From Myxococcus sp. RHSTA-1-4 (GTDB lineage: Bacteria; Myxococcota; Myxococcia; Myxococcales; Myxococcaceae), in the NCBI RefSeq assembly GCF_020037125.1, contig NZ_JAIQDG010000023.1, positions 62,001 through 126,000 on the forward strand: a stretch of DNA of 64,000 nt, written 5' to 3'. This document shows positions 1 to 64,000 of this stretch, one piece after another. Positions within the stretch are counted from its first letter, which is position 1, and each line of letters opens with the position of its first letter. A program made the translations under genes and the position numbers. The notes beneath the pieces are model-generated. The model was not told where the DNA came from. It was given only the letters and a program-made list of their open reading frames with translations, and made no database searches.

Positions 1-2
1 TG

Positions 3-146
3 CTCGCCGGCAACGCCGAGCATGCCAGGGAGGCCGGCGCAGACGAGTTCGTCGCCAAGCCGTGCCTGCCACAGGACCTGGAGAACAAAATCCGCAACAT
101 GCTCAAGCCCAGCAAGGTCCGGGGGAAGGGCGGGCAGGGGACCTGA
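3..146 (+). CDS. Response regulator receiver domain, C-terminal fragment
   Basis: The window opens inside this gene; only the last 47 codons are present and they end at a TGA. The peptide reads AGADEFVAKPCLPQDLENKI near its middle. A-D-x-x-x-x-K-P followed by a short helix is the end of a CheY-like receiver domain, where the Lys of the KP pair contacts the phosphorylated Asp and the last helix follows. The domain is followed only by a short basic, Gly-rich tail, so this is a single-domain regulator or a protein whose receiver is C-terminal. The phosphoacceptor Asp lies outside the window. Nothing can be said about its partner kinase. Confidence 0.7.
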   Translation, partial: LAGNAEHAREAGADEFVAKPCLPQDLENKIRNMLKPSKVRGKGGQGT

Positions 147-263
147 GCCAGGAGACACTCCCACTGCCCGCCACCGGACACTCGGGGCGCCACTGTTCCG
201 CTGTGCATCGTTCCCCGCCCCCGCCCGGTTGACCCCTCGCGGGTGGATTCATAGGCACCCCCT

Positions 264-3200
264 GTGGGCACCCCCGCCGCCTCCACCCAGCCAAAGGACA
301 CGTGGACTCCTCCAGAGGAGTTCGACGAGTACCGCCTCGTGCGTCCCATCGGCCGTGGGCGGACGGGCCGGGTGTACCTCGCCCACGACACGCTGCTCGA
401 GCGCCCGGTGGCGGTGAAGTTCATCCCCGCGCTCGGGCCCAACGCCCTGGCCCGCTTTCTCGTGGAGGCCCGGGCCGCCGCCCGAATCCAGCACCCCAAC
501 GTCGTCACCCTCTACCGGGTGGGACAACTGGAGGAGCAGCCCTACCTCGTCTCGGAGTTCATCCGCGGCGTCAGCCTGGACCGGCTCTCCAAGCCCCAGC
601 CGTGGGAGCGGGTGCTGGCCATGGGTCGGGACCTGGCCCGCGGCCTGAGCGCCGCGCACCGGCGCGGGGTGCTCCACCGGGACATCAAGCCCGGCAACGC
701 CGTGCTCACCGAGAGCGGCGAGGTGAAGCTGCTCGACTTCGGGCTCGCCAAGCTGCTGGACGAGGCCGCCGAGCCGGCCGAGGCCGCCTCCCGCGCCGGC
801 GCCGAGCCCCCGAAGCTGCCCGACGACCTGGACCCGGACGCCAGCCCCAACCTCGGAGCCCGCTCGCTGGACGGCGTCTTCCTCCCCTCGCTGCCGAGCG
901 GCGCGCTGGTGGGCACGCCCTACTACATGTCCCCCGAGGCCTGGGCGGGCGAGGAGCTCACGGCGCGCGGCGACGTGTACTCCCTGGGCATCGTCCTCTA
1001 CGAGCTGTGCGCGGGCCGGGGCCCCTTCCGGGACGTGCCCTGGCGTGAGCTGCCCCGCGTGGTGCGCACCCGCGACGCGCGCCCGCTGGCAGAGGCCGCG
1101 CCCGGCGTGGACGCCGCCTTCGCGGGCATCATCGACCGGTGCCTGCGCCGCGAGCCCTCCGAGCGCTACGCCTCCGCCGCGCAGCTCCTGGACGCGCTGG
1201 AGGGCCTGTCCCGCGAGGAGACGCCCACGGACGTGCCCGAGGGCAACCCCTACCGCGGCCTCCAGGCCTTCGAGGCGGAACACCGGGCCGTCTTCTTCGG
1301 CCGCCGGCGTGAGCAGCGCGCGGTGCTGGAGCGGCTGCGCGCCGAGTCCTTCCTGCTCATCACCGGCGACTCCGGCGTGGGCAAGTCCTCGCTGTGTCTC
1401 GCCGGCCTCCTCCCCTCGGTGGTGGAGGGCGCGCTGGAGGACGGGCGCCGCTGGCACACCGCGGGGCTGGTGCCGGGGCGCAGGCCCATGGCGGCGCTGG
1501 CCGCCGCGCTCGCCCCGCTGCTCCAGATGGAAGAGGAGCCCCTGGCCGAGGCGCTGCGCAACGAGCCCACGTCCCTCGTCCGCCGGCTGCGCGCGAGGCT
1601 GGGCGCCCACGAGGGACTCCTCCTTTATATGGACCAGCTCGAGGAGCTGGTGACGCTGGCTTCCCCGGTGGAGGCGGCGCTGGCGGGGCAGGCGCTGGGC
1701 AGCCTCGCGGAAGGGGCCAGCGGGGTGCGCCTGCTGGCCACCGGCCGGAGCGACTTCCTCACCCGCCTCACCTCGGTGCCGGGGCTCGGAGCGGAGGTGC
1801 CGCGCGCGCTGTACCTCCTCCGCGCCCTGTCGCCCGAGGAGACGCGCGAGGCGGTGACGGGCCCCGCGCGGGTGAAGGGCGTGCGCTTCGAGTCCGAGGC
1901 GCTGGTGGACGCGCTCGTCGCCTCCACCACCGCCGCCGACGGCGGGCTGCCGCTGCTCCAGTTCGCGCTGGCGGAGCTCTGGGAGGCGCGTGACGCCACG
2001 GCCCGGGTGATTACGCAGGCGGCGCTGGACTCGCTGGGCGGCGTGGCCGGAGCGCTGGCGCGGCACGCGGACGCCGCGGTGGCACGCCTCCTGCCGGACC
2101 AGCGCGCGGCGGCGCGGGGCGTGCTCCTGCGGCTCGTCACCGCGGACGGCACCCGCGCGCGCAAGACGGACCGGGAGCTGGTGGGCGACGACACGCGCCA
2201 CCGCGCCGCGCTGGAGGCCCTGGTGCACGCGCGCCTGCTGGTGGCGCGCGAGGCCCAGGAGGGCACCTCGTACGAGCTGGCCCACGAGGCGCTGCTCTCC
2301 GGCTGGGGCACGCTGGCGCGCTGGCTGGCGGAGGCGGCCGAGCGCCGCGAGGTGCAGGCCCGGCTGGAGGCCGCCGCCGGGCACTGGGAGAAGCTGGGCC
2401 ACGCCCGCGAGGCGCTGTGGGGGCCCCGCCAGCTCGCGGAGACGAAGCAGTTGGACCCGGCGGAGCTCACGCGGCGCGAGCAGGACTTCCTCCGGGCCTC
2501 CCGCCGCACGGTGGTGCGCAGCCGGCGGATGCGGCAGGCGCTGGCGGCGGGCTTCGTCCTGTCGCTGGCGCTCGTCTACGGCGGCCTCCGGTTGCGCGAG
2601 CGCTGGGGCCTGGACACGCAGGTGCGCGCCGAGCTCCAGGAGGCCGCGCTCGCCCTGCGGGCGGTGGGGCATGAGCGCGAGTCGCTCGGCTCCGAGCGCG
2701 CCGAGGCCTTCCGCCTCTACACCAGCGGCCGCAAGTCGGACGCCGACAAGCTCTGGGGCCGGGCGGGCGCGCAGGCGGCGCGGGTGCGCCACCAGTACGA
2801 CGCGGTGGCCGGGAGGCTGGAGCGCGCGCTGGCCCTGGCGCCGGGCCGCCCCGACGTGCGCGAGGCGCTGGCGGACTTCCTCTACGAGCGGGCGCTGTGG
2901 GCCGAGCAGGACGGCGACACCGCGACGCTGCCCACGCTGCTGCAGCGCATGAGGCTGTATGACGCCGCGGGCGCGCGCTGGCAGCGGTGGAATGCGCCCG
3001 CGCGCCTCACGCTGGAGACGCCCACCTCCGGAGCCCAGGTGGAGCTGCGGCCGCTGAAGCGCGACACCCAGGGCCGTGAGGAGCCGGGAGAGCCGCTGAC
3101 GCTCGCCGGAGGGCCGTGGGTGGACCTGCAGGTGCCACCGGGCCGCTACCAGCTCTCCCTGCGCGCGCTGGGCCACGAGCCGGTGGTGCAGCCCGTGCTG

Positions 3201-4082
3201 CTCCGGCGGGGAGAGTCGCGGCGGCTGGGCGTGCCGCTGCCTCGCGCGGGCGCGGTGCCGGAGGGCTTCGTCTTCGTGCCCCCGGGCGAGGTTCGCTTCG
3301 GCAGCGCGGCCGACGCCAGCGTGCGCGAGTTCTTCAACGCGGTGCCGCTGCACGCCGTGGAGGTGCCGGGCTTCCTCATCGCCCGCCACGAGGTGACGTA
3401 CGCGGACTGGCTGCGCTTCGTGGAGGCGCTGCCTCCCGGGGAGCGCGCCCGGCGCCTGCCTCGCGTGGTCACCGGTGGGTACGCGGGGCTGCTCGCGCTG
3501 GAGCGGGTCGACGGCACCTGGCGGCTTCGCTTCCAGCCCGGCGGCGAGCCCTACGTGGCGCGCGCCGGGGAGAAGCTGCGCTATGCCAGCCGTGCGCGCC
3601 GCCAGGAGCAGGACTGGCTGCGCTTCCCCGTCAGCGGCATCACCTTCGAGGACGCGGAGGCCTATGCGTCCTGGCTGTCCTCCACCGGCGGCGTGCCCGG
3701 GGCGCGGCTGTGCTCGGAGCTGGAGTGGGAGCGCGCGGCCCGGGGCGTGGATGGCCGCGAGTACCCGCACGGCGACACGCTGGCCCCGGACGACGCCAAC
3801 ATCGACGCCACCTATGGGAAGCAGCCCGGCGGCTTCGGCCCGGACGAGGTGGGCAGCCACCCCGCGTCGCGCAGCCCCTTCGGCGTGGACGACCTCGCCG
3901 GCAACGTCTGGGAGTGGACGCGCTCGTGGCTGGAGCCGGGCAAGGCGGTGGCGCGCGGGGGCAGCTTCGCCTTCGCGGCCACCTCGGCGCGCTCCACCAA
4001 CCGGGAGCTGCCGGAGCCCTCGCTGCGTGACGTGACGGTGGGCCTGCGCGTGTGCGCGGACCCGCCGGCTCCAGGGCGCTGA
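264..4082 (+). CDS. Transmembrane Ser/Thr protein kinase with STAND-type ATPase and FGE-like domain
   Basis: A 1272-residue Hanks-type kinase starting at GTG; an in-frame TAG at 252-254 leaves no earlier start. Kinase domain about 24-310: glycine loop GRGRTGRV, Lys52, HRD 138-140 in HRDIKPGN, DFG 158-160 and SPE 223-225. A second nucleotide-binding domain follows at about 330-740, with Walker A GDSGVGKSS at 368-376, of the kind seen in novel-STAND ATPases. One membrane segment lies near 757-775. Behind it come a helical, TPR-like stretch and a formylglycine-generating-enzyme-like domain (about 998-1268) with GNVWEW and RGGSF motifs. That domain lacks the paired catalytic cysteines of true FGE, so it is more likely a sensor or ligand-binding module than an enzyme. 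Kinase and ATPase should be cytoplasmic and the FGE fold periplasmic (inference). No partner gene is adjacent. Confidence 0.9.
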   Translation: MGTPAASTQPKDTWTPPEEFDEYRLVRPIGRGRTGRVYLAHDTLLERPVAVKFIPALGPNALARFLVEARAAARIQHPNVVTLYRVGQLEEQPYLVSEFIRGVSLDRLSKPQPWERVLAMGRDLARGLSAAHRRGVLHRDIKPGNAVLTESGEVKLLDFGLAKLLDEAAEPAEAASRAGAEPPKLPDDLDPDASPNLGARSLDGVFLPSLPSGALVGTPYYMSPEAWAGEELTARGDVYSLGIVLYELCAGRGPFRDVPWRELPRVVRTRDARPLAEAAPGVDAAFAGIIDRCLRREPSERYASAAQLLDALEGLSREETPTDVPEGNPYRGLQAFEAEHRAVFFGRRREQRAVLERLRAESFLLITGDSGVGKSSLCLAGLLPSVVEGALEDGRRWHTAGLVPGRRPMAALAAALAPLLQMEEEPLAEALRNEPTSLVRRLRARLGAHEGLLLYMDQLEELVTLASPVEAALAGQALGSLAEGASGVRLLATGRSDFLTRLTSVPGLGAEVPRALYLLRALSPEETREAVTGPARVKGVRFESEALVDALVASTTAADGGLPLLQFALAELWEARDATARVITQAALDSLGGVAGALARHADAAVARLLPDQRAAARGVLLRLVTADGTRARKTDRELVGDDTRHRAALEALVHARLLVAREAQEGTSYELAHEALLSGWGTLARWLAEAAERREVQARLEAAAGHWEKLGHAREALWGPRQLAETKQLDPAELTRREQDFLRASRRTVVRSRRMRQALAAGFVLSLALVYGGLRLRERWGLDTQVRAELQEAALALRAVGHERESLGSERAEAFRLYTSGRKSDADKLWGRAGAQAARVRHQYDAVAGRLERALALAPGRPDVREALADFLYERALWAEQDGDTATLPTLLQRMRLYDAAGARWQRWNAPARLTLETPTSGAQVELRPLKRDTQGREEPGEPLTLAGGPWVDLQVPPGRYQLSLRALGHEPVVQPVLLRRGESRRLGVPLPRAGAVPEGFVFVPPGEVRFGSAADASVREFFNAVPLHAVEVPGFLIARHEVTYADWLRFVEALPPGERARRLPRVVTGGYAGLLALERVDGTWRLRFQPGGEPYVARAGEKLRYASRARRQEQDWLRFPVSGITFEDAEAYASWLSSTGGVPGARLCSELEWERAARGVDGREYPHGDTLAPDDANIDATYGKQPGGFGPDEVGSHPASRSPFGVDDLAGNVWEWTRSWLEPGKAVARGGSFAFAATSARSTNRELPEPSLRDVTVGLRVCADPPAPGR

Positions 4083-4289
4083 GCCCCTCCGCCTGCTCGC
4101 ATGCACCGGGCACACACCGTGACACCGCATGCTACCGGACGGTGGAACCCCGTGACTGCCCTGCCATGCCAGTGCGTTGCCAGCCGGTGGACGATGCAAG
4201 TGTCCGCCGGCGTGCGTGCGGCTTGCGAGGCCTGGAGCCACTGCAAATCTTGCACGGCGTAGGACGGGGTCGGGATGGGAGGTCGGGTC

Positions 4290-5261
4290 ATGGGTGCGAA
4301 ACGCGTGGTGGGGGCGGTGGTTGCCGCCTGGGGGCTGGTGGGGTGCGCGGGTGGGGTGGCGGAGCCCGAGGCGTCCACGCTCCAGTCCCGTGTGGCGGAG
4401 CTGGCTTCGCCGAACGGGCGGAACCTCAACGGGCGTAATCTCAACGGACGCAATCTCAACGGGACGGAGCTGGGACAGCCGCTCGTCTCGGTGAGCTTCG
4501 CGGGCGTCCAGCGCGCGAGCTCGGTGGATGAGCCGATGAGCGCGGTGTGGCTGCAAGGCAGCGTCTTCCACGGCTTCGACGGGCCCCACGCGCTGGCCGG
4601 CATGGACTTCCTCGGCGCGCGCTTCGTCGGCAACCTCGCGGACGGCACCAAGGTGGACCTGCGGGTGGACGGCATCCGGCCCGGTAGGGGCAGGGACGAG
4701 GACGTGTGGTCCTATCGCGTCTCCTACCTCGACACGACGGACGGCACCTGGAAGCCGGCGTGCTCCGCCGCGGATGGCTCCGCGCTGGGCGCCATTCCCG
4801 TCCTGGGACGCTGGAACCACGAGCAGGGCGTGACCGGCGGCGGCGCGCGGGTCGACGACGTCACCGTCTTCACCTTCGCGTGCGAGGGCGCGGCCATCGC
4901 CAAGTGCGTGCGCTTCGGCTACCGCCCCTGGGGGACGACGGCGGATGGCCGAAGCCTCGCGGACCATCACCAGGCCTGCACGCGCATGGTGCGGGCGGAC
5001 TTCTGCGGGGACGGCACCTCGTACACGAAGGACGGCAACTGGGTGAACGTCTATGACGGGCTCGGCCTGCAGGCGGACTCCGAGACGTGGCTGCTGGAGG
5101 CCGAGTGGAACGCCGACGGGGCCCTCTGCTTCTCGTCGTCGACGCGCGCCACCGAGCCGGTGAGCTGCCCCGGCAAGGCGCAGCTCCCGGGCTGCGGCCA
5201 GCGCGTCCACTTCCGCACCGGCACGCTCCTCATGAGCGAGGTGCCGCCGCGCACGCGGTAG
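4290..5261 (+). CDS. ADYC-domain lipoprotein with NGRNL repeats
   Basis: A 323-residue exported protein. I chose ATG 4290 over ATG 4275 because GGGAGGT at 4277-4283 is spaced correctly for it and the signal peptide is then compact. The signal ends in a lipobox (LVGC, Cys19). Just after the lipid anchor is a run of NGRNLNGRNLNGRNLNGTEL, the short N-G-x-x-L repeat typical of secreted myxobacterial proteins. The C-terminal region is Cys-rich, contains RADFCGDG and resembles the ADYC domain, whose function is unknown. No enzymatic motif is visible. It stands alone, with about 200-bp gaps on both sides. Confidence 0.75.
   Translation: MGAKRVVGAVVAAWGLVGCAGGVAEPEASTLQSRVAELASPNGRNLNGRNLNGRNLNGTELGQPLVSVSFAGVQRASSVDEPMSAVWLQGSVFHGFDGPHALAGMDFLGARFVGNLADGTKVDLRVDGIRPGRGRDEDVWSYRVSYLDTTDGTWKPACSAADGSALGAIPVLGRWNHEQGVTGGGARVDDVTVFTFACEGAAIAKCVRFGYRPWGTTADGRSLADHHQACTRMVRADFCGDGTSYTKDGNWVNVYDGLGLQADSETWLLEAEWNADGALCFSSSTRATEPVSCPGKAQLPGCGQRVHFRTGTLLMSEVPPRTR
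4412..4462 (+). repeat. Short in-frame tandem repeat, 15-bp unit
   Basis: Just over three near-identical 15-bp units (AACGGGCGGAACCTC type) encode N-G-R-N-L inside the ADYC lipoprotein. Differences are mostly silent third-base changes (cgg/cgt/cgc, aac/aat). The peptide repeat therefore appears to be under selection while the DNA drifts. It is not a CRISPR repeat: there are no spacers. Confidence 0.8.
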
Positions 5262-5475
5262 CCCGTCGCCTCCCGGACGTCCGCGCTCCGTGGGAGCCCG
5301 GCACACCCGATGAGTGCTCGCCAGCACGCCTGCTCCACTTTCGTGCAGCGGACGGGGCGTGACATTCGGGTGTGTGAGGACCCAATGAGCGGCTACCCGA
5401 GGCAGGGGGCCGACATCATGGTTAGCCGGCTCGCCGGGGGTATGGGCCAGGCGGGCGGACGACGGGAGACGCGCC

Positions 5476-6678
5476 GTGAGACGAGCGCAGGTGAACGGGA
5501 GGACACGAAGCCGGGGGCTCGGGCTGCTGCTGGCGGTGGCCTGTGCCGCGGCCGGTTGCGACAAGGGCCCGGAGGGCGCGGCGGCGCGGCGGCCCGAGGC
5601 GCCGGTGGTGACGCTCGGGCAGGAGAACGTGGCCCGCGCGGAGCTGCGTGAGCTGCAATCCGGCCCTGGCATCTCCGGCACGCTGCAGGCGCGCACGGCG
5701 GCCGCGGTGCGCGCGGAGGTGGGCGGCACCATCCTCGGCATCAAGGCCGAGCAGGGGCAGGTGGTGAAGAAGGGCCAGGAGCTGGCGCGAATCGAGGATG
5801 CCACCCTGCGGGACCAGGTCATCGCCGCCCGCACGGCCACTCGGACGGCCAGCAGCGCGGTGCAGGTGGCCCGGGCCGAGGAGGAGCGCAGCGCGAAGCT
5901 GGCGAAGGAAGGCGTCATCACCCAGCGGGACTTCGAGCGGGCCCAGCTCGCGGTGTCCCAGGCGGAGGCCCAGCTCGCGGAGGCCCGCTCGCGGCTGGCC
6001 CTGGCGCAAGAGCAGCTCGGCCGCGCGCGCATCACCGCGCCCTTCGACGGCGTGGTGAGCGAGCGCCAGGCGAGCGAGGGCGACGTCGTGCAGCCCGGCG
6101 CGCCCCTCTTCACCATCGTGGACCCGCGCACCCTGCGGCTGGAGGCCTCCGTGCCCGCGGCCCTGCTGGCGCAGGTGAAGGTGGGCACGCCCGTGGAGTT
6201 CCAGGTCACCGGTCATGCCGACAACACCGTCAGCGGCAAGGTGGAGCGCATCAACCCCGTGGTGGACCCCGCCACCGGCCAGGTGCGCATCTACGTGGCC
6301 ATTCCCAACACGGACCTCCACCTCCTGGCGGGCCTCTTCGCGGAGGGGCGCGTGGCCTCGGAGGCGAAGCAGGCGCTCGCGGTGCCGCTGGACGCCGTCG
6401 TCGAGTCCAACGGTGAGCCGGGGGTGCTGCGCATCCAGGACGGGCGCGTGCAGCGCGTGCCCGTCACGCTGGGGCTGCGGGACGCCGTCGCGCAGCAGGT
6501 GGAGGTCCGCTCCGGGCTGCGGGCGCGAGACGTGGTGGTGCTCGGCTCGGCGCGCGACGCGGTGGGCGAGGGCACTCGCGTGAAGGTGGAGGCGCGGCGC
6601 CCCGAGTCGAAGCCCGTGGAGTCCGAATGGCCGGGCGTGGGCGGCTCGGAAGCGCCGCAGAGGCAGCAGTCCCCCTGA
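5476..6678 (+). CDS. RND efflux periplasmic adaptor (membrane fusion protein)
   Basis: 400 residues, GTG start preceded by GGGAGA at 5464-5469. The signal peptide ends in a lipobox (AAGC, Cys28), as in MexA/AcrA lipoproteins. The first lipoyl half contains GTLQARTAAAVRAEVGG. An alpha-helical hairpin at about 95-175 is rich in Ala/Glu/Gln. The second lipoyl half is ARITAPFDGVVSE, followed by a beta-barrel and a membrane-proximal domain. It links the inner-membrane pump to an outer-membrane channel. The pump gene begins 40 bp downstream on the same strand, so the two form an operon. No TolC-type channel gene follows, so that partner must lie elsewhere. The substrate is not deducible. Confidence 0.93.
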   Translation: MRRAQVNGRTRSRGLGLLLAVACAAAGCDKGPEGAAARRPEAPVVTLGQENVARAELRELQSGPGISGTLQARTAAAVRAEVGGTILGIKAEQGQVVKKGQELARIEDATLRDQVIAARTATRTASSAVQVARAEEERSAKLAKEGVITQRDFERAQLAVSQAEAQLAEARSRLALAQEQLGRARITAPFDGVVSERQASEGDVVQPGAPLFTIVDPRTLRLEASVPAALLAQVKVGTPVEFQVTGHADNTVSGKVERINPVVDPATGQVRIYVAIPNTDLHLLAGLFAEGRVASEAKQALAVPLDAVVESNGEPGVLRIQDGRVQRVPVTLGLRDAVAQQVEVRSGLRARDVVVLGSARDAVGEGTRVKVEARRPESKPVESEWPGVGGSEAPQRQQSP

Positions 6679-6718
6679 GGCCGCTCGCGTTCCATCGCTT
6701 TCCGCCGGGAGTCACCGC

Positions 6719-9700
6719 GTGTTCATTTCCGACTTCGCCATCAAGCGCCCCATCGTCACCATCACCGCGATGGTGGCGCTGGTCGTCTTCGGCCTCGTCG
6801 CCCTCTGGCAGCTCGAGACGGACGAGTTCCCGGACGTCCAGCAGCCCGTCATCAACGTCACCATCGCCTACCCGGGCGCGTCACCGGACACGGTGGAGCG
6901 TGAAATCGTCGAGCCGATTGAGGACGCCGTCTTCGCCATCAGCGGGGTGGACCCGAAGGAGACGACGTCCAGCGCCACCGATGGCCTCGCCACCTTCACG
7001 GTGTTCTTCGACTTCGAGAAGGACATCCAGGAGGCCTCGCAGGACATCCGCGACGCCATCTCCAGCAAGCGGGCGGACCTGCCGCAGGAGATGGAGGAGC
7101 CCATCCTCACGCGGTTCGACCCGGCGGACCAGCCCATCGTCTCACTGACGCTCACCTCGGAGCAGCTCGACGTGGCGGCGCTGTCTCGCGTGGCGGACCC
7201 GCTGGTGGTGGGCGAATTGCGCTCGGTGCCGGGCGTGGCGCAGGCGGACGTGGTGGGCGAGGTGGAGCGGGAGATGACGGTGCAGGTCCGGCCGGGGGCG
7301 CTCCAGGCGGCGGGCCTGTCGGTGGCGGAGGTGGTGGGGGCGCTGCAGGCGCAGAACCTCGCGGCGCCCGTGGGCCGCATCAACGCGCCCCTGGCGGAGT
7401 CCTCCATCCGGCTCAAGGGCCGGCTGGCGGGCGCGGAGGACTTCCGGAACATGGTGGTGGCCACGCGAGGCGGGCAGGTCATCCGCCTGGGGCAGGTGGC
7501 GGACGTCTTCGTGGGGGCCGAGGAGCCGCGCACGCTGGCGCTCTTCGACGGCGCGCAGGCGGTGGGCATCGACGTGCTCAAGGCCAAGGGCTACAGCACC
7601 ACCGAGGTGGCGGACGCGGTGCGCGAGCGCGTGGAGGCATTGCAGAGGCGCCTGCCCGCCGGGGTGAAGCTGGCCATCGTCCGCGACGCGGGCGTCCGCG
7701 TGGAGCAGGCGGTGCACAACGTGCAGTCGGCGCTGCTGGAGGGCGCGCTGCTCACGGTGCTGGTGGTGTTCGTCTTCCTCAACTCGTGGCGCTCCACCGT
7801 CATCACCGGCCTCGCGCTGCCGGTGAGCGTGCTCGCGGCGTTCATCAGCGTGTGGGCCTTCGGCTTCACGCTCAACACGATGTCGCTGCTCGGCCTGACG
7901 CTGGCCATCGGCATCCTCATCGACGACGCCATCGTGGTGCGCGAGAACATCGTCCGCCACATCGAGATGGGGAAGGACCACTACACCGCGTCGCGCGAGG
8001 GCACGTCCGAAATCGGGCTCGCGGTGTCGGCGACCACCTTCTCCATCGTCGCGGTGTTCGTGCCGGTGGCCTTCATGTACGGGGTGGCGGGGCAGTGGTT
8101 CAAGCCCTTCGCACTGACGATTGCGTGCGCGGTGCTGGTGTCGCTGTTCGTCTCCTTCTCGCTGGACCCGATGCTGAGCGCGTACTGGCCGGACCCGCAG
8201 GTGGAGCAGGCAGCGCGGCGCGACTTCATCTCCCGCGCGCTGACGCGCTTCAACCGCTGGTTCGACCGGCAGGCGCAGCGCTACAAGCGCGTCATCGCCT
8301 GGGCGCTGGACCACCGGCTGGCGATGGTGCTGGTGGCGGTGGGCTCGTTGGTGGGCGCGCTGGGCTTGCAGGCCACGGTGGGAGGCGCGGGCTTCGTGCC
8401 GGTGAGTGACCGCGCGGAGGTGGAGGTGCTGGTGGAGACGCCGCCGGGCTCCAGCCTGGACTACACGCGGCGCAAGGTGGAGGAGGTGGTGCGCATCACC
8501 CGGGCGCACCCGGAGGTGGCGTACACGTACAGCACCATCGGCGTGCCGCTGCCGCTCAGCGCGCCGGGCGTGGACCAGGCGCTGGTGTACGTGCGGCTCA
8601 CGCCGAAGGGGGACCGGGACGTGAGTCAGGACGCGCTGGGCCGCATCTTCCGCGATGAGCTGCGGGTCATCGGCGGCGCGAAGGTGTCCGTCTTCACGTC
8701 CGGCTTCGGCGGGGCCTTCAAGCAGATTCAGCTGGAGTTGAGGGGCCCGGACCAGCGGATGCTCACGCAGCTCGCGGAGCAGGTGCGGAAGGAGATGGAA
8801 GCGGTGCCGGGCGCGGTGGACGTGGGACTGTCCACGCGCGGGCAGAAGCCGGAGCTGGAGGTGGAGCTGAACCGCGGGCTGGCGGGGCAGCTCGGCGTGA
8901 CGGTGGGGCAGGTGGCCCAGGTGCTGCGGCCGGCCTTCGCGGGCCTGGACGTGGGGGACTGGGTGGACCCCATCGGCGAGACGCGGGACGTGATGCTTCG
9001 CCTGGCGCCCGAGGCGCGTGACAGCCCGAGTGATTTGGCACAGCTCCCCATCGCCGTGGCCGGGGGGCAGGGTGGCACGCCCCGGCTGGTGCCGCTGGGA
9101 CAGGTGGCGGACATCCGGCAGACGCTGGGGCCGGCGCAGATTACGCACCTGGACCGCGAGCGTGTCATCAACATCCAGGCGAACACGCAGGGGCGCTCGC
9201 TGACGGAGGTGATGACGGACATCCAGGAGCGGGTGGCGCGGGTGCAGCTCCCGGCGGGCTACACGCTGACGACGGGCGGCGAGTCCGCGGACCAGGCGGA
9301 GGTCTTCATGCGGGTATTCATCGCGCTCGGCGTGGCGGTGGTGCTGATGTATCTCATCCTGGTCATCCAGTTCGGCTCGTTCCTGGACCCGCTGGCCATC
9401 CTCCTGTCACTGCCGCTGTCGCTCATCGGCGTGGTGCTGGCGCTGCTCGTCACGGGTGACACGCTCAACATCATGAGCCTCATCGGCGTCATCCTGCTGA
9501 TGGGCATCGTCGCGAAGAACGCCATCCTCCTCATCGACTTCGCCAAGTGGTCTCACGCGAAGGGCCTGCCCTTGCGAGACGCGCTCATCGAGGCGGGACG
9601 TATCCGCCTGCGGCCCATCATCATGACGACGCTGGCGCTGGTGGCCGGCATGGTGCCGGTGGCCATCGGCGCGGGCGAGGGTGGTGACTTCCGCGCGCCG

Positions 9701-9907
9701 CTGGGTCGCGCGGTGATTGGCGGCGTGATTACGTCCACGCTGCTGACGCTGCTGGTGATTCCGACGGTGTACGAAATCCTGGTGGACGGCCGCACGTGGA
9801 TGGCCCGCAAGCTGCGGAAGCTCTTCCACATGCGTCCCCCGCAGGAGCACGAGCCCCACGGTGGCGGTGGCGAGCCCCGGCCGATGCCTCAGGCTCGTCA
9901 GGAGTGA
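6719..9907 (+). CDS. RND family efflux permease (HAE1/AcrB-like)
   Basis: 1062 residues, GTG start behind CGGGAG. The architecture is the classic RND duplication: TM1 at about 10-30, a large periplasmic loop, TM2-6, a second helix-loop unit, TM7, a second loop and TM8-12. Proton-relay residues are present: the Asp pair 402-403 in LIDDAIVVREN (TM4) and Lys933 in GIVAKNAILLIDFAK (TM10). FISDFAIKRPI at the N-terminus is the usual family start. It uses proton-motive force to export amphiphilic compounds through the adaptor encoded just upstream. The preserved Asp-Asp and Lys place it in the hydrophobe (HAE) branch rather than the metal (HME) branch. The C-terminus carries a His/Pro-rich tail. Confidence 0.95.
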   Translation: MFISDFAIKRPIVTITAMVALVVFGLVALWQLETDEFPDVQQPVINVTIAYPGASPDTVEREIVEPIEDAVFAISGVDPKETTSSATDGLATFTVFFDFEKDIQEASQDIRDAISSKRADLPQEMEEPILTRFDPADQPIVSLTLTSEQLDVAALSRVADPLVVGELRSVPGVAQADVVGEVEREMTVQVRPGALQAAGLSVAEVVGALQAQNLAAPVGRINAPLAESSIRLKGRLAGAEDFRNMVVATRGGQVIRLGQVADVFVGAEEPRTLALFDGAQAVGIDVLKAKGYSTTEVADAVRERVEALQRRLPAGVKLAIVRDAGVRVEQAVHNVQSALLEGALLTVLVVFVFLNSWRSTVITGLALPVSVLAAFISVWAFGFTLNTMSLLGLTLAIGILIDDAIVVRENIVRHIEMGKDHYTASREGTSEIGLAVSATTFSIVAVFVPVAFMYGVAGQWFKPFALTIACAVLVSLFVSFSLDPMLSAYWPDPQVEQAARRDFISRALTRFNRWFDRQAQRYKRVIAWALDHRLAMVLVAVGSLVGALGLQATVGGAGFVPVSDRAEVEVLVETPPGSSLDYTRRKVEEVVRITRAHPEVAYTYSTIGVPLPLSAPGVDQALVYVRLTPKGDRDVSQDALGRIFRDELRVIGGAKVSVFTSGFGGAFKQIQLELRGPDQRMLTQLAEQVRKEMEAVPGAVDVGLSTRGQKPELEVELNRGLAGQLGVTVGQVAQVLRPAFAGLDVGDWVDPIGETRDVMLRLAPEARDSPSDLAQLPIAVAGGQGGTPRLVPLGQVADIRQTLGPAQITHLDRERVINIQANTQGRSLTEVMTDIQERVARVQLPAGYTLTTGGESADQAEVFMRVFIALGVAVVLMYLILVIQFGSFLDPLAILLSLPLSLIGVVLALLVTGDTLNIMSLIGVILLMGIVAKNAILLIDFAKWSHAKGLPLRDALIEAGRIRLRPIIMTTLALVAGMVPVAIGAGEGGDFRAPLGRAVIGGVITSTLLTLLVIPTVYEILVDGRTWMARKLRKLFHMRPPQEHEPHGGGGEPRPMPQARQE

Positions 9908-9991
9908 GCGAGGGCGCTGGATGTTGAACGTCTGCCCTTCAGGAGGGTTGGCGGCTCGCGCGGGGGCCCGTAGGGTCGGCTGTCTCCCGTC

Positions 9992-11959
9992 ATGGCTCCT
10001 GCCCCGCTGCCCGAAGACCACCACCGACTCGTCACCGAGGCCCTGGCCGCGCTCGACGTCCGCAATCTGGTGCTGAGCATCCACGACCCCAGCTTCCCGC
10101 AACTCCCGGGGGAGGACCTCGGCTGGGGCTCGCCCTACTCGGAGGGAGCGGCGCGCTTCCTCGGCTTCGCGCGGGAGCTGGGCTTCAACGGCATCCAGCT
10201 GGGCCCGCAGGGGCAGACCACCGAGTTCAACGCCTCGCCGTACGACGCCACGCTCTTCTCTCGCAACGTCCTCGACGTGTCGCTCGCTGTGCTGGAGGAG
10301 CCCGAGCCCTGGGGCGCCCTGCTGCCGTGCGGGCGCGTGGCCGGCCTCGCCGCCAGCCGCCCGAGGAGCTCCGGCCCGGGGGAGCGCTACCGCCACGCGT
10401 TCCGCACGCAGCTCGCGTTGCTGCACGAGGCGTGGGAGTCGTTCCGCCGCCAGCGCGAGGCTCCGGATGCCTCCTCCGCCATCCGCGAGCTGGCCGCTCG
10501 CTTCGCCACCTTCCGGCGGCAGCACCACGCGTGGCTGCTCCGCGACGCCCTCTTCGACGTGCTGTGCGAGGAGAAGCATGAGCCGGACTGGCGTCGCTGG
10601 GCGGACTCGCTGGACGGGCGGTTGTGGAGCCCCCGCCGCGAGGAGGAAGCCTCGGCCGCCGCGCGCGTCGTCGAGCTGGAGGCCCGGTACGCGGAGTCGC
10701 TGGAGCGCTACGCCTTCTTCCAGTTCCTCGTGCACGTCCAGCACCAGGCGCTGCGCGAGCGCGTGGTGGGCGGCGGGCTGAAGCTGTACGGCGACCTGCA
10801 GATTGGCTTCTCACCGCGAGACACATGGGCGTGGCAGGGGCTGTTCCTGCGCAAGTACCTCATGGGCGCGCCGCCCAGCCGCACCAACCCGGATGGCCAG
10901 CCGTGGAACTACCCGGTGCTGGACCCGGAGCAGTACTTCGAGCCGGACTACGCCGGAGTGGCCGCCGGGCAGCGGGCCGGGCCGGTGCTGCGCTTCATGA
11001 ACGCGCGCATGGACAAGATGCTCGGCGAGTACGACGGGCTGCGGCTGGACCACCCGCACGGGCTGGTGTGTCCGTGGGTGTACCGCTCGGACGTGCCGGA
11101 CGCACTGTGGGCGGTGCAGCACGGGGCGCGTCTCTTCTCCTCGCCGGACCTGCCGGACCACCCGGACCTGGCGCGCTACGCGCTGGTGCACCCGGAGCAG
11201 CTGGACCGCACGGTGCCCCGGTACGCGGATGGGGAGGTGAAGTCCCTCACCCCGGAGCAGGTGCGCCGCTACAGCGTCCTCTTCGACACGGTGGTGGGTG
11301 CGGCAAGGCGCAACGGGCGCGACCTGGGCGACCTGCTGAGCGAGGTGCTGAGCACGCTGCCGTATCCGCTGGAGCGCGTGCTGGCGCAGTACGGGCTGGG
11401 GCGCTTCCGGGTGACGCAGAAGGCCGACCTCAACAACCCCGCGGACGTGTACCGCAGTGAGAACGTGGCGCCCGAGGACTGGGTGATGGTGGGCAACCAC
11501 GACACCAAGTCCCTGTGGCGGCTGGTGGGCGAGTGGCAGTGGCGCGGGACGCTGAAGGCGCAGGCGGACTACCTCGCGTGGCGCCTGTGTCCGGAAGAAG
11601 CAGGGCGCGAGGCCTTCGCGAGGAGACTGGCGGAGGACCCGGGACAGCTCGCGCAGGCGAAGCTGGCGGACCTGTTCGCCAGCCGGGCGCGCAACGTCAT
11701 GGTGTTCTTCACGGACCTGCTGGGGATGACGGAGACGTACAACACGCCCGGCACGGTGGACCCGCGGAACTGGTCCCTGCGCGTGCCGGAGGACTGGGCG
11801 CGCGTGTACCGCGAGCGGCTCCGGGGCGACGCGGCGCTGAACATGCCCGCGGTGCTGGCCATGGCGCTGCGGGCACGAGGCGCGGGGACCCGCGACCGGT
11901 ACCCCACACTGCTCGCGGGGCTGGACCGGCTGGCGGAGGAGCTCCGCGGCGGAAGGTAG
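9992..11959 (+). CDS. malQ: 4-alpha-glucanotransferase (amylomaltase, GH77)
   Basis: 655 residues. It transfers alpha-1,4-glucan segments between malto-oligosaccharides. The catalytic triad of GH77 can be read: nucleophile Asp353 in RLDHPHG; acid/base Glu451 in LLSEVLS, which aligns with the family's IAEDLG followed by the FGLPGMRVLQ-like segment YGLGRFRVTQ; and the transition-state Asp504 in VGNHDTKS. It also has YGDLQIGFSPRDTW and ASPYDATLFSRN. Its length is between the short amylomaltases (about 500) and enterobacterial MalQ (about 690). It lies 84 bp behind the efflux pump without an obvious functional link. Together with treZ at 38.8 kb it points to glycogen/malto-oligosaccharide use. 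No strong ribosome site is visible before this ATG. Confidence 0.88.
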   Translation: MAPAPLPEDHHRLVTEALAALDVRNLVLSIHDPSFPQLPGEDLGWGSPYSEGAARFLGFARELGFNGIQLGPQGQTTEFNASPYDATLFSRNVLDVSLAVLEEPEPWGALLPCGRVAGLAASRPRSSGPGERYRHAFRTQLALLHEAWESFRRQREAPDASSAIRELAARFATFRRQHHAWLLRDALFDVLCEEKHEPDWRRWADSLDGRLWSPRREEEASAAARVVELEARYAESLERYAFFQFLVHVQHQALRERVVGGGLKLYGDLQIGFSPRDTWAWQGLFLRKYLMGAPPSRTNPDGQPWNYPVLDPEQYFEPDYAGVAAGQRAGPVLRFMNARMDKMLGEYDGLRLDHPHGLVCPWVYRSDVPDALWAVQHGARLFSSPDLPDHPDLARYALVHPEQLDRTVPRYADGEVKSLTPEQVRRYSVLFDTVVGAARRNGRDLGDLLSEVLSTLPYPLERVLAQYGLGRFRVTQKADLNNPADVYRSENVAPEDWVMVGNHDTKSLWRLVGEWQWRGTLKAQADYLAWRLCPEEAGREAFARRLAEDPGQLAQAKLADLFASRARNVMVFFTDLLGMTETYNTPGTVDPRNWSLRVPEDWARVYRERLRGDAALNMPAVLAMALRARGAGTRDRYPTLLAGLDRLAEELRGGR

Positions 11960-12032
11960 GCTCACGCGGGCGCAGCCGGCACGCCGAGCCCCAGCGCGGC
12001 CCCGCGCGGACCGCGCCGAGAACCGCGACACC

Positions 12033-12830
12033 TCAGTGCTGCACGTCCACCACGAGCCGGGCCGGCTCGCGCAGCTCCATGACCCGGTACTTGTTGGGCT
12101 TCTTGTTGCCGAGCACCCACGTCACCTCGCCCTCGAAGTCACAGGTGCGCTCCAGCTCCACGAGGATGGGGAGGTTGGGCTTCATCTCCCGCTCGGCGAC
12201 GGTTGCCTGACCCTGGTCATTGTGAGCGCGCGCGGGCGTGAAGCGCACCTGCAGCCAACCCTGGCCGGCCACCGGCGTCGGGTCGCCCGAGCCGCACTGG
12301 ATGATGGGCGTGTCCACGTACTCCAGCGCGTAGCCGGGGAGCTGCGTCCCCTCGAACTCGAACACCACGCGGTCATAGTCCGCGTGCTGCCCCGCGCGCA
12401 CCGAGCGCAGCGTCACGGGCATCCCCGGACGGCGCTTCAGCTCCACGTTGCCCGCGGTCCACTCGCGGTTCTTCAGGTCCTCTGGGGGCTGGTTCGCCGC
12501 GTTCGCCGGAGCCGGCACGGGAGCCGGAGCCGGAGCCGTGCCGCCCGTGGATCCCTGGGGCGCCGTCTCGGGAGCGTCGTCCCCCGTCTGCACGGGAGCC
12601 CCCGTGCCACCATCGGCGGGGACGACGACATGCACGGGCGGGTTGGCGGCGGCCTCGCCTTCACGGGGGACGGTGCCCTCGGGCGGACGAGAGGGTTGGG
12701 CGGGCGCGTCATCCGGCGCGGGAAGCTCTGCGGCCGGGTGCGTCGGAGGTGGCTCCTCCTTCTTGCACCCGGCGACTCCGATGCATCCAGCCAGCAACAG
12801 CGACGTCAGCCCGCGTCCAGACCGCTTCAT
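12033..12830 (-). CDS. AMIN-like domain lipoprotein with Pro-rich linker
   Basis: 265 residues. The signal peptide has two possible lipobox cysteines (Cys16 in LLAGC or Cys22 in VAGC; CKKEE fits Cys22). A long Pro/Ala/Glu-rich linker (about 25-120) probably spans the periplasm. The C-terminal half (about 130-265) has the beta-strand pattern YDRVVFEFEG, WLQVRFTPA, TWVLGNKKP and ARLVVDVQH of the AMIN-like domain, which is related to cell-wall-targeting AMIN domains. No catalytic residues are seen. A peptidoglycan- or envelope-binding role is an inference. It converges with malQ and lies in the same direction as the DUF1028 gene upstream (126-bp gap). Confidence 0.72.
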   Translation of the reverse strand: MKRSGRGLTSLLLAGCIGVAGCKKEEPPPTHPAAELPAPDDAPAQPSRPPEGTVPREGEAAANPPVHVVVPADGGTGAPVQTGDDAPETAPQGSTGGTAPAPAPVPAPANAANQPPEDLKNREWTAGNVELKRRPGMPVTLRSVRAGQHADYDRVVFEFEGTQLPGYALEYVDTPIIQCGSGDPTPVAGQGWLQVRFTPARAHNDQGQATVAEREMKPNLPILVELERTCDFEGEVTWVLGNKKPNKYRVMELREPARLVVDVQH

Positions 12831-12955
12831 CGTCCTCTCCTGGCGGCCCGCTCGGTCAGGGCCGGCGGCCTCCCTCTCTCACGAGCGGCGCCCGGGTGCC
12901 AGCGTCACGATGTGGAAGCCGTGGGGACGGAGTGCCCTCCAGGAACTTCACACCC

Positions 12956-13963
12956 TCACTGCGCCGGAGGCGTCGCCGGGGCGAGCGCGTCGAGGTCCGT
13001 GTTGCGCAGGAAGCGCACGAGCACGCCGTCAATCTTCCGCACGCCGTCCTCCACCACGGTGGGCTTGTCGTTGAAGCAGTTGTTCCAGGTGAAGTCAGCC
13101 AGGGCCTTCTCGGCGCCCGCGGGCCAGGTGCCGTCCAGCGGACCGTCGTAGTACCCGAGCTTGCGCAGCGCGCGCTTCATGAACCGGGCGGTGTCCTTGT
13201 CCAGCGTCACGAGGTCCGCCGCATACGTCGGAGCGAGGACTCCCTGGTGGCGGTTGAGCTGCACCTCCAAATCCCGCAGCGCCGTCATGCTCGCGTGCAC
13301 GGAGGCGTCGGCGAGCACGTGCGTGAAGAAGGCGGAGGGATTCGTGCTGTTCCACACGCGGATGACGCCGGAGCGCTCGCCGTTGCGGTCACCCCCCACG
13401 CGCGCGCCGGCCTTGAGCGAGGCGAGCAGCCGCTGCGGCAGGCTGCCCCGGGCTTGCTGGTAGGCCTCCGCCATGACGTCGCACATCTCACCGGTGCTCA
13501 TGTTGTTGGCCTGCACCACGAAGGTGCTGCCCTTGACGGAGCAGGTGAAGTGGCTCGTCTCCGCGCCGGAGCGCTGGCCCACCGTCACGGTGCCGTCCGG
13601 GTTCAGCTTCACTGCGGCGAGCTGGCGGATGGAGGCCAGCGGGTCCGCCGTGAGCACGGTGTCGATGGCGTCCTGCGGCGCCTCGCCCGAGTCGATGCGC
13701 GCGATGACGGCGTTCGCGTCATCCACCGAGGGCAGCGCCATGGTGGCCACCGCGAGGTCCGAGCGGCCATAGGGCACCAGCCCGCTGACACCGCTGGGGA
13801 ACGAGATGACGGCCATGCCGCAGGACTGCTCCACCGGGTCGCACGCGATGACGGCGCGCGTGCCGAAGATGCGCGTGTTGATGGGACGGTCCGCCGCGGC
13901 CGCGGTGGAGGACGTCACCAGGAGGGACGACAGGACCAGCAGGCCGCGCTTGAGGAGCTTCAT
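12956..13963 (-). CDS. Secreted DUF1028 protein with C-terminal peptidoglycan-binding-like domain
   Basis: 335 residues with a Sec signal peptide (about 1-24, cleavage after STAAAA). The mature protein matches DUF1028, an Ntn-hydrolase-like fold: IACDPVEQSCGMAVISFP near the N-terminus, then a stretch on repeated trials (DAIDTVLTADPLASIRQLAAV) and SFVVQANNM-type strands. A C-terminal segment, FMKRALRKLGYYDGPLDGTW, is the typical peptidoglycan-binding repeat (hydrophobic core plus LGYYDGPxDG). The DUF1028 activity is unknown. The fusion suggests a wall-associated hydrolase (inference). It may be co-transcribed with the AMIN-like lipoprotein that follows, which would suit a joint role at the cell wall. 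Confidence 0.8.
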   Translation of the reverse strand: MKLLKRGLLVLSSLLVTSSTAAAADRPINTRIFGTRAVIACDPVEQSCGMAVISFPSGVSGLVPYGRSDLAVATMALPSVDDANAVIARIDSGEAPQDAIDTVLTADPLASIRQLAAVKLNPDGTVTVGQRSGAETSHFTCSVKGSTFVVQANNMSTGEMCDVMAEAYQQARGSLPQRLLASLKAGARVGGDRNGERSGVIRVWNSTNPSAFFTHVLADASVHASMTALRDLEVQLNRHQGVLAPTYAADLVTLDKDTARFMKRALRKLGYYDGPLDGTWPAGAEKALADFTWNNCFNDKPTVVEDGVRKIDGVLVRFLRNTDLDALAPATPPAQ

Positions 13964-14386
13964 GGTCTACCTCGGGACAAGGGGCTCCCGTCCGGCGCGC
14001 GAGGTCCGCGTGGCCGTGGGTGGCCCTCAGGGGTGTGGGATTGAAGCGCCGGGAGCCGTGCCGCCCGTCCCCGGCGCTGTCGCCATGAACAACGACGCGC
14101 CGCCGGGAGGCATATCGGATGGCCGGAGCGCGCGGGAATACGGGTGGGACAGGCGGGACGGGGAACGCGGAAATCCCACCTGTCCGGAGAAGCCCAGGGG
14201 GCCCGGGTGCCCTGCGCTCGGCGGGCCGGCCGGCGGAAGCCCTCTCCCGGAAAATTGAAGCGGCGGCACCCCCGCGAGCGCATGCAAATGCATGAGACAC
14301 GGGGGGGCGTGCCGCGGATATGGTGCGCGCCCGGCCGCAGTCCGCGTGGCCCCCCTCAACGCGAACGAACCGGAGAGCAACACCTC
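13964..14386. other. Divergent intergenic region
   Basis: 423 bp between the leftward DUF1028 gene and the rightward aminotransferase gene, so it should hold two promoters. I see no convincing -35/-10 pair. The only distinctive element is the short inverted repeat at 14281-14294, listed separately. No small gene with good codon use is evident. Confidence 0.5.
14281..14294. promoter_or_regulatory. Inverted repeat CATGCA-AA-TGCATG, possible operator
   Basis: A perfect 6-bp inverted repeat with a 2-bp spacer in a locally AT-richer patch, ending about 92 bp before the aminotransferase start. Symmetry and position suit a dimeric repressor or activator site. No regulator can be assigned. Confidence 0.35.
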
Positions 14387-15688
14387 ATGGCAATCGACCT
14401 CACCTCCCTTCCCCGCCCGTCACGGGATGACACCACCGTGGGCACCATGGCGCGGGGTCTCGTCGGCAGCGAGATCCTGCGAATCGCCGCGCAAATCCGG
14501 GAGCTCGTCGCCAAGGGCCAGAAGGTGTGCAACCTGACGGTGGGCGACTTCGCCCCGAAGGAGTTCCCCATCCCGGACGGGCTGCGGGCGAACATCGCCA
14601 CCGCGCTCCAGGCCGGGGAGACGAACTACCCGCCGTCCGACGGCGTGCTGGACCTGCGCCAGGCGGTGCAGCGCTTCTACGAGCGCGCGCTCGGCCTGAA
14701 GTACCCGCTGGAGGGCATCGTCATCGCCGGCGGCGCCCGCCCCATCATCTACGGCACCTACCGCGCCGTGCTGGATGAGGGGGATACGGTCGTCTACCCG
14801 GTGCCCTCGTGGAACAACAACCACTACGCGTACATGCTGGGCGCGAAGAGCGTGGTGGTGCCCACCGACGCCGCGCACGGCTTCATGCCCACGCTGGAGC
14901 AACTTGCTCCGCACCTGTCCTCCGCGCGGTTGCTATGCCTGTGCAGCCCGCTCAACCCCACCGGCACCATGATTGCGCCGGACGCGCTGGCCGCCATCTG
15001 CGAGCGCATCGTCGCGGAGAACCGCGAGCGTGAGAAGCGCGGCCAGAAGCCGCTCATCCTCATGTACGACCAGATCTACTGGGTGCTGAGCTTCGGCGCG
15101 GTGAAGCACGTGACGCCGGTGGAGCTGGTGCCCGAGGTGGCGCCGTACACCGTCTTCGTGGACGGCATCTCCAAGGCCTTCGCCTCCACGGGCGTGCGCG
15201 TGGGCTGGGGCGTGGGTCCGCCGACCATCATCGCGCGCATGCGCGACGTGCTGGGCCACGTGGGCGCGTGGGCTCCCAAGGCCGAGCAGGTGGCGGTGGC
15301 CCGCTACCTCGACGACACGAAGGCCACGGAGTCCTTCCTCGAGGTGATGCGCCAGCGCGTGGACGAGCGGCTGGAGGCGCTCCACCGCGGCTTCACGCGG
15401 ATGCGCGAGGCGGGGCTGCCGGTGCAGCACATCGCCCCGCAGGGCGCCATCTACCTGTCCGTGCGGTTCGACCTGATTGGCAAGGGCGGCCTGAAGACGA
15501 ACGACGACATCCGCAAGCTGCTGCTGGAGAAGGCGAGCTTCGCGGTGGTGCCCTTCCAGGCGTTCGGCCTCCCCGAGGACACCGGCTGGTTCCGCCTGTC
15601 CGTGGGCGCCACCTCGGTGAAGGAAATCGAGGAGGCGCTGCCCCGCGTGGAGGCCACCCTCCGCGAGGCGCTCGCCGCCGGGAAGTAG
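14387..15688 (+). CDS. PLP-dependent aminotransferase, class I/II
   Basis: 433 residues from ATG 14387; CGGAGAG sits about 12 bp upstream. Fold-type I aminotransferase: substrate-specificity segment VCNLTVGDFAPKEFPIP near the N-terminus, ETNYPPSDG loop, cofactor-binding AGGARPIIYGTYRAV, CSPLNPTGTM, YDQIYW, the Schiff-base Lys263 in DGISKAFASTGVRVGW, and C-terminal FRLSVGA with its carboxylate-binding Arg. It transfers an amino group between an amino acid and a 2-oxo acid. The subgroup resembles aspartate/aromatic aminotransferases, but the exact substrate cannot be fixed. It is followed by a strong hairpin at 15692-15734, so it is likely monocistronic. Confidence 0.9.
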   Translation: MAIDLTSLPRPSRDDTTVGTMARGLVGSEILRIAAQIRELVAKGQKVCNLTVGDFAPKEFPIPDGLRANIATALQAGETNYPPSDGVLDLRQAVQRFYERALGLKYPLEGIVIAGGARPIIYGTYRAVLDEGDTVVYPVPSWNNNHYAYMLGAKSVVVPTDAAHGFMPTLEQLAPHLSSARLLCLCSPLNPTGTMIAPDALAAICERIVAENREREKRGQKPLILMYDQIYWVLSFGAVKHVTPVELVPEVAPYTVFVDGISKAFASTGVRVGWGVGPPTIIARMRDVLGHVGAWAPKAEQVAVARYLDDTKATESFLEVMRQRVDERLEALHRGFTRMREAGLPVQHIAPQGAIYLSVRFDLIGKGGLKTNDDIRKLLLEKASFAVVPFQAFGLPEDTGWFRLSVGATSVKEIEEALPRVEATLREALAAGK

Positions 15689-15691
15689 CCG

Positions 15692-15734
15692 GGGACGAGG
15701 GAGGACGTGGCCCGCGAGCCACGTCCTCCGTCCC
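15692..15734 (+). terminator. Strong hairpin after the aminotransferase gene
   Basis: GGAGGACGTGGC (15700-15711) pairs perfectly with GCCACGTCCTCC (15718-15729) around a 6-base loop, and GGGAC/GTCCC extend the stem. There is no T-run, as is common in high-GC genomes. The start is 3 bp after the stop codon. Confidence 0.7.
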
Positions 15735-15881
15735 GTGCGCGTGCGACCTGGGCCGGCGGCGTACGTTCTCTCCCTGGACGGGGAAGCCGGGAATACACTG
15801 CCCCGGTCCCGGTTGGTCCGCGCACGCGCCCGGCCGGGGTCCAGGCATCCAGGCTTCCTTCAACGCGCGCGGCCTTCACCC

Positions 15882-17177
15882 ATGCTCAAGCGATTCGTGG
15901 ATGTCCGGGACGAGGAGGTGGGAGCGGTCCTCTGGTCGTTCCTCTACTTCTTCACGCTCATGTGCGGCTACGCCATCCTCCGGCCCATCCGCAACGAGAT
16001 GGGGACGGCGGGCAGCGTGAAGGGGCTGGACTGGCTCTTCACCGCCACCTTCCTGGTGATGCTGGCGGCGGTACCGGCCTTCTCCGCGCTGGTGGCGCGC
16101 TGGCCGCGGCGCATCGTGATTCCCCGCGTCTACCGCTTCTTCCTCCTCAACCTCGTGGCCTTCTTCGCGCTGCTGAAGTGGGGCGTGGCCCGCGAGACGG
16201 TGGCGCGCGTCTTCTACGTCTGGCTGAGCGTCTACAACCTGTTCGTCGTCTCCATCTTCTGGAGCTTCATGGCGGACGTCTTCGCCAGCGGGCAGGGCAA
16301 GCGCCTCTTCGGCTTCATCGCCGCGGGAGGCACCACGGGGATGCTGGTGGGGCCCTTCCTGGTGGGCCGCCTCGCCGAGCCCCTGGGGCCCGTCAACCTC
16401 ATCCTCCTCTCCGTGGTGCTGCTGGAGGTGAGTGCGCAGTGCGTGCGCCGGCTGAGCGGCTGGGCCCATGACGTGCAGCACCAGCCGCCCGCGGCGGAGG
16501 GGCCGGTGGGCGGTGGCATGCTGGACGGGTTGAAGCTGCTGGTGACGTCGCCCTTCCTGCTCGCGCTGGGGCTCCAGGTGCTCCTCTATGCGGCCACCTC
16601 CACGTTCCTCTACTTCCAGGAGGTGAAGCTCGTCGCCGAGCTGGGCAGGGACGCCGCCTCCCGCACGGCCATCTTCGGCGACATCGACTTCTACGTGCAG
16701 CTGGCGACGCTGGCCTTGCAGGCGCTCGTCACCGGGCGCGTCATCTCGAAGCTGGGCCTGGGCGCGGCCATGGCGGTGGCGCCGGTGCTCACGGGGCTGG
16801 GCTTCCTGGGGCTGGCGGCGGCGCCGGTGCTGGCGGTGCTCATCCTCTTCAAGGCGGTGCGTGGGGCCAGCCACTACGCGCTGGAGCGGCCCTCTCGCGA
16901 AATCCTCTTCACCACGGTGGACCGCGAGGCCCGCTACAAGTCGAAGAGCTTCATCGACACGGTGGTGTACCGCGGCAGCGACACGGTGAGCGCGTGGCTG
17001 CAGGGCGGGCTCACGAAGCTGGGCCTGGGGATGACGGGCCTGTCGCTGGCGGCGGTGCCGCTGGCGGGGCTGTGGCTCGCGGTGTCGCTGTACCTCGCGC
17101 GGCACCAGCGGCGGCAGACGCCGGGCACTCCGGCCACGCTGCCGCCCGCGGTTCCCGATAATGTCCCTGTCCGCTGA
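15882..17177 (+). CDS. Multi-pass transporter, Npt (NTP/NDP exchange)-like or MFS
   Basis: 431 residues from ATG 15882 (MLKRFVDVRDEEVGAVLW); upstream in-frame codons lack the look of coding sequence. About 11-12 hydrophobic helices are visible, for example YFFTLMCGYAILRPIRNEMG, FTATFLVMLAAVPAFSALVA, FLLNLVAFFALLKWG and LFGFIAAGGTTGMLVGPFLVG. YFFxLMCGYxILRPIRxExG and a GGTTGMLVGP loop recall bacterial proteins classed with the nucleotide transporter (Npt1/Npt2) family inside the MFS clan. Free-living bacteria carry such paralogues with unknown substrates, so an ATP/ADP exchange role should not be assumed. The gene precedes an exported epimerase-like protein by 51 bp and could be co-transcribed with it. 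Confidence 0.75.
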   Translation: MLKRFVDVRDEEVGAVLWSFLYFFTLMCGYAILRPIRNEMGTAGSVKGLDWLFTATFLVMLAAVPAFSALVARWPRRIVIPRVYRFFLLNLVAFFALLKWGVARETVARVFYVWLSVYNLFVVSIFWSFMADVFASGQGKRLFGFIAAGGTTGMLVGPFLVGRLAEPLGPVNLILLSVVLLEVSAQCVRRLSGWAHDVQHQPPAAEGPVGGGMLDGLKLLVTSPFLLALGLQVLLYAATSTFLYFQEVKLVAELGRDAASRTAIFGDIDFYVQLATLALQALVTGRVISKLGLGAAMAVAPVLTGLGFLGLAAAPVLAVLILFKAVRGASHYALERPSREILFTTVDREARYKSKSFIDTVVYRGSDTVSAWLQGGLTKLGLGMTGLSLAAVPLAGLWLAVSLYLARHQRRQTPGTPATLPPAVPDNVPVR

Positions 17178-17228
17178 AGCATCCGCGGTCGGCACGCAGT
17201 CCTTCCAGGCAACAGGAGGAAACACGGC

Positions 17229-18413
17229 ATGAAGCTGTCCCGCAGAGGAGTGATTCAGGGAGCGGCCGCGCTTGGCTCGCTCTGGGCCATGGGCTGTGCC
17301 ACGTCCGGCAAGTCCGGCAATGGTAGCGCCACCGGCTCCGAGGCCGAGGCCGCGAAGCTGCCGCCCCCGGGCAAGCCGCAGAACATCCTCATCCTGGGAG
17401 GCACCAGCTTCCTGGGCCCGGCGCTGGTGGAGTTCGCGCGCTCGCGCGGCCACACGCTGACGCTCTTCAACCGCGGGAAGACGAACCCCGGCCTCTTCCC
17501 CGACGTGGAGAAGCTGCAGGGCAACCGCGACCCGAACAAGGACAACGGCCTGAAGGCGCTGGAGGGCCGCAAGTGGGACGCGGTGGTGGACACCTCCGGC
17601 TATGTGCCCCGCATGGTGAAGGCCTCCGCGGAGCTGCTGGCGCCCAACACGGACCACTACGTCTTCGTCTCCTCCATCTCCGTCTACAAGGACCTGTCCA
17701 AGCCCGGCATCACCGAGTCGTCGCCGGTGGCCACGGTGGAGGACGAGACGACGGAGAAGGTGATGGAGCACTACGGCGCGCTGAAGGCGCTGTGTGAGAA
17801 GGCGGCGGAGACGGCCATGCCCGGCCGCGTCCTCAACGTGCGCCCCGGCCTCATCGTCGGGCCGGACGACCCGTCGGACCGCTTCACCTACTGGCCGGTG
17901 CGCGTGGCGCGCGGTGGCGAGGTGCTCGCGCCGGGGGACGGGCAGGACCCCATCCAGTTCATCGACGCGAGGGATTTGGCGCGGTTCATCATTCTCAACC
18001 TCGAGCGCCGCACCACGGGTGTCTACAACGCCACGGGCCCCAACCAGCCCGTGCTGATGAAGGACTTCCTGGAGCTGAACAAGCAGGTCATCGGAAGCGA
18101 CGCGCGCTTCACGTGGGCGGACGTCGAGTTCCTGAAGAAGCAGAAGGTGGAGCCGTGGACGGACATGCCGGCGTGGATGCCGCGCACCGGTGAGGAGGGC
18201 GGGCTGGGGCAGGTGAACATCGACAAGGCGCTGGCCGCGGGGCTTGCCTTCCGCCCGGCGGCGGACACCCTCCGCGACACGCTGGCGTGGTTCAAGACGC
18301 TGCCGCCCGAGCGCCAGGCGAAGCTGGATGCCGGCATCGCCGCGGAGCGGGAGAAGGAAGTGCTCGCCGCGTGGCACCAGGAGAAGCAGCAGGGCACCGC
18401 GAAGGCGGAGTGA
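17229..18413 (+). CDS. Tat-exported lipoprotein of the NAD-dependent epimerase/dehydratase (SDR) family
   Basis: 394 residues from ATG 17229 with AGGAGGAAA just upstream. The N-terminus, MKLSRRGVIQGAAALGSLWA, is a twin-arginine signal and is followed by a lipobox (AMGC). After a short linker, an extended SDR fold begins: ILILGGTSFLGP (the NAD-binding glycine motif at about residue 55), VVDTSGYVP, FVSSISVYKD, YGALK (the Tyr-x-x-x-Lys catalytic pair) and LNVRPGLIVGPDDPSDR. The family dehydrates, epimerises or reduces sugar nucleotides with NAD(P). Export through Tat would suit folding with cofactor in the cytoplasm. An extracytoplasmic, lipid-anchored SDR is unusual. The substrate is unknown. 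Confidence 0.85.
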   Translation: MKLSRRGVIQGAAALGSLWAMGCATSGKSGNGSATGSEAEAAKLPPPGKPQNILILGGTSFLGPALVEFARSRGHTLTLFNRGKTNPGLFPDVEKLQGNRDPNKDNGLKALEGRKWDAVVDTSGYVPRMVKASAELLAPNTDHYVFVSSISVYKDLSKPGITESSPVATVEDETTEKVMEHYGALKALCEKAAETAMPGRVLNVRPGLIVGPDDPSDRFTYWPVRVARGGEVLAPGDGQDPIQFIDARDLARFIILNLERRTTGVYNATGPNQPVLMKDFLELNKQVIGSDARFTWADVEFLKKQKVEPWTDMPAWMPRTGEEGGLGQVNIDKALAAGLAFRPAADTLRDTLAWFKTLPPERQAKLDAGIAAEREKEVLAAWHQEKQQGTAKAE

Positions 18414-18444
18414 GTCTGCCCGGGCGCGGATGACGTTGTCGGGC

Positions 18445-18468
18445 GGGAGGAGGCCGCACGCTCCTCCC
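18445..18468 (+). terminator. Hairpin after the exported epimerase gene
   Basis: GGGAGGAG (18445-18452) pairs perfectly with CTCCTCCC (18461-18468) around an 8-base loop, about 30 bp past the stop codon. A second stem, CCTGCCC/GGGCAGG (18486-18511), follows. There is no T-run. Confidence 0.5.
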
Positions 18469-18576
18469 TCCCACGCTTCACCCCACCTGCCCTTGCACTC
18501 GAGCGGGCAGGTTGGCAGGAGGAGGGAGCGGCACGGCGCCTCCTCCGTGGCCCCCCGTCGCCGCGAGGGAGCGACG

Positions 18577-20067
18577 ATGACGTCCAAGATGAAGAGCCCC
18601 ACCCCTCTGCCCGGAGCGCGCCGCGCGGCCGTGCTGCTGGCCCTGGCCCTGGCGCTGGCGGCCTGTGGTGGCAAGGAGGTGAAGCCCGGCGGTCCTGGAG
18701 GCACCAGCGACTGTGCCCCGCTCCAGCTGGAGCGCGGCGTGGAGCTCGACGGCTTCCGCGTGGACCGCTTCACGTGGCGCGACACGCACTGCCGCCCGCG
18801 CTCGGCCTCCCTGGTGCGCAACGATGCCGCGGACCCCGCCGGTTGGAACGGCGGCTACCTGCGCCGCTACACCTACGAGGCGCAGGGCACGCAGCGCACC
18901 TGCGATGGCGCCGAGGCCGGCATCCCCGGCTGGGGCATGGTGGTGTGCCACGTCCACAACGGCGCCTCCTGGGGCAACTGGACGAAGGACGTGCGAGGCA
19001 CCTGGCGCACCGTCTTCGCGGGCCGCCACCACGCGCTGCACGAGTTCCGCTGGCCGCTCGTGCTCGAGGGCCATACCGTCAACGTGACGGTGCACTACCT
19101 CTTCGCCACCGGCCGCAGCCACCCGCTGTACGCGATTACGCATGACGCCTCGGGCATCCCGGCGGATGCGCTCAGCGCCGACGTGCGCTCGCCCTACGGG
19201 GACCTGCTCTTCGACGGCAACGCCAACGCCGAAATCGCCGGCCTGGGCTGGGGAGACCGCTACCGCTTCGTGACGCTGTCCTCCCCGGTGACGATGGCGA
19301 GCGGCTGGGACTACCGCGAGGCCAACGTCGTCCCCTACACCCGCATGTGGACGGCGTCGCCGGACGCGGAGATGGGCGTGGTGCAGACGCAGACGTGGGC
19401 ACGCAAGCCCGCGGGCGGCTACTGGTCCTATTCGAGCTGGGGCCAGCGCGACGCGGACGGCCCCATGCCCCAGGACTGGAACTGGACGTACCAGCTCAAC
19501 CAGTACGAGCTGCCTGGCACCACCCGCTCGCACCGGCTGGCCTGGGGCAGCAACTACGGCGCGGTGGGACAGCGGCAGTACCCCCGCTACGGCGACGACG
19601 CCAACCTCTCCGGCTACCCGTACCAGAGCTACTCCGTGTTCATGGTGCTGGACCCGCACGGCGAGGACCCGGTGCTGAAGCAGGCGGCGGAGGTGGCGGC
19701 CTGGGAGGGTGTGCGGCTGACGGCCACCGAGGGCACCGTGAGCACCCGGGGCCCCGGCGGCGTGGGGCGCGACGACGCCGTCTCGTACGACGTGCCCGGC
19801 TACAACCCCGTGTACGCGACGTGGGAGGCCCAGGCCGCGTCCAACCGCGCGACGCTGCGCTTCGAGGCCGGCACCCGCACGCTCACCCACCCGGTGGTGG
19901 TGCTCCGCGGCTACACCGCCTCGGCGCCCCCCTCTCAAGTCTCACTGGACGGGCAGCCCCTCACGGCGGACGCGGACTACTTCGCCTCGGTGGACGAGGC
20001 CGGTGACGCACTGTGGCTGACCGTGGGCCGCGAGCTGACCGGCACCGTGACGCTGCGGGTGGAGTAG
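18577..20067 (+). CDS. Hypothetical lipoprotein, aromatic-rich
   Basis: 496 residues. ATG 18577 was chosen because GAGGGA lies at the right distance and it gives a clear signal peptide with lipobox LAAC (Cys30). The mature protein is rich in Trp, Tyr and Gly (GWNGGYLRRYTYEAQG, GYWSYSSWGQRDADG, DWNWTYQLNQYELPG). A C-terminal beta-rich stretch ends TVGRELTGTVTLRVE and may be a small beta-sandwich. The pattern resembles carbohydrate-active or carbohydrate-binding surface proteins, but I recognise no family or catalytic motif. It lies 163 bp behind the epimerase-like gene, beyond hairpins, so it is probably a separate unit. Confidence 0.65.
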   Translation: MTSKMKSPTPLPGARRAAVLLALALALAACGGKEVKPGGPGGTSDCAPLQLERGVELDGFRVDRFTWRDTHCRPRSASLVRNDAADPAGWNGGYLRRYTYEAQGTQRTCDGAEAGIPGWGMVVCHVHNGASWGNWTKDVRGTWRTVFAGRHHALHEFRWPLVLEGHTVNVTVHYLFATGRSHPLYAITHDASGIPADALSADVRSPYGDLLFDGNANAEIAGLGWGDRYRFVTLSSPVTMASGWDYREANVVPYTRMWTASPDAEMGVVQTQTWARKPAGGYWSYSSWGQRDADGPMPQDWNWTYQLNQYELPGTTRSHRLAWGSNYGAVGQRQYPRYGDDANLSGYPYQSYSVFMVLDPHGEDPVLKQAAEVAAWEGVRLTATEGTVSTRGPGGVGRDDAVSYDVPGYNPVYATWEAQAASNRATLRFEAGTRTLTHPVVVLRGYTASAPPSQVSLDGQPLTADADYFASVDEAGDALWLTVGRELTGTVTLRVE

Positions 20068-20291
20068 GGCACCGGCGTACTCCGGCGCCACGGCCCACGG
20101 GGCCCGGCGCCGGTCCGTGGATCACCGCCGAGCCCGCAAAAGCAACGGGGGATGCCCCGATGGACTCGGAGCACCCCCCGGAAATGACCCATTTCTCGGG
20201 CTCGCTCTCCCCCTCTGGCGAGCGTGACCCCGGGTCCCCCTTCCGCAGACGGCACCGCCCCCGCGGCGCCGCCCTCCTACCCGCCCCTGAG

Positions 20292-20325
20292 GTTTCCGGA
20301 GGGCCTTGGACCCCTCCAGAGAAAC
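20292..20325. terminator. Imperfect hairpin, possible bidirectional terminator
   Basis: GGAGGG (20298-20303) pairs with CCCTCC (20312-20317), and GTTTC/GAAAC extend the stem outside a small internal loop. It lies between the end of the rightward lipoprotein gene and the end of the leftward ORF at 20358. Confidence 0.4.
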
Positions 20326-20357
20326 ATCCTCGAAAACGTGGCACCCCCCGGTGCCTG

Positions 20358-20798
20358 CTACGGCCCCACCCGGTACGTGTCCGGCACCCCCAGCGCCGGC
20401 ACGCGGGTGAGCCGCGGCTCCCCCTTGTCGACCCTGGACGACTCCCAGGGCACCGCGGGGCGCGAGAGCGCCCGCAGCCGTGCCAACGTCTGGGCCCGTC
20501 CGAAGGTCTGCGGGCGCATGGATGCCACCCGCGTTACGTCCTGCATCACTTCACGGAGTGACTCCGTGACGGTCGACTTCGCCAGGACCGACAGCTGCGT
20601 CCGCTTCGCCCCCGCGAAGATGGCCAGCTCCGGTACAGCGACTCCCCCTGATTCCCCCTCGACCGCCTTTCGCCACTCCACCCAGGACTGACGTCCTGGT
20701 CTGTAGGTCGTGGCCCCTTTGTCTCCGCGCGACACACCGCCGTGCCTCGTGTTTCCCCCTGAAACCCTCTGGCTCGACTCATGCGCGACGTGTGACAT
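20358..20798 (-). CDS. Hypothetical short ORF, possibly a 5'-truncated remnant
   Basis: Up to 146 residues. From about residue 37 (QSWVEWRKAVEG) to the stop, codons show the strong third-position G/C of real genes here, and the protein is plausible: AVPELAIFAGAKRTQLSVLA, then an amphipathic helix and a basic C-terminus. The first 36 codons look non-coding, so either the true start is internal or the 5' part of an older gene has been lost. No family is recognised. The hairpin just beyond its end gives slight support. Confidence 0.3.
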   Translation of the reverse strand: MSHVAHESSQRVSGGNTRHGGVSRGDKGATTYRPGRQSWVEWRKAVEGESGGVAVPELAIFAGAKRTQLSVLAKSTVTESLREVMQDVTRVASMRPQTFGRAQTLARLRALSRPAVPWESSRVDKGEPRLTRVPALGVPDTYRVGP

Positions 20799-21207
20799 CT
20801 ACGTCCCCCTCCGCACTTCGCGTGCGGTTGCTTCCCCCCGTCGTCAGCCGCTGTTGGCGACTGGCAACGAGGGCATACTGGCCCAGGTGCCGGAATGAGT
20901 TTTCTTCTGCCGCGCCAAATGCTTGCGCGAAGGCGCCAGCGTGCGCGGGGCCGCCAGACAGGCGCGGGAGGCTCCTGCCTTCCTCCCGCCATCAACGCGA
21001 CCCACGGCATTGGGGACGCGCGGAGGCGGGTGTGACGCGCCCGTCAACGGATTTCCCCCGGCCGGCCGTGGAGCGGGCAGGCGTGACAGGTAGGGACAGG
21101 CGGGGCTCGGCCGTGTCAGCCTGACGCGATAGGTGAGGTGGTTCCGCCGCGCGCCAGGGGCTCTGCCCGTGGCGTGGGGGCGGAGCGGGCGGGAGGGGAC
21201 AGGCTTC

Positions 21208-24200
21208 ATGAGGTGGGATGAGATGGGCGAGTCGCCCCGCGAGGACAGGCTCGGGAGCAGGGACGGCGCGGCGGGCCGTGCCCCGGGGCGGGCGACCGTC
21301 CTGGCGGTGCTCGCGGAGAAGCCGGCCGTGGCGCGCGACATCGCCCGGGTGTTGGGCGCCACCGAGCGCGGCGACGGCTTCCTCCGGGGCAACGGCTACG
21401 TGGTGACGTGGGCCATCGGCCACCTGGTGGGGCTGGCGCAGCCGCACGAGATTCGCGCGGACTGGAAGAAGTGGAGCCGCGCGCTGCTGCCCATGCTGCC
21501 GGAGGCGTGGCCGCTCGTCGTCTCGAAGGAGACGCACTCCCAGTTCGAAGTGGTGAAGCGGGTGCTCAACGCGCCGGAGGTGTCCGCGGTGGTGTGCGCC
21601 ACGGACGCGGGCCGCGAGGGCGAGCTCATCTTCCGTTACATCTACGAGGCGGCCGGGTGCCGCAAGCCGGTGCGGCGGCTGTGGGTGTCCTCGCTGACGG
21701 AGCGGGCCATCCGGGATGGTTTCCAGAAGCTCGCGGACGGGCGCGACTACGAGCCGCTGGCCGCCGCCGCCATGGGGCGCAGCCGGGCGGACTGGCTGGT
21801 GGGGATGAACCTGTCGCGCCTGTACACGCTGGCGCACGGGGGCCACGGGGAGATGCTGAGCGTGGGCCGGGTACAGACGCCCACGCTGGCCATGCTGGTG
21901 GAGCGCGAGCTGGCCATCCGCGACTTCGTCCCCCGGGACTACCTGGAGGTGGTGGCCACCTTCGCGCCCCGCTCGAAGGCCGTGCCCGCGGGCGCGCGCT
22001 ACCAGGGCACGTGGTTCCGCTCGGGGCCGGACGGCAAGCCGGTGGTGAAGCCCGGGGACAGCCCTCGCGAGGCCCGGCGGCTGGACGCGGACGGCGTGGA
22101 GGCCCAGGCCATCATCGACCGCGTGCGGCGGGGGAGCGCGGTCATCGAGTCCCTGGAGGCGGAGGAGAAGCGGATGCCGCCTCCGCTCCTCTACGATTTG
22201 ACGGAGCTGCAGCGGCACGCCAACCGCCTCTACGGCTTCAGCGCGCAGCGCACGCTGGAGGTGGCGCAGGCGCTCTACGAGAAGCACAAGCTCTTGAGCT
22301 ATCCGCGCACCGCCAGCCGGCACCTGTCGCGCACGGTGGCGGACACGCTGCCGGAGGTGGTGAACGCCATCCGCTCGCCCTTCGAGGAGGACCTCGCGCC
22401 GGGCACGGGCTCGCGGCCGCTCGGCAAGCGCTACGTGGATGACGGGAAGGTGACGGACCACCACGCCATCATCCCCACGCCCACGTCGCCGCAAGGGGTG
22501 CGCCTGTCGCCGGACGAGCAGCGCATCTACGACCTGGTGTGCCGGCGGCTGCTCCAGGCGTGGCATGAGGACCACGTCTGGCGCGTCACGACGGTGATGA
22601 CGGCGGTGACGTCCGGCACGGCGGCGGCGCCGGTGGTGGACCGCTTCCAGAGCACCGGCACGCAGGTGGAGCGGGTGGGCTGGAAGGTGCTGGACATCGG
22701 CGGCGGACAGAAGGCGCCGCGCCCGAAGGCGGAGGGGAAGAAGGGCGAGGACGAGGAGCGCGAGCCGGAGGACGAGCCGCAGTCGCTGCCCACGGGGCTG
22801 GAGCGCGGGCAGCCGCAGACGGTGGAGGACGCGGAGGCGGTGAAGAAGCGTACGCGCCCGCCGCCGCGCTTCACGGACGCGTCGCTGCTGACGGCCATGG
22901 AGACCGCGGGCAAGGCGCTCGACGAGAAGGAGCTGGCGGACGCGATGCGCGAGACGGGCCTGGGCACACCGGCCACGCGCGCGGCCATCATCGAGGTGCT
23001 CCTGGACCGTGAGTACCTGCGGCGCCGGGGCAAGGTGATGGAGGCCACGGAGAAGGGCATCCACCTCATCCAGGTGGTGCACCCGCATGTGAAGTCACCG
23101 GCGATGACGGGGCAGTGGGAGGCGTGGCTCCAGCGGATTGAGCGCGGCGAGGGCCAGCTCGACGAGTTCCTCCGGGGCATCGAGAAGTACGTCATCGAGG
23201 TGGTGGGGCAGGGGCCGGCGGGGCCCGTCACTGCGCCGCCGCGCTCCTTCCAGGCGGGAGCGGGGGAGGGGGCTCAGGGGATGGCGCCCGCGCATGGCGC
23301 ACAGGCGTCGTCCCATGAAGGCTCATCACCTCGCGTGTCCGCGTACGGTGCGCAGCCGCCCTTCGCGCCCGTGCCTGGAGCACAGCGCTCCCCCTACGAC
23401 GCGCCCTCGCTCCGCGCGCCCGCGTATGACGGTGGCAACGGAGGGCCGCGCCGCTCCTCCGCCAACGCCTTCGCGGACGCGGTGGTGATGTCTCCGGGCC
23501 GCGCCGGTAATCCCAGGGCCACCAATTCCGAGGCTCCTCCTGCTTACGGCTCCGTCCCACCGTCCCACGGCCGGGCCAACCCGGAACCCTCGGGCGCGGG
23601 AGCGCCGCGGAGCTCCTCATGGAACGCGGGAGGACCGGACCGTGCCTCCTCGCGAGGCGCGGGGCGGAGCGCCGTCTCCCCAGCCGCCGGACAGCGGCCG
23701 GAGCGGGTGCCTCGCGCGCCCACGCCGCCGGACCAGCTCCGGGGGCTGTTGAAGGAGGCCTTCGGCTTCTCCGAATTCCGGCCGTACCAGGAGGCCGTCT
23801 GCCGCGCGGCCACGGCGGGCGAGGACCTGCTGCTGGTGATGCCTACAGGCGCGGGCAAGTCGCTCTGCTACCAGCTCCCGGGCCTGGCGCGCGCGGGCAC
23901 GACGCTCGTGGTCAGCCCGCTCATCGCGCTCATGGAGGACCAGGTCCTGCGGCTCCAGTCGCTCGGCTTCGCGGCGGACCGCATCCACTCCGGGCGCGAC
24001 AGGGCCACCTCGCGGCAGGTGTGCGCGGACTACCTCGAGGGCCGGCTGGACTTCCTCTTCATCGCCCCCGAGCGGCTCGGCGTGCCCGGCTTCGTGGAGT
24101 TCCTCGCGCGCCGCACCCCCGCGCTCATCGCCATCGACGAGGCGCACTGCATCTCCCAGTGGGGCCATGACTTCCGCCCGGACTACCGGCTGCTCGGCGC

Positions 24201-25917
24201 GCGGCTGCCGCTGCTGCGCCCCGCTCCCGTGGTGGCCCTCACCGCCACCGCCACGCCGGACGTGCAGCGGGACATCGTCCAGCAGCTCGGGCTGCAAGGG
24301 CCCGGCGGCCGGGCGCGCACCTTCATCCACGGCTTCCGTCGCACCAACATCGCCATCGAGGTCCGCGAGCTGAACCCCGGCGCGCGCGGCGACGCCATCC
24401 ACTCCCTCCTCCAGGACGAGGAGAACCGGCCGGCCATCGTCTACGCGGCCACGCGCAAGCACGCCGAGCAGCTCGCGGACATGCTCGCGGGCGACTTCCC
24501 CTGCGCCGCGTACCACGCGGGCCTCCAGCCCGCGGAGCGGGACAGGGTGCAGGCCGAGTTCCTGAAGGGCGCGCTGGAGGTCATCGTCGCCACCACCGCG
24601 TTCGGCATGGGCATCGACAAGGCGGACGTGCGCACCGTCATCCACGCCGCGCTGCCCGCGAGCCTGGAGGGCTACTACCAGGAGCTGGGCCGCGCGGGCC
24701 GCGACGGGAAGCCCTCGCGCGCGGTGCTGCTGCACTCGTACATCGACCGGCGCACGCACGAGTTCTTCCACCGCCGCGACTACCCCGAGCCCCACGTGCT
24801 GGAGCGGCTGTTCCAGTCCACGGGGACGCAGTTGGAGCCGAAGGTGGTGCTCCAGGGCCGCGTGCGCGGGGACCCGGAGGTGTTCGACAAGGCGCTGGAG
24901 CAGTTGTGGATTCACGGCGGCGTGGTGATGACGCCGGAGGAGACGGTGGCGCGCGGGCGGCCGGGGTGGATGGCCTCGTACGCCTCGCAGCGCGAGCGCA
25001 AGCTGCTGCACCTGGAGCAGATGGGGCGCTACGCGGAGGCGCACGGCTGCCGCATGAAGCAGCTGGTGTCGCACTTCGGTGACACGCAGGACTCCGGCGA
25101 GCCCTGTGGCCTGTGTGACGTCTGCGCGCCGGAGTCCTGCGCCACGCTGCGCTTCGCCGAGCCCACCTCCGCGGAGCGGCACTGGCTGGAGCGCATCCTG
25201 GAGTCGCTGCGCGAGCGCGACGGGCAGGCCATGGGCCGGCTCCACCGCGAGCTGTTCGGCGAGTCCCTGCCGCGCCGGGACTTCGAGCGGCTCGCGGGCG
25301 GCCTGGTGCGCGCGGGGCTGGCGCGGCTGGACGAGGACTCGTTCGACAAGGACGGCCAGGTCATCACCTTCCAGCGCATCTCCCTGACGCCGGAGGGCCA
25401 GCGCACGCGCGAGGTGGACCCGAAGCAGGTGGTGCTCCCGCTGCCGCTGGAGAAGGCCCCCAAGCGCAAGAAGGCGTCGAAGCGCCCGGCTCGCAAGCGG
25501 GCTCCCCGCTCGGGCGGAGGCGCGGGCGCCGCGCAGTGGCGCGCGAGTGCCCCGGAGGAGTCCGGGGGCGGCCGGTCCTCCTGGAATGCGTCCCGGGAGC
25601 GGAGCGCGTCCCGCGGTGGACGCTCGGACGTGGAGTACGACGAGCCGGCCCCCAGCTCGCGGCGGGGACGGCGCGCGGTGACGGGCGGCGCGGAGGCGTC
25701 GCCTGCGCTGGTGGAGGCGCTCAAGGCCTGGCGGCTCGCGGAGGCGCGCAAGCGCAAGGTGCCCGCGTTCCGCATCCTCACGGACAAGGTGTTGGACGCC
25801 ATCGCCATGGCCCGGCCGGAGAACGGCCGGGAGTTGATGGCCATCCACGGCGTCGGTCCCGCCCTCACCGAGCGCTACGGCGCGCAGATTCTCTCCCTCG
25901 TCTCGCGCCGGGGTTGA
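21208..25917 (+). CDS. DNA topoisomerase III - RecQ helicase - HRDC fusion
   Basis: A 1569-residue protein from ATG 21208 (GGGAGGGG about 8 bp upstream); GTG 21133 is possible but has no ribosome site. Residues about 30-670 are a type IA topoisomerase: Toprim AEKPAVARDIA and ATDAGREGELIFRY, SVGRVQTPTLAMLV, and catalytic Tyr365 in LLSYPRTASRH. A Ser/Pro/Ala/Gly-rich linker (about 674-835) leads to RecQ: Walker A TGAGKS with Lys884, DEAH 977-980 in DEAHCISQWGHDFRPDY, FGMGIDKADVR and QELGRAGRDG. A zinc site has Cys1281, 1300, 1303 and 1306, the RecQ spacing. A basic linker precedes a C-terminal HRDC domain (about 1498-1565). Together these could migrate, unwind and decatenate joined DNA molecules, like the Sgs1/BLM-Top3 pair. 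Flanked by a sparse region and a terminator, it is its own unit. Confidence 0.93.
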   Translation: MRWDEMGESPREDRLGSRDGAAGRAPGRATVLAVLAEKPAVARDIARVLGATERGDGFLRGNGYVVTWAIGHLVGLAQPHEIRADWKKWSRALLPMLPEAWPLVVSKETHSQFEVVKRVLNAPEVSAVVCATDAGREGELIFRYIYEAAGCRKPVRRLWVSSLTERAIRDGFQKLADGRDYEPLAAAAMGRSRADWLVGMNLSRLYTLAHGGHGEMLSVGRVQTPTLAMLVERELAIRDFVPRDYLEVVATFAPRSKAVPAGARYQGTWFRSGPDGKPVVKPGDSPREARRLDADGVEAQAIIDRVRRGSAVIESLEAEEKRMPPPLLYDLTELQRHANRLYGFSAQRTLEVAQALYEKHKLLSYPRTASRHLSRTVADTLPEVVNAIRSPFEEDLAPGTGSRPLGKRYVDDGKVTDHHAIIPTPTSPQGVRLSPDEQRIYDLVCRRLLQAWHEDHVWRVTTVMTAVTSGTAAAPVVDRFQSTGTQVERVGWKVLDIGGGQKAPRPKAEGKKGEDEEREPEDEPQSLPTGLERGQPQTVEDAEAVKKRTRPPPRFTDASLLTAMETAGKALDEKELADAMRETGLGTPATRAAIIEVLLDREYLRRRGKVMEATEKGIHLIQVVHPHVKSPAMTGQWEAWLQRIERGEGQLDEFLRGIEKYVIEVVGQGPAGPVTAPPRSFQAGAGEGAQGMAPAHGAQASSHEGSSPRVSAYGAQPPFAPVPGAQRSPYDAPSLRAPAYDGGNGGPRRSSANAFADAVVMSPGRAGNPRATNSEAPPAYGSVPPSHGRANPEPSGAGAPRSSSWNAGGPDRASSRGAGRSAVSPAAGQRPERVPRAPTPPDQLRGLLKEAFGFSEFRPYQEAVCRAATAGEDLLLVMPTGAGKSLCYQLPGLARAGTTLVVSPLIALMEDQVLRLQSLGFAADRIHSGRDRATSRQVCADYLEGRLDFLFIAPERLGVPGFVEFLARRTPALIAIDEAHCISQWGHDFRPDYRLLGARLPLLRPAPVVALTATATPDVQRDIVQQLGLQGPGGRARTFIHGFRRTNIAIEVRELNPGARGDAIHSLLQDEENRPAIVYAATRKHAEQLADMLAGDFPCAAYHAGLQPAERDRVQAEFLKGALEVIVATTAFGMGIDKADVRTVIHAALPASLEGYYQELGRAGRDGKPSRAVLLHSYIDRRTHEFFHRRDYPEPHVLERLFQSTGTQLEPKVVLQGRVRGDPEVFDKALEQLWIHGGVVMTPEETVARGRPGWMASYASQRERKLLHLEQMGRYAEAHGCRMKQLVSHFGDTQDSGEPCGLCDVCAPESCATLRFAEPTSAERHWLERILESLRERDGQAMGRLHRELFGESLPRRDFERLAGGLVRAGLARLDEDSFDKDGQVITFQRISLTPEGQRTREVDPKQVVLPLPLEKAPKRKKASKRPARKRAPRSGGGAGAAQWRASAPEESGGGRSSWNASRERSASRGGRSDVEYDEPAPSSRRGRRAVTGGAEASPALVEALKAWRLAEARKRKVPAFRILTDKVLDAIAMARPENGRELMAIHGVGPALTERYGAQILSLVSRRG

Positions 25918-26070
25918 GGCGCTGGTCGTGCCCGGCTCCCCTGTCGGGGGCCGAAGAACGGGGGCAGAGCACCGCCAGCCGCTTCGTCATCGGCCCCCGG
26001 CGCTCCCGTCCGCACTCGGCTTGTCGGCTGGGGAGCTGAACTCCTGCGCGAAGGGGAGGGAAGCTCCCAC

Positions 26071-26104
26071 GCCTCCCTGCCCTGAGGTTCTCGGGCAGGG
26101 AGGC
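26071..26104. terminator. Bidirectional terminator hairpin
   Basis: GCCTCCCTGCCC (26071-26082) pairs perfectly with GGGCAGGGAGGC (26093-26104) around a 10-base loop, in the 225-bp gap between two convergent genes (topoisomerase-helicase fusion and GH88 hydrolase). Confidence 0.75.
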
Positions 26105-26142
26105 GGGCCGGTGGCGGCGCAGCCCCCTGGGCCTCCGGCGGG

Positions 26143-28332
26143 TCAACGGTCCGAAGGCGCCCGGCGCGCCCGGGGCGGCACGGCGAGCGTCCCGGCCCTC
26201 ACGGTGTGGTGGGCCACCGTGTACGTGTCATTCCCGGTGGTGCCCGACACCGATATCTTGCCGAGGTCGTCGGTGGGAGGCGCGTCCGAGCGGAAGGCGT
26301 AGTTGCTGGCAATCTGGATTTCCGCTCCCCCCGGAGGCCGGACCCACACGCTGTAGCGTTTGGTGTTGAGGTCCGTCACCATGCGCACGTGGTAGGTGTT
26401 GCCAGCCGAGTAGGGCACCGCGGTGAGCGCGGCGTACGCCCCACCGTTGCGCACGTCGAAGCGGCCGTTGGTGTTCATGCGGATGAGCATGGCCGAGCTG
26501 GAGAAGCTCGTGACGTTGGTGGACGTGTCGGCGTAGCCGATGACGCCATCAAAGAGGTTGCGCGCCGGCGTCACGTCGAACTCGACGGTGCGCACGCCGG
26601 TGTTGCCCGTCCCCAGTGAGTGGACGCTCGCCCCGAAGTCGACCCGCGAGGCCCAGACCTCCTCCTGGCCGCCCTTCACGCTGTGGTTGCTCACCGTGTA
26701 CGCGTCATCCGCGACGGTGCTGACGAGCGATACCTTGCCGAGCTCCGCCGGAACGGGTGCGTCCGAGCGGAAGGCGTAGTTGCTGGCGAGCTGGACTTCC
26801 GCTCCGCCCGGAGGCCGCACCCACACGCTGTAGCGTTTGGTGTTGAGGTCCGCCACCATGCGCAAGTGGTAGGTGGTGTCGGGTGAGTAGGGCACCGCGG
26901 CGAGCGCGGCGTACGCCCCGCCGTTGCGCACGTCGAAGCGGCCGTTGGGGTTCATGCGGATTTGCATGGCCGCGCTGGAGAAGCCCGTGATGGGGGTGGC
27001 CGAGCCCGCGTAGCCGATGACGTCGTCGAGGGGATAGCGCCGTGGCGTCACGTCGAACTCGACGGAGACCACGCCGGTGTTGCCCGTCCCCAGCGTGTGG
27101 ACGCTCGCCGTGAAGTCGCGCCGCGCCCCCCACCCCGTCGCGAAGCGGGCCTGCCGCTTGAAGCGCAGCATCGCCTCGACGAAGTAGTAGTCGCCGTAGA
27201 TGAGGCCCACGTCGATTTCCTGCTTCGCGGGCGCGTTGCCCACGCCGTGCTGGAGGACGCTCGTCTTGGGCGTGCCGCTGGCCACCAGGTAGGCCGGAGA
27301 GCTCAGTGCGTCGAGCGTGCGCAGCGCCACCTCCTGGTAGCGCTGCTTGCGGGCCGGGTCCGCGGTGTAGCCGCTCAGCTCCAGCAGCGCCGAGGCGGCG
27401 ATGGCGGCCGCGGAGGTGTCCTTGTACTGCTTGTCGGGCGGGGCGTTGAAGTCCCAGAGCGGGACGGAGTCCGCGGGCAGGTGGTTCACGTACCAGTCGG
27501 ACGTCTTCTCGGCTACCGCCAGCATGCGTGCGTCGCGCGTGTAGCGGTACGCCATGGTGTAGCCGTACATGAGCCACGTCTGCCCGCGCGCCCAGGTGGT
27601 TTCGTCCCCAGCGCCCTGGTACGTGCCGCGCAGGCGCATGGCGCCCGTGTTCGGGTCGAAGTCCACCACGTGGTAGGAGCTCCCGTCGGCGCGCACGAGC
27701 AGATCCCGCGTCTTGAGCGCGTGGCTGATGGCCATGTCCTTCCAGGCGGCCTGCCCCCCATGCGCGGCGCCCCAGAGGAGCAGCTCGATGTCCATCATCG
27801 TGTCCACCACGAGCGGCGCCAGCCACGTGGGCCGGTTCCAGTCGCAACACACGACGTAGCCCAGCTCGGAGTTGTAGCGCCTGGCCAGCGAGCCGGCCCC
27901 TGTCAGCAGCACCTGCCGCTGGGCTTCGTTTCCCGTCATGCGGTACGCGTTGCCGAAGCTCGTCATCAGCTTGAAGCCCGTGTCATGTGTCGTCGAGTTG
28001 GTCTTCTGCACCTCCAGCGGCCGCGTCCGGGTGTCCGCCTTCGAGCGGAGGTTGGCGTCGCCCGAGTCCTCGGCCAGGTACCAGAGCTCTCCGGGGAAGA
28101 ACCCCTGCGTCCAGCCGGTCAGGTGGCCCGCGGCGAAGGTGCGCCACGTGCCGTTCTGGGTGCTCTGGGGATACGAACCTTGCGGAACCGCCGCATCCGT
28201 CCTGAGCGCCTGCTGCCGCGCGAAGAGCAGCACACGATTCGCGGTCGCGTCGTCAAAAGCCTGTGCGCTGCCTGCCAGCAGCAGGCAGCTGATTCCCAGG
28301 AGCCGTATCAAGGCCCCTCCACGAAAAACCAT
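26143..28332 (-). CDS. Secreted GH88-type unsaturated glucuronyl/rhamnogalacturonyl hydrolase with two tandem C-terminal domains
   Basis: 729 residues; the start is fixed by AAAGGAGG just upstream on the minus strand. The signal peptide is about 1-25 (SAQA). Residues 30-395 form the GH88 alpha/alpha-barrel, with the two key acidic residues: Asp117 in THDTGF and Asp177 in VVDTMMDIELL. ARGQTWLMYG and DTSAAAIAASALLEL also match the family. Such enzymes hydrate the unsaturated uronic acid left by polysaccharide lyases, releasing it from oligosaccharides. Two homologous domains of about 159 residues follow (about 405-563 and 564-715), with RPPGGAE and NLASNYAFRSDAP-type motifs; they are probably carbohydrate-binding beta-sandwiches. 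Their DNA is a recognisable direct duplication. It is divergent from the cupredoxin gene. Confidence 0.85.
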   Translation of the reverse strand: MVFRGGALIRLLGISCLLLAGSAQAFDDATANRVLLFARQQALRTDAAVPQGSYPQSTQNGTWRTFAAGHLTGWTQGFFPGELWYLAEDSGDANLRSKADTRTRPLEVQKTNSTTHDTGFKLMTSFGNAYRMTGNEAQRQVLLTGAGSLARRYNSELGYVVCCDWNRPTWLAPLVVDTMMDIELLLWGAAHGGQAAWKDMAISHALKTRDLLVRADGSSYHVVDFDPNTGAMRLRGTYQGAGDETTWARGQTWLMYGYTMAYRYTRDARMLAVAEKTSDWYVNHLPADSVPLWDFNAPPDKQYKDTSAAAIAASALLELSGYTADPARKQRYQEVALRTLDALSSPAYLVASGTPKTSVLQHGVGNAPAKQEIDVGLIYGDYYFVEAMLRFKRQARFATGWGARRDFTASVHTLGTGNTGVVSVEFDVTPRRYPLDDVIGYAGSATPITGFSSAAMQIRMNPNGRFDVRNGGAYAALAAVPYSPDTTYHLRMVADLNTKRYSVWVRPPGGAEVQLASNYAFRSDAPVPAELGKVSLVSTVADDAYTVSNHSVKGGQEEVWASRVDFGASVHSLGTGNTGVRTVEFDVTPARNLFDGVIGYADTSTNVTSFSSSAMLIRMNTNGRFDVRNGGAYAALTAVPYSAGNTYHVRMVTDLNTKRYSVWVRPPGGAEIQIASNYAFRSDAPPTDDLGKISVSGTTGNDTYTVAHHTVRAGTLAVPPRARRAPSDR
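26190..27117. repeat. Direct duplication with 477-bp period inside the GH88 gene
   Basis: Two similar copies encode the paired C-terminal domains. For example, GGCGTACGCC at 26431 recurs at 26908, and the surrounding sequence (CCGTTGCGCACGTCGAAGCG) is near-identical in both. The copies have diverged at other positions, so this is an established domain duplication rather than an assembly artefact. Confidence 0.8.
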
Positions 28333-28630
28333 GCCCTCGCCTCCTTTGCCTTGTTGCCGGGGGAAGGTGATTTCGTTTCAGGAGGTGGACACTCGTCCGG
28401 GAGGGGCGCGGCCCGTCCGGTTCTCCACGATGAGGGAGCCTGCTCCCTCCAGGCGGGCGGGTTGTCTGGCCGTGTGCTCGGGCGGAGGCGCGTGCCAACG
28501 GCCTGATACCGGCTCCCAGTCCTCCCTCGTCGCTTCCCGGACACGTCCCGGCCTTCCTGTGCGGCTCGCACTCCCCGTGTAGTATCGCCATGCCCACCTG
28601 AGCTGCTGGCCATGAAGCGGGAGGTGTCGG

Positions 28631-29014
28631 ATGCGCGGAGCCCGGTACGGGACGTGGCTGAGCCTGGTGGGGGCCCTGCTGCTGGCGGGCTGCGGCCCCA
28701 TCGAGACGGACGGGGTGCGCGTCCTCATCTTCGACTGGCACTACACGCCGACGCACCTCCGGGTGAGGCCTGGCGAGACGGTATGGGTGCTCAACCTGGA
28801 CACGGCGCCGCACTCCGCGACGAGCGCTCCGCACCCCGGCCGCCTCGTCCCGGGCGAGTCGGACGGCATCTCCTTCGACACGGGGGAGTTCCTCGGCGAG
28901 GAGCGCTCCTTCACCATCCCCGCGGACGCCGTTCCCGGCTCGATGGTGCCCTTCTACTGCACCGTCCACCGCGACTACGAGCACGGCGTCGGCAGGCTCA
29001 CCGTCGTCGAATAG
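28631..29014 (+). CDS. Cupredoxin-like copper lipoprotein
   Basis: 127 residues, ATG behind GGGAGGT. The signal peptide ends in lipobox LAGC (Cys21). The rest is one cupredoxin (plastocyanin-like) domain: RVRPGETVWVLNLDTAPHSATS supplies the first copper ligand His61, and FYCTVHRDYEH supplies Cys110 and His113. The usual axial Met is absent; His118 falls at the plastocyanin spacing (Cys+8). It may therefore bind copper in an altered geometry or be a copper carrier. It would sit on the membrane as an electron carrier or copper-binding protein (inference). The MBL-fold gene follows 145 bp downstream. Confidence 0.85.
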   Translation: MRGARYGTWLSLVGALLLAGCGPIETDGVRVLIFDWHYTPTHLRVRPGETVWVLNLDTAPHSATSAPHPGRLVPGESDGISFDTGEFLGEERSFTIPADAVPGSMVPFYCTVHRDYEHGVGRLTVVE

Positions 29015-29159
29015 GCACGGCCGCAAGCGCGAGGAGCGGCCAGCCGGGCGGGAAATCCTTTTCGCTGCCCGGCGAGGCACTGTTCCCCCGTGTGGGTCCT
29101 CGCCACCTTTCGGCCCATCCAGCGCAAGGGGAGCAGGCGCGGGCAAGGGGGAGCGCGAG

Positions 29160-30554
29160 ATGGAACTGGGTTTCGAGACCATTGGGAACGCCACACTCAT
29201 CTGCCACGACAACGGTCCAGTCCTGGTGACGGACCCGTGGACGGACGGAGGGGCGTACTTCGGAAGCTGGACGCTGTCGCACGAGGTTCCCGAGGCGCAG
29301 CGCGACGCCATCCAGCGGTGCCAGTACGTGTGGCTGTCCCACGGCCATCCGGACCACCTCAGCATGGAGTCGCTGGAGAAGCTGCGCGAGCGCACGCTGC
29401 TGGTGCCCAACCACTTCGGCAACCGCATCCGCGACGACCTGCGCGGGCAGGGCTTCGACGTCCACGTGCTGGTGGACCGGGTGTGGACGCAACTGTCGCC
29501 GCGCATCCGCGTCATGTGCCTGCCGGACATGAACCAGGACGCGGTGCTGCTGGTGGACGTGGGCGGGCGCCTGCTCATCAACCTCAATGACGCGGGCGAC
29601 CGGGGCTGGGGCCGCTTCGTGCGCAACATCGTCCGCGGCTACGAGGAGTCGTACCTGCTGGCCCTGTCCGGGTACGGCGACGCGGACATGATCAACTACT
29701 TCACCGAGGACGGGCAGCGCATTCCCCCGTACGCCGCGGCGAAGAACCCGGTGGGCCGCACCATCGCCCGCCAGGCGGAGTTCTACGGGGCCCGCTACTT
29801 CGTGCCCTTCAGCTCCATGCACAAGTACCAGCGCGCCGACAGTGTCTGGGCCTCCGAGTACACCACCACCCTGGAGGACTACGCCCGAGGCTTCGAGTCG
29901 CAGACGTGCGCGCTGCTGCCCGCCTTCATCCAGCAGGACTTCATCAAGGACGCCACCACGCCCATCCGCCCGAAGGAGCGCGCCCTCGTGCCGGTGGACC
30001 CGACGGAGTTCGGCGACGACTGGAGCGAGCTGCTGGAGGCCGACGAGGCGAAGGCCCTGCGCGAGTACTTCTCCGCCATCGAGCACCTGGGCACGGTGCT
30101 GGACTTCCTCCGCTTCCGCGTGGGCGGGCAGGACCACGTCATCGAGTTCCACCCGCGCCGCTTCCGCCGGGGCATCACCTTCGAGGCGCCGCGCAACTCG
30201 CTGATGACGGCCGTGCGCTACCAGGTCTTCGACGACCTGCTCATTGGCAACTTCATGAAGACCACGCTGCACGGCGACTTCGGCGAGGGGAAGCTGTACC
30301 CGGACTTCAGCCCCTACGTGGCCAAGTACGCGGACAACGGCCGGGCGCGCACGCGCAACGAGCTGAAGACGTACTTCGCCGACTACCGCAACCGGGACCC
30401 GGTGGGCTTCCTGCGCGCCAGGGTGGAGGCGCACTGCGTGCGGCCCTTGCAGACGCAGTCCGCGGAGCTGCTGCGCACGCTGCTGCCGGCGGACTCGGCC
30501 GCCTTCCGCGCCGCGAAGGAGACCTTCTGGAAGGTGCGCCGCGCGCTGCTGTAG
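29160..30554 (+). CDS. MBL-fold metal-dependent hydrolase
   Basis: 464 residues, ATG preceded by GGGGGAGCG. The metallo-beta-lactamase signature is LSHGHPDHLS, with His61, His63, Asp65 and His66. It is preceded by VLVTDPW and followed by LVPNHFG and INLNDAG, where the Asp is a probable bridging metal ligand. The second half (about 220-464) is not part of the minimal fold and contains FVPFSSMHKYQRADSVWASEY and a basic C-terminus. The layout recalls UlaG-like or CMP-sialate-hydroxylase-like MBL proteins, but the substrate cannot be named. There is no signal peptide, so it is cytoplasmic. It ends 3 bp from the end of the convergent cardiolipin synthase gene. Confidence 0.82.
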   Translation: MELGFETIGNATLICHDNGPVLVTDPWTDGGAYFGSWTLSHEVPEAQRDAIQRCQYVWLSHGHPDHLSMESLEKLRERTLLVPNHFGNRIRDDLRGQGFDVHVLVDRVWTQLSPRIRVMCLPDMNQDAVLLVDVGGRLLINLNDAGDRGWGRFVRNIVRGYEESYLLALSGYGDADMINYFTEDGQRIPPYAAAKNPVGRTIARQAEFYGARYFVPFSSMHKYQRADSVWASEYTTTLEDYARGFESQTCALLPAFIQQDFIKDATTPIRPKERALVPVDPTEFGDDWSELLEADEAKALREYFSAIEHLGTVLDFLRFRVGGQDHVIEFHPRRFRRGITFEAPRNSLMTAVRYQVFDDLLIGNFMKTTLHGDFGEGKLYPDFSPYVAKYADNGRARTRNELKTYFADYRNRDPVGFLRARVEAHCVRPLQTQSAELLRTLLPADSAAFRAAKETFWKVRRALL

Positions 30555-30557
30555 GGC

Positions 30558-32018
30558 TCAGAGGTACGGAGACAGCAGCCGGGCCAGCCCGTCCCTCAGG
30601 CGGATGGGCAGTGAGCGCGCGTCCGCCTCCTCCAGGGTGAGGGGGCGTGCGTGCGTCAGGCGCTCGTCCACCACGGCCTCCAGGCGCCGGGCCAGCTCCG
30701 CGTCGTAGCACTCCACGTCGAACTCGAAGTTGAGCCGCAGCGAGCGCGGGTCCCAGTTGGACGAGCCGAAGAACGACCATGCCCCGTCCACCACCAGCAG
30801 CTTGGTGTGGTCGAACGGGGGCGCGGTGAGGAAGACGCGGCAGCCGGGCCGCAGCACCTGCCAGAGCTGCGCGGTGCTGGCCCACTGCACCACCGGCAGG
30901 TTGCCCTTCTCCGGCAGCAGCACCTCCACGCGCACCCCGCGCAGCGCCGCCACGGCGAGCGCGTTGATGAGCGCCGCGTCCGGCAGGAAGTACGGGGTGA
31001 TGATGCGCACCGACGTGCGCGCCGTGGCCAGCGCGCCCATCAGCACCGTGCGCAGCGGGTCGAGGTCCTCGTCCGGCCCTTCCGCGATTCCCCGCGCCAG
31101 CGCCGGGCCGGCGGGGGCCAGCTCCGGGAACCACGCCTCGCCGGACAGCCGCTCGCGCGTGGCGAAGGCCCAGTCCTCGGCGAACGTCTCCTGGAGCTGT
31201 CCCACCACCGGGCCCTCCAGCCGGAAGTGCAAATCCCTCGCGGCGTGCTCGCCGGGCGCGAAGTGCTCGCGGATGTTCATGCCCCCCGTGAAGCCCACCC
31301 GCCCGTCCACCACCATGATTTTGCGGTGGTTGCGCAGGTTGGCGAACGGCAGCCGGTACGGCATCAGCGAGGGGAGGAAGCGCGCGGCCCGCACGCCCGC
31401 GCGCCGCAGCCGGCCGATGATGGGGGGCCACGTGTAGCGCGCGCCCACCGCGTCCACCAGCACCCGCACCTCCACGCCGCGCTTCACCGCCGCGCCCAGC
31501 GCCTCCACGAAGCGCCGGCCCACCGCGTCGTTGTCGAAGATGTAGCTGCACAGCGACAGCGAGACGCGTGCGCCCTCGATGGCCTCCAGCATGCTGGGGT
31601 ACGCGTTGGTGCGGGACTCCAGCACCGTCACGTGGTTGCCGGGCAGCAGGGGACGGTGCACCACCGCGTCCCCCAGCCGCACCATCGGAGCCAGGTGCGC
31701 GGCCACCGGCCAGGTGCCGCCCAGCGCGTCCGCGCCCGCCGGTGGCACGCCCGGGGACGGAGGGAAGCGGCCATGCTCCTGGCGCAGCGTCAGCGAGCGC
31801 GCCCGGCGGCGGATGCGGTTGATGCCCAGCAGCAGGTACAGCACCGCGCCCAGCACCGGCACCAGCCACGCCAGCCCGACCCAGCCCACCGCCGCCCGCA
31901 CGTCCCGCTTGTGCAGCACCGCATGCGCGCTGGCCAGCACGCTGACGAGCACCGTCAGCACGGCCGCCACGTGCGGCCAGGCTGCTTCCAGCCATGCGGG
32001 CAGGTCGAACAGGTCCAT
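30558..32018 (-). CDS. Cardiolipin synthase (phospholipase D family)
   Basis: 486 residues from ATG 32018 (MDLFDLPAWLEAAW); an upstream ATG at 32087 would add 23 residues that spoil the N-terminal helix. Two membrane helices (about 15-37 and 46-67) are followed by two PLD domains with complete HKD motifs: His231/Lys233/Asp238 in NHRKIMVVDG and His404/Lys406/Asp411 in DHTKLLVVDG, the first followed by GFTGGMN and the second by SFFGSSNWD. The enzyme joins two phosphatidylglycerols, or phosphatidylglycerol and another phospholipid, into cardiolipin at the inner membrane. It lies tail to tail with the MBL gene. Which cls paralogue it is cannot be stated. Confidence 0.92.
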   Translation of the reverse strand: MDLFDLPAWLEAAWPHVAAVLTVLVSVLASAHAVLHKRDVRAAVGWVGLAWLVPVLGAVLYLLLGINRIRRRARSLTLRQEHGRFPPSPGVPPAGADALGGTWPVAAHLAPMVRLGDAVVHRPLLPGNHVTVLESRTNAYPSMLEAIEGARVSLSLCSYIFDNDAVGRRFVEALGAAVKRGVEVRVLVDAVGARYTWPPIIGRLRRAGVRAARFLPSLMPYRLPFANLRNHRKIMVVDGRVGFTGGMNIREHFAPGEHAARDLHFRLEGPVVGQLQETFAEDWAFATRERLSGEAWFPELAPAGPALARGIAEGPDEDLDPLRTVLMGALATARTSVRIITPYFLPDAALINALAVAALRGVRVEVLLPEKGNLPVVQWASTAQLWQVLRPGCRVFLTAPPFDHTKLLVVDGAWSFFGSSNWDPRSLRLNFEFDVECYDAELARRLEAVVDERLTHARPLTLEEADARSLPIRLRDGLARLLSPYL

Positions 32019-32386
32019 GGGAAGAGGGCCCCTTCCGCCTATCACGCAAGCGGGCGCGGTGAGCCCCACTCCTCCCTCCGCCGCCATGGAGCGTTCAGCG
32101 CCAGCGGGGACGTCTTCGCGCCACGTGTGGCCGGTTCAACACTCGAAGAGTCCTGTTCGCACCGCGTCGCGGGATTGACGCAGTCTGCCTCGGCTCATAC
32201 CCTGGCTGGCCCGCACCGCGCGTCCGGGCGCGTCGCACTCCCGTCAATTCCAGGGTGTCTGCGACCCCAGGGCCGGTGACTGATTGGAAGACACCCCCTG
32301 TTCGTTTCTGGCACGCCCTCCTGTGTGGAGAAAATGCCCTGTGTTGTCGCGCGGTTGGCGTCAGGGGTGTCACGCCGGTTTACACC

Positions 32387-32400
32387 GTTTGAGCTCAAAC
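32387..32400. promoter_or_regulatory. Perfect 14-bp palindrome GTTTGAGCTCAAAC, possible activator site
   Basis: The palindrome stands in an AT-richer patch about 65-75 bp upstream of the -24 element of the sigma-54 promoter at 32463. That is a normal distance for a bacterial enhancer-binding protein site. The assignment is an inference from symmetry and position. Confidence 0.45.
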
Positions 32401-32462
32401 AGGGAGTGCGGATAGTCCAGGTATTGCTGTTAATTCTGTTTTCTTCCCTCTGGAAGGCCCTC

Positions 32463-32478
32463 TGGCCCGGCCCTTGCT
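32463..32478 (+). promoter_or_regulatory. Sigma-54 (-24/-12) promoter of the metalloprotease gene
   Basis: TGGCCCGGCCCTTGCT matches the TGGCACG-N4-TTGCW consensus at all fixed positions but one (A to C). The GG (32464-32465) and GC (32476-32477) are exactly 12 bp apart. Transcription would start near 32489, leaving a leader of about 73 bases before the ATG. Confidence 0.7.
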
Positions 32479-32561
32479 CAACGGCGTGGTGCGCTGGTCG
32501 CGGCTGGTGAGAGCCAGGCGGACGGCGCGTCCCCCGCAGTAGGTGTCAGAGGAAACCCCCG

Positions 32562-33374
32562 ATGCTCAAGTTTCGCTCCATTGCGCTGATGGCTGGTGTT
32601 GCCCTTCTCGGTTCCGCGTGCGGCGGCCCCGAGGCCTCCGAGACGCAGGCCCCCGCGATGTCGTGGGAGGAGTTCCGCGCGAACGCCTATCAGGACGCCG
32701 AGGGCAAGTTCATCATCGACGGCGACCTGGCCTTTGACTCCCAGGAGGAGCTGAAGGCGTTCTTCGACGAGAACGTCGCCGCCGAGACGGGCAGCGCCCA
32801 GGGCGGCCTGGCCGTGTACTATCTGAGCGGCGCCGACGTGAAGTGGAGCACCACCCAGCGCCAGAACCTGACCTACTGCGTGAGCAGCAGCAGCTTCGGC
32901 AGCCGCTACTCCACCGTGGTCAGCGCGATGAACAGCGCCACGGCGGCCTGGGAGGCCACCGCGGGCATCAACTTCATCCACAGCTCCAGCTACGACAGCA
33001 ACTGCACCGCGTCCCAGACGGGCGTGCTGTTCGACGTGCGTCAGACCAGCGTCACGTCCTACCTGGCGCGCGCGTTCTTCCCGAACTCCAGCCGCTCGGG
33101 CCGCAACATCCTCATCTCCACCAGCGCCTTCGGCAACATCTCGCCCTGGACGCTGACGGGCATCCTGCGCCACGAGCTGGGCCACACGCTGGGCTTCCGT
33201 CACGAGCACACCCGCTCCACGGCGAGCGGCTGCTACGAGGACGCCAACTGGCGCGCGCTGACCTCGTACGACCGCTCGTCCGTCATGCACTACCCCCAGT
33301 GCAACGGCACGCAGACGGGCGACCTGGTCCTCACCAGCCTGGACAAGTCCGGCGCCCGCGCGCTGTACCCGTAA
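32562..33374 (+). CDS. Secreted zinc metalloprotease, M57/metzincin type
   Basis: 270 residues, ATG behind AGAGGAAA. The signal peptide carries a weak lipobox (GSAC, Cys20). A propeptide-like region (about 21-90) precedes the catalytic domain. The zinc motif HELGHTLGFRHEH gives His204, Glu205, His208 and His214, followed by a Met-turn in SSVMHYPQC, the metzincin hallmark. The short size and the order of motifs resemble the myxobacterial M57 HEIGH-type peptidases. Six cysteines in the mature part may form disulphides. It probably acts outside the cell on proteins during predation or development (inference). Expression likely needs RpoN and an enhancer-binding protein, judging from the upstream promoter. 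Confidence 0.87.
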   Translation: MLKFRSIALMAGVALLGSACGGPEASETQAPAMSWEEFRANAYQDAEGKFIIDGDLAFDSQEELKAFFDENVAAETGSAQGGLAVYYLSGADVKWSTTQRQNLTYCVSSSSFGSRYSTVVSAMNSATAAWEATAGINFIHSSSYDSNCTASQTGVLFDVRQTSVTSYLARAFFPNSSRSGRNILISTSAFGNISPWTLTGILRHELGHTLGFRHEHTRSTASGCYEDANWRALTSYDRSSVMHYPQCNGTQTGDLVLTSLDKSGARALYP

Positions 33375-33436
33375 TCTCGCGGCACATGGCTGACGCACCC
33401 GCCACGGCCTGAGCCGCGGCGGGCCCGCGTGGCCCG

Positions 33437-33489
33437 GGCCGGAAGGTGCGCCTGTCTCCCCCGAGGCACGCCTTCCGGCCTTGTCGTTT
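33437..33489. terminator. Bidirectional terminator hairpin
   Basis: GGCCGGAAGG...CCT (33437-33453) pairs with AGG...CCTTCCGGCC (33464-33480), with two mismatched or wobble positions, around a 10-base loop, followed by TTGTCGTTT. It separates the convergent metalloprotease and DUF5335 genes. Confidence 0.7.
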
Positions 33490-33502
33490 CCAGCGCCCTG
33501 GC

Positions 33503-33883
33503 TCACATGGGCGCGCTGGAGGGGAGCTCTTCGCTGGCGCCCGGTTGCTCGAAGAAGATGAGCGTCTTGACGTGCTCCGAGTCCTCGATGTCGAGGCACT
33601 CCAGCTCGCCGCTCTCGCTCTCGTCCGCGTAGATGCGGTCCGGCGCCTTGATGCGGTGGGTGATTTCGTCGCCCGGCCGGCCGACGATGATTTCGACGGC
33701 GCCCCGGTTGCTGCCCTTCTCCTCGAGGGCAATCTCGATGAGCGGCAGGCGGTCGGCGAGCGGCTGGTCGCCCAGGTCGGGGCTCTCCGTCTCGATGCGG
33801 ACCCAGTGGTCCTTCTCCAGGTTGCTCAGCAGGGCGAGGTAGTCCGCCCAGCCCTCTCGGGGAATCTCTCGCGTGTGGTGCAT
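33503..33883 (-). CDS. DUF5335-like small protein
   Basis: 126 residues from ATG 33883, with GGAGGG about 9 bp upstream; the reading frame continues further up but loses coding character. The protein begins MHHTREIPREGWADYLALLS and contains VEIIVGRPGDEITHRI, RIYADESESGELECLDIED and KTLIFFE. This pattern fits the DUF5335 family, which is common in myxobacteria and has no known function. It is acidic, has no signal peptide, and is likely cytosolic. It lies downstream of the ClpX-like ATPase gene on the same strand (134-bp gap), so they may be co-transcribed. Confidence 0.75.
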   Translation of the reverse strand: MHHTREIPREGWADYLALLSNLEKDHWVRIETESPDLGDQPLADRLPLIEIALEEKGSNRGAVEIIVGRPGDEITHRIKAPDRIYADESESGELECLDIEDSEHVKTLIFFEQPGASEELPSSAPM

Positions 33884-34017
33884 GTGTGCTGCCCTCCGGC
33901 TTCCAGGCCCTCGTGGAAACCGTAAGCACGCGAAGGATGGGCGGCGGGCCTGCCCTCCCGGTGTGATAGGGGCGCCGCCACCGTGCCCTCGCCACGCCGG
34001 CCGGCACCCCGCCGGGA

Positions 34018-35163
34018 TTATTCCGCGAGCACCCGCACCGCGTCGCCCTCCATGGTCAGGCGCACGGTGGAGGGGGTGCCCTGCCGGCCGAAGTGTTCGT
34101 ACGCGGCGCCCTCCAGCAGGGGGGACAGGGTGGTGCGCAGGCCGCGGGCCCCCGTCTCGCGCTTGAGGGCGCGGGCCACCACGTGCTCGCGCACGGCGGG
34201 CTCCACCACCAGGCGCAGGCCCTCCTGCTCGAACTCGCGCTCGTACGCGCGCAGCACGTTGTGCTGGAGGATGTCGCCCAGCGTCGCGGCGTCCAGCGGC
34301 GTGAAGGACACCAGCCGGTTGAAGCGGCCGATGAGCTCCGGGATGAAGCCGTAGCGGGCGAAGGCCGTGGTCTGCTCCAGCTGCTCCTGGGTGACGCCCG
34401 CGGCGATGGCCTCCTGCTGGACGGCGCGCGGCTCCCGGCCGAAGCCCAGCCGCTCCTCGCGCGCCAAGCCCTCCGCGGTGGAGCGCAGCCCGCTGAACGC
34501 GCCGCAGGCGATGAAGGTGATGCAGGCCAGGTCCATGTTCTCCGGCCGCAGGCGGCTGGTGAAGCCGAAGTCCGCCGGGAAGTCCGCGTGGGCGGCGGAC
34601 AAGAGGTGCAGCAGGCTGCGCTGCACGCCGAAGCCGCTGACGTCCTTGGTGGTCTGCTGCCCGGCGAAGCGGCTGTCGGAGCGGCTGGTGGCGAGCTTGT
34701 CGAACTCGTCCAGGCAGATGACGCCGCAGGCCGCCCACTCCGTGTCCTTGTCCGCCACCTCGTACAGGCGAGACAGCAGGGTGTTGACGTCATCGCCCAC
34801 GTAGCCCGTCTCGGAGAACTGGGTGGCATCCGCCAGCACGGTGGGCACCGCGAGGATTTCGCGGAACAGCAACTCCACGAGGAACGTCTTGCCGGAGCCG
34901 GTGGGCCCCAGGAACAGGCAGTTCTCCCGCATGCCGGGCTCGGGGGCGAGTCCCTCCAGGTGGAGGCGGCGGATGCGGCGCAGGTGGCGGTAGGCCAGCA
35001 CCGAGGCCGCGCGCCGCGCCTCCTCCTGTCCGCGGTAGCCCAGGTCCGTCAGGCGCGCGTCGATTTCGCGCGGGGAGAGGACCTCGATGGCGGCGACGCG
35101 CTCGCGCACGTCGTCGCCATGGGGAACGGGCCGCGGCTCCAGGCCAGGGCGGGTGATGCTCAT
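34018..35163 (-). CDS. ClpX-like AAA+ ATPase without the zinc-binding domain
   Basis: 381 residues. AAA+ core: Walker A GPTGSGKT (86-93), pore loop GYVG (120-123) in SETGYVGDDVN, Walker B ICLDEFDKL (Asp152-Glu153), box IPELIGRFNRLVSF and sensor-2 TGARGLR. These are ClpX signatures. The N-terminal C4 zinc domain that ClpX uses for dimerisation and adaptors is missing, replaced by about 40 residues beginning MSITRPGLEPRP. The segment where ClpX carries its RKH loop reads differently (FTSRLRPENMDL), and I see no IGF-type tripeptide for docking ClpP. It may thus unfold proteins alone or with another partner. The housekeeping clpX should be elsewhere in the genome (inference). Confidence 0.85.
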   Translation of the reverse strand: MSITRPGLEPRPVPHGDDVRERVAAIEVLSPREIDARLTDLGYRGQEEARRAASVLAYRHLRRIRRLHLEGLAPEPGMRENCLFLGPTGSGKTFLVELLFREILAVPTVLADATQFSETGYVGDDVNTLLSRLYEVADKDTEWAACGVICLDEFDKLATSRSDSRFAGQQTTKDVSGFGVQRSLLHLLSAAHADFPADFGFTSRLRPENMDLACITFIACGAFSGLRSTAEGLAREERLGFGREPRAVQQEAIAAGVTQEQLEQTTAFARYGFIPELIGRFNRLVSFTPLDAATLGDILQHNVLRAYEREFEQEGLRLVVEPAVREHVVARALKRETGARGLRTTLSPLLEGAAYEHFGRQGTPSTVRLTMEGDAVRVLAE

Positions 35164-35322
35164 CTCGGGGGGCTCCAGGGAAGGCCCGAGCCCGGTACAG
35201 CCGGGCGGGGGGCCGCATCATCCTGGCGGGACGGCGCATCCACAAGGCGCGAGGAGCGCGCGCCCCTCACCCCGACCGCCGGCGCGCCTTCCTGGCTGGC
35301 GGCCGGCGGTCCAACCGGCGCG

Positions 35323-36255
35323 TCAGAGCGCGGCGGCGGCGGTGATGGTGAAGGCCACGTCGGCCTGGGCGCCGCCGGTCGCGGTGACGCTCGCCGGAAT
35401 GCCGGGGGTGGTGGCGAAGCTGATGCCCGCGGGGCCCTCAATCTCCACCTGGAAGGTGCCGGGGATGAGGAACTTGAAGTTGGCCTCGAAGGTGCCGTCG
35501 CCGTTGGCGTCGGAGAAGGCCAGCGGCTCGCGGCTGCCCTCGGCGTTGACGAGCACGGCGGTGAAGGCGGAGAGGGTCACCTGCACGTCGTCCACCACCG
35601 GGAGCTGCACGCCGGTGCCCGTCTGCAGCGTCACCAGGACGTTGGAGGAGAACTCCAGGTCCGCGCCCTTGATGACCGGGCTCATCACCCAGCGGCCCGA
35701 GCCGCCGGCCGCGCGGCCGAAGCTCTGCGCCACGTCGAAGTCCACGAGGATGACCTTCTGCGTCTGCTCGCTGGAGACCGTCACGTCCGCGTCGTTGGCG
35801 AACTTCACCTTGAGGCCGGACGTGGAGTAGCTGGGCATCTGCAGCTCGCCGTCCACCGCGACGCCGTCGGGCACGCCGTCATAGTTGGCCGTGGCGTAGA
35901 CGCGGCTGACGCCGTCCTCCTTCACCTGGACGTACGCGCCGGAGATGACGAAGCGCAGCTCGCGGTAGGTGCCCTGCGGTACTTCCGCGTCCTTCACCAG
36001 GTCCGCGGTGTCGTTGGCCAGGGTGAGCAGGTCCGTGGTGATGGGCTCGTCGCGCAGCACCACCTCGCCGGAGGCCTCCGCGCCACCGCCCTTGAGGTAC
36101 ACCTTCTCGATGGTGACGACGGCCTTCTCGAAGTCGTCGCCCGGCGCGTCCGTCAGCTTCACCGTGACGCGGGAGGTGTCGTCACCACAGGCGGCGAGGG
36201 CGAGCATGCTCACGGCGAGCAGCATCGAGGAGACCAGATTGCGTCGAGTCTTCAT
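35323..36255 (-). CDS. DUF4382-domain lipoprotein
   Basis: 310 residues from ATG 36255. The signal peptide ends in lipobox LAAC (Cys23). The mature protein starts SRVTVKLTDAPGDDFEKAVVTIEKVYL, a hallmark of DUF4382, a beta-rich domain of surface lipoproteins (about 27-175). The C-terminal 100 residues (FTAVLVNAEGSREPLAFSDANGDGTFEANF) look like a carboxypeptidase-regulatory-like or Ig-like beta-sandwich, with an aspartate-rich loop DANGDG that could bind calcium. No enzyme motif is seen. It is divergent from the IPT/TIG lipoprotein gene, with 210 bp between the starts. Confidence 0.8.
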   Translation of the reverse strand: MKTRRNLVSSMLLAVSMLALAACGDDTSRVTVKLTDAPGDDFEKAVVTIEKVYLKGGGAEASGEVVLRDEPITTDLLTLANDTADLVKDAEVPQGTYRELRFVISGAYVQVKEDGVSRVYATANYDGVPDGVAVDGELQMPSYSTSGLKVKFANDADVTVSSEQTQKVILVDFDVAQSFGRAAGGSGRWVMSPVIKGADLEFSSNVLVTLQTGTGVQLPVVDDVQVTLSAFTAVLVNAEGSREPLAFSDANGDGTFEANFKFLIPGTFQVEIEGPAGISFATTPGIPASVTATGGAQADVAFTITAAAAL

Positions 36256-36465
36256 GGAGAAAAACTCCGGGAGGAACGGGGCGGGCACCGGCCTGGCCCC
36301 CCGTGTGTGTCGTGCGGAAGACCTGCCCGTACCGGGAACGGCCACCAGAGGTCCGCCTCCACCCGGCGCGTGGCGAGTGGCCTTGGACCTTCCCAAGGAG
36401 TCTTTCTTCTCGACATGTCGCGTCCCGCTTTCGACTCCGCCTGCTCCCCCGGTCCCCTCCCAACC

Positions 36466-38610
36466 ATGCCGTGGCGCTGGACGGCGCTGGCCCTCGCACT
36501 GGGTGTGCTCGCGGGCTGCACGGAGCAGCGCGAGGCGCGGGTCGTCGAGACCGGCTCCCCCCTGTGCGCGCAGGGGGCCAGCGCCTCGCTGGACGAGGTG
36601 TATGCCCAGCACTTCGCGGCCAGCGCCGCCACCGGGTGCGCGAGCGCGGGCTGCCATGGCACGGGCGCGGGTGGGCTGACCTTCACCAACGCCTCGCAGC
36701 TCCGGGCGGCGACGGTCAACCGCCCCGCCGCGGATGGCTCGCGCACGCTGGTGGTGCCCGGTGCGCCCGAGCAGAGCGTGCTCTACACGAAGCTGCTGCC
36801 GGGCGCGCCCAACCGGATGCCGGAGGGCGGGCCCTATCTCGATGACGGGGCGCTCGCGGCCGTGGCGGCGTGGATTTGCGCCGGCGCTCCCGAGCCCTCC
36901 GACGCGGGCGTGGTGGAGCCGGTGCCGGGCGGCCCGGCGCTCGCCAGCGTCTCTCCGGACGCGGTGCAGGTGGGCAGCGCGGAGGTGACGCTCCAGCTGG
37001 ATGGCGCGCGCTTCGAGTCCGGCAGCCGCGTGGAGTTGAATGGCGCGCCGCTGTCCTCTCGCTTCGTCAGCACCAGCCGCCTCACGGCCACCGTGAGCGC
37101 GGCCGTCAACGCCCAGGCCGCGGAGCACCGCGTGCGCGTGGTCAACCCTCCGGACGGGGGTGTCAGCGAGGAGCGCGCCTACCGGGTGCTCAACCCCGCG
37201 CCCGTGCTGGAGGTCATCACTCCGGACACGGTGGCCGCGGACGGCGCGCCCTTCGACCTGATGCTCGGGGGCGGCGGCTTCACCGCCAGCTCCGTCGTGC
37301 TGCTGGACGGCGCCGCGGTGGACACGTCGTGGGTGAGCGGCACGTCCCTGCGCGCGCGGATGCCGACCTTCTCCACGCCCGGCGCCCACCAGGTCAGCGT
37401 GCGCACTCCGGCGCCCGGCGGTGGCACCAGCGCGGCGCGCACGCTCACCGTCGCCGTCATCACCGGCCCCACCATCACCGGCCTGAGCCCGTCACCCGGC
37501 GAGGCTGACAAGGCCTTCCGCCTGAGCGTCACCGGCTCCGGCTATGACTGCACGCCCACCCGCGCCAGTGTGCTGTTCAACGGCGCGGCGCTCACGCCCG
37601 CCACCTGCTCCGCCACCCGGCTGGAGGTGGACGTGCCCGCCACCGCCGCCGGTGGCTCCTCCGTCCAGGTGCGCAACCCCGACGGCGAGCTGAGCGCCAC
37701 GGCGACGCTCCAGCTCGTGGCCCCCAACCCCGTGCCCACGCTCGCCAGCCTCACTCCCTCCGAAGCGGCCCAGGGCGGTACGGCGCTCACGCTCGGCGTC
37801 ACGGGCACGGGCTTCGTCTCCGGCACCACGCTGCACTTCAACGGCGCCGCCCGGCCCACGCGCGTGCAGGGCGCGGGCGCGCTCAGCGCCACGCTCGCGT
37901 CCTCCGACCTGGCCGTGGCGGGCAGCTTCCCCGTCACCGTGGTGAGCCCCGCGCCCGGGGGCGGCACCAGCAACACGCTCGACTTCGCGGTGGTGCGCCC
38001 CAACCCGCCGCCCCGGGTCGACACGCTCTCGCCCTGCGGCAGGGTGGCCGGAGGCGCCGGCTTCACCCTCACGCTGGAGGGGCAGGACTTCGTCTCCGGG
38101 GCGAGCGTCACCTTCAACGGCACGGCCGTGAATGTGTCCAGCCAGAGCGCCACGCGCCTCACGGTGACGGTGCCCGCCGGGCTCGTTGCCACGGCCCCCT
38201 CCACCGGCGCCGTCTCCGTCGTCGTCACCAACCCGGCGCCCGGCGGCGGTGCCTCCGCGCCCGCCTGGTTCGGGCTGGCCACCCGCGCCGTCACCCTGGC
38301 CACGCACGTGCAACCCATCTTCGACCGGAACTGCAACTCCGGCTGCCACTCCAGCCCCTCCACGCCCGTCAATCTCACCTTGGGCCGCTCCTACGCGGAG
38401 CTGGTGGGGCAGCCCAGCGGCGCCTGCACCTCCACGTTGCTGGTCAAGGAATGCGGCCCCCTGCGCTCCCAGAGCGTGCTCATCGACAAGGTGCTGGCCA
38501 CGAACAGCAACCCCGCGTGCTCCGGCGCGCCCATGCCCAAGGGACAGCCGCTCTCCGCGGCGGAGAAGCAGGCGCTCATCGACTGGGTGGCCCAGGGCGC
38601 TCCTCCCTGA
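36466..38610 (+). CDS. IPT/TIG-repeat lipoprotein flanked by haem-type cysteine motifs
   Basis: 714 residues from ATG 36466, giving a short signal with lipobox LAGC (Cys18). ATG 36415 would add 17 residues and has AAGGAG upstream at a long distance. An N-terminal cytochrome-like segment (about 30-140) contains GCASAGCHG, in which Cys58, Cys63 and His64 form CX4CH. Four or five IPT/TIG beta-sandwiches follow (about 150-600), each with an FxSGxxVxxNG or SP-x-GG-type motif. A second cytochrome-like segment carries NCNSGCHSS: Cys623, Cys627 and His628 form CX3CH. Such segments resemble the planctomycete-type cytochrome c domain. Both haem motifs deviate from CXXCH. It is probably surface-exposed; a role in electron transfer is inferred, not shown. 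Confidence 0.8.
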   Translation: MPWRWTALALALGVLAGCTEQREARVVETGSPLCAQGASASLDEVYAQHFAASAATGCASAGCHGTGAGGLTFTNASQLRAATVNRPAADGSRTLVVPGAPEQSVLYTKLLPGAPNRMPEGGPYLDDGALAAVAAWICAGAPEPSDAGVVEPVPGGPALASVSPDAVQVGSAEVTLQLDGARFESGSRVELNGAPLSSRFVSTSRLTATVSAAVNAQAAEHRVRVVNPPDGGVSEERAYRVLNPAPVLEVITPDTVAADGAPFDLMLGGGGFTASSVVLLDGAAVDTSWVSGTSLRARMPTFSTPGAHQVSVRTPAPGGGTSAARTLTVAVITGPTITGLSPSPGEADKAFRLSVTGSGYDCTPTRASVLFNGAALTPATCSATRLEVDVPATAAGGSSVQVRNPDGELSATATLQLVAPNPVPTLASLTPSEAAQGGTALTLGVTGTGFVSGTTLHFNGAARPTRVQGAGALSATLASSDLAVAGSFPVTVVSPAPGGGTSNTLDFAVVRPNPPPRVDTLSPCGRVAGGAGFTLTLEGQDFVSGASVTFNGTAVNVSSQSATRLTVTVPAGLVATAPSTGAVSVVVTNPAPGGGASAPAWFGLATRAVTLATHVQPIFDRNCNSGCHSSPSTPVNLTLGRSYAELVGQPSGACTSTLLVKECGPLRSQSVLIDKVLATNSNPACSGAPMPKGQPLSAAEKQALIDWVAQGAPP

Positions 38611-38763
38611 GCCGGCCACGCCGGGCGCTGGCTGGAGGGATGGGCAACCGTTCTACGGTTGCCGGGCGGCCTGCCCAACCGTGAACATCTCGCCCGGGGC
38701 CGGGGCACGGGGATGCGCGGAATGCTCCTCTCGGGCAGGTTCGCGCATTACAGGAAGAGCCAC

Positions 38764-40620
38764 ATGGCTCCCTCGGACGATTCTCGGATGACACGGACGG
38801 CGGTGCCCCGGCTGGGGGCGTGGGTGGAAGAGGGACCGAGGGTGCGTTGGCGCGTCTGGGCGCCCGGTCACCAGCGCCTGGAGGTGGTGATTCACGACGC
38901 GCGGGGGCAGCCCGGGCGCATCGTCCTCCTGGCGCCGGAGCCGGGCGGCTGCTTCGGCGCGGTGCTGGAAGGGCACGGCGCCGGTACCCTCTACAAGCTG
39001 CGCGTGGACGGCGAGGGCCCCTTTCCGGACCCGTGGTCCCGCTCGCAGCCGCTGGGCGTACACGGGCCCTCGGAAGTGGTGGTGCCGGACTTCGAGTGGA
39101 CGGACGCGGCCTGGAAGGGCGTGGAGCCCGAGTCGCTCGTCCTCTACGAGGTGCACGTGGGCACCGCCACGCCCGAGGGGACCTTCGAGGCGCTCATCCC
39201 CCGGCTGCCCGGGCTCAGGGAGTTGGGCGTCACCGCGCTGGAAATCATGCCGGTGGCCGCCTTTCCCGGCGCGCGCAACTGGGGCTACGACGGCGTGGAC
39301 CTCTTCGCGCCCCTGCACGCGTACGGCGGCCCGGAGGGGCTGCGCCGGCTGATTGACGCCGCGCACGCGCGCGGCCTCGCGGTGCTCATCGACGCCGTCT
39401 ACAACCACTTCGGGCCGGACGGGAACTACCTGCGCGTCTACTCGCCGCACTACTTCACCGGCCGCCACCACACGCCGTGGGGCGACGCGGTGAACTACGA
39501 CAGCGAGGGCAGCGCGTACGTGCGCTCGCTGGTGCTCTCCAACGTGGAGATGTGGATTCGCGACTACCACGCGGACGGCCTGCGCCTGGACGCCGCGCAC
39601 GCGATTGTGGACGAGGGCACGCCCCACCTGCTCACCGAAATCACCGAGCGCGCCCGGGCCGCCGCGCCGGGGCGGCGGGTGCTGGTCATCGCCGAGGACG
39701 AGCGCAACGAGCGCAAGCTGCTGCGCCCGCCGCCCGAGGGATACGGGCTGGACGGCGTCTGGGCGGACGACTTCCACCACCAGATGCGGCGCGCCTTCGC
39801 GGGGGACAGCGAGGGCTACTACCAGGACTACACGGGCAGCACGGAGGACCTGGCGCGCACGCTGCGCCAGGGCTGGTTCTACGAGGGACAGGTGTCGAAG
39901 AACCTGGGCCACGCGCGCGGTACGAAGGCCGAGGGGCTGGAGCCGTGGCGCTTCGTCTTCTGCATCCAGAACCATGACCAGGTGGGCAACCGCCCCTTCG
40001 GGGAGCGGCTGGGGCATGACGTGTCTGCCGCCGCCTTCCGGGCCATGAGCACGCTGCTGCTGCTGTCGCCCTGCATTCCGCTGCTCTTCATGGGGCAGGA
40101 GTGGAACGCGAGCACGCCCTTCCTCTACTTCACCGACCACCACGCGGAGCTGGGCCGGCTCGTCACGGAAGGGCGCCGCAAGGAGTTCGCCGGCTTCGCG
40201 CGCTTCGCCGGCGCCGAGGTTCCGGACCCGCAGGCCCTCGAGACCTTCAAGCGCTCGCGGCTGGACTGGAGCGAGGCGGAGAAGCCGCCACACGCCGGTG
40301 TGCGCGCCCTCTACCGCGAGCTGCTCCACCTGCGTGCGTCGGCGCCCGCGCTGAAGGCCCTCCGCCGGGGCACGTACGATGCCCGCGCGCTGGGTCCGGA
40401 CGCGCTGCTGCTGGAGCGGCGCGCGGAAGGGCAGGGCATGCAGGTGCTCGTCTCCATCCGCGGCACGCTGGAGCACCGCGTGCCCGCCGGCGCGGAGCTG
40501 GTGCTGTGGAGCGAGTCGCCGCGCTTCGGTGGCACCGTCGAGACGCCTCCGCTGCGCGACGGCCTCCTGCGGCTCCAGGGCCCCGCCGCCGCCCTCGTGC
40601 GCTTCCCTTCGTGGGACTGA
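38764..40620 (+). CDS. treZ: Malto-oligosyltrehalose trehalohydrolase (GH13)
   Basis: 618 residues from ATG 38764, with AGGAAGAG 5 bp upstream. An N-terminal CBM48-like sandwich (about 12-105; VRWRVWAPGHQRLEVV) leads into a GH13 barrel. The catalytic residues are nucleophile Asp276 in GLRLDAAH, acid/base Glu311 in VIAEDE and Asp405 in QNHDQVGN. The order AVYNHFGPDGNYL, ADDFHHQ and FMGQEWNASTPFLYFTDH is typical of TreZ rather than of a branching enzyme. It cleaves trehalose from the end of maltooligosyl trehalose, the second step of the TreY-TreZ route. treY is not adjacent. Together with malQ it links glycogen breakdown to trehalose, an osmo- and spore protectant. Confidence 0.93.
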   Translation: MAPSDDSRMTRTAVPRLGAWVEEGPRVRWRVWAPGHQRLEVVIHDARGQPGRIVLLAPEPGGCFGAVLEGHGAGTLYKLRVDGEGPFPDPWSRSQPLGVHGPSEVVVPDFEWTDAAWKGVEPESLVLYEVHVGTATPEGTFEALIPRLPGLRELGVTALEIMPVAAFPGARNWGYDGVDLFAPLHAYGGPEGLRRLIDAAHARGLAVLIDAVYNHFGPDGNYLRVYSPHYFTGRHHTPWGDAVNYDSEGSAYVRSLVLSNVEMWIRDYHADGLRLDAAHAIVDEGTPHLLTEITERARAAAPGRRVLVIAEDERNERKLLRPPPEGYGLDGVWADDFHHQMRRAFAGDSEGYYQDYTGSTEDLARTLRQGWFYEGQVSKNLGHARGTKAEGLEPWRFVFCIQNHDQVGNRPFGERLGHDVSAAAFRAMSTLLLLSPCIPLLFMGQEWNASTPFLYFTDHHAELGRLVTEGRRKEFAGFARFAGAEVPDPQALETFKRSRLDWSEAEKPPHAGVRALYRELLHLRASAPALKALRRGTYDARALGPDALLLERRAEGQGMQVLVSIRGTLEHRVPAGAELVLWSESPRFGGTVETPPLRDGLLRLQGPAAALVRFPSWD

Positions 40621-40921
40621 GCACGGCGGAAGCCGCTCCCCCGCGCGGGTGCAATGCTGCCAGGGGAGCAGGCCTCGATTCACAAACGCGGTGGGAATTC
40701 CATATCGGTCCAAAGGGTATTTTCGCCCGCAGTCTGAACGTTGAGTAGACAACGCCGCTGGCCCCTGGCTGGAGAGAGCCTCACGCACCGGACGTGGGCG
40801 CCTTCGAGTCGCGGGCCCGCGAATGGAAGCCAACGCGCCGTGGGGGGAACGCGGCGCTCCGGTCCGGCCCCGTCCGTTCCGGCGAGTCGTGGCACCACGC
40901 GGCCTCACCTGAGGTAGTGAC
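40621..40921. other. Upstream region of the discoidin-protein gene
   Basis: About 300 bp between same-strand genes. A distinctly AT-richer patch at 40675-40750 includes the palindrome GGAATTCC (40694-40701) and probably holds the promoter. I cannot assign a sigma factor with confidence. Confidence 0.4.
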
Positions 40922-42241
40922 TTGAATCGACAGCACATGACTCCGTCCCGCGGGGGATGGAAGCGCCTCCGCACGTCCGCTTGCGCGCTCTCGCTGGCCG
41001 CCTTCGCGTTCGCGACGCCCGCGCTGGCCGCCGGTGGTTTCACCTCCGCCACCGCCAGCGGGAACGACGGCAACGTGCCGGCCAACGCCGTTGACGGCAA
41101 CCTGGCCACGCGCTGGTCCAGCAACGGCGTGGGGCAGTGGATTCGCGGCGACCTGGGCGCGGTGAAGGCGCTGAACGCGCTGGACATCGCCTGGTTCCGT
41201 GGCAACGAGCGCGCCAGCAGGTTCGTCATCGCCACCTCGACGGACGGCACCACGTACACGCAGGTGTTCTCCGGCACCTCGTCCGGGCGCACCGCGTCCT
41301 TCGAGCGCTACTCGTTCCCCACGGTGAACGCCCGCTATGTGCGCGTCACCGTCAACGGCAACACCCTCAACACCTGGGCGAGCATCTCGGAGATGGCGGC
41401 CATCTCCGGCACCACGACCACGCCGACCCCGGAGCCCGAGCCGACCCCCACGCCCGAGCCGACCACGGGCAAGGACAAGTTCGGCGTCACCATGCTCTAC
41501 CCGACGAAGGTCGGCGGTGAACAGTGGGCCCTGGCGGACAGCGCGACGTCCGACAGCCGCTTCGACCCGCAGCAGACCATCACCCGCAACGCGGACGGCT
41601 CCTGGAAGATGAAGAGCAGCAAGGTCCGCATGAACGTCTTCACGTCCACGGGCTATAGCTCCTCGAAGATTCCCACGTACGACCGGGACGTGCTCGCCAG
41701 CCGCGGCTACATGCAGGCGCCGAACGACTGGAAGAATGTGGAGATGACGGGCTTCGTGAAGGTCAACGCCGTCTCCGACGCGTCGGACAACTTCGCCTGG
41801 TACACGCGCGGCGGCAAGCACAACGACAACAACTCGGGCTGTGAGGGCAGTAGCTACAAGGGCTCCCTCCACTATGACGGCCGCGTCCGCTGGCAGAAGG
41901 AGACGTGGCACGTCTCCTACGAGCAGGCGGCCTACAAGCCCGGCACCTCGGCGCTCAAGGGCCGCTGGGTGGGCTTCAAGTCGGTGATGCGCAACACGCT
42001 CGTCAACGGCAAGGAGGCCGTGCGCCTCGAGATGTACCTCAACGAGAACGCCGACAAGGTCACCTGGAAGAAGGTCTACGACATGGTGGACTCCGGCTCG
42101 TGGGGCGGCGACGCCCAGCACTGCGGCGGCGCCGTGCCGGCCATGCCGATTACGTGGGGCGGCCCCATCGCCACGTTCCGCTGGGACAGCGCCAGCGACG
42201 TGGACTTCAAGTGGCTGTCCGTCCGCGAAATCCAGCCGTAA
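40922..42241 (+). CDS. Secreted discoidin (F5/8 type C) protein with C-terminal glycan-active-like domain
   Basis: 439 residues. TTG 40922 has GAGGT at the right distance; ATG 40937 is an alternative. Both give a clear Sec signal peptide ending ATPALA. Residues about 37-160 form an F5/8 type C (CBM32-like) galactose-binding fold: NAVDGNLATRWSS, QWIRGDLGAVKALN and ARYVRVTVNGN. A Thr-Pro-Glu linker (TTTTPTPEPEPTPTPEPTT) leads to a 260-residue domain starting KFGVTMLYPTK. This domain resembles the concanavalin-like fold seen in secreted actinobacterial proteins that bind or cleave polysaccharides; the catalytic function is unproven. A rho-independent terminator follows directly. Confidence 0.8.
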   Translation: MNRQHMTPSRGGWKRLRTSACALSLAAFAFATPALAAGGFTSATASGNDGNVPANAVDGNLATRWSSNGVGQWIRGDLGAVKALNALDIAWFRGNERASRFVIATSTDGTTYTQVFSGTSSGRTASFERYSFPTVNARYVRVTVNGNTLNTWASISEMAAISGTTTTPTPEPEPTPTPEPTTGKDKFGVTMLYPTKVGGEQWALADSATSDSRFDPQQTITRNADGSWKMKSSKVRMNVFTSTGYSSSKIPTYDRDVLASRGYMQAPNDWKNVEMTGFVKVNAVSDASDNFAWYTRGGKHNDNNSGCEGSSYKGSLHYDGRVRWQKETWHVSYEQAAYKPGTSALKGRWVGFKSVMRNTLVNGKEAVRLEMYLNENADKVTWKKVYDMVDSGSWGGDAQHCGGAVPAMPITWGGPIATFRWDSASDVDFKWLSVREIQP

Positions 42242-42272
42242 TCACGGCTCGCTGACCTGATTCACTCGCGAG

Positions 42273-42306
42273 GGGCGCGGGGAGCTTTGTCTCCTCGCGC
42301 CCTTTT
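42273..42306 (+). terminator. Rho-independent terminator
   Basis: GGGCGCGGGGAG (42273-42284) pairs with CTCCTCGCGCCC (42291-42302), one mismatch, around a 6-base loop and followed by TTTT. It ends the discoidin-protein transcript. Confidence 0.85.
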
Positions 42307-42437
42307 CGCGTCAGGGCTTCCAATGGCCCCCATCAGCCCGGGCGGCGGGGTAGGCTGGGAGGCGAGGGCTTCCCGGACCTACACGGGGATTCCCGCAGTC
42401 GACACCCGCCCTCATCCATGCTCTGCATTCGCCCGCC

Positions 42438-43874
<1,437 letters not shown>

Positions 43875-43885
43875 GCGGCCCCCGT

Positions 43886-43922
43886 CCCCGCTCCCCTCGG
43901 TGGGAGCGGGGCGGCCTTTGTT
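43886..43922 (+). terminator. Rho-independent terminator
   Basis: CCCCGCTCCC (43886-43895) pairs perfectly with GGGAGCGGGG (43902-43911) around CTCGGT, followed by CGGCCTTTGTT. It ends the M20 peptidase transcript. Confidence 0.8.
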
Positions 43923-44018
43923 GACTCCTCGGGACGCCGCGCTCACCGGCTCCTGGGCTCCCTGCCGGTCTGCTACAGAACGTCCGCCGTTCCCTGCGTC
44001 TGTCATCCCGGAGGAGCC

Positions 44019-44594
44019 ATGATGAATCTCTACTTCAATCCCAGGAGCCGCGCGGTCATCGCGAAGTGGATGCTCGATGAGTGCGGCGCGAAGTACGACC
44101 TGGTGCACATCGACCTGCAGAAGCGTGAGCACAAGTCGCCGGAGTTCCTGGCCATCAACCCCGCCGGAAAGCTGCCCGCGCTGGTGGATGGCGAGACGCG
44201 GATGTTCGAGAACGCGGCCATCTGCCTGTACCTCGCTGACAAGTTCCCCGAGGCGAACCTCGCGCCGAAGCTGGGAGACCCGCGGCGCGGGCGCTACCTG
44301 TCGCTGATGGTCTACTCGACGTCGCAGCTCGAGCCGTCCATGGGCGACTTCCTGATGAACCTGGAGACGGCGCCCCAGCGCGGCTGGACGGACTTCAAGA
44401 CCGCCCTGGACGCCGTCGAGCGCGAGCTGGGCAATGGGCCCTACCTCTTCGGCGACTGGTTCACGGCGGCGGACGTGATGGTTGGCTCGATGTTCATCTG
44501 GATGCGCATCCAGGGGAAGCGGACTGGCCGTCCCTCGATTGACGCCTACGTGGACCGCGTGCTGGCGCGCCCCAACGGCCTGAAGCTGGGCTGA
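44019..44594 (+). CDS. Glutathione S-transferase family protein
   Basis: 191 residues, ATG 44019 with GGAGG upstream. A thioredoxin-fold N-terminal domain (1-78) shows INPAGKLPALVDG with the cis-Pro53 that shapes the glutathione site and FENAAICLYLAD, where Glu64 and Asn65 stand in the place of the usual Glu-Ser pair. The all-helical C-terminal domain is about 85-191, with LFGDWFTAADVMVG as the N-capping box. It conjugates glutathione or a related thiol to electrophiles, or serves as a thiol-disulphide enzyme. It is somewhat short at the C-terminus. A truncated SDR gene follows after 66 bp. Confidence 0.88.
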   Translation: MMNLYFNPRSRAVIAKWMLDECGAKYDLVHIDLQKREHKSPEFLAINPAGKLPALVDGETRMFENAAICLYLADKFPEANLAPKLGDPRRGRYLSLMVYSTSQLEPSMGDFLMNLETAPQRGWTDFKTALDAVERELGNGPYLFGDWFTAADVMVGSMFIWMRIQGKRTGRPSIDAYVDRVLARPNGLKLG

Positions 44595-44660
44595 GCGCGT
44601 CAACCCGGGTTGATGAGCCCGGGAGGGCGGGGCCTACAACCTCGAGCATCAGGAGGACGC

Positions 44661-44870
44661 ATGTCCGGGATGCTCGAGGCTGCGAAGGTGGTGCTGATTA
44701 CCGGCGGCACGCATGGCGTGGGCCGGGCCCTGGTGGAGAAGTACGCCCGCGAGGGGGGGAGTGTCGCGACGTGCGCGCGGCGCGAGGAGGAGCCGCGGGC
44801 GCTGGAGCGTGAGGCTCCCGGCGTCCGGGGCTGGCGATTCGTGACGCTCCGAATCGGGGGGGCAGTCGCC
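44661..44870 (+). pseudogene. Truncated short-chain dehydrogenase (SDR) gene
   Basis: A perfect AGGAGG (44651-44656) precedes ATG 44661. The first about 60 codons encode a standard SDR nucleotide-binding unit: VVLITGGTHGVGRALVEKYA then VATCARREEEPRALERE. After about 44862 the similarity stops and the frame runs antisense through the neighbouring kinase gene, whose end is at 44919. The catalytic Ser-Tyr-Lys part, some 180 residues, is missing. The most likely explanation is a 3' deletion that fused the remnant to this locus. The open frame beyond the break has no stop only because of the base composition. Confidence 0.65.
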
Positions 44871-44918
44871 ACGCGCCCGCGCCCGGACGGCACCGCCGCA
44901 CGGGCGGTGCAGCGGGGC

Positions 44919-46544
<1,626 letters not shown>

Positions 46545-46606
46545 GATGTGCAGTGAGAATATCCCTGTTTCTCACCGCATGGGAAATACCGACTCCTCCA
46601 CGACCC

Positions 46607-46629
46607 CACAAAAACCCCTCCCCCGAGGG
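46607..46629 (-). terminator. Short terminator behind the ABC exporter genes
   Basis: Read on the minus strand, CCCTC-GGGG-GAGGG is followed by GTTTTTG. The stem is short (5 bp) but the T-run is clear. It separates the exporter genes from the PEGA kinase gene. Confidence 0.55.
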
Positions 46630-46652
46630 CAGAAGCTCCGTGAAGGTGGGAG

Positions 46653-47414
46653 TCAGGCCTTCATCTTGTAACCGGAACGCAACACTCCGTAGGTGAGGGC
46701 GGTCGCCACCACGGCGACGCCGGCCAGGATGGCCGCGCCCGTGAGCGGGGGGAAGCTGCTGCGGCCGAGCATGCCGTAGCGCAGCCCCTCCACCATGTAG
46801 ACCATGGGGTTGAAGAGGCTGATGGCGTTCCAGGGCGAGGGCAGCTCCCGCACCGAATAGAAGACGCCGCCCAGGAAGGTGAGGGGCAGCATGACGAAGG
46901 TGGGGAAGAAGTTGATCTGCTCGAACTTCTCCGCCCAGATGGCCGCGAGCATGCCCAGCACGCTGAAGACGTAGGAGGAGAGCAGCAGGAACCAGGCGGC
47001 CACCCAGGCGTGCTCCAGGCTGAAGCCGGTGAACATGCCGGCCACGGCCCAGGTGAGGCCGCCCACGATGAGGCCGCGCACCATGGCGCCGCCAATGAAG
47101 CCGGCCATCAGCTCCCCGGGCCCCAGCGGTGACACCAGCAGGTCCACCACCGTGCCCTGAATCTTGGTGATGAAGAGGGACGAGGAGCTGTTGAGGAAGG
47201 CGTTGTTGGCGATGCCGAGGAAGACGAGCCCGGGCACGATGAAGTGCAGGTAGGGCGTGCCCTCCACCGTCTGGACGCGGCTGGAGAGGGAGTAGCCGAA
47301 GACGATGAAGTACAGCGTGGTGCTGATGAGGGGCGAGAGGACCGTCTGGCCCGGCACCCGCATGAAGCGCCGGACCTCCTTCGCGAACAGCGTCTGCATC
47401 CCGAGGATGTTCAT
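46653..47414 (-). CDS. ABC-2 type transporter permease
   Basis: 253 residues from ATG 47414 (MNILGMQTLFAKEVRRFMR). Six membrane helices are visible, including PLISTTLYFIVFGYSL, FIVPGLVFLGIANNAF, and LLLSSYVFSVLGMLAAIW. The signature FVMLPLTFLGGVFYSVRELP and FNPMVYMVEGLRYG near the end is the ABC-2 (YadH/NodJ-type) permease motif. It forms the channel of an exporter with the ATPase encoded 29 bp upstream. Such pairs export drugs, polysaccharides or lipids. No substrate gene lies nearby, so the cargo is unknown. Confidence 0.92.
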   Translation of the reverse strand: MNILGMQTLFAKEVRRFMRVPGQTVLSPLISTTLYFIVFGYSLSSRVQTVEGTPYLHFIVPGLVFLGIANNAFLNSSSSLFITKIQGTVVDLLVSPLGPGELMAGFIGGAMVRGLIVGGLTWAVAGMFTGFSLEHAWVAAWFLLLSSYVFSVLGMLAAIWAEKFEQINFFPTFVMLPLTFLGGVFYSVRELPSPWNAISLFNPMVYMVEGLRYGMLGRSSFPPLTGAAILAGVAVVATALTYGVLRSGYKMKA

Positions 47415-47443
47415 GATGGGCAGGTAGGGCGGGAGCGGGTGGG

Positions 47444-48373
47444 TCAGGCGGCCTGTGGGCGGCCCCGCAGGATTTCGATGAGCACGTCCTCCAGCCGCGA
47501 GTGGCGCGTCTCCACGTCGGCGATGGGCTGCCCTTCCGCGTACAGCGCGCGGAGCAGCTCGCCGGAGGGCGCGCAGCCCTCGCGCTCGACGTAGGTGAGG
47601 GTGCGGCCGTCCTCGGAGAGGCGTGCGGAGAAGCGGCGGCCGGCCTCGGGCATGGCGGCCTGCGGGTGCTCGAAGGTGACGACGACGCGGCGCTCGCCGA
47701 AGCGGCGAAGCAGGGTGGCCTTGTCCTCCACCATGAGGAGGCGGCCCTCGTTGATGATGCCCACGCGGTCCGCCAGCTCCTCGGCCTCCTCCAGGTAGTG
47801 CGTCGTGAGGACGATGGTGGTGCCCTCCGCGGCCAGCTTGCGCACGTAGGTCCACAAGTCGCGGCGCAGCTCCACGTCCACGCCGGCGGTGGGCTCGTCC
47901 AGGAAGACGAGGCGGGGCTTGTGCACCAGCGCCTTGGCGATGAGGAGCCGGCGCTTCATGCCGCCGGACAGGGCGCGCGTCATGGCGTCCTTCTTCGCCT
48001 GGAGGTTGAGCGCGGTGAGCACCTCGTCGATGCGCGCATCGTCCCGGCGGCGGCCGTAGAAGCCGAGCTGGATGCGCAGGGACTCGGCCACGGAGAAGAA
48101 CGGGTCGAAGTTGATTTCCTGCGGCACCAGCCCGATTTCGTAGCGGGGGGACACCGGGTCCTTGTCCAGGTCCTGCCCGAAGACGCGGATGGTGCCGGCG
48201 GTCTTCTTCACCAGGCCGCACACGCTGCCAATCATCGTCGTCTTGCCGGCGCCGTTGGGACCCAGCAGGGCGAAGATTTCACCCGGACGGATGGTGAGGT
48301 CCAGCGAGTGAAGCGCGGTGAAGTCGCCGTAGCGCTTGGTGAGTCCCTGGAGCTCGAGGGCGGGGGTGGACAT
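47444..48373 (-). CDS. ABC transporter ATP-binding protein (exporter)
   Basis: 309 residues from ATG 48373. It has a single ATPase domain: Walker [11 protein letters not shown]-loop VPQEINFD, signature LSGGMKRR, Walker B LVFLDEPTAG and H-loop TTHYLEE. A C-terminal extension of about 85 residues (FEHPQAAMPEAGRRF) is typical of the DrrA/YadG exporter type. It powers the permease encoded directly downstream (29-bp gap). It is divergent from the ceramidase fusion gene, with 157 bp between the starts. Confidence 0.94.
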   Translation of the reverse strand: MSTPALELQGLTKRYGDFTALHSLDLTIRPGEIFALLGPNGAGKTTMIGSVCGLVKKTAGTIRVFGQDLDKDPVSPRYEIGLVPQEINFDPFFSVAESLRIQLGFYGRRRDDARIDEVLTALNLQAKKDAMTRALSGGMKRRLLIAKALVHKPRLVFLDEPTAGVDVELRRDLWTYVRKLAAEGTTIVLTTHYLEEAEELADRVGIINEGRLLMVEDKATLLRRFGERRVVVTFEHPQAAMPEAGRRFSARLSEDGRTLTYVEREGCAPSGELLRALYAEGQPIADVETRHSRLEDVLIEILRGRPQAA

Positions 48374-48530
48374 GGCGGCGCTTCCTCTAACACCTTCGAG
48401 GTTTCCGCGCCTGCTCCTCTTCCGTCCGGTAGCGGGCCCACGCCGGGCTCAATCCCAGTCCGGCGATTGCGGCATGTCGGCGTGGCTTGTTAGAGCACCC
48501 ACTCCAGGGCCGAGCAGGGGGGGAGTCCAC

Positions 48531-51500
48531 ATGTCGGAAGTCACCGGAGCGTCAGCCCCATTCAAGCGGGAGCCCCGGCCCGGGCAGAGGGCGCGGTGCG
48601 GCGTCGCCGCGGTGCCCTTCCTGTTGCCGGACGGCATTGCCATGGCGGGCTACTCGCTGATGGGCAAGGTCGGAAGGCGGGCGGCGTGGGAGCTGTGCGC
48701 GCGGGCCATGGTGCTGGAGGACGACGCGGGGCACGTGGTGGCGTTCGTGACGGCGGACCTGATGTCGGCCTCGCGCTACCTCCACGAGCGCGCCGCGGCG
48801 CTGACTCGGCAGGGCGCCTCCGGACTGGACGTGCACCAGATTGTGCTGATGGGCACGCACACGCACACCGCGCCCGGCGGCTTCTACGGCAACAGCCTCT
48901 ACGACACCATCGCCCAGAGCGCGCCGGGCTTCCAGCGCCGGCTCGCGGATGACCTCGCGCGGGCCATCGCCGACGCCATCGAGGAGGCGTGGCGGACGGC
49001 CCGCCCGGCGAGCATCTCCCTCCAGACGGAAGTCCTCTGGGGCGTGAGCCGCAACCGGAGCCTCGCGCCGTTCCGGGAGAATCCCGAGGTGATGCACTGG
49101 AACACGGACTCCGCGTTCCCCGGCTACCGGCCCGGCGGCGGCCCCCTCTCCGCCGAGCAGCTCGCGGTGGACCCTCGCGTGGTCATCCTGTCCGCGTACG
49201 ACGACGAAGGGCGCCGCATCGGCACGTTCGCCACCTTCGGCTGTCACAACACGGCGCTGGGCATGGACCAGAAGTACTACGCGCCGGACTGGACGGGCAT
49301 CGCCGCGTCGCTCGTGGAGCAGGACGCGCGGTATGGCGCTCCCATCACCCTCGTCGGACTGTCGGGCGCCGGTGACGCCTCGCCGACGCCTCCCGGCGAT
49401 GATGCGTCCCACCACGAGGGCCCGAAGAAGCAGGGCGTGGACCTGGCGCGCTTCGTCGGCGCGAGGGTGGCGCGCACCATTCTCGCGGCACATGCCCGGC
49501 CTCCTCGGCTGGTGCCCATCACCCTCAAGAGCTGGTACGAGGACTGGGTGCCCCGGGCGGGCTCCAACGTCACGGGCGTGCCGGCGACGCGGCTGGCGAA
49601 GTGGGAGCTGGGCGCGCCCGCGCTCGCGGGTGCCGAGGACGGCCGCTCCCTTCTCTACCCGGGGCTGGTCCGCGAGGGGATGCGGGGCGGGACGTTCTCT
49701 CCCGTCAGCCCGCAGTTCCCCAAGGTGCCCGCGCTCGGCGTGGTCGGCTCGCTCCTGAAGAACCTGGCCGACCTCAGCCCCTCGCCTGGCCACGCGCTGC
49801 ATGTGGTGCAGGTGGCGGACCATGTCTTCGCCACCGTGCCGGGCGAGCCCACCGCCTGCGCCGCCTTCCAGCTCGAGTCCGCCATGCTCCGGTTGCCCGG
49901 CGTGGCGACCGCGTCGGTGCTGGGCTACGCGGGGGACTACGCGGGCTACTTCACCACGCGGCCGGAGTTCCTCCTCCAGCACTACGAGGGCGCCTCCACC
50001 CTCTATGGCTCGGAGAGCGTCAACCACCTCGCGGCCCGGCTGGCGCGGCTCGCGCGGGGTGCGCCCTTCGCCGCGCGGGGCCGGGAGGCCGCCGCCTTTG
50101 CACTGGAGGCGGCGGAGCGCCCGGAGGCGCCCGCCACCCTGAGGGCGATGCGCGCGCCAGCCCCCGTGGACCCGGGCGCGGCCCTCGCTTCGGGAGGCCA
50201 CCGGGACGGGCGCGGTGTCTTCGCCTGGTGGGCCTGGCCCGCGGCGCATGCGCCGGAGGACGCGCTCCAGGTCCAGCTCGAGCTGCGCGCCAGCGGGCAG
50301 CCCGAGGAGGTCTACCGCCTGGCTCCGGTGGAGGTGCGGCTGCTGGACGAGCCCCTCCTCGGTGAGGAGCGCCGCGTGTGGCAGGCGCGCTTCGAGCTCG
50401 ACGTACCGCTGGAGGGGCTGTCCATCGTCGCCGTTCCCCGCCCACCGGCGCCCTTCCAGGCCCCGGACGTGGTGATTGAGCGCGCGCCGGAGCTGGAGGC
50501 CGCCCCCGCGGAGCCGCGGGTGGTGCTGGAGCTGTCGCCCTTCGCCGCCGCGTCCGCCGTCGCGCCCACGCTGGGCGAGGCGCGCTCGCGGGCGCGGGTG
50601 ATGCCGCCCGTGGAGATGGAGGACGAGGGTGTCGCTCCCATGGGCCCCGCCGAGGTGGAGGAGCTGGTGCGCGAGGCGGAGCGCGACCCCGTCGGGGTGG
50701 GCCGGATTCTCTACGCGCGCATCGATGCCGGCGCGGCCCCCACCGACGACGAGGCCGCCGAGCTGGCGCGAAAGACAGTCTCGGAGCTGCGGGCGCGCGC
50801 CGTGACACCCGAGGGAGCCCTGGTGCTGGAGGCTGTCGCGGCACCGGCGATGAAGGCCGCTCCCCCCGTCCGGCTGCCGGAGGACTTCACGTTCGAGGGG
50901 TATGACCCGGAGGCCATCCCCATCGACCCGGCCGACACCCGGTTCGAGACGAAGGCGGACTGGCTCTCCTACGTCGTCTTCACCGGAGGGCTGTACCACA
51001 CCCGCCTGCTCGAGCTGGACCCGGTCCGGCGCAACGGCGCGTTCTACTCGCGGTTCACCTATCCGCTGGCCTCGCCGACGGCCCAGGCGCCGGTGGAGGT
51101 CGCGCTGTTCTCCGACTTCGGCAACGGGCTGGCCCATGCGCGCTACATCGCGCGGCAGCTCATCGGGCACCCGTACGCCATCCACCTGGGAGACGTGTAC
51201 TACGCCGGCAGGCGCAAGGAGTTCGAGGAGTACTTCGCCGGGCCGCTGGAGCCCCTGCTCGCGGACACGGAGTTGTTCATGCTCGCCGGCAACCACGAGA
51301 TGTACAGCCGGGGCACGACGTTCCACGCGTACCTGGACCAGAAGCGCGCACGCTACCCGGAGCGGCAGAAGCAGGAGGGCGCGAGCTTCCGGCTCGTCTC
51401 GGAGCGCTTCCAGATTGTGGGCATGGACACCGCCTGGTGGAAGTACGGGCGGGTGGACCCGGAGGTGCTCGAGCTGGTGCGCGGGTGGCTGCGCGAGGGC

Positions 51501-51968
51501 CGCGGGGAGCGCATGAACATCCTGCTCACCTCCGAGCACGGCTGGGACTTCGGCGGCGGCAAGACGACGGAGCTGTTGAGCGAGGACCTGCGCGGCATCG
51601 CCGACGGCGGCCTGGTGGACCTCTGGTTCTGGGGGAACGTGCACCACGCCGCGCTCTACGAGCCCTCGCGGTGGGGCCCGTTCGTCGCGAGCTGCATCGG
51701 CCACGCGGGCTACCCGTATTACACGCTCAATCCGGCGGACGCGCCGAAGAGCGCCGCGCCGGTGCGCTGGGCCGAGTACGAGCACCGCTTCTCCGGCTGG
51801 AAGGCCGCGGGTGGAGGCCCCCTGCGCGAGGACATGGGCAACAACGGCTGGTGCAAGCTGCGCCTCTTGCACGACGGCACGGCCGAGCTCGTCTACATCG
51901 ACTGGCGCGGTCGCGAGCGCCACCGCGCGAGGGTGGCCCGGACGCCGCGGGGTGTCAGCCTGACGTGA
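48531..51968 (+). CDS. Neutral ceramidase - metallophosphoesterase fusion
   Basis: 1145 residues from ATG 48531, with GGGGGGAG 6 bp upstream. Residues about 20-430 match neutral/alkaline ceramidase: zinc ligands His110 and His112 in MGTHTHTAPGGFYG, later FGCHNTALG, and nucleophile Ser284 in GAGDASPTP, like the family's GDxSP. A beta-rich part (about 540-650) may be its C-terminal domain, followed by a Glu/Ala-rich linker (to about 800). Residues about 855-1115 are a calcineurin-like phosphoesterase: Asp862 in FSDFG, Asp888 in LGDVYYAG, GNHE 920-923, SEHGWD and His1038-His1039 in WGNVHH. It could deacylate ceramide and remove a phosphate group, i.e. act on sphingolipids. There is no signal peptide, unlike secreted ceramidases. 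The last 14 bp overlap the convergent histidine kinase gene. Confidence 0.87.
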   Translation: MSEVTGASAPFKREPRPGQRARCGVAAVPFLLPDGIAMAGYSLMGKVGRRAAWELCARAMVLEDDAGHVVAFVTADLMSASRYLHERAAALTRQGASGLDVHQIVLMGTHTHTAPGGFYGNSLYDTIAQSAPGFQRRLADDLARAIADAIEEAWRTARPASISLQTEVLWGVSRNRSLAPFRENPEVMHWNTDSAFPGYRPGGGPLSAEQLAVDPRVVILSAYDDEGRRIGTFATFGCHNTALGMDQKYYAPDWTGIAASLVEQDARYGAPITLVGLSGAGDASPTPPGDDASHHEGPKKQGVDLARFVGARVARTILAAHARPPRLVPITLKSWYEDWVPRAGSNVTGVPATRLAKWELGAPALAGAEDGRSLLYPGLVREGMRGGTFSPVSPQFPKVPALGVVGSLLKNLADLSPSPGHALHVVQVADHVFATVPGEPTACAAFQLESAMLRLPGVATASVLGYAGDYAGYFTTRPEFLLQHYEGASTLYGSESVNHLAARLARLARGAPFAARGREAAAFALEAAERPEAPATLRAMRAPAPVDPGAALASGGHRDGRGVFAWWAWPAAHAPEDALQVQLELRASGQPEEVYRLAPVEVRLLDEPLLGEERRVWQARFELDVPLEGLSIVAVPRPPAPFQAPDVVIERAPELEAAPAEPRVVLELSPFAAASAVAPTLGEARSRARVMPPVEMEDEGVAPMGPAEVEELVREAERDPVGVGRILYARIDAGAAPTDDEAAELARKTVSELRARAVTPEGALVLEAVAAPAMKAAPPVRLPEDFTFEGYDPEAIPIDPADTRFETKADWLSYVVFTGGLYHTRLLELDPVRRNGAFYSRFTYPLASPTAQAPVEVALFSDFGNGLAHARYIARQLIGHPYAIHLGDVYYAGRRKEFEEYFAGPLEPLLADTELFMLAGNHEMYSRGTTFHAYLDQKRARYPERQKQEGASFRLVSERFQIVGMDTAWWKYGRVDPEVLELVRGWLREGRGERMNILLTSEHGWDFGGGKTTELLSEDLRGIADGGLVDLWFWGNVHHAALYEPSRWGPFVASCIGHAGYPYYTLNPADAPKSAAPVRWAEYEHRFSGWKAAGGGPLREDMGNNGWCKLRLLHDGTAELVYIDWRGRERHRARVARTPRGVSLT

Positions 51969-53964
51969 CGGCTCCGCCGGACGTTCGTGTCAGGGGCAGG
52001 CGCACCGTGAAGGTGGAGCCCTGGCCCGGCGTGGACTCAGCCTGGATGGAGCCCTCCATCGCGTCGAGGAGCTGCCGGCTGATGTAGAGCCCCAGCCCGA
52101 GCCCGCCGTAGTGCCGCTCCGACACGGCGCGCTCGAACTTGCCGAAGATGCGCGACAGGTCCTCCTGGGAGATGCCGATGCCCTGGTCCTTCACCGACAC
52201 CACGGCCATCGTCCCCTCCCGCCAGAGCCTCACCTCCACCGGCTTGCCGCCGCCGTAGCGCACGGCGTTGCTCAGCAGGTTCACCACCACCTGCTCCACC
52301 CGCAGCGGGTCCCACACCCCCACCAGCGGCTCCTCGGGGCCCTGCACGGTGATGCTGGCGCCCAGCCGCCGGAACTCGTCGCCGAAGGACTCCGCGAGCT
52401 GCCCCACCATGAGGCCCAGGTCCACCTCCCTCGGCTCCAGGCTCAGCCGCCCCGTCGTCAGCCGGGACACGTCCAGCAGGGTGTAGATGAGCCCGGCGAG
52501 CCGGCCCACCTGCCGCTCCAGCGCCTCGGAGCGGGAGGCGAGCTGTTCGGCCACCTCGGGGCTGGCGCGGGCCAGCTGGCGCAGGAGGAGCTGCAGGTGC
52601 AGACGCAGGCTCGTCAGGGGCGTGCGCAGCTCGTGCGCGGCCACGGTGAGGAACTCGTCCCGCGCCCGCACGGCCTGCTGGGCCTCCAGCAGCAGGCGGG
52701 CGCGCTCGCTCTCCGCCCGCCGCGCCTCGCTGATGTCCGCATGGGTGCCAATCCACTCCCGGATGGAGCCGTCCGGGGCGAGCACCGGCACGGCCCGCAC
52801 CAGGAACTGGCGGTACTCGCCGTCGTGCCGGCGCACGCGGCTCTCCAGCCGCAGGGGCTCCTTGCGCGCCACCGCCCGCCGCCACTCCGCCAGGACGTGC
52901 TCCCGGTCCTCGGGGTGCACGGCCTCAAGCCAGCCCTTCGGCGCCGTGGACGTCTTCACGTCCTGTCCGGTGTAGGCCATCCAGCTCGCCGACTCCGGCC
53001 GGACCATGCCGGTGGCGTCCGTCGTCCACACCATCTGCGTGGTGGCCTCCACCAGCGAGCGGAAGCGCTGCTCGCTCAGGTGGATGTCCTGCAGCGCCTT
53101 CTTGAACCCGGTGACGTCGAAGAAGGAGGAGACCGTCATGTACGGCTCGGCCTCTCCGGGCCGGCGCAGGGGCTGGGCGTTGATGGACAGCCAGATGAGC
53201 GAGCCGTCGGGCCGGCGCACTCCCATGGGCACGCTCCTCACCGGCTCGCCGGTGCGCAGCGCCACCATGGCGGGGTGCTCGGACCCCGGGAAGGGGGAGC
53301 CATCCTCGTGGATGGCCCGCCACCGAGGGTCCATGGAGGTGCGGCCCGCCAACTGGTCCACCGACAGCCCGAGGATGTGCTCGGCGCTCGCGTTGGCGGT
53401 GACGATGTCCCCCTCCCGGCTCTGCACGACGACGCCCTCGTCGAGCGCGGCGAGGATGGCCCGGTAGCGAGCCTCGCTCTCGCCGAGCGCCTGGGCCGCC
53501 GCCTCCGCGCGAGCCCGGGCGGCGCGCTCGCGTGCCAGCAACTCCTTCTGCTGCTCCTGGAGCTGGTGCCGCGCGGTGATGTCCTCCACGAAGGCATACA
53601 CCCCGGTGATGACGGCATCACGGCGCGAAGGATGGAAGGTGACGCAGTAGGTGTGCCGTGCCTCGGGGCGCGCCTCGGGGGCGAGGGCAAGCACCTCACG
53701 GTCCACGGAGCGGCCCGTGTCGAGCACCCGGCGCGCGCAGCGGAGGAACTGCTCGGCGGCGGGAGAGGGCGGGAGCACCTCCGAGGCGCGCCGGCCGAGA
53801 CAGGCCTCGCGGGGCTGTCCATCGGGAGTCATCAGCCGCATGGCCACCAGCCGCTCATTGAGCTCCACGAAGCGCAACTCCGTGTCCAGCACCGCGATGC
53901 CCAGGGGAGCCCCTTCCAGCAGCTCCTCGAAGCGCTCCCTGAGTTCTTGCGGCTCCAGCGACAT
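51955..53964 (-). CDS. PAS-domain sensor histidine kinase
   Basis: 669 residues from ATG 53964 (GGAGG about 6 bp upstream). There is no membrane helix, so it is cytoplasmic. Three PAS-type domains lie in line (about 10-140, 165-285 and 290-420). The last has a PAC segment, DGEYRQFLVRAVPVLAPDGS. A coiled coil leads to HisKA with His444 in VAAHELRTPLTSL. HATPase_c has an N box, NLLSNAVRYGGG, then DQGIGIS and GLGLGLYISRQ. It autophosphorylates and passes phosphate to a response regulator not encoded next to it (orphan kinase, common in myxobacteria). It overlaps the ceramidase-fusion gene by 14 bp at the 3' ends. Confidence 0.92.
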   Translation of the reverse strand: MSLEPQELRERFEELLEGAPLGIAVLDTELRFVELNERLVAMRLMTPDGQPREACLGRRASEVLPPSPAAEQFLRCARRVLDTGRSVDREVLALAPEARPEARHTYCVTFHPSRRDAVITGVYAFVEDITARHQLQEQQKELLARERAARARAEAAAQALGESEARYRAILAALDEGVVVQSREGDIVTANASAEHILGLSVDQLAGRTSMDPRWRAIHEDGSPFPGSEHPAMVALRTGEPVRSVPMGVRRPDGSLIWLSINAQPLRRPGEAEPYMTVSSFFDVTGFKKALQDIHLSEQRFRSLVEATTQMVWTTDATGMVRPESASWMAYTGQDVKTSTAPKGWLEAVHPEDREHVLAEWRRAVARKEPLRLESRVRRHDGEYRQFLVRAVPVLAPDGSIREWIGTHADISEARRAESERARLLLEAQQAVRARDEFLTVAAHELRTPLTSLRLHLQLLLRQLARASPEVAEQLASRSEALERQVGRLAGLIYTLLDVSRLTTGRLSLEPREVDLGLMVGQLAESFGDEFRRLGASITVQGPEEPLVGVWDPLRVEQVVVNLLSNAVRYGGGKPVEVRLWREGTMAVVSVKDQGIGISQEDLSRIFGKFERAVSERHYGGLGLGLYISRQLLDAMEGSIQAESTPGQGSTFTVRLPLTRTSGGAVTSG

Positions 53965-54249
53965 GGTCAGCCTCCACCCCGAAGAGCAGTCCCCCAGGCA
54001 CTTGCAAAAGCATGGCAATGCCGGGCCCCGGGGGGCATTCACGAGGAGCAGCCGGGGGCTCGGTGTGCCTGACCGCGTCCACCAGGACTGCCCTCCGGGG
54101 AGGGTGGTCCGAGCAGTGGACGCCGCGCAGCCTCGCTCTGGCTCCGGGCGGGGCGCGGGTGCGCGTGCCGCTCCTCACGCCGGCTATGGCCACTCTCTAT
54201 TCATCGGGGCACGGAGCCCCGCCCTGCCGTCCGTGATTGGAGGTGCTTC

Positions 54250-55449
54250 ATGGCCCGGGCATTCGACATCACCACCACGTCACCCTCGCTGCGCCTGGGA
54301 GGAGACCGGCGGGCCGAGGTGGCGTTCACCGTCACCAACTCGCTCGGCCGGCACGTCCGGGGCAGGGCCGTGGTCGTTCCCGAAGGACCGACGCCCCCCG
54401 AGTGGTTCTCCCTCGCGGGAGAGGCCGAGCGGGAGTTCCCCCCGAATGGCACGCACGTCTTCCAGGTCCAGGTGGCCGTTCCACCGTCACAGGGGGCGGG
54501 CGAGCATGCCTTCCACCTGCTGGTGGCGGACCAGGCCAACCCCGACGAGCATTTCGCTGACGGGCCCACGGTGTCGGTCCGGGTGCCCGCCCCGGTGGTG
54601 GCTCCCAAGAAGAAGATACCCTGGTGGATACCCGTGTCCGTCGCGGCGGTCCTCCTCATCGCGGTGGTGACGGGGGTGCTGGTGCATGACGGGGAAAAGG
54701 ACGAGGGCACGGGAGGCTCCGGCCCGGTGGCGGAGGAGCCCCAGGCCGAGCCGCCGCCTCCGGCACCGGTGCTGACCTTCAACGGGACGACCTCCTTCGT
54801 GGACCTGGGCCAGCCCCTGCCCCTGGAAATCACCGGGCCCATCACCCTGGAGGCCTGGATTCGCCCGACGAGCAACACCGCCATCCAGAACATCGTGGCC
54901 CGGGGCTTCGTCACGGCTCCCAACGGGGAAATCTTCCTACGCATCCTGTTCGGCAACTACCAGACCGGCTCCTACTCGGAGAGCCAGCCGTTTGGTGGCG
55001 TCATCTCGAGCATGCCGGCGCAGGACCTGAACAACTGGGTCCACGTGGCCAGCGTCTATGATGGTGAGAAGTGGCGGCTCTACCGCAATGGTGAATTGCT
55101 GGCCGAGAGTCCCGCTCAAGGGAGCGGCGGCCTTCCCATGAACGCCCGCTGGGCCATTGGCTCCAAGGGCGGCGGAGGCGAGCGCACCTTCAATGGCAAC
55201 ATCCGCGACGTGCGCATCTGGAGTGTCGCCCGCACCCAGGAACAGATTCGCGAGGGCATGAACGACCCTCCGGACGAGGGCGCGGAGGGGCTGTCTGGCT
55301 ATTGGCCGATGGATGAGAAGAGCGGCGGGCGTGTCCTCGACCACAGCGGCAACGAGGCCCATGGCTTCATCCATAACGCGCTGAGGGGGCCGTCCAGCGC
55401 GCCCCCGGTGACAACGCCTGACGCGGGAACCGCCGCGCCCGGCCAGTAG
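54250..55449 (+). CDS. Membrane-anchored LamG-domain protein
   Basis: 399 residues, ATG behind GGAGG. The N-terminal part (about 1-115; FDITTTSPSLRLGGDRRAEVAFTVTN) is a beta-sandwich rather like an Ig-like or MSP module and has no signal peptide. One membrane helix follows (IPWWIPVSVAAVLLIAVVTG, about 123-142) after a Lys-rich stop. Outside, a Glu/Pro linker leads to a LamG/concanavalin-like domain (about 178-370) with FVDLGQPLPLEITGPITLEAW, WVHVASVYDG, WRLYRNGELL and NGNIRDVRIWS. This places the N-terminal module in the cytoplasm and LamG outside. LamG domains bind glycans or proteins. It is divergent from the histidine kinase gene. Confidence 0.8.
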   Translation: MARAFDITTTSPSLRLGGDRRAEVAFTVTNSLGRHVRGRAVVVPEGPTPPEWFSLAGEAEREFPPNGTHVFQVQVAVPPSQGAGEHAFHLLVADQANPDEHFADGPTVSVRVPAPVVAPKKKIPWWIPVSVAAVLLIAVVTGVLVHDGEKDEGTGGSGPVAEEPQAEPPPPAPVLTFNGTTSFVDLGQPLPLEITGPITLEAWIRPTSNTAIQNIVARGFVTAPNGEIFLRILFGNYQTGSYSESQPFGGVISSMPAQDLNNWVHVASVYDGEKWRLYRNGELLAESPAQGSGGLPMNARWAIGSKGGGGERTFNGNIRDVRIWSVARTQEQIREGMNDPPDEGAEGLSGYWPMDEKSGGRVLDHSGNEAHGFIHNALRGPSSAPPVTTPDAGTAAPGQ

Positions 55450-55539
55450 CAGGGGGCGCGTCGTTCCGCAAGGGCAGCCGGTGCCTCCGGCGGGGTTGTT
55501 GTGGAGTGTGCGCTTGTGGGGATGCACGGTCTGGAACAG

Positions 55540-55568
55540 TTGACACTTGATTGCAGGTGTGTGGATTT
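55540..55568 (+). promoter_or_regulatory. Possible sigma-70-type promoter of the HPF-like gene
   Basis: TTGACA (55540-55545) is a perfect -35, followed after 17 bp by GGATTT (55563-55568), a weak -10. It lies about 65 bp before the ATG at 55632. The surrounding bases are AT-richer than the average here. Confidence 0.4.
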
Positions 55569-55631
55569 GGAGGGCAGCCCATCGACGTCTAGCCTTGTCT
55601 GAACCACCGGGCCGAGTGGGGGGCACAGGCA

Positions 55632-56027
55632 ATGTATGTCAGGGTTCGCGTCCGCCAGGGTTGGGCGGCCCGTGACCTTCAGGGGCGCTGCCGGCAGGAA
55701 TTGCGGCGGGCACTGGAGGTAGCGGAGCTTCAAGTGGATTGGGCCATCTTCTTCCTCGAGGAGGCCGATGCGGCGGGGCCGGGTGAGCCGAGGCACCGGT
55801 GCATGCTCACCGTGGGGAAGCGCGGCGCCAGCCCCCACTCCGTGGAGGCCCGGGAGCATGTGCCCGACGCCGCCATCCGGCTCGCGGTGGAGCGGGCCGT
55901 CGCGGTGCTGGCGCGCAAGGCGGAGCCCGAGCGGAGGTCCAGCGCCGTGGCGTGTGGGGGCGCGAGGCGACTGCGCACCCCGGACCGATATCCCTTCGAG
56001 CGCGCCTCCGGGGCCGCGGTGGGGTGA
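55632..56027 (+). CDS. HPF/RaiA-like ribosome-associated protein
   Basis: 131 residues, ATG 55632. It is a one-domain protein: MYVRVRVRQGWAARDLQGRCRQELRRAL, VDWAIFFLEEAD, HRCMLTVGKRG, and DAAIRLAVERAVAVLARKAE. The beta-alpha-beta-beta-beta-alpha order and the terminal Ala/Arg helix fit the hibernation-promoting/sigma-54-modulation fold that binds the 30S subunit in stress. It has only this fold, without the long C-terminal dimerisation domain, and ends in a basic tail. Similarity is judged by pattern only, so the call is provisional. It stands alone between the LamG gene and the lipoprotein pair. Confidence 0.55.
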   Translation: MYVRVRVRQGWAARDLQGRCRQELRRALEVAELQVDWAIFFLEEADAAGPGEPRHRCMLTVGKRGASPHSVEAREHVPDAAIRLAVERAVAVLARKAEPERRSSAVACGGARRLRTPDRYPFERASGAAVG

Positions 56028-56097
56028 GCGCGCCCCACCGCTGACAGCGGGCCGGCTGTTGCGCGATGCTCCCTTTCCTGAGGGGGCATTCCGACAC

Positions 56098-57753
56098 ATG
56101 AGCCGTTCAGGACGCATCATGGGGTCCGCCCTGGTGTTGCTCGCACTGTGTGCGTGCGGCAACCCGGAGCGGGAGAAGCAGGAGCAGGAGGCCGCCGCGG
56201 CGGAGAAGAAGCTCGCCGAGGCGAAGTCCTTCCGCGAGGGGCTGGAGCAGGAGCGGGCGAAGCTCTCCCAGCAAATCAACGAGGTGCGAGCCCAGGCGGA
56301 CGCGGCGAAGAGCGCGCACCACCGCACCCTGGCCGCGGCCGCGTACCTGGCCGACCTGGAGGGCAGCGAGCTCCGGCCGGACGGCACCCTGAAGGCCAGC
56401 CTTCAGGCCGCCCGGTCCGGCTTCCTGCTGGAGGAGGCCACGCGCAAGAAGGACGCGGAGGCGCTCCACGCGCTGGCCACCGGGCTGCTCGACCCGGAGC
56501 GGCCCTGCGTGGAGGTGAAGAAGGAGGAGTCGGAGCCGCAGGCGGAAGCCGAAGCCGAGGGGGAGGGGCCCGACACCTGTGGCCCCTGCGAGGCGTCCCC
56601 CTATGAGGACGCCTGCGAGGAGGTCCCCGCGCGGCTGTCCCCGTGGCCGGCCTGGACGTGTGAGTCCCTGGCGCGCACGGGGGACACGCTGCCCACCGCC
56701 GCCTTCTGCACCGCCACCTTCGGGTACCCGGAGCCCACGTCCGCCGGCACCTCGACCTACGCGGTGGATGACCTGCCCACCACGCAGGAGGTGGTTCGCA
56801 TCGCGTTCGAGCACGGGGGGCACCTGTACGCGAGCGACTTCCCCAGCCCCACGGACGAGCTGTACCACCCGCCCAACACCACGGGGCTCGCCACGTGCGC
56901 GGCCGAGACGGAGAAGAACTCCTGCGTCCACCAGTGTGACGTGCGCTTCGACCGCTACGAGGACCCGTGCGCGTGTGGTGCCGACACCCGTGGCGACCTC
57001 AGCACCTACGACGAGTCGCACGACGACTCGGAGGAGAGCGACGAGTCCTACGAGGTGCGCCAGGCGCGGCTGGCCGCGGAGGCCGCCGAGGCCACGGCCG
57101 CCGAGGCACAGCGCGAGGCAGAGGAGGCGGCGAAGGAGCTGGAGTACCAGCAGTGCCTCGCCTCGTGCGAGCCGGCCACGCCCGACTCGCCCCCGGCGAC
57201 GGACGAGGAGGGCAATCCGCTGCCTCCCGAGCCGGTCAGCGTGTCACGCAGGGCCTGGCTGGAGGCCTCACCCGCGCCCGGCATCTTCGTGGTGACGGTG
57301 GAGACCCGGAAGCTGGCGGTGGATGGCAAGGAGCTCCAGTCGGCCCTGGCCACCTACGTGCTGGAGCACCCGGCGCTGACGGCGCTGTGGACGGGCGAGG
57401 CACCTCCGGACGCGGACACGCTGTCGGCGCTGCACACGCGGTTCGAGCTCGAGGACGTGCTGCGCCAGGAGCGCGAGGTGTCCCTGGCGCCGCTGCCCGG
57501 GATGAAGGGCGCCATGCTCGTCGGACTGTGGCAGGGGCAGGTGTCGGCCTTCCGCTTCTCCAGCGAGAAGGGGCAGGACCCCGTGATGCCCCTGGCGCCA
57601 GGCGAGGTGTGCGAGGCGCTGAAGAAGGAGCCCAAGCGCTTCCCGGCCGCGTACCTGGAGGCCTGTGACGGACAGCCCGGGCCCGCCGCCGCGGCGCCCG
57701 TGGAGGCGGATGCGGGGACCGAGGGCAAGGTGGCCGGGGAGGTGACGCCATGA
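56098..57753 (+). CDS. Lipoprotein with coiled coil and Cys-rich region, first of a coupled pair
   Basis: 551 residues from ATG 56098. The signal peptide ends LCAC (Cys20). A coiled coil (about 23-75; QEQEAAAAEKKLAEAKSF, EQERAKLSQQINEVRAQA) is followed by an acidic linker, a Cys-rich block (about 160-300; CGPCEASPYEDACEE and CVHQCDVRFDRYEDPCACG) and a second Ala/Glu coiled coil (about 320-350). The C-terminal part is globular and unknown. No family is recognised. The paired cysteines suggest disulphides or metal binding. Its stop overlaps the start of the next gene by ATGA at 57750-57753, so the two are translationally coupled and should work together. Confidence 0.7.
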   Translation: MSRSGRIMGSALVLLALCACGNPEREKQEQEAAAAEKKLAEAKSFREGLEQERAKLSQQINEVRAQADAAKSAHHRTLAAAAYLADLEGSELRPDGTLKASLQAARSGFLLEEATRKKDAEALHALATGLLDPERPCVEVKKEESEPQAEAEAEGEGPDTCGPCEASPYEDACEEVPARLSPWPAWTCESLARTGDTLPTAAFCTATFGYPEPTSAGTSTYAVDDLPTTQEVVRIAFEHGGHLYASDFPSPTDELYHPPNTTGLATCAAETEKNSCVHQCDVRFDRYEDPCACGADTRGDLSTYDESHDDSEESDESYEVRQARLAAEAAEATAAEAQREAEEAAKELEYQQCLASCEPATPDSPPATDEEGNPLPPEPVSVSRRAWLEASPAPGIFVVTVETRKLAVDGKELQSALATYVLEHPALTALWTGEAPPDADTLSALHTRFELEDVLRQEREVSLAPLPGMKGAMLVGLWQGQVSAFRFSSEKGQDPVMPLAPGEVCEALKKEPKRFPAAYLEACDGQPGPAAAAPVEADAGTEGKVAGEVTP

Positions 57754-58820
57754 AGCGGGTATTCGTGCTGGGGCTGGTGGGGCTCGTGCTCGCCGGGTGT
57801 GGCGAGGACTCCAGGATGGTGGAGGCCCGGAAGCGGCAGGAGGCCGCGCGGGCCGCGCTGCGCGAGGAGGAGGCCCGGGCGCAGGCGCTGACGGCCGAGG
57901 TGGAGCGCCTCAAGGCGCGGCTGAGCGAGGCGGAGAGTGCCCGCGCCACCGAGCGCCGCGCGCTGGAGCAGGCGCAGACGTGGCTGGCGGCGAGCTGGCG
58001 CGGAGAGGCTGGCACCCTGAAGTCCCGGATGGAGGAGGCGGAGGTGCCCGCGGCGCTGCGGGCCTCGCTGGAGGAGGCACAGAAGGCCCGGGGCGGTGAG
58101 GCGCTGGAGCAGCGCTTCCGCAAGGGCGTCGAGGGCAAGGACCTGTCGCTGGTGTCGTCGGTGCTGTCGGAGTGGGCCTCGCTTGACGGCGTGACGCCCA
58201 CGCCGGAGGCCGCGGCGGCCGAGTCACCCGAGGCGGAGGAAGAGGCACAGGCCTGCGAGCGCGTGGAGGGTGACTTCCGCTGCACGCCGCTGGCGTTGGG
58301 CGGAGCGGAGGACCGGGTGACGCACCTCTGCCGCCTGTCGGGGACGGGGCGGGCATGGGTGGTGCGCTCGGACCATGGCCGGCTCGCGTACGCGCAGCTC
58401 GTACCGGGCGGCGGGCACCGCTACGTGCCGGTGCGGACGATGGGACCGGACGTGTGGCTGCTGCGGGATGAGCCGGGCGCGGGCAGGCCGGGCGCGCTGG
58501 AGGTGTTCCAGGTGTCGGGCACGCAGGCGGTGCGGCGCCTCTCGCTGGACCTGATGCGCAAGGGCAAGCCCGTCACGCTGGTGGACGCCGACCTGGATGA
58601 CGACGGACTGAAGGAGACGCTCCTGGTCGGCGCGGACGCGGTGGAGGCCGTGCACGTCGAGCGCTCGGCCGGCGCGCTCTCGCTGTGGCGCGAGGCGTAC
58701 CTCTGCCCCGTCGTGGAGCAGCGGACGGAGAAGGAGCTGGAGGCGGTGCGGGCGGCCTGCTCGGCGTGGATGAAGACCGCGACCTCCTCGGACCCGGCGG
58801 CGGCGAGCAAGGCGGAGTAG
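57750..58820 (+). CDS. Lipoprotein with N-terminal coiled coil, second of a coupled pair
   Basis: 356 residues; the ATG overlaps the previous stop (ATGA). Lipobox LAGC (Cys17) is followed by a coiled coil (about 23-75; ARKRQEAARAALREEEARAQ). The C-terminal half is a beta-rich domain (about 175-330) with VTLVDADLDDDGLKETLLVG, a DxDxDDDG loop like those of calcium-binding FG-GAP or dockerin-type units. No enzymatic motif is visible. The upstream protein has the same build of lipid anchor and coiled coil, so the two may form a heteromeric envelope complex (inference). A hairpin follows and the LysR gene converges. Confidence 0.7.
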   Translation: MKRVFVLGLVGLVLAGCGEDSRMVEARKRQEAARAALREEEARAQALTAEVERLKARLSEAESARATERRALEQAQTWLAASWRGEAGTLKSRMEEAEVPAALRASLEEAQKARGGEALEQRFRKGVEGKDLSLVSSVLSEWASLDGVTPTPEAAAAESPEAEEEAQACERVEGDFRCTPLALGGAEDRVTHLCRLSGTGRAWVVRSDHGRLAYAQLVPGGGHRYVPVRTMGPDVWLLRDEPGAGRPGALEVFQVSGTQAVRRLSLDLMRKGKPVTLVDADLDDDGLKETLLVGADAVEAVHVERSAGALSLWREAYLCPVVEQRTEKELEAVRAACSAWMKTATSSDPAAASKAE

Positions 58821-58831
58821 GGCGTCCTCCT

Positions 58832-58861
58832 GGTGGCGGGTCCCCTATCGGGCCCGCCACC
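58832..58861. terminator. Bidirectional hairpin between convergent genes
   Basis: GGTGGCGGGTCC (58832-58843) pairs with GGGCCCGCCACC (58850-58861), one T-G wobble, around a 6-base loop. It lies just past the lipoprotein stop and overlaps the last codons of the LysR gene. Confidence 0.65.
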
Positions 58862-59750
58862 CCGCGCCCGAGAACTGCTCGCGAAGCGCGTCCACGAACA
58901 GCCGGACGCGCCGGGGCACGAAGCGCCCGTGGGGATGGAGCGCGTACACGTGCAGCGGCTCCGGCTCGTACGCCGTGAGCACCGCCTCCAGGCGTCCGTC
59001 CCGCAGCTCCTCCGCCACGACGAACTCCGGCATGAGCACGAGCCCCAGCTCCGCGAGCGCGGCGTCCCGCAGCGAGATGCTGCTGTTGACGGCGAGCGCG
59101 GCGTGGACCTCCACGGCCAGGGGCCCCTCCGGCCCGCGCAGCAGCCAGGTGGTGGGGGACACGGTGGCCGGGTTGATGAGGCACCGGTGCTGCGCGAGGT
59201 CGGCCGGCTTGCGAGGCCGCCCCGCGCGCTTCAGGTAGCCCGGCGCCGCGCACACCACGCGGCGGGCCCGCGCGAGCTTCACCGAGACGAGGGAGGTGTC
59301 CGCCGGCCGCGCCGTCATGCGCACCGCCACGTCGAAGCCCTCCTCGACGAGGTCCACCAGCCTGTCGCTCAGCACCAGCTCCACGCGCACGTCGGGGTAG
59401 CTGCGCGCGAAGGCGGTGACGGGCGCGCTCATGTGCAGCAGGCCGAAGGAGAAGGGCGCGGTGACGCGGAGGTTGCCGCGCACGGCGGCCTCGCGCTCGG
59501 CGACGCGGGCCTCGGCGTCGGCCACCTCGTCGAGGATGCGGCCACAGCGCGCGTAGTACTCGCGGCCCGCCTCGGTGAGCGCGAGCCGGCGCGTGGTGCG
59601 GTGCAGCAGCCTCGCGCCCAGGCGCTGCTCCAGCCACGCCACCTGCTTGCTCGCGCTGGCCACGGAGATGCGCAGCGCGCGGGCGGCGCCTGAGTAGCTG
59701 CCCGCCTCCACCACCCGCCGGAACACCGTCATCGCGCCGAACTGGTCCAC
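58845..59750 (-). CDS. LysR-family transcriptional regulator
   Basis: 301 residues from GTG 59750 (MDQFGAMTVFRRVVEAG), the usual LysR beginning; ATG 59732 would cut it short. A winged helix-turn-helix (about 4-62) includes SYSGAARALRISVASASKQVAWLEQRLGARLL in two parts, then LTEAGREYYARC. The effector domain (about 90-295) has two lobes and the FSFGLLHM-type entry seen in the CrgA/DsdC-like branch. It should act as a tetramer on the divergent gene, and the 135-bp gap holds a T-N11-A dyad (59770-59784). Confidence 0.92.
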   Translation of the reverse strand: MDQFGAMTVFRRVVEAGSYSGAARALRISVASASKQVAWLEQRLGARLLHRTTRRLALTEAGREYYARCGRILDEVADAEARVAEREAAVRGNLRVTAPFSFGLLHMSAPVTAFARSYPDVRVELVLSDRLVDLVEEGFDVAVRMTARPADTSLVSVKLARARRVVCAAPGYLKRAGRPRKPADLAQHRCLINPATVSPTTWLLRGPEGPLAVEVHAALAVNSSISLRDAALAELGLVLMPEFVVAEELRDGRLEAVLTAYEPEPLHVYALHPHGRFVPRRVRLFVDALREQFSGAGWRAR

Positions 59751-59769
59751 GCGCTCTCCTCTGGGATTG

Positions 59770-59784
59770 TTTCCCGGGTGGAAA
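59770..59784. promoter_or_regulatory. LysR-type T-N11-A dyad TTTCCCGGGTGGAAA
   Basis: TTTCC and GGAAA are inverted around a 5-bp centre (15 bp in all), the classic shape of a LysR box. It lies in the gap between the divergent LysR and epimerase genes, 20 bp from the LysR start and about 100 bp from the epimerase start. Confidence 0.55.
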
Positions 59785-59885
59785 AGGTCCTTCCACGCCG
59801 GGCCAGATTATCAGCGCGGGAGGGCGCGGTTACATCCACCAGGGCGAAGCGCCGGGAAGGTCCGGGCGCGAAAAGGAGCAGGGAC

Positions 59886-60782
59886 ATGAAGGTCTTCATC
59901 ACGGGTGCCACCGGCACCATCGGCTTCCACGTGGCGCGGGCGTTCCGCCGGGCGGGGCACGAGGTGGCGGGGCTGGTGCGCACGCCGGCCAAGGCGAAGC
60001 TGCTGGAGCAGGAGGAGATTCGGCCGGTGCACGGGACACTCCAGGCGCCCGCGGCCTGGGCGGACGAGGCGGCGCGCGCGAGCGTGCTGGTGCACGCCGC
60101 GGTGGACTACGCGGCGGACGCGGCGGAGCTGGATGGGAAGGTGCTGGACGTCTTCCTGCGGCCCGGGGCGCCGGGGGCGCCGAAGCGCACGGTCCTCTAC
60201 ACGAGCGGCATCTGGGTGCAGGGCGACACGGGCGGAGTGGTGGTGGACGAGGCGACGCCGCTCCGGCCGCCCGCGAAGGTGGCGTGGCGCCCCGCGCTGG
60301 AGCAGCGGGTGCTGACGGCGGAGACGGTGCGCGGCGTCGTGCTGCGGCCGGGCGTGGTGTACGGGCGCTCGGGCAGCCTCACGGGCATGTGGTTCCAGGG
60401 CGCGGTGGAGGGAGACCTGCGCGTCTTCGGCGACGGCGCGAACCGCTGGGTGACGGTGCACGTGGAGGACCTGGCGGAGGCGTACGTGCGCGCGGCGGAG
60501 CGGAACGTGGCGGGAGAGGCCTTCCTCCTCGGGGACGGCTCGCGCGAGCGCGTGCGTGACATGGTGGACGCGGCGGTGCGCGCCGCGGGAGGCAAGGCCC
60601 GCGTCACCTGGGTGCCCGCGTCGCAGGCGCCGGAGGGCATGCGCGAGTTCGCCGAGTGCCTCGCGCTGGACCAGGCCGCGGACGCGTCGAAGGCCCGGCG
60701 GCTGCTGGACTGGGAGCCCCGGCACACGGGCTTCTCCGCCGAGGCGCCCACCTACCTGGCCGCGTGGAAGGCGTCGCGGTAG
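59886..60782 (+). CDS. NAD(P)-dependent epimerase/dehydratase family protein
   Basis: 298 residues from ATG 59886 (AAGGAG upstream). Extended SDR: nucleotide-binding MKVFITGATGTIGFHVARAF with GATGTIG at residues 7-13, VLVHAAVDY, YTSGIWVQGD and VVLRPGVVYGRSG. The usual Tyr-x-x-x-Lys pair is not evident; RPALEQRVL occupies the place of YxxxK. So it could be an atypical SDR that binds NAD(P) without classical catalysis, like NmrA-type sensors, or a reductase with a different proton donor. It is probably controlled by the divergent LysR protein. The substrate is unknown. It ends 15 bp before the end of the convergent sigma factor gene. Confidence 0.85.
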   Translation: MKVFITGATGTIGFHVARAFRRAGHEVAGLVRTPAKAKLLEQEEIRPVHGTLQAPAAWADEAARASVLVHAAVDYAADAAELDGKVLDVFLRPGAPGAPKRTVLYTSGIWVQGDTGGVVVDEATPLRPPAKVAWRPALEQRVLTAETVRGVVLRPGVVYGRSGSLTGMWFQGAVEGDLRVFGDGANRWVTVHVEDLAEAYVRAAERNVAGEAFLLGDGSRERVRDMVDAAVRAAGGKARVTWVPASQAPEGMREFAECLALDQAADASKARRLLDWEPRHTGFSAEAPTYLAAWKASR

Positions 60783-60797
60783 CGCACCCGGGCGCGG

Positions 60798-62063
60798 CTA
60801 TGCGTCCGCTCCATCGAGCAGCTCGCGCAGCCGTTCTTCGAGGAAGCGCCGCTCCGGCCCGGTCCGCACCAGCGCCAGCGCGCGCCGGTAGCTGGCCGCC
60901 GCCTCCTCGTGACGGCCCAGGCGCCGCAGCAGCTCGGCGCGAGCGGCCGGCAGCAGGTGGTAGCGGGTGAGGCGTCCGGAGGTCTCCAGGTCGTCCACCA
61001 GCGCCAGTCCGTGCTCGGGGCCTCGCGCCATGGCCACCGCCGCCGCGCGGTTGAGCTCCACGACGGGGCCGGGGGACAGCTCGCACAGCCGCTCGTAGAG
61101 CACGGCAATCTGTGCCCAGTCGGTGTCCTCGGGCCGCGCGGCCTGCGCGTGCAGCGCGGCGATGGCGGCCTGGAGCGTGTAGGGCCCACGGGCGCCCAGC
61201 GCGAGCGCCGCGTCCAGCTCCGCGAGGCCCTCCCGAATCTCCTCCCCGTCCCACAGCGCGCGGTCCTGCCGGTCCAGCAGGACGAGGCCCCCATCCTCGG
61301 CCACGCGGGCGCGGCGGCGCGAGTGGTGCAGCAGCATCAGCGCGAGCAGGGACGCCACCTCCGGGTGGCGCGGCAGGAGCGAGCGCGCGAGCCGGCCCAG
61401 GCGCAGCGCCTCGGCGCACAGCTCCACCCTCAGCAAATCGGGCCCGTCCGTCGCCGCGTAGCCCTCGGAGAAGACGAGGTACACGGTGTGCAGCACCCCG
61501 CGCGTGCGCTCACCCAGTGCGTCGGCGTCCGGTACGACGTAGGGGATGCCCGCGTCGCGAATCTTGCGCTGCGCGCGCACCAGCCGCTGCGCCATCGTCG
61601 CCGGCGGCACGAGGAAGGCGTGTGCGATTTCCTCGGTCGTGAGGCCGCACAGGGTGCGCAGCGCGAGCGCCACCTGCGCCTCGGGCGCGAGCGCCGGGTG
61701 GCAGCAGGTGAAGAGCAGGCGCAGGGTGTCATCCGGAAGCGCCTGCCACTCCGAGCCATCCGGGGGCGGGGTGAGCGCCTGCTCGATGCGCGCCACCGCC
61801 TCCAGCGCGTCGATGCGGGCGCCCAGTCGCACCCCGCGCCGCACGCGGTCCACCGCCTTGTTGCGCGCGGCCCGGATGAGCCAGGCCCGGGGCTCACGGG
61901 GAGCACCCTCGCGAGGCCATTGCGCGAGCGCATCCGCGAAGGCTTCCTGCACCACCTCCTCGGCGGCGGCGAAGTCTCCGCCGAGCACACGGATGACCGT
62001 GGCCACGATGCGGCCATGGTCCTCACGGTACGTCCGCTCCAACAGGGAGCCGGGAGTGCTCAT
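60798..62063 (-). CDS. ECF-type RNA polymerase sigma factor, ECF42 group
   Basis: 421 residues from ATG 62063. Sigma region 2 (about 10-75) shows [21 protein letters not shown] and [17 protein letters not shown]. Sigma region 4 (about 115-165) shows [27 protein letters not shown] and [19 protein letters not shown] long C-terminal extension (about 180-415) is the DUF6596/TPR-like part of the ECF42 (SigJ-like) group: [19 protein letters not shown] then [15 protein letters not shown] and [26 protein letters not shown]. In ECF42 the extension is needed for function and there is no classical anti-sigma factor. The DGPF gene lies 18 bp upstream, the conserved context of this group. Confidence 0.92.
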
Positions 62064-62081
62064 GCGCGCTGTCGGGAGGCG

Positions 62082-62444
62082 CTAGCCCTGCGGCTGCGAG
62101 AAGTCCACGACGGGGCGGACCTCGATGCAGCCGGTGCGCGCGGCGGGAATGCGCGAGGCGATGGCGATGGCCTGGTCGATGTTCTCCGCCTCGATGAGGT
62201 AGAAGCCGCCGAGCTGCTCCTTCGTCTCGGCGAAGGGGCCGTCCGTCGTCAGGCGCTTGCCGTCGCGGATGCGCACCGTGGTGGCGGTGGCGATGGGCTG
62301 CAGCGCCTCGCCGGCCACGTAGTTGCCGCTCTTCTTGATGCCTTCGGTGAAGGCCAAGTACTCGCCCATCACCTGGTCGGCCTCGCTCTTCGGCATCGAC
62401 TCCCACTGCTTCTCGTTCTCGTAGATGGCCAGCACGTAGCGCAT
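62082..62444 (-). CDS. DGPF (YCII-related) protein, partner of the ECF42 sigma factor
   Basis: 120 residues from ATG 62444, where GAGGA lies 6 bp upstream (an ATG at 62459 is also in frame). It begins [14 protein letters not shown] and carries the family signature [21 protein letters not shown], then AIAIASRIP and GCIEVRPV. It is a small ferredoxin-like fold protein of the YCII superfamily, encoded next to ECF42 sigma factors in many bacteria. The gene is first in the operon; the sigma gene starts 18 bp after its stop. Its biochemical role is unknown. Confidence 0.93.
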
Positions 62445-62765
62445 GGTGTTCCTCGTCATTTCAGGGGGAGTGGAGCCTCCCCGGCGAGTGGTCGAACGAG
62501 GTCCGCGGAATTCGACCGGCATTTTCCGTGGGATTTGCCCGGCGCTCCAGGCACGCCACGTCGCTTCGGGGGCTCGTGGTTTCAGGGGGTTGGGGTTGAG
62601 GGCGGCCGGGCGGGGCTGGCGTGGCCCGGGTGCCCGGGTGGCCAGGGGACATGGCCGGTCCGGACACCGTTCGCAGCGGGAGGTAGGGACGCTCGCGGCT
62701 TGAGTGCGGTGTTCCACCCTGGTATCCGCAGAGCCCCTCACCCCGCCGGAGGCAGGAAAGCCGCG
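62445..62765. other. Divergent promoter region (DGPF operon / ettA)
   Basis: 321 bp between the starts of the leftward DGPF-sigma operon and the rightward ettA. It must contain both promoters, but I see no convincing -35/-10, sigma-54 or operator sequence. No small gene is evident. Confidence 0.45.
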
Positions 62766-64000
62766 ATGGCCCAGAATTTCATCTTCACGATGCAGGACCT
62801 GCGCAAGGTCAAGAATGGCAAGGAGATCCTCAAGGGCATCTACCTGTCGTTCTTCCCGGGCGCGAAGATTGGTGTCATCGGCCCCAACGGCTCCGGTAAG
62901 TCGACGCTGCTGCGCATCATGGCGGGCGTGGACACGGAGTTCTTCGGCGTGGCCAAGCCGGACCCGGGCGCCAAGGTGGGCTACCTGGCGCAGGAGCCGC
63001 AGCTCGACCCCTCGCTGGACGTGAAGGGGAACGTGGAGCTGGGCCTCAAGGAGATTCGCGCCACGCTGGACCGCTTCAACGAAATCAGCGCGAAGTTCGC
63101 CGAGCCCATGGACGACGCCGCCATGGAGAAGCTCCTGGCCGAGCAGGCCAGGCTCCAGGACGCCATCGACGCGGTGAACGGCTGGGAGCTGGACCGCACC
63201 ATCGAGATGGCCATGGACGCGCTGCGCCTGCCCCCGGGCGATGCGAACGTGACGACGCTGTCCGGTGGTGAGAAGCGCCGCGTGGCGCTGTGCCGCATCC
63301 TGCTGGAGAAGCCGGACCTGCTGCTGCTGGATGAGCCCACCAACCACCTGGACGCGGAGAGCGTCGCGTGGCTGGAGCAGGCGCTGAAGGAGTACAAGGG
63401 CACCATCGTCTGCATCACCCACGACCGCTACTTCCTCGACAACGCGGCGGAGTGGATTCTGGAGCTGGACCGCGGCGAGGGCGTGCCCTGGAAGGGCAAC
63501 TACTCGAGCTGGCTGGACCAGAAGCAGAAGCGGCTGGAGCTGGAGGAGAAGGCGGAGAGCCACCGTCAGAAGACACTCAAGCGCGAGCTGGAGTGGGTGC
63601 GCCAGTCGCCGAAGGCGCGTCAGGCCAAGAGCAAGGCGCGTATCTCCGCGTACGAGGAGCTGCTCAACCAGACGCAGGAGAAGCGCGACCCCACGGGCGA
63701 GGTCATCATCCCTCCCGGGCCCCGGCTGGGGGGCCTGGTGGTGGAGGCGAAGGGGCTGCGCAAGGCGTACGGAGACCGGCTGCTCATCGACGACCTGAGC
63801 TTCAAGCTGCCGCCCGGCGGCATCGTCGGCGTGATTGGCCCCAACGGCGCCGGCAAGACGACGCTGTTCCGGATGATGACCGGCATGGAGAAGCCGGACG
63901 CGGGCGAGCTGCGCATCGGCGAGACGGTGAAGCTGGCCTACGTGGACCAGAGCCGCGACGCGCTGAATGGTGACAACACGGTGTTCCAGGAGGTCAGCGG
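62766..64000 (+). CDS. ettA: Energy-dependent translational throttle protein EttA (ABC-F), 5' part
   Basis: ATG 62766 with AGGA 8 bp upstream; the gene runs off the end of the window after 411 codons (full length is about 555). The first ATPase has Walker [10 protein letters not shown], signature LSGGEKRR and Walker [13 protein letters not shown]. The linker is rich in charged residues ([19 protein letters not shown]), and the second Walker A is [24 protein letters not shown] and [21 protein letters not shown] are characteristic of EttA among ABC-F proteins. It has no membrane part. It binds the ribosomal E site and controls entry into elongation according to the ATP/ADP ratio. It is divergent from the DGPF operon. 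Confidence 0.95.

What the first reader, a model, noticed from the sequence alone, without database searches (positions are those of the whole stretch)
48531..51968. Neutral ceramidase fused to a calcineurin-like phosphoesterase
Both halves keep their catalytic motifs (Ser284 in GDASP plus His110/His112; Asp862, Asp888, GNHE 920-923, His1038/1039). Neutral ceramidases are normally single, secreted enzymes; this one has no signal peptide and carries a second hydrolase. Some myxobacteria make ceramides and other sphingolipids, so a bifunctional enzyme that strips both the acyl chain and a phosphate head group would be a compact turnover or remodelling machine. An alternative is that the phosphoesterase acts on nucleotides or phosphoproteins.
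Basis: partly seen in the sequence, partly recalled or inferred. Interest (0 to 1): 0.82.

Follow-up and report, generated by a model that had tools for sequence, protein, structure and literature searches.

The report
Ceramidase-like amidase fused to degenerate phosphatase
A soil predator bacterium makes one large protein, found so far only in it and one close relative, that joins an apparently working fat-cutting (ceramidase-like) enzyme to a phosphatase-shaped part whose metal site is partly worn away, so it is probably a regulated lipid enzyme rather than a proven two-in-one cutter.

Summary
Window 48531-51968 (+) is one 1145-aa gene: a PF04734 (ceramidase) half and a PF00149 (calcineurin-like) half. 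The same fusion is in Pyxidicoccus fallax DSM 14698 (82-87% identity) and was not seen in any other genome searched (2 of 96 family, 2 of 195 phylum genomes, own included); both halves look to be under purifying selection.

The interpretation needs correcting. The N half keeps the Zn and catalytic residues, but belongs to a PF04734 clade, leaderless where tested, apart from the secreted neutral ceramidases, three of which this genome also carries. The C half is purple-acid-phosphatase-like but keeps only five of seven metal ligands: motif IV His is Ser1001, the first His of GHxH is Asn1036. Its nearest relatives, stand-alone proteins in 34 of 96 family genomes, have lost the site in all 30 examined; 12 of 12 more distant homologues keep it.

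Best reading: a cytoplasmic N-acyl-lipid amidase with a degenerating phosphatase domain that is regulatory, ligand-binding or weakly active. A bifunctional enzyme is not excluded but is not what the metal site suggests. New variant of known families; moderate interest.

The parts
48531..51968 (+). Fused gene, 1145 aa: PF04734 ceramidase-like domain + Ig-like region + helical linker + PAP-like metallophosphoesterase domain
   Evidence: orthologue L111:10001-13552 in Pyxidicoccus fallax
48517..48525 (+). G-rich Shine-Dalgarno-like stretch before the ATG at 48531
   Evidence: sequence read directly; start matched by the P. fallax start
48588..50066 (+). Catalytic ceramidase-fold domain, residues 20-512
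   Evidence: PF04734; model pLDDT mostly 65-96 in ten-residue blocks here, with dips to 43 and 58; 2zws Z 40.4 and 4wgk Z 39.5
48858..48866 (+). H110 and H112 (= H97, H99 of 2zws)
   Evidence: pairwise alignment; invariant in 12 of 12
49245..49247 (+). H239 (= H204 of 2zws), Zn ligand
   Evidence: Zn-ligand role recalled
49380..49382 (+). S284 (GDASP), the Ser column of neutral ceramidases; S in 23, D in 9, T in 8, other in 6 of 46 family members
49845..49847 (+). E439 (= E411 of 2zws), Zn ligand
   Evidence: role recalled
49947..49949 (+). Y473 (= Y448 of 2zws), Zn ligand
   Evidence: role recalled
50193..50480 (+). Beta-rich region about residues 555-650 in the place of the Ig-like C-terminal domain of neutral ceramidases (domain name recalled)
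   Evidence: VIA alignments to 2zws run to model residue 676, to 4wgk to 669; low pLDDT here, so tentative
50598..50930 (+). [quoted passage not shown]
   Evidence: alignment A2; model
51048..51965 (+). PAP-like metallophosphoesterase domain, residues 840-1145
   Evidence: PF00149; weak model with PAP Z 18.7
51114..51116 (+). D862 (motif I)
51192..51203 (+). D888 and Y891 (motif II, GDVYY)
51288..51299 (+). G920-E923 (motif III, GNHE)
51531..51539 (+). S1001-E1002-H1003: S1001 stands where intact homologues have the motif IV His
51633..51647 (+). G1035-H1039 (GNVHH): N1036 replaces the first His of GHxH; H1038 kept
47444..48373 (-). Divergent ABC-transporter ATPase gene upstream (label from its Walker motif, not scanned); 94% identical in P. 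fallax
51955..54042 (-). Convergent sensor histidine kinase-like gene downstream (label by reading, not scanned); no counterpart found by blastp at the P. fallax locus
54250..55449 (+). Downstream gene that marks the far side of the variable slot (LamG-like by reading, not scanned); 72% in P. fallax, 64% in G079

Best explanation
The protein is a cytoplasmic Zn-dependent amidase of the PF04734 fold that cleaves an N-acyl amide lipid (ceramide-like; exact substrate unknown), with a purple-acid-phosphatase-fold domain fused to its C terminus. The fusion joined a PF04734 protein without signal peptide to a paralogue of a Myxococcaceae stand-alone PAP-like protein, in or before the ancestor of the window species and Pyxidicoccus fallax. 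The phosphatase domain retains a full M1-type ligand set (D862, D888, Y891, H1038) and the GNHE loop but has lost both M2-type histidines (S1001, N1036), so it most likely acts as a ligand-binding or regulatory module, or at best a mononuclear, weak phosphatase. Shown: fusion, orthologue, dN/dS below 1, retained and lost residues, fold of the N half, clades. Supported but on a weak model: PAP fold of the C half. Inferred: cytoplasmic location, amidase activity, lipid substrate, the role of the C half, and the assignment of residues to M1/M2 sites (by analogy with plant PAP, recalled).
For: Fusion in two species only among those searched, dN/dS 0.19 in the N catalytic part and 0.36 in the phosphatase part. 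Six Zn/catalytic columns conserved in 46 of 46 family rows and aligned to 2zws; fold Z 40 to neutral ceramidases. No hydrophobic leader in the window protein or in the 11 of 16 clade mates tested. PAP fold by Foldseek 1.5e-10 and VIA Z 18.7, with GAP50, a PAP-fold glideosome anchor, at Z 17.1. Motif table: 12 of 12 intact homologues keep all ligands; 30 of 30 stand-alone relatives lose motif II Asp, the motif III Asn-His pair (one keeps the Asn alone) and the first motif V His; the fused pair loses two His. Fused pair and stand-alones are sister groups, 99/98 and 100/100. The fused region 685-1141 aligns to the stand-alone proteins, part of their extension included.
Against: No activity has been measured. 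The model of the C half is weak (mean pLDDT 52.5), so site geometry is not established; E1002 or H1003 might replace the lost His and N1036 might ligate. dN/dS below 1 in the C half would also fit a working enzyme, and the difference between the halves was not tested for significance. The Ser column being Asp, Thr, Asn or Ala in relatives means Ser284 proves little.
Confidence: 0.5

Rival explanations
1. Bifunctional sphingolipid turnover enzyme: one active site removes the acyl chain, the other a phosphate-containing head group, as acid sphingomyelinase (also a metallophosphoesterase) followed by ceramidase would.
For: Acid sphingomyelinase is among fold matches of the C half (Z about 13), though far below PAP. 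Two Planctomycetota relatives of the N half have a metallophosphoesterase gene one or two genes away, with a DUF900 hydrolase: L114 (MPE 3829-5064, N 5085-7094, DUF900 7125-8093) and L115 (N 9905-11893, DUF900 11763-13064, MPE 13092-14243, PhoD-like 7661-9112); the two MPEs are related, E 2e-41, and are MPEs by motif, since Pfam gave at best 0.047. Serine palmitoyltransferase of Myxococcus xanthus is listed in PMC9386255 (passages).
Against: Two of seven metal ligands replaced. MPE neighbours of PF04734 genes are not significantly enriched: my count is 5 of 97 adjacent genes against 2 of 132 control genes, Fisher p 0.14. No sphingolipid gene recognised next door, by reading only. No paper found on such a fusion.
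Confidence: 0.22
2. Effector of a conflict (defence or programmed death) system: the C half descends from a calcineurin-type family used as an effector domain beside TIR, CHAT, caspase-like and trypsin-like proteins; the amidase half would damage own or invader lipids.
For: Some intact homologues have such neighbours: TIR - MPE - CHAT - CHAT on an Agrobacterium Ti plasmid, MPE - trypsin-like - caspase-like in G079, caspase-like - MPE on a viral contig (caspase-like labels by reading). Calcineurin-like domains are listed as effectors of such systems (PMC8195603, passages). The gene sits in a slot whose content differs between relatives.
Against: Those homologues are only 25-28% identical and lie outside the clade of the fusion; in other intact homologues I recognised no such neighbours in the 4-5 kb seen, by reading. 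Pfam finds no NTPase, EAD or sensor domain in the protein, PADLOC no hit; neighbours are ABC, histidine-kinase-like and LamG-like genes by reading.
Confidence: 0.13
3. Accidental read-through fusion with a non-functional C half.
For: Partly lost metal site; higher dN/dS in the C half (0.36) than in the N half (0.19), difference not tested.
Against: The fusion and its exact motif changes are shared by two species 85% identical in this protein, the frame is open, and C-half dN/dS is well below 1.
Confidence: 0.1

Closest known systems
Neutral ceramidase (PF04734; P. aeruginosa 2zws, human 4wgk)
   Same: Fold over residues 17-676 (Z 40), aligned Zn ligands and catalytic residues, Ser284
   Different: No visible signal peptide, separate PF04734 clade, 78.8 bits against an equivalog cut-off of 1200, extra C-terminal domain
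PF04734 proteins without hydrophobic leader, of Archangium and of uncultured Myxococcota, Deltaproteobacteria and Planctomycetota (L112-L119)
   Same: Same 17-row clade (SH-aLRT 99), same six Zn/catalytic residues, no hydrophobic leader
   Different: They are stand-alone, about 585-702 aa; the Archangium type has Asp where the fusion has Ser284
Myxococcaceae stand-alone PAP-like pseudo-phosphatases (34 of 96 family genomes)
   Same: About 40% identity over residues 685-1141 of the fusion, part of their extension included
   Different: Metal site lost in 30 of 30 examined; the fusion keeps five of seven ligands
Purple acid phosphatase / calcineurin-like phosphoesterases
   Same: Fold on a weak model (Z 18.7), motifs I, II, III and the second His of motif V
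   Different: Motif IV His and first motif V His replaced by Ser1001 and Asn1036

Membership tests
PF04734 neutral/alkaline ceramidase family | Pfam score above the curated cut-off | tested here: met
   130.3 bits against 32.1
PF04734 neutral/alkaline ceramidase family | Zn ligands and catalytic residues (H110, H112, H239, E439, Y473, Y485) | tested here: met
   Aligned to H97, H99, H204, E411, Y448, Y460 of 2zws (positions counted by hand along the alignment); conserved in 46 of 46 rows; roles recalled
Neutral ceramidase proper (NCBIfam NF041649 equivalog) | Equivalog score cut-off | tested here: not met
   78.8 bits against 1200
Neutral ceramidase proper | Groups with known neutral ceramidases in a tree | tested here: not met
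   In a different clade from P. aeruginosa L186 and own-genome L001-L003 (quick method, SH-aLRT only)
Neutral ceramidase proper | Secreted (signal peptide) | tested here: not met
   No hydrophobic leader; a hydropathy window, not a dedicated predictor
Neutral ceramidase proper | Hydrolyses ceramide | not testable with these tools
   Needs an assay
Calcineurin-like phosphoesterase / purple acid phosphatase, catalytic | Pfam PF00149 above cut-off | tested here: met
   25.3 bits against 21.5
Calcineurin-like phosphoesterase / purple acid phosphatase, catalytic | PAP fold | tested here: met
   Z 18.7 to 7ov2 and 2bq8, but on a model with mean pLDDT 52.5; the C half of the full-length model did not show it
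Calcineurin-like phosphoesterase / purple acid phosphatase, catalytic | Complete set of seven metal ligands | tested here: not met
   Five of seven kept; S1001 and N1036 replace His
Myxococcaceae stand-alone pseudo-phosphatase family | Sister relation and alignment over most of the stand-alone protein | tested here: met
Conflict-system effector | Linked NTPase, EAD or sensor/protease partner in the protein or beside the gene | tested here: not met
   None in Pfam or PADLOC scans of the protein; neighbours judged by reading only

The most novel reading that the evidence does not exclude
A new kind of cytoplasmic lipid amidase in which a purple-acid-phosphatase fold has been turned into a phospho-ligand sensor that gates a ceramidase-type active site; the pairing of leaderless PF04734 enzymes with metallophosphoesterases would then have arisen more than once (fusion in Pyxidicoccus, gene clusters in Planctomycetota), pointing to an undescribed bacterial N-acyl-lipid turnover route.
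Probability: 0.18. Interest if true: 0.62.

Novelty: new variant of a known kind. Interest (0 to 1): 0.42.

Why it matters
It would be, as far as two text searches of an open-licence library show, an undescribed domain pairing: a ceramidase-type amidase with a phosphatase fold, probably inside the cell. It also brings to light a PAP-like family present in 34 of 96 family genomes yet without a metal site in the 30 examined, and a fused cousin that is only half-way degenerate; that series lets one test how a phosphatase becomes a non-enzyme. The claim of a bifunctional sphingolipid enzyme should not be made from the motifs alone.

Tried and rejected
Single-sequence scan of genome contigs found no relative, because its exact 8-residue patterns do not fit the P. 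fallax protein; the scan with alignment A1 did. Long open frames in 21 loci with PF04734 matches: the match was recovered in 14, none of which holds a GNH(D/E) motif; in 7 loci my script did not recover the match, so those are not cleared, and the regex would miss PhoD-like or degenerate phosphatases. The genome search scored only the best 7, 10, up to 14 or 3 candidates per genome and cut its lists, so weak fusions could be missed. No relative of the C half (residues 801-1145; the N half was not tried) in phages; whole protein against plasmids: only partial matches in 14 records, none covering 80%. PADLOC: no hit for the fused protein up to E 0.1.

Operon link: I thought metallophosphoesterase genes might be enriched next to PF04734 genes outside the canonical clade. 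Count: near 5 of 97 (3 PF00149 by Pfam; plus L114 3829-5064, missed by Pfam at that threshold and judged by motifs; plus the PhoD homologue in L242) against 2 of 132 controls; Fisher p 0.14. Not significant; the near group was also inspected by eye while the control was not, and several loci come from one genome or genus, both of which bias it upwards. The split into canonical and other loci was my own; not all are on the tree. Canonical-ceramidase neighbours: PF00149 not among the 25 families shown for 78 genes, so at most 2. Rows dropped before counting: one second piece of the PF04734 gene (L246), one long protein in the control to fit a limit (L040), eight short antisense ORFs inside the PF04734 gene in the canonical set. 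Gene calls were by a simple GC3 or length script, so some neighbours are spurious.

Structure: the full-length model is good only for the ceramidase half; the C half of that model matched unrelated folds at Z under 5, which I discount. The dedicated C-half model rests on five sequences and pLDDT 52.5; the fold call agrees with the sequence, the site geometry is not usable. Alignment A4 put three phosphoesterases on the wrong half and was not used.

One false lead: a regex 'MPE' call beside the P. fallax gene (L111 14833-16122) is probably a wrong-frame ORF and was not used.

Papers: PMC8195603, PMC5915598, PMC9386255, PMC8949495, PMC7349419, PMC7827237: passages only; PMC7349419 and PMC7827237 gave nothing used, PMC5915598 only the statement that human neutral ceramidase depends on active-site zinc. 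PMC10861553: listing only. The papers on 2zws and 4wgk that I recalled were not held; roles of Zn ligands, of the Ser and the M1/M2 assignment are recalled.
Full report
Check of the observation. The gene is an open frame of 1145 codons at 48531-51968 (+); the frame stays open upstream to a TTG at 48336, but the ATG at 48531 follows a G-rich SD-like stretch and matches the start of the P. fallax orthologue. hmmscan gives PF04734 with its best stretch over residues 36-285 plus a second stretch (130.3 bits) and PF00149 over 857-1038 (25.3 bits).

Genome and distribution. The window lies in contig C50 of an 11.2-Mb assembly. A full-length match exists in one other genome, G057, whose contig (same length and place) is that of Pyxidicoccus fallax DSM 14698 (82-87% identity by halves). 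The fusion was seen in 2 of 96 family, 2 of 145 order (N-half query), 2 of 147 class (C-half query) and 2 of 195 phylum genomes, own genome included; these sets overlap, only the best few candidates per genome were scored and lists of weaker matches were cut. The flanks show a variable slot: ABC ATPase on one side and a LamG-like gene on the other are kept in P. fallax (94%, 72%), with about 9.6 kb of other genes between ABC ATPase and fusion there; G079 has the permease and the LamG-like gene about 4.6 kb apart, and blastp finds no counterpart of the fusion between them. The labels ABC, histidine kinase and LamG are by reading.

Selection. Between window and P. fallax (1145 aligned codons, 84.6% identity) Nei-Gojobori dN/dS is 0.19 for residues 20-512, 0.39 for 513-560, 0.35 for 560-680, 0.41 for 680-800, 0.17 for 801-850, 0.36 for 850-1145 and 0.29 overall. 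Both domains look constrained, the C half less; no significance test was made.

N half. Against 2zws the alignment puts H110, H112, H239, E439, Y473, Y485 on H97, H99, H204, E411, Y448, Y460 and S284 on the GNLSP serine. AlphaFold models this half well and VIA gives Z 40.4 to 2zws and 39.5 to human 4wgk. In a 46-row tree (quick method, SH-aLRT only) the fused pair falls in a 17-row clade (99) with Planctomycetota, Myxococcota, Deltaproteobacteria and Archangium proteins; its nearest rows are L114 (Planctomycetota MAG), L112 and L115 (92). Canonical neutral ceramidases, among them three of the own genome and the P. aeruginosa enzyme, form another clade of 11 rows (100). The six Zn/catalytic columns are kept in 46 of 46; the Ser column is S 23, D 9, T 8, other 6, so Ser is not a constant of the family. 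Own canonical enzymes have Thr and hydrophobic leaders. Maximal 12-residue hydropathy before the domain is 0.26-1.31 in the 11 of 16 clade mates tested and 1.68 in the window protein (its stretch there belongs to the domain's first strand by alignment), against 1.85-2.67 in 10 of the 11 canonical tree rows; L164 (0.14) is the exception.

C half. Residues 685-1141 align at about 40% identity to stand-alone proteins, mostly of about 470-530 aa (starts not settled), in 34 of 96 family genomes, own and P. fallax included; the fusion includes part of their N-terminal extension. In a motif table of 44 sequences, 12 of 12 more distant homologues keep Asp (I), Asp (II), Asn-His (III), His (IV) and GHxH (V). 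All 30 stand-alone relatives examined (30 of 34; four were not fetched) lack motif II Asp, the motif III Asn-His pair (L010 keeps the Asn alone) and the first motif V His; 9 of 30 also lack motif I Asp; 29 of 30 keep the motif IV His; one (L022) keeps the second motif V His. The fused pair keeps D862, D888, Y891, N921, H922 and H1038 and has S1001 and N1036 in place of the two remaining His. The tree places the fused pair as sister to the 30 stand-alones (99/98), both against the intact set (100/100); the treekit output warns of long outgroup branches and odd composition there. So the two lineages degenerated in different ways. The C-half model is poor (pLDDT 52.5) but matches purple acid phosphatases (Foldseek 1.5e-10; VIA Z 18.7, rmsd 3.7, 234 aligned), GAP50 (17.1), PhoD (13.9) and acid sphingomyelinase (about 13). 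GAP50 is a PAP-fold anchor of the glideosome, also reported as an acid phosphatase (PMC8949495, passages); it shows that this fold can serve as a scaffold.

How it most likely works. A cytoplasmic Zn amidase of ceramidase fold, acting on an N-acyl amide lipid, carries a PAP-fold domain with a crippled second metal site. I think the second domain more likely binds a phospho-ligand or partner, or holds the enzyme in place, than that it is an efficient phosphatase (together about 0.5). A wider neighbour link was not significant (5 of 97 against 2 of 132, p 0.14). Some intact relatives of the C half keep company with TIR, CHAT, trypsin- and caspase-like genes, a context described for calcineurin-like effectors, but I see none of these beside the fused gene.

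Comparison and novelty. By fold and residues the N half is a PF04734 member, not a neutral ceramidase by the equivalog or tree tests; the C half is a PAP-fold member, not a catalytic PAP by the ligand test. Text searches for 'neutral ceramidase' with 'metallophosphoesterase' (1 paper, not on a fusion judging by its listing) and with 'calcineurin-like' (0 papers) found no report of the pairing. That library misses most subscription papers. I rate it a new variant of known kinds, interest 0.42.

Noticed in passing
L009-L036, L038:7667-9160, L048:5142-6737: A PAP-like protein family in 34 of 96 family genomes has lost its metal site in all 30 members examined, yet is conserved: a widespread pseudo-phosphatase of unknown role.
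   Followed up: partly
L039-L047, L050, L117-L119, L140: PF04734 proteins of Archangium type have Asp where neutral ceramidases have the Ser: 10 of 10 stand-alone rows, one clade of 9 rows in the tree.
   Followed up: partly
L001, L002, L003: The own genome has three canonical, leader-bearing neutral ceramidases, all with Thr (EGDVTPN) at the Ser position.
   Followed up: no
L114:3829-8093; L115:7661-14243; L242:5628-9091: Two Planctomycetota MAGs share a cluster of LpxH-like phosphoesterase (by motifs), leaderless PF04734 enzyme and DUF900 hydrolase; L115 has a PhoD-like gene too, and L242 has a PhoD homologue beside its PF04734 gene.
   Followed up: partly
L200:2282-8759; L192:1871-5499; L203:3237-5900: Intact homologues of the phosphoesterase half sit beside TIR, CHAT, trypsin-like or caspase-like genes on a Ti plasmid, in a genome of the window's genus and on a viral contig: possible conflict-system effectors.
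   Followed up: partly
L037:2186-4008; L276:10683-11357: The variable slot next to the ABC ATPase holds, in P. fallax, an AAA-like ATPase gene plus a small TOPRIM/DUF4276-like gene; G079 has a similar small gene there. It resembles a defence pair by reading only, not scanned.
   Followed up: no
L116:8498-9619: A Ca-dependent phosphoinositide phospholipase C family gene (PF16670, E 2e-67) is the second gene upstream of a PF04734 gene in a Deltaproteobacteria MAG.
   Followed up: no
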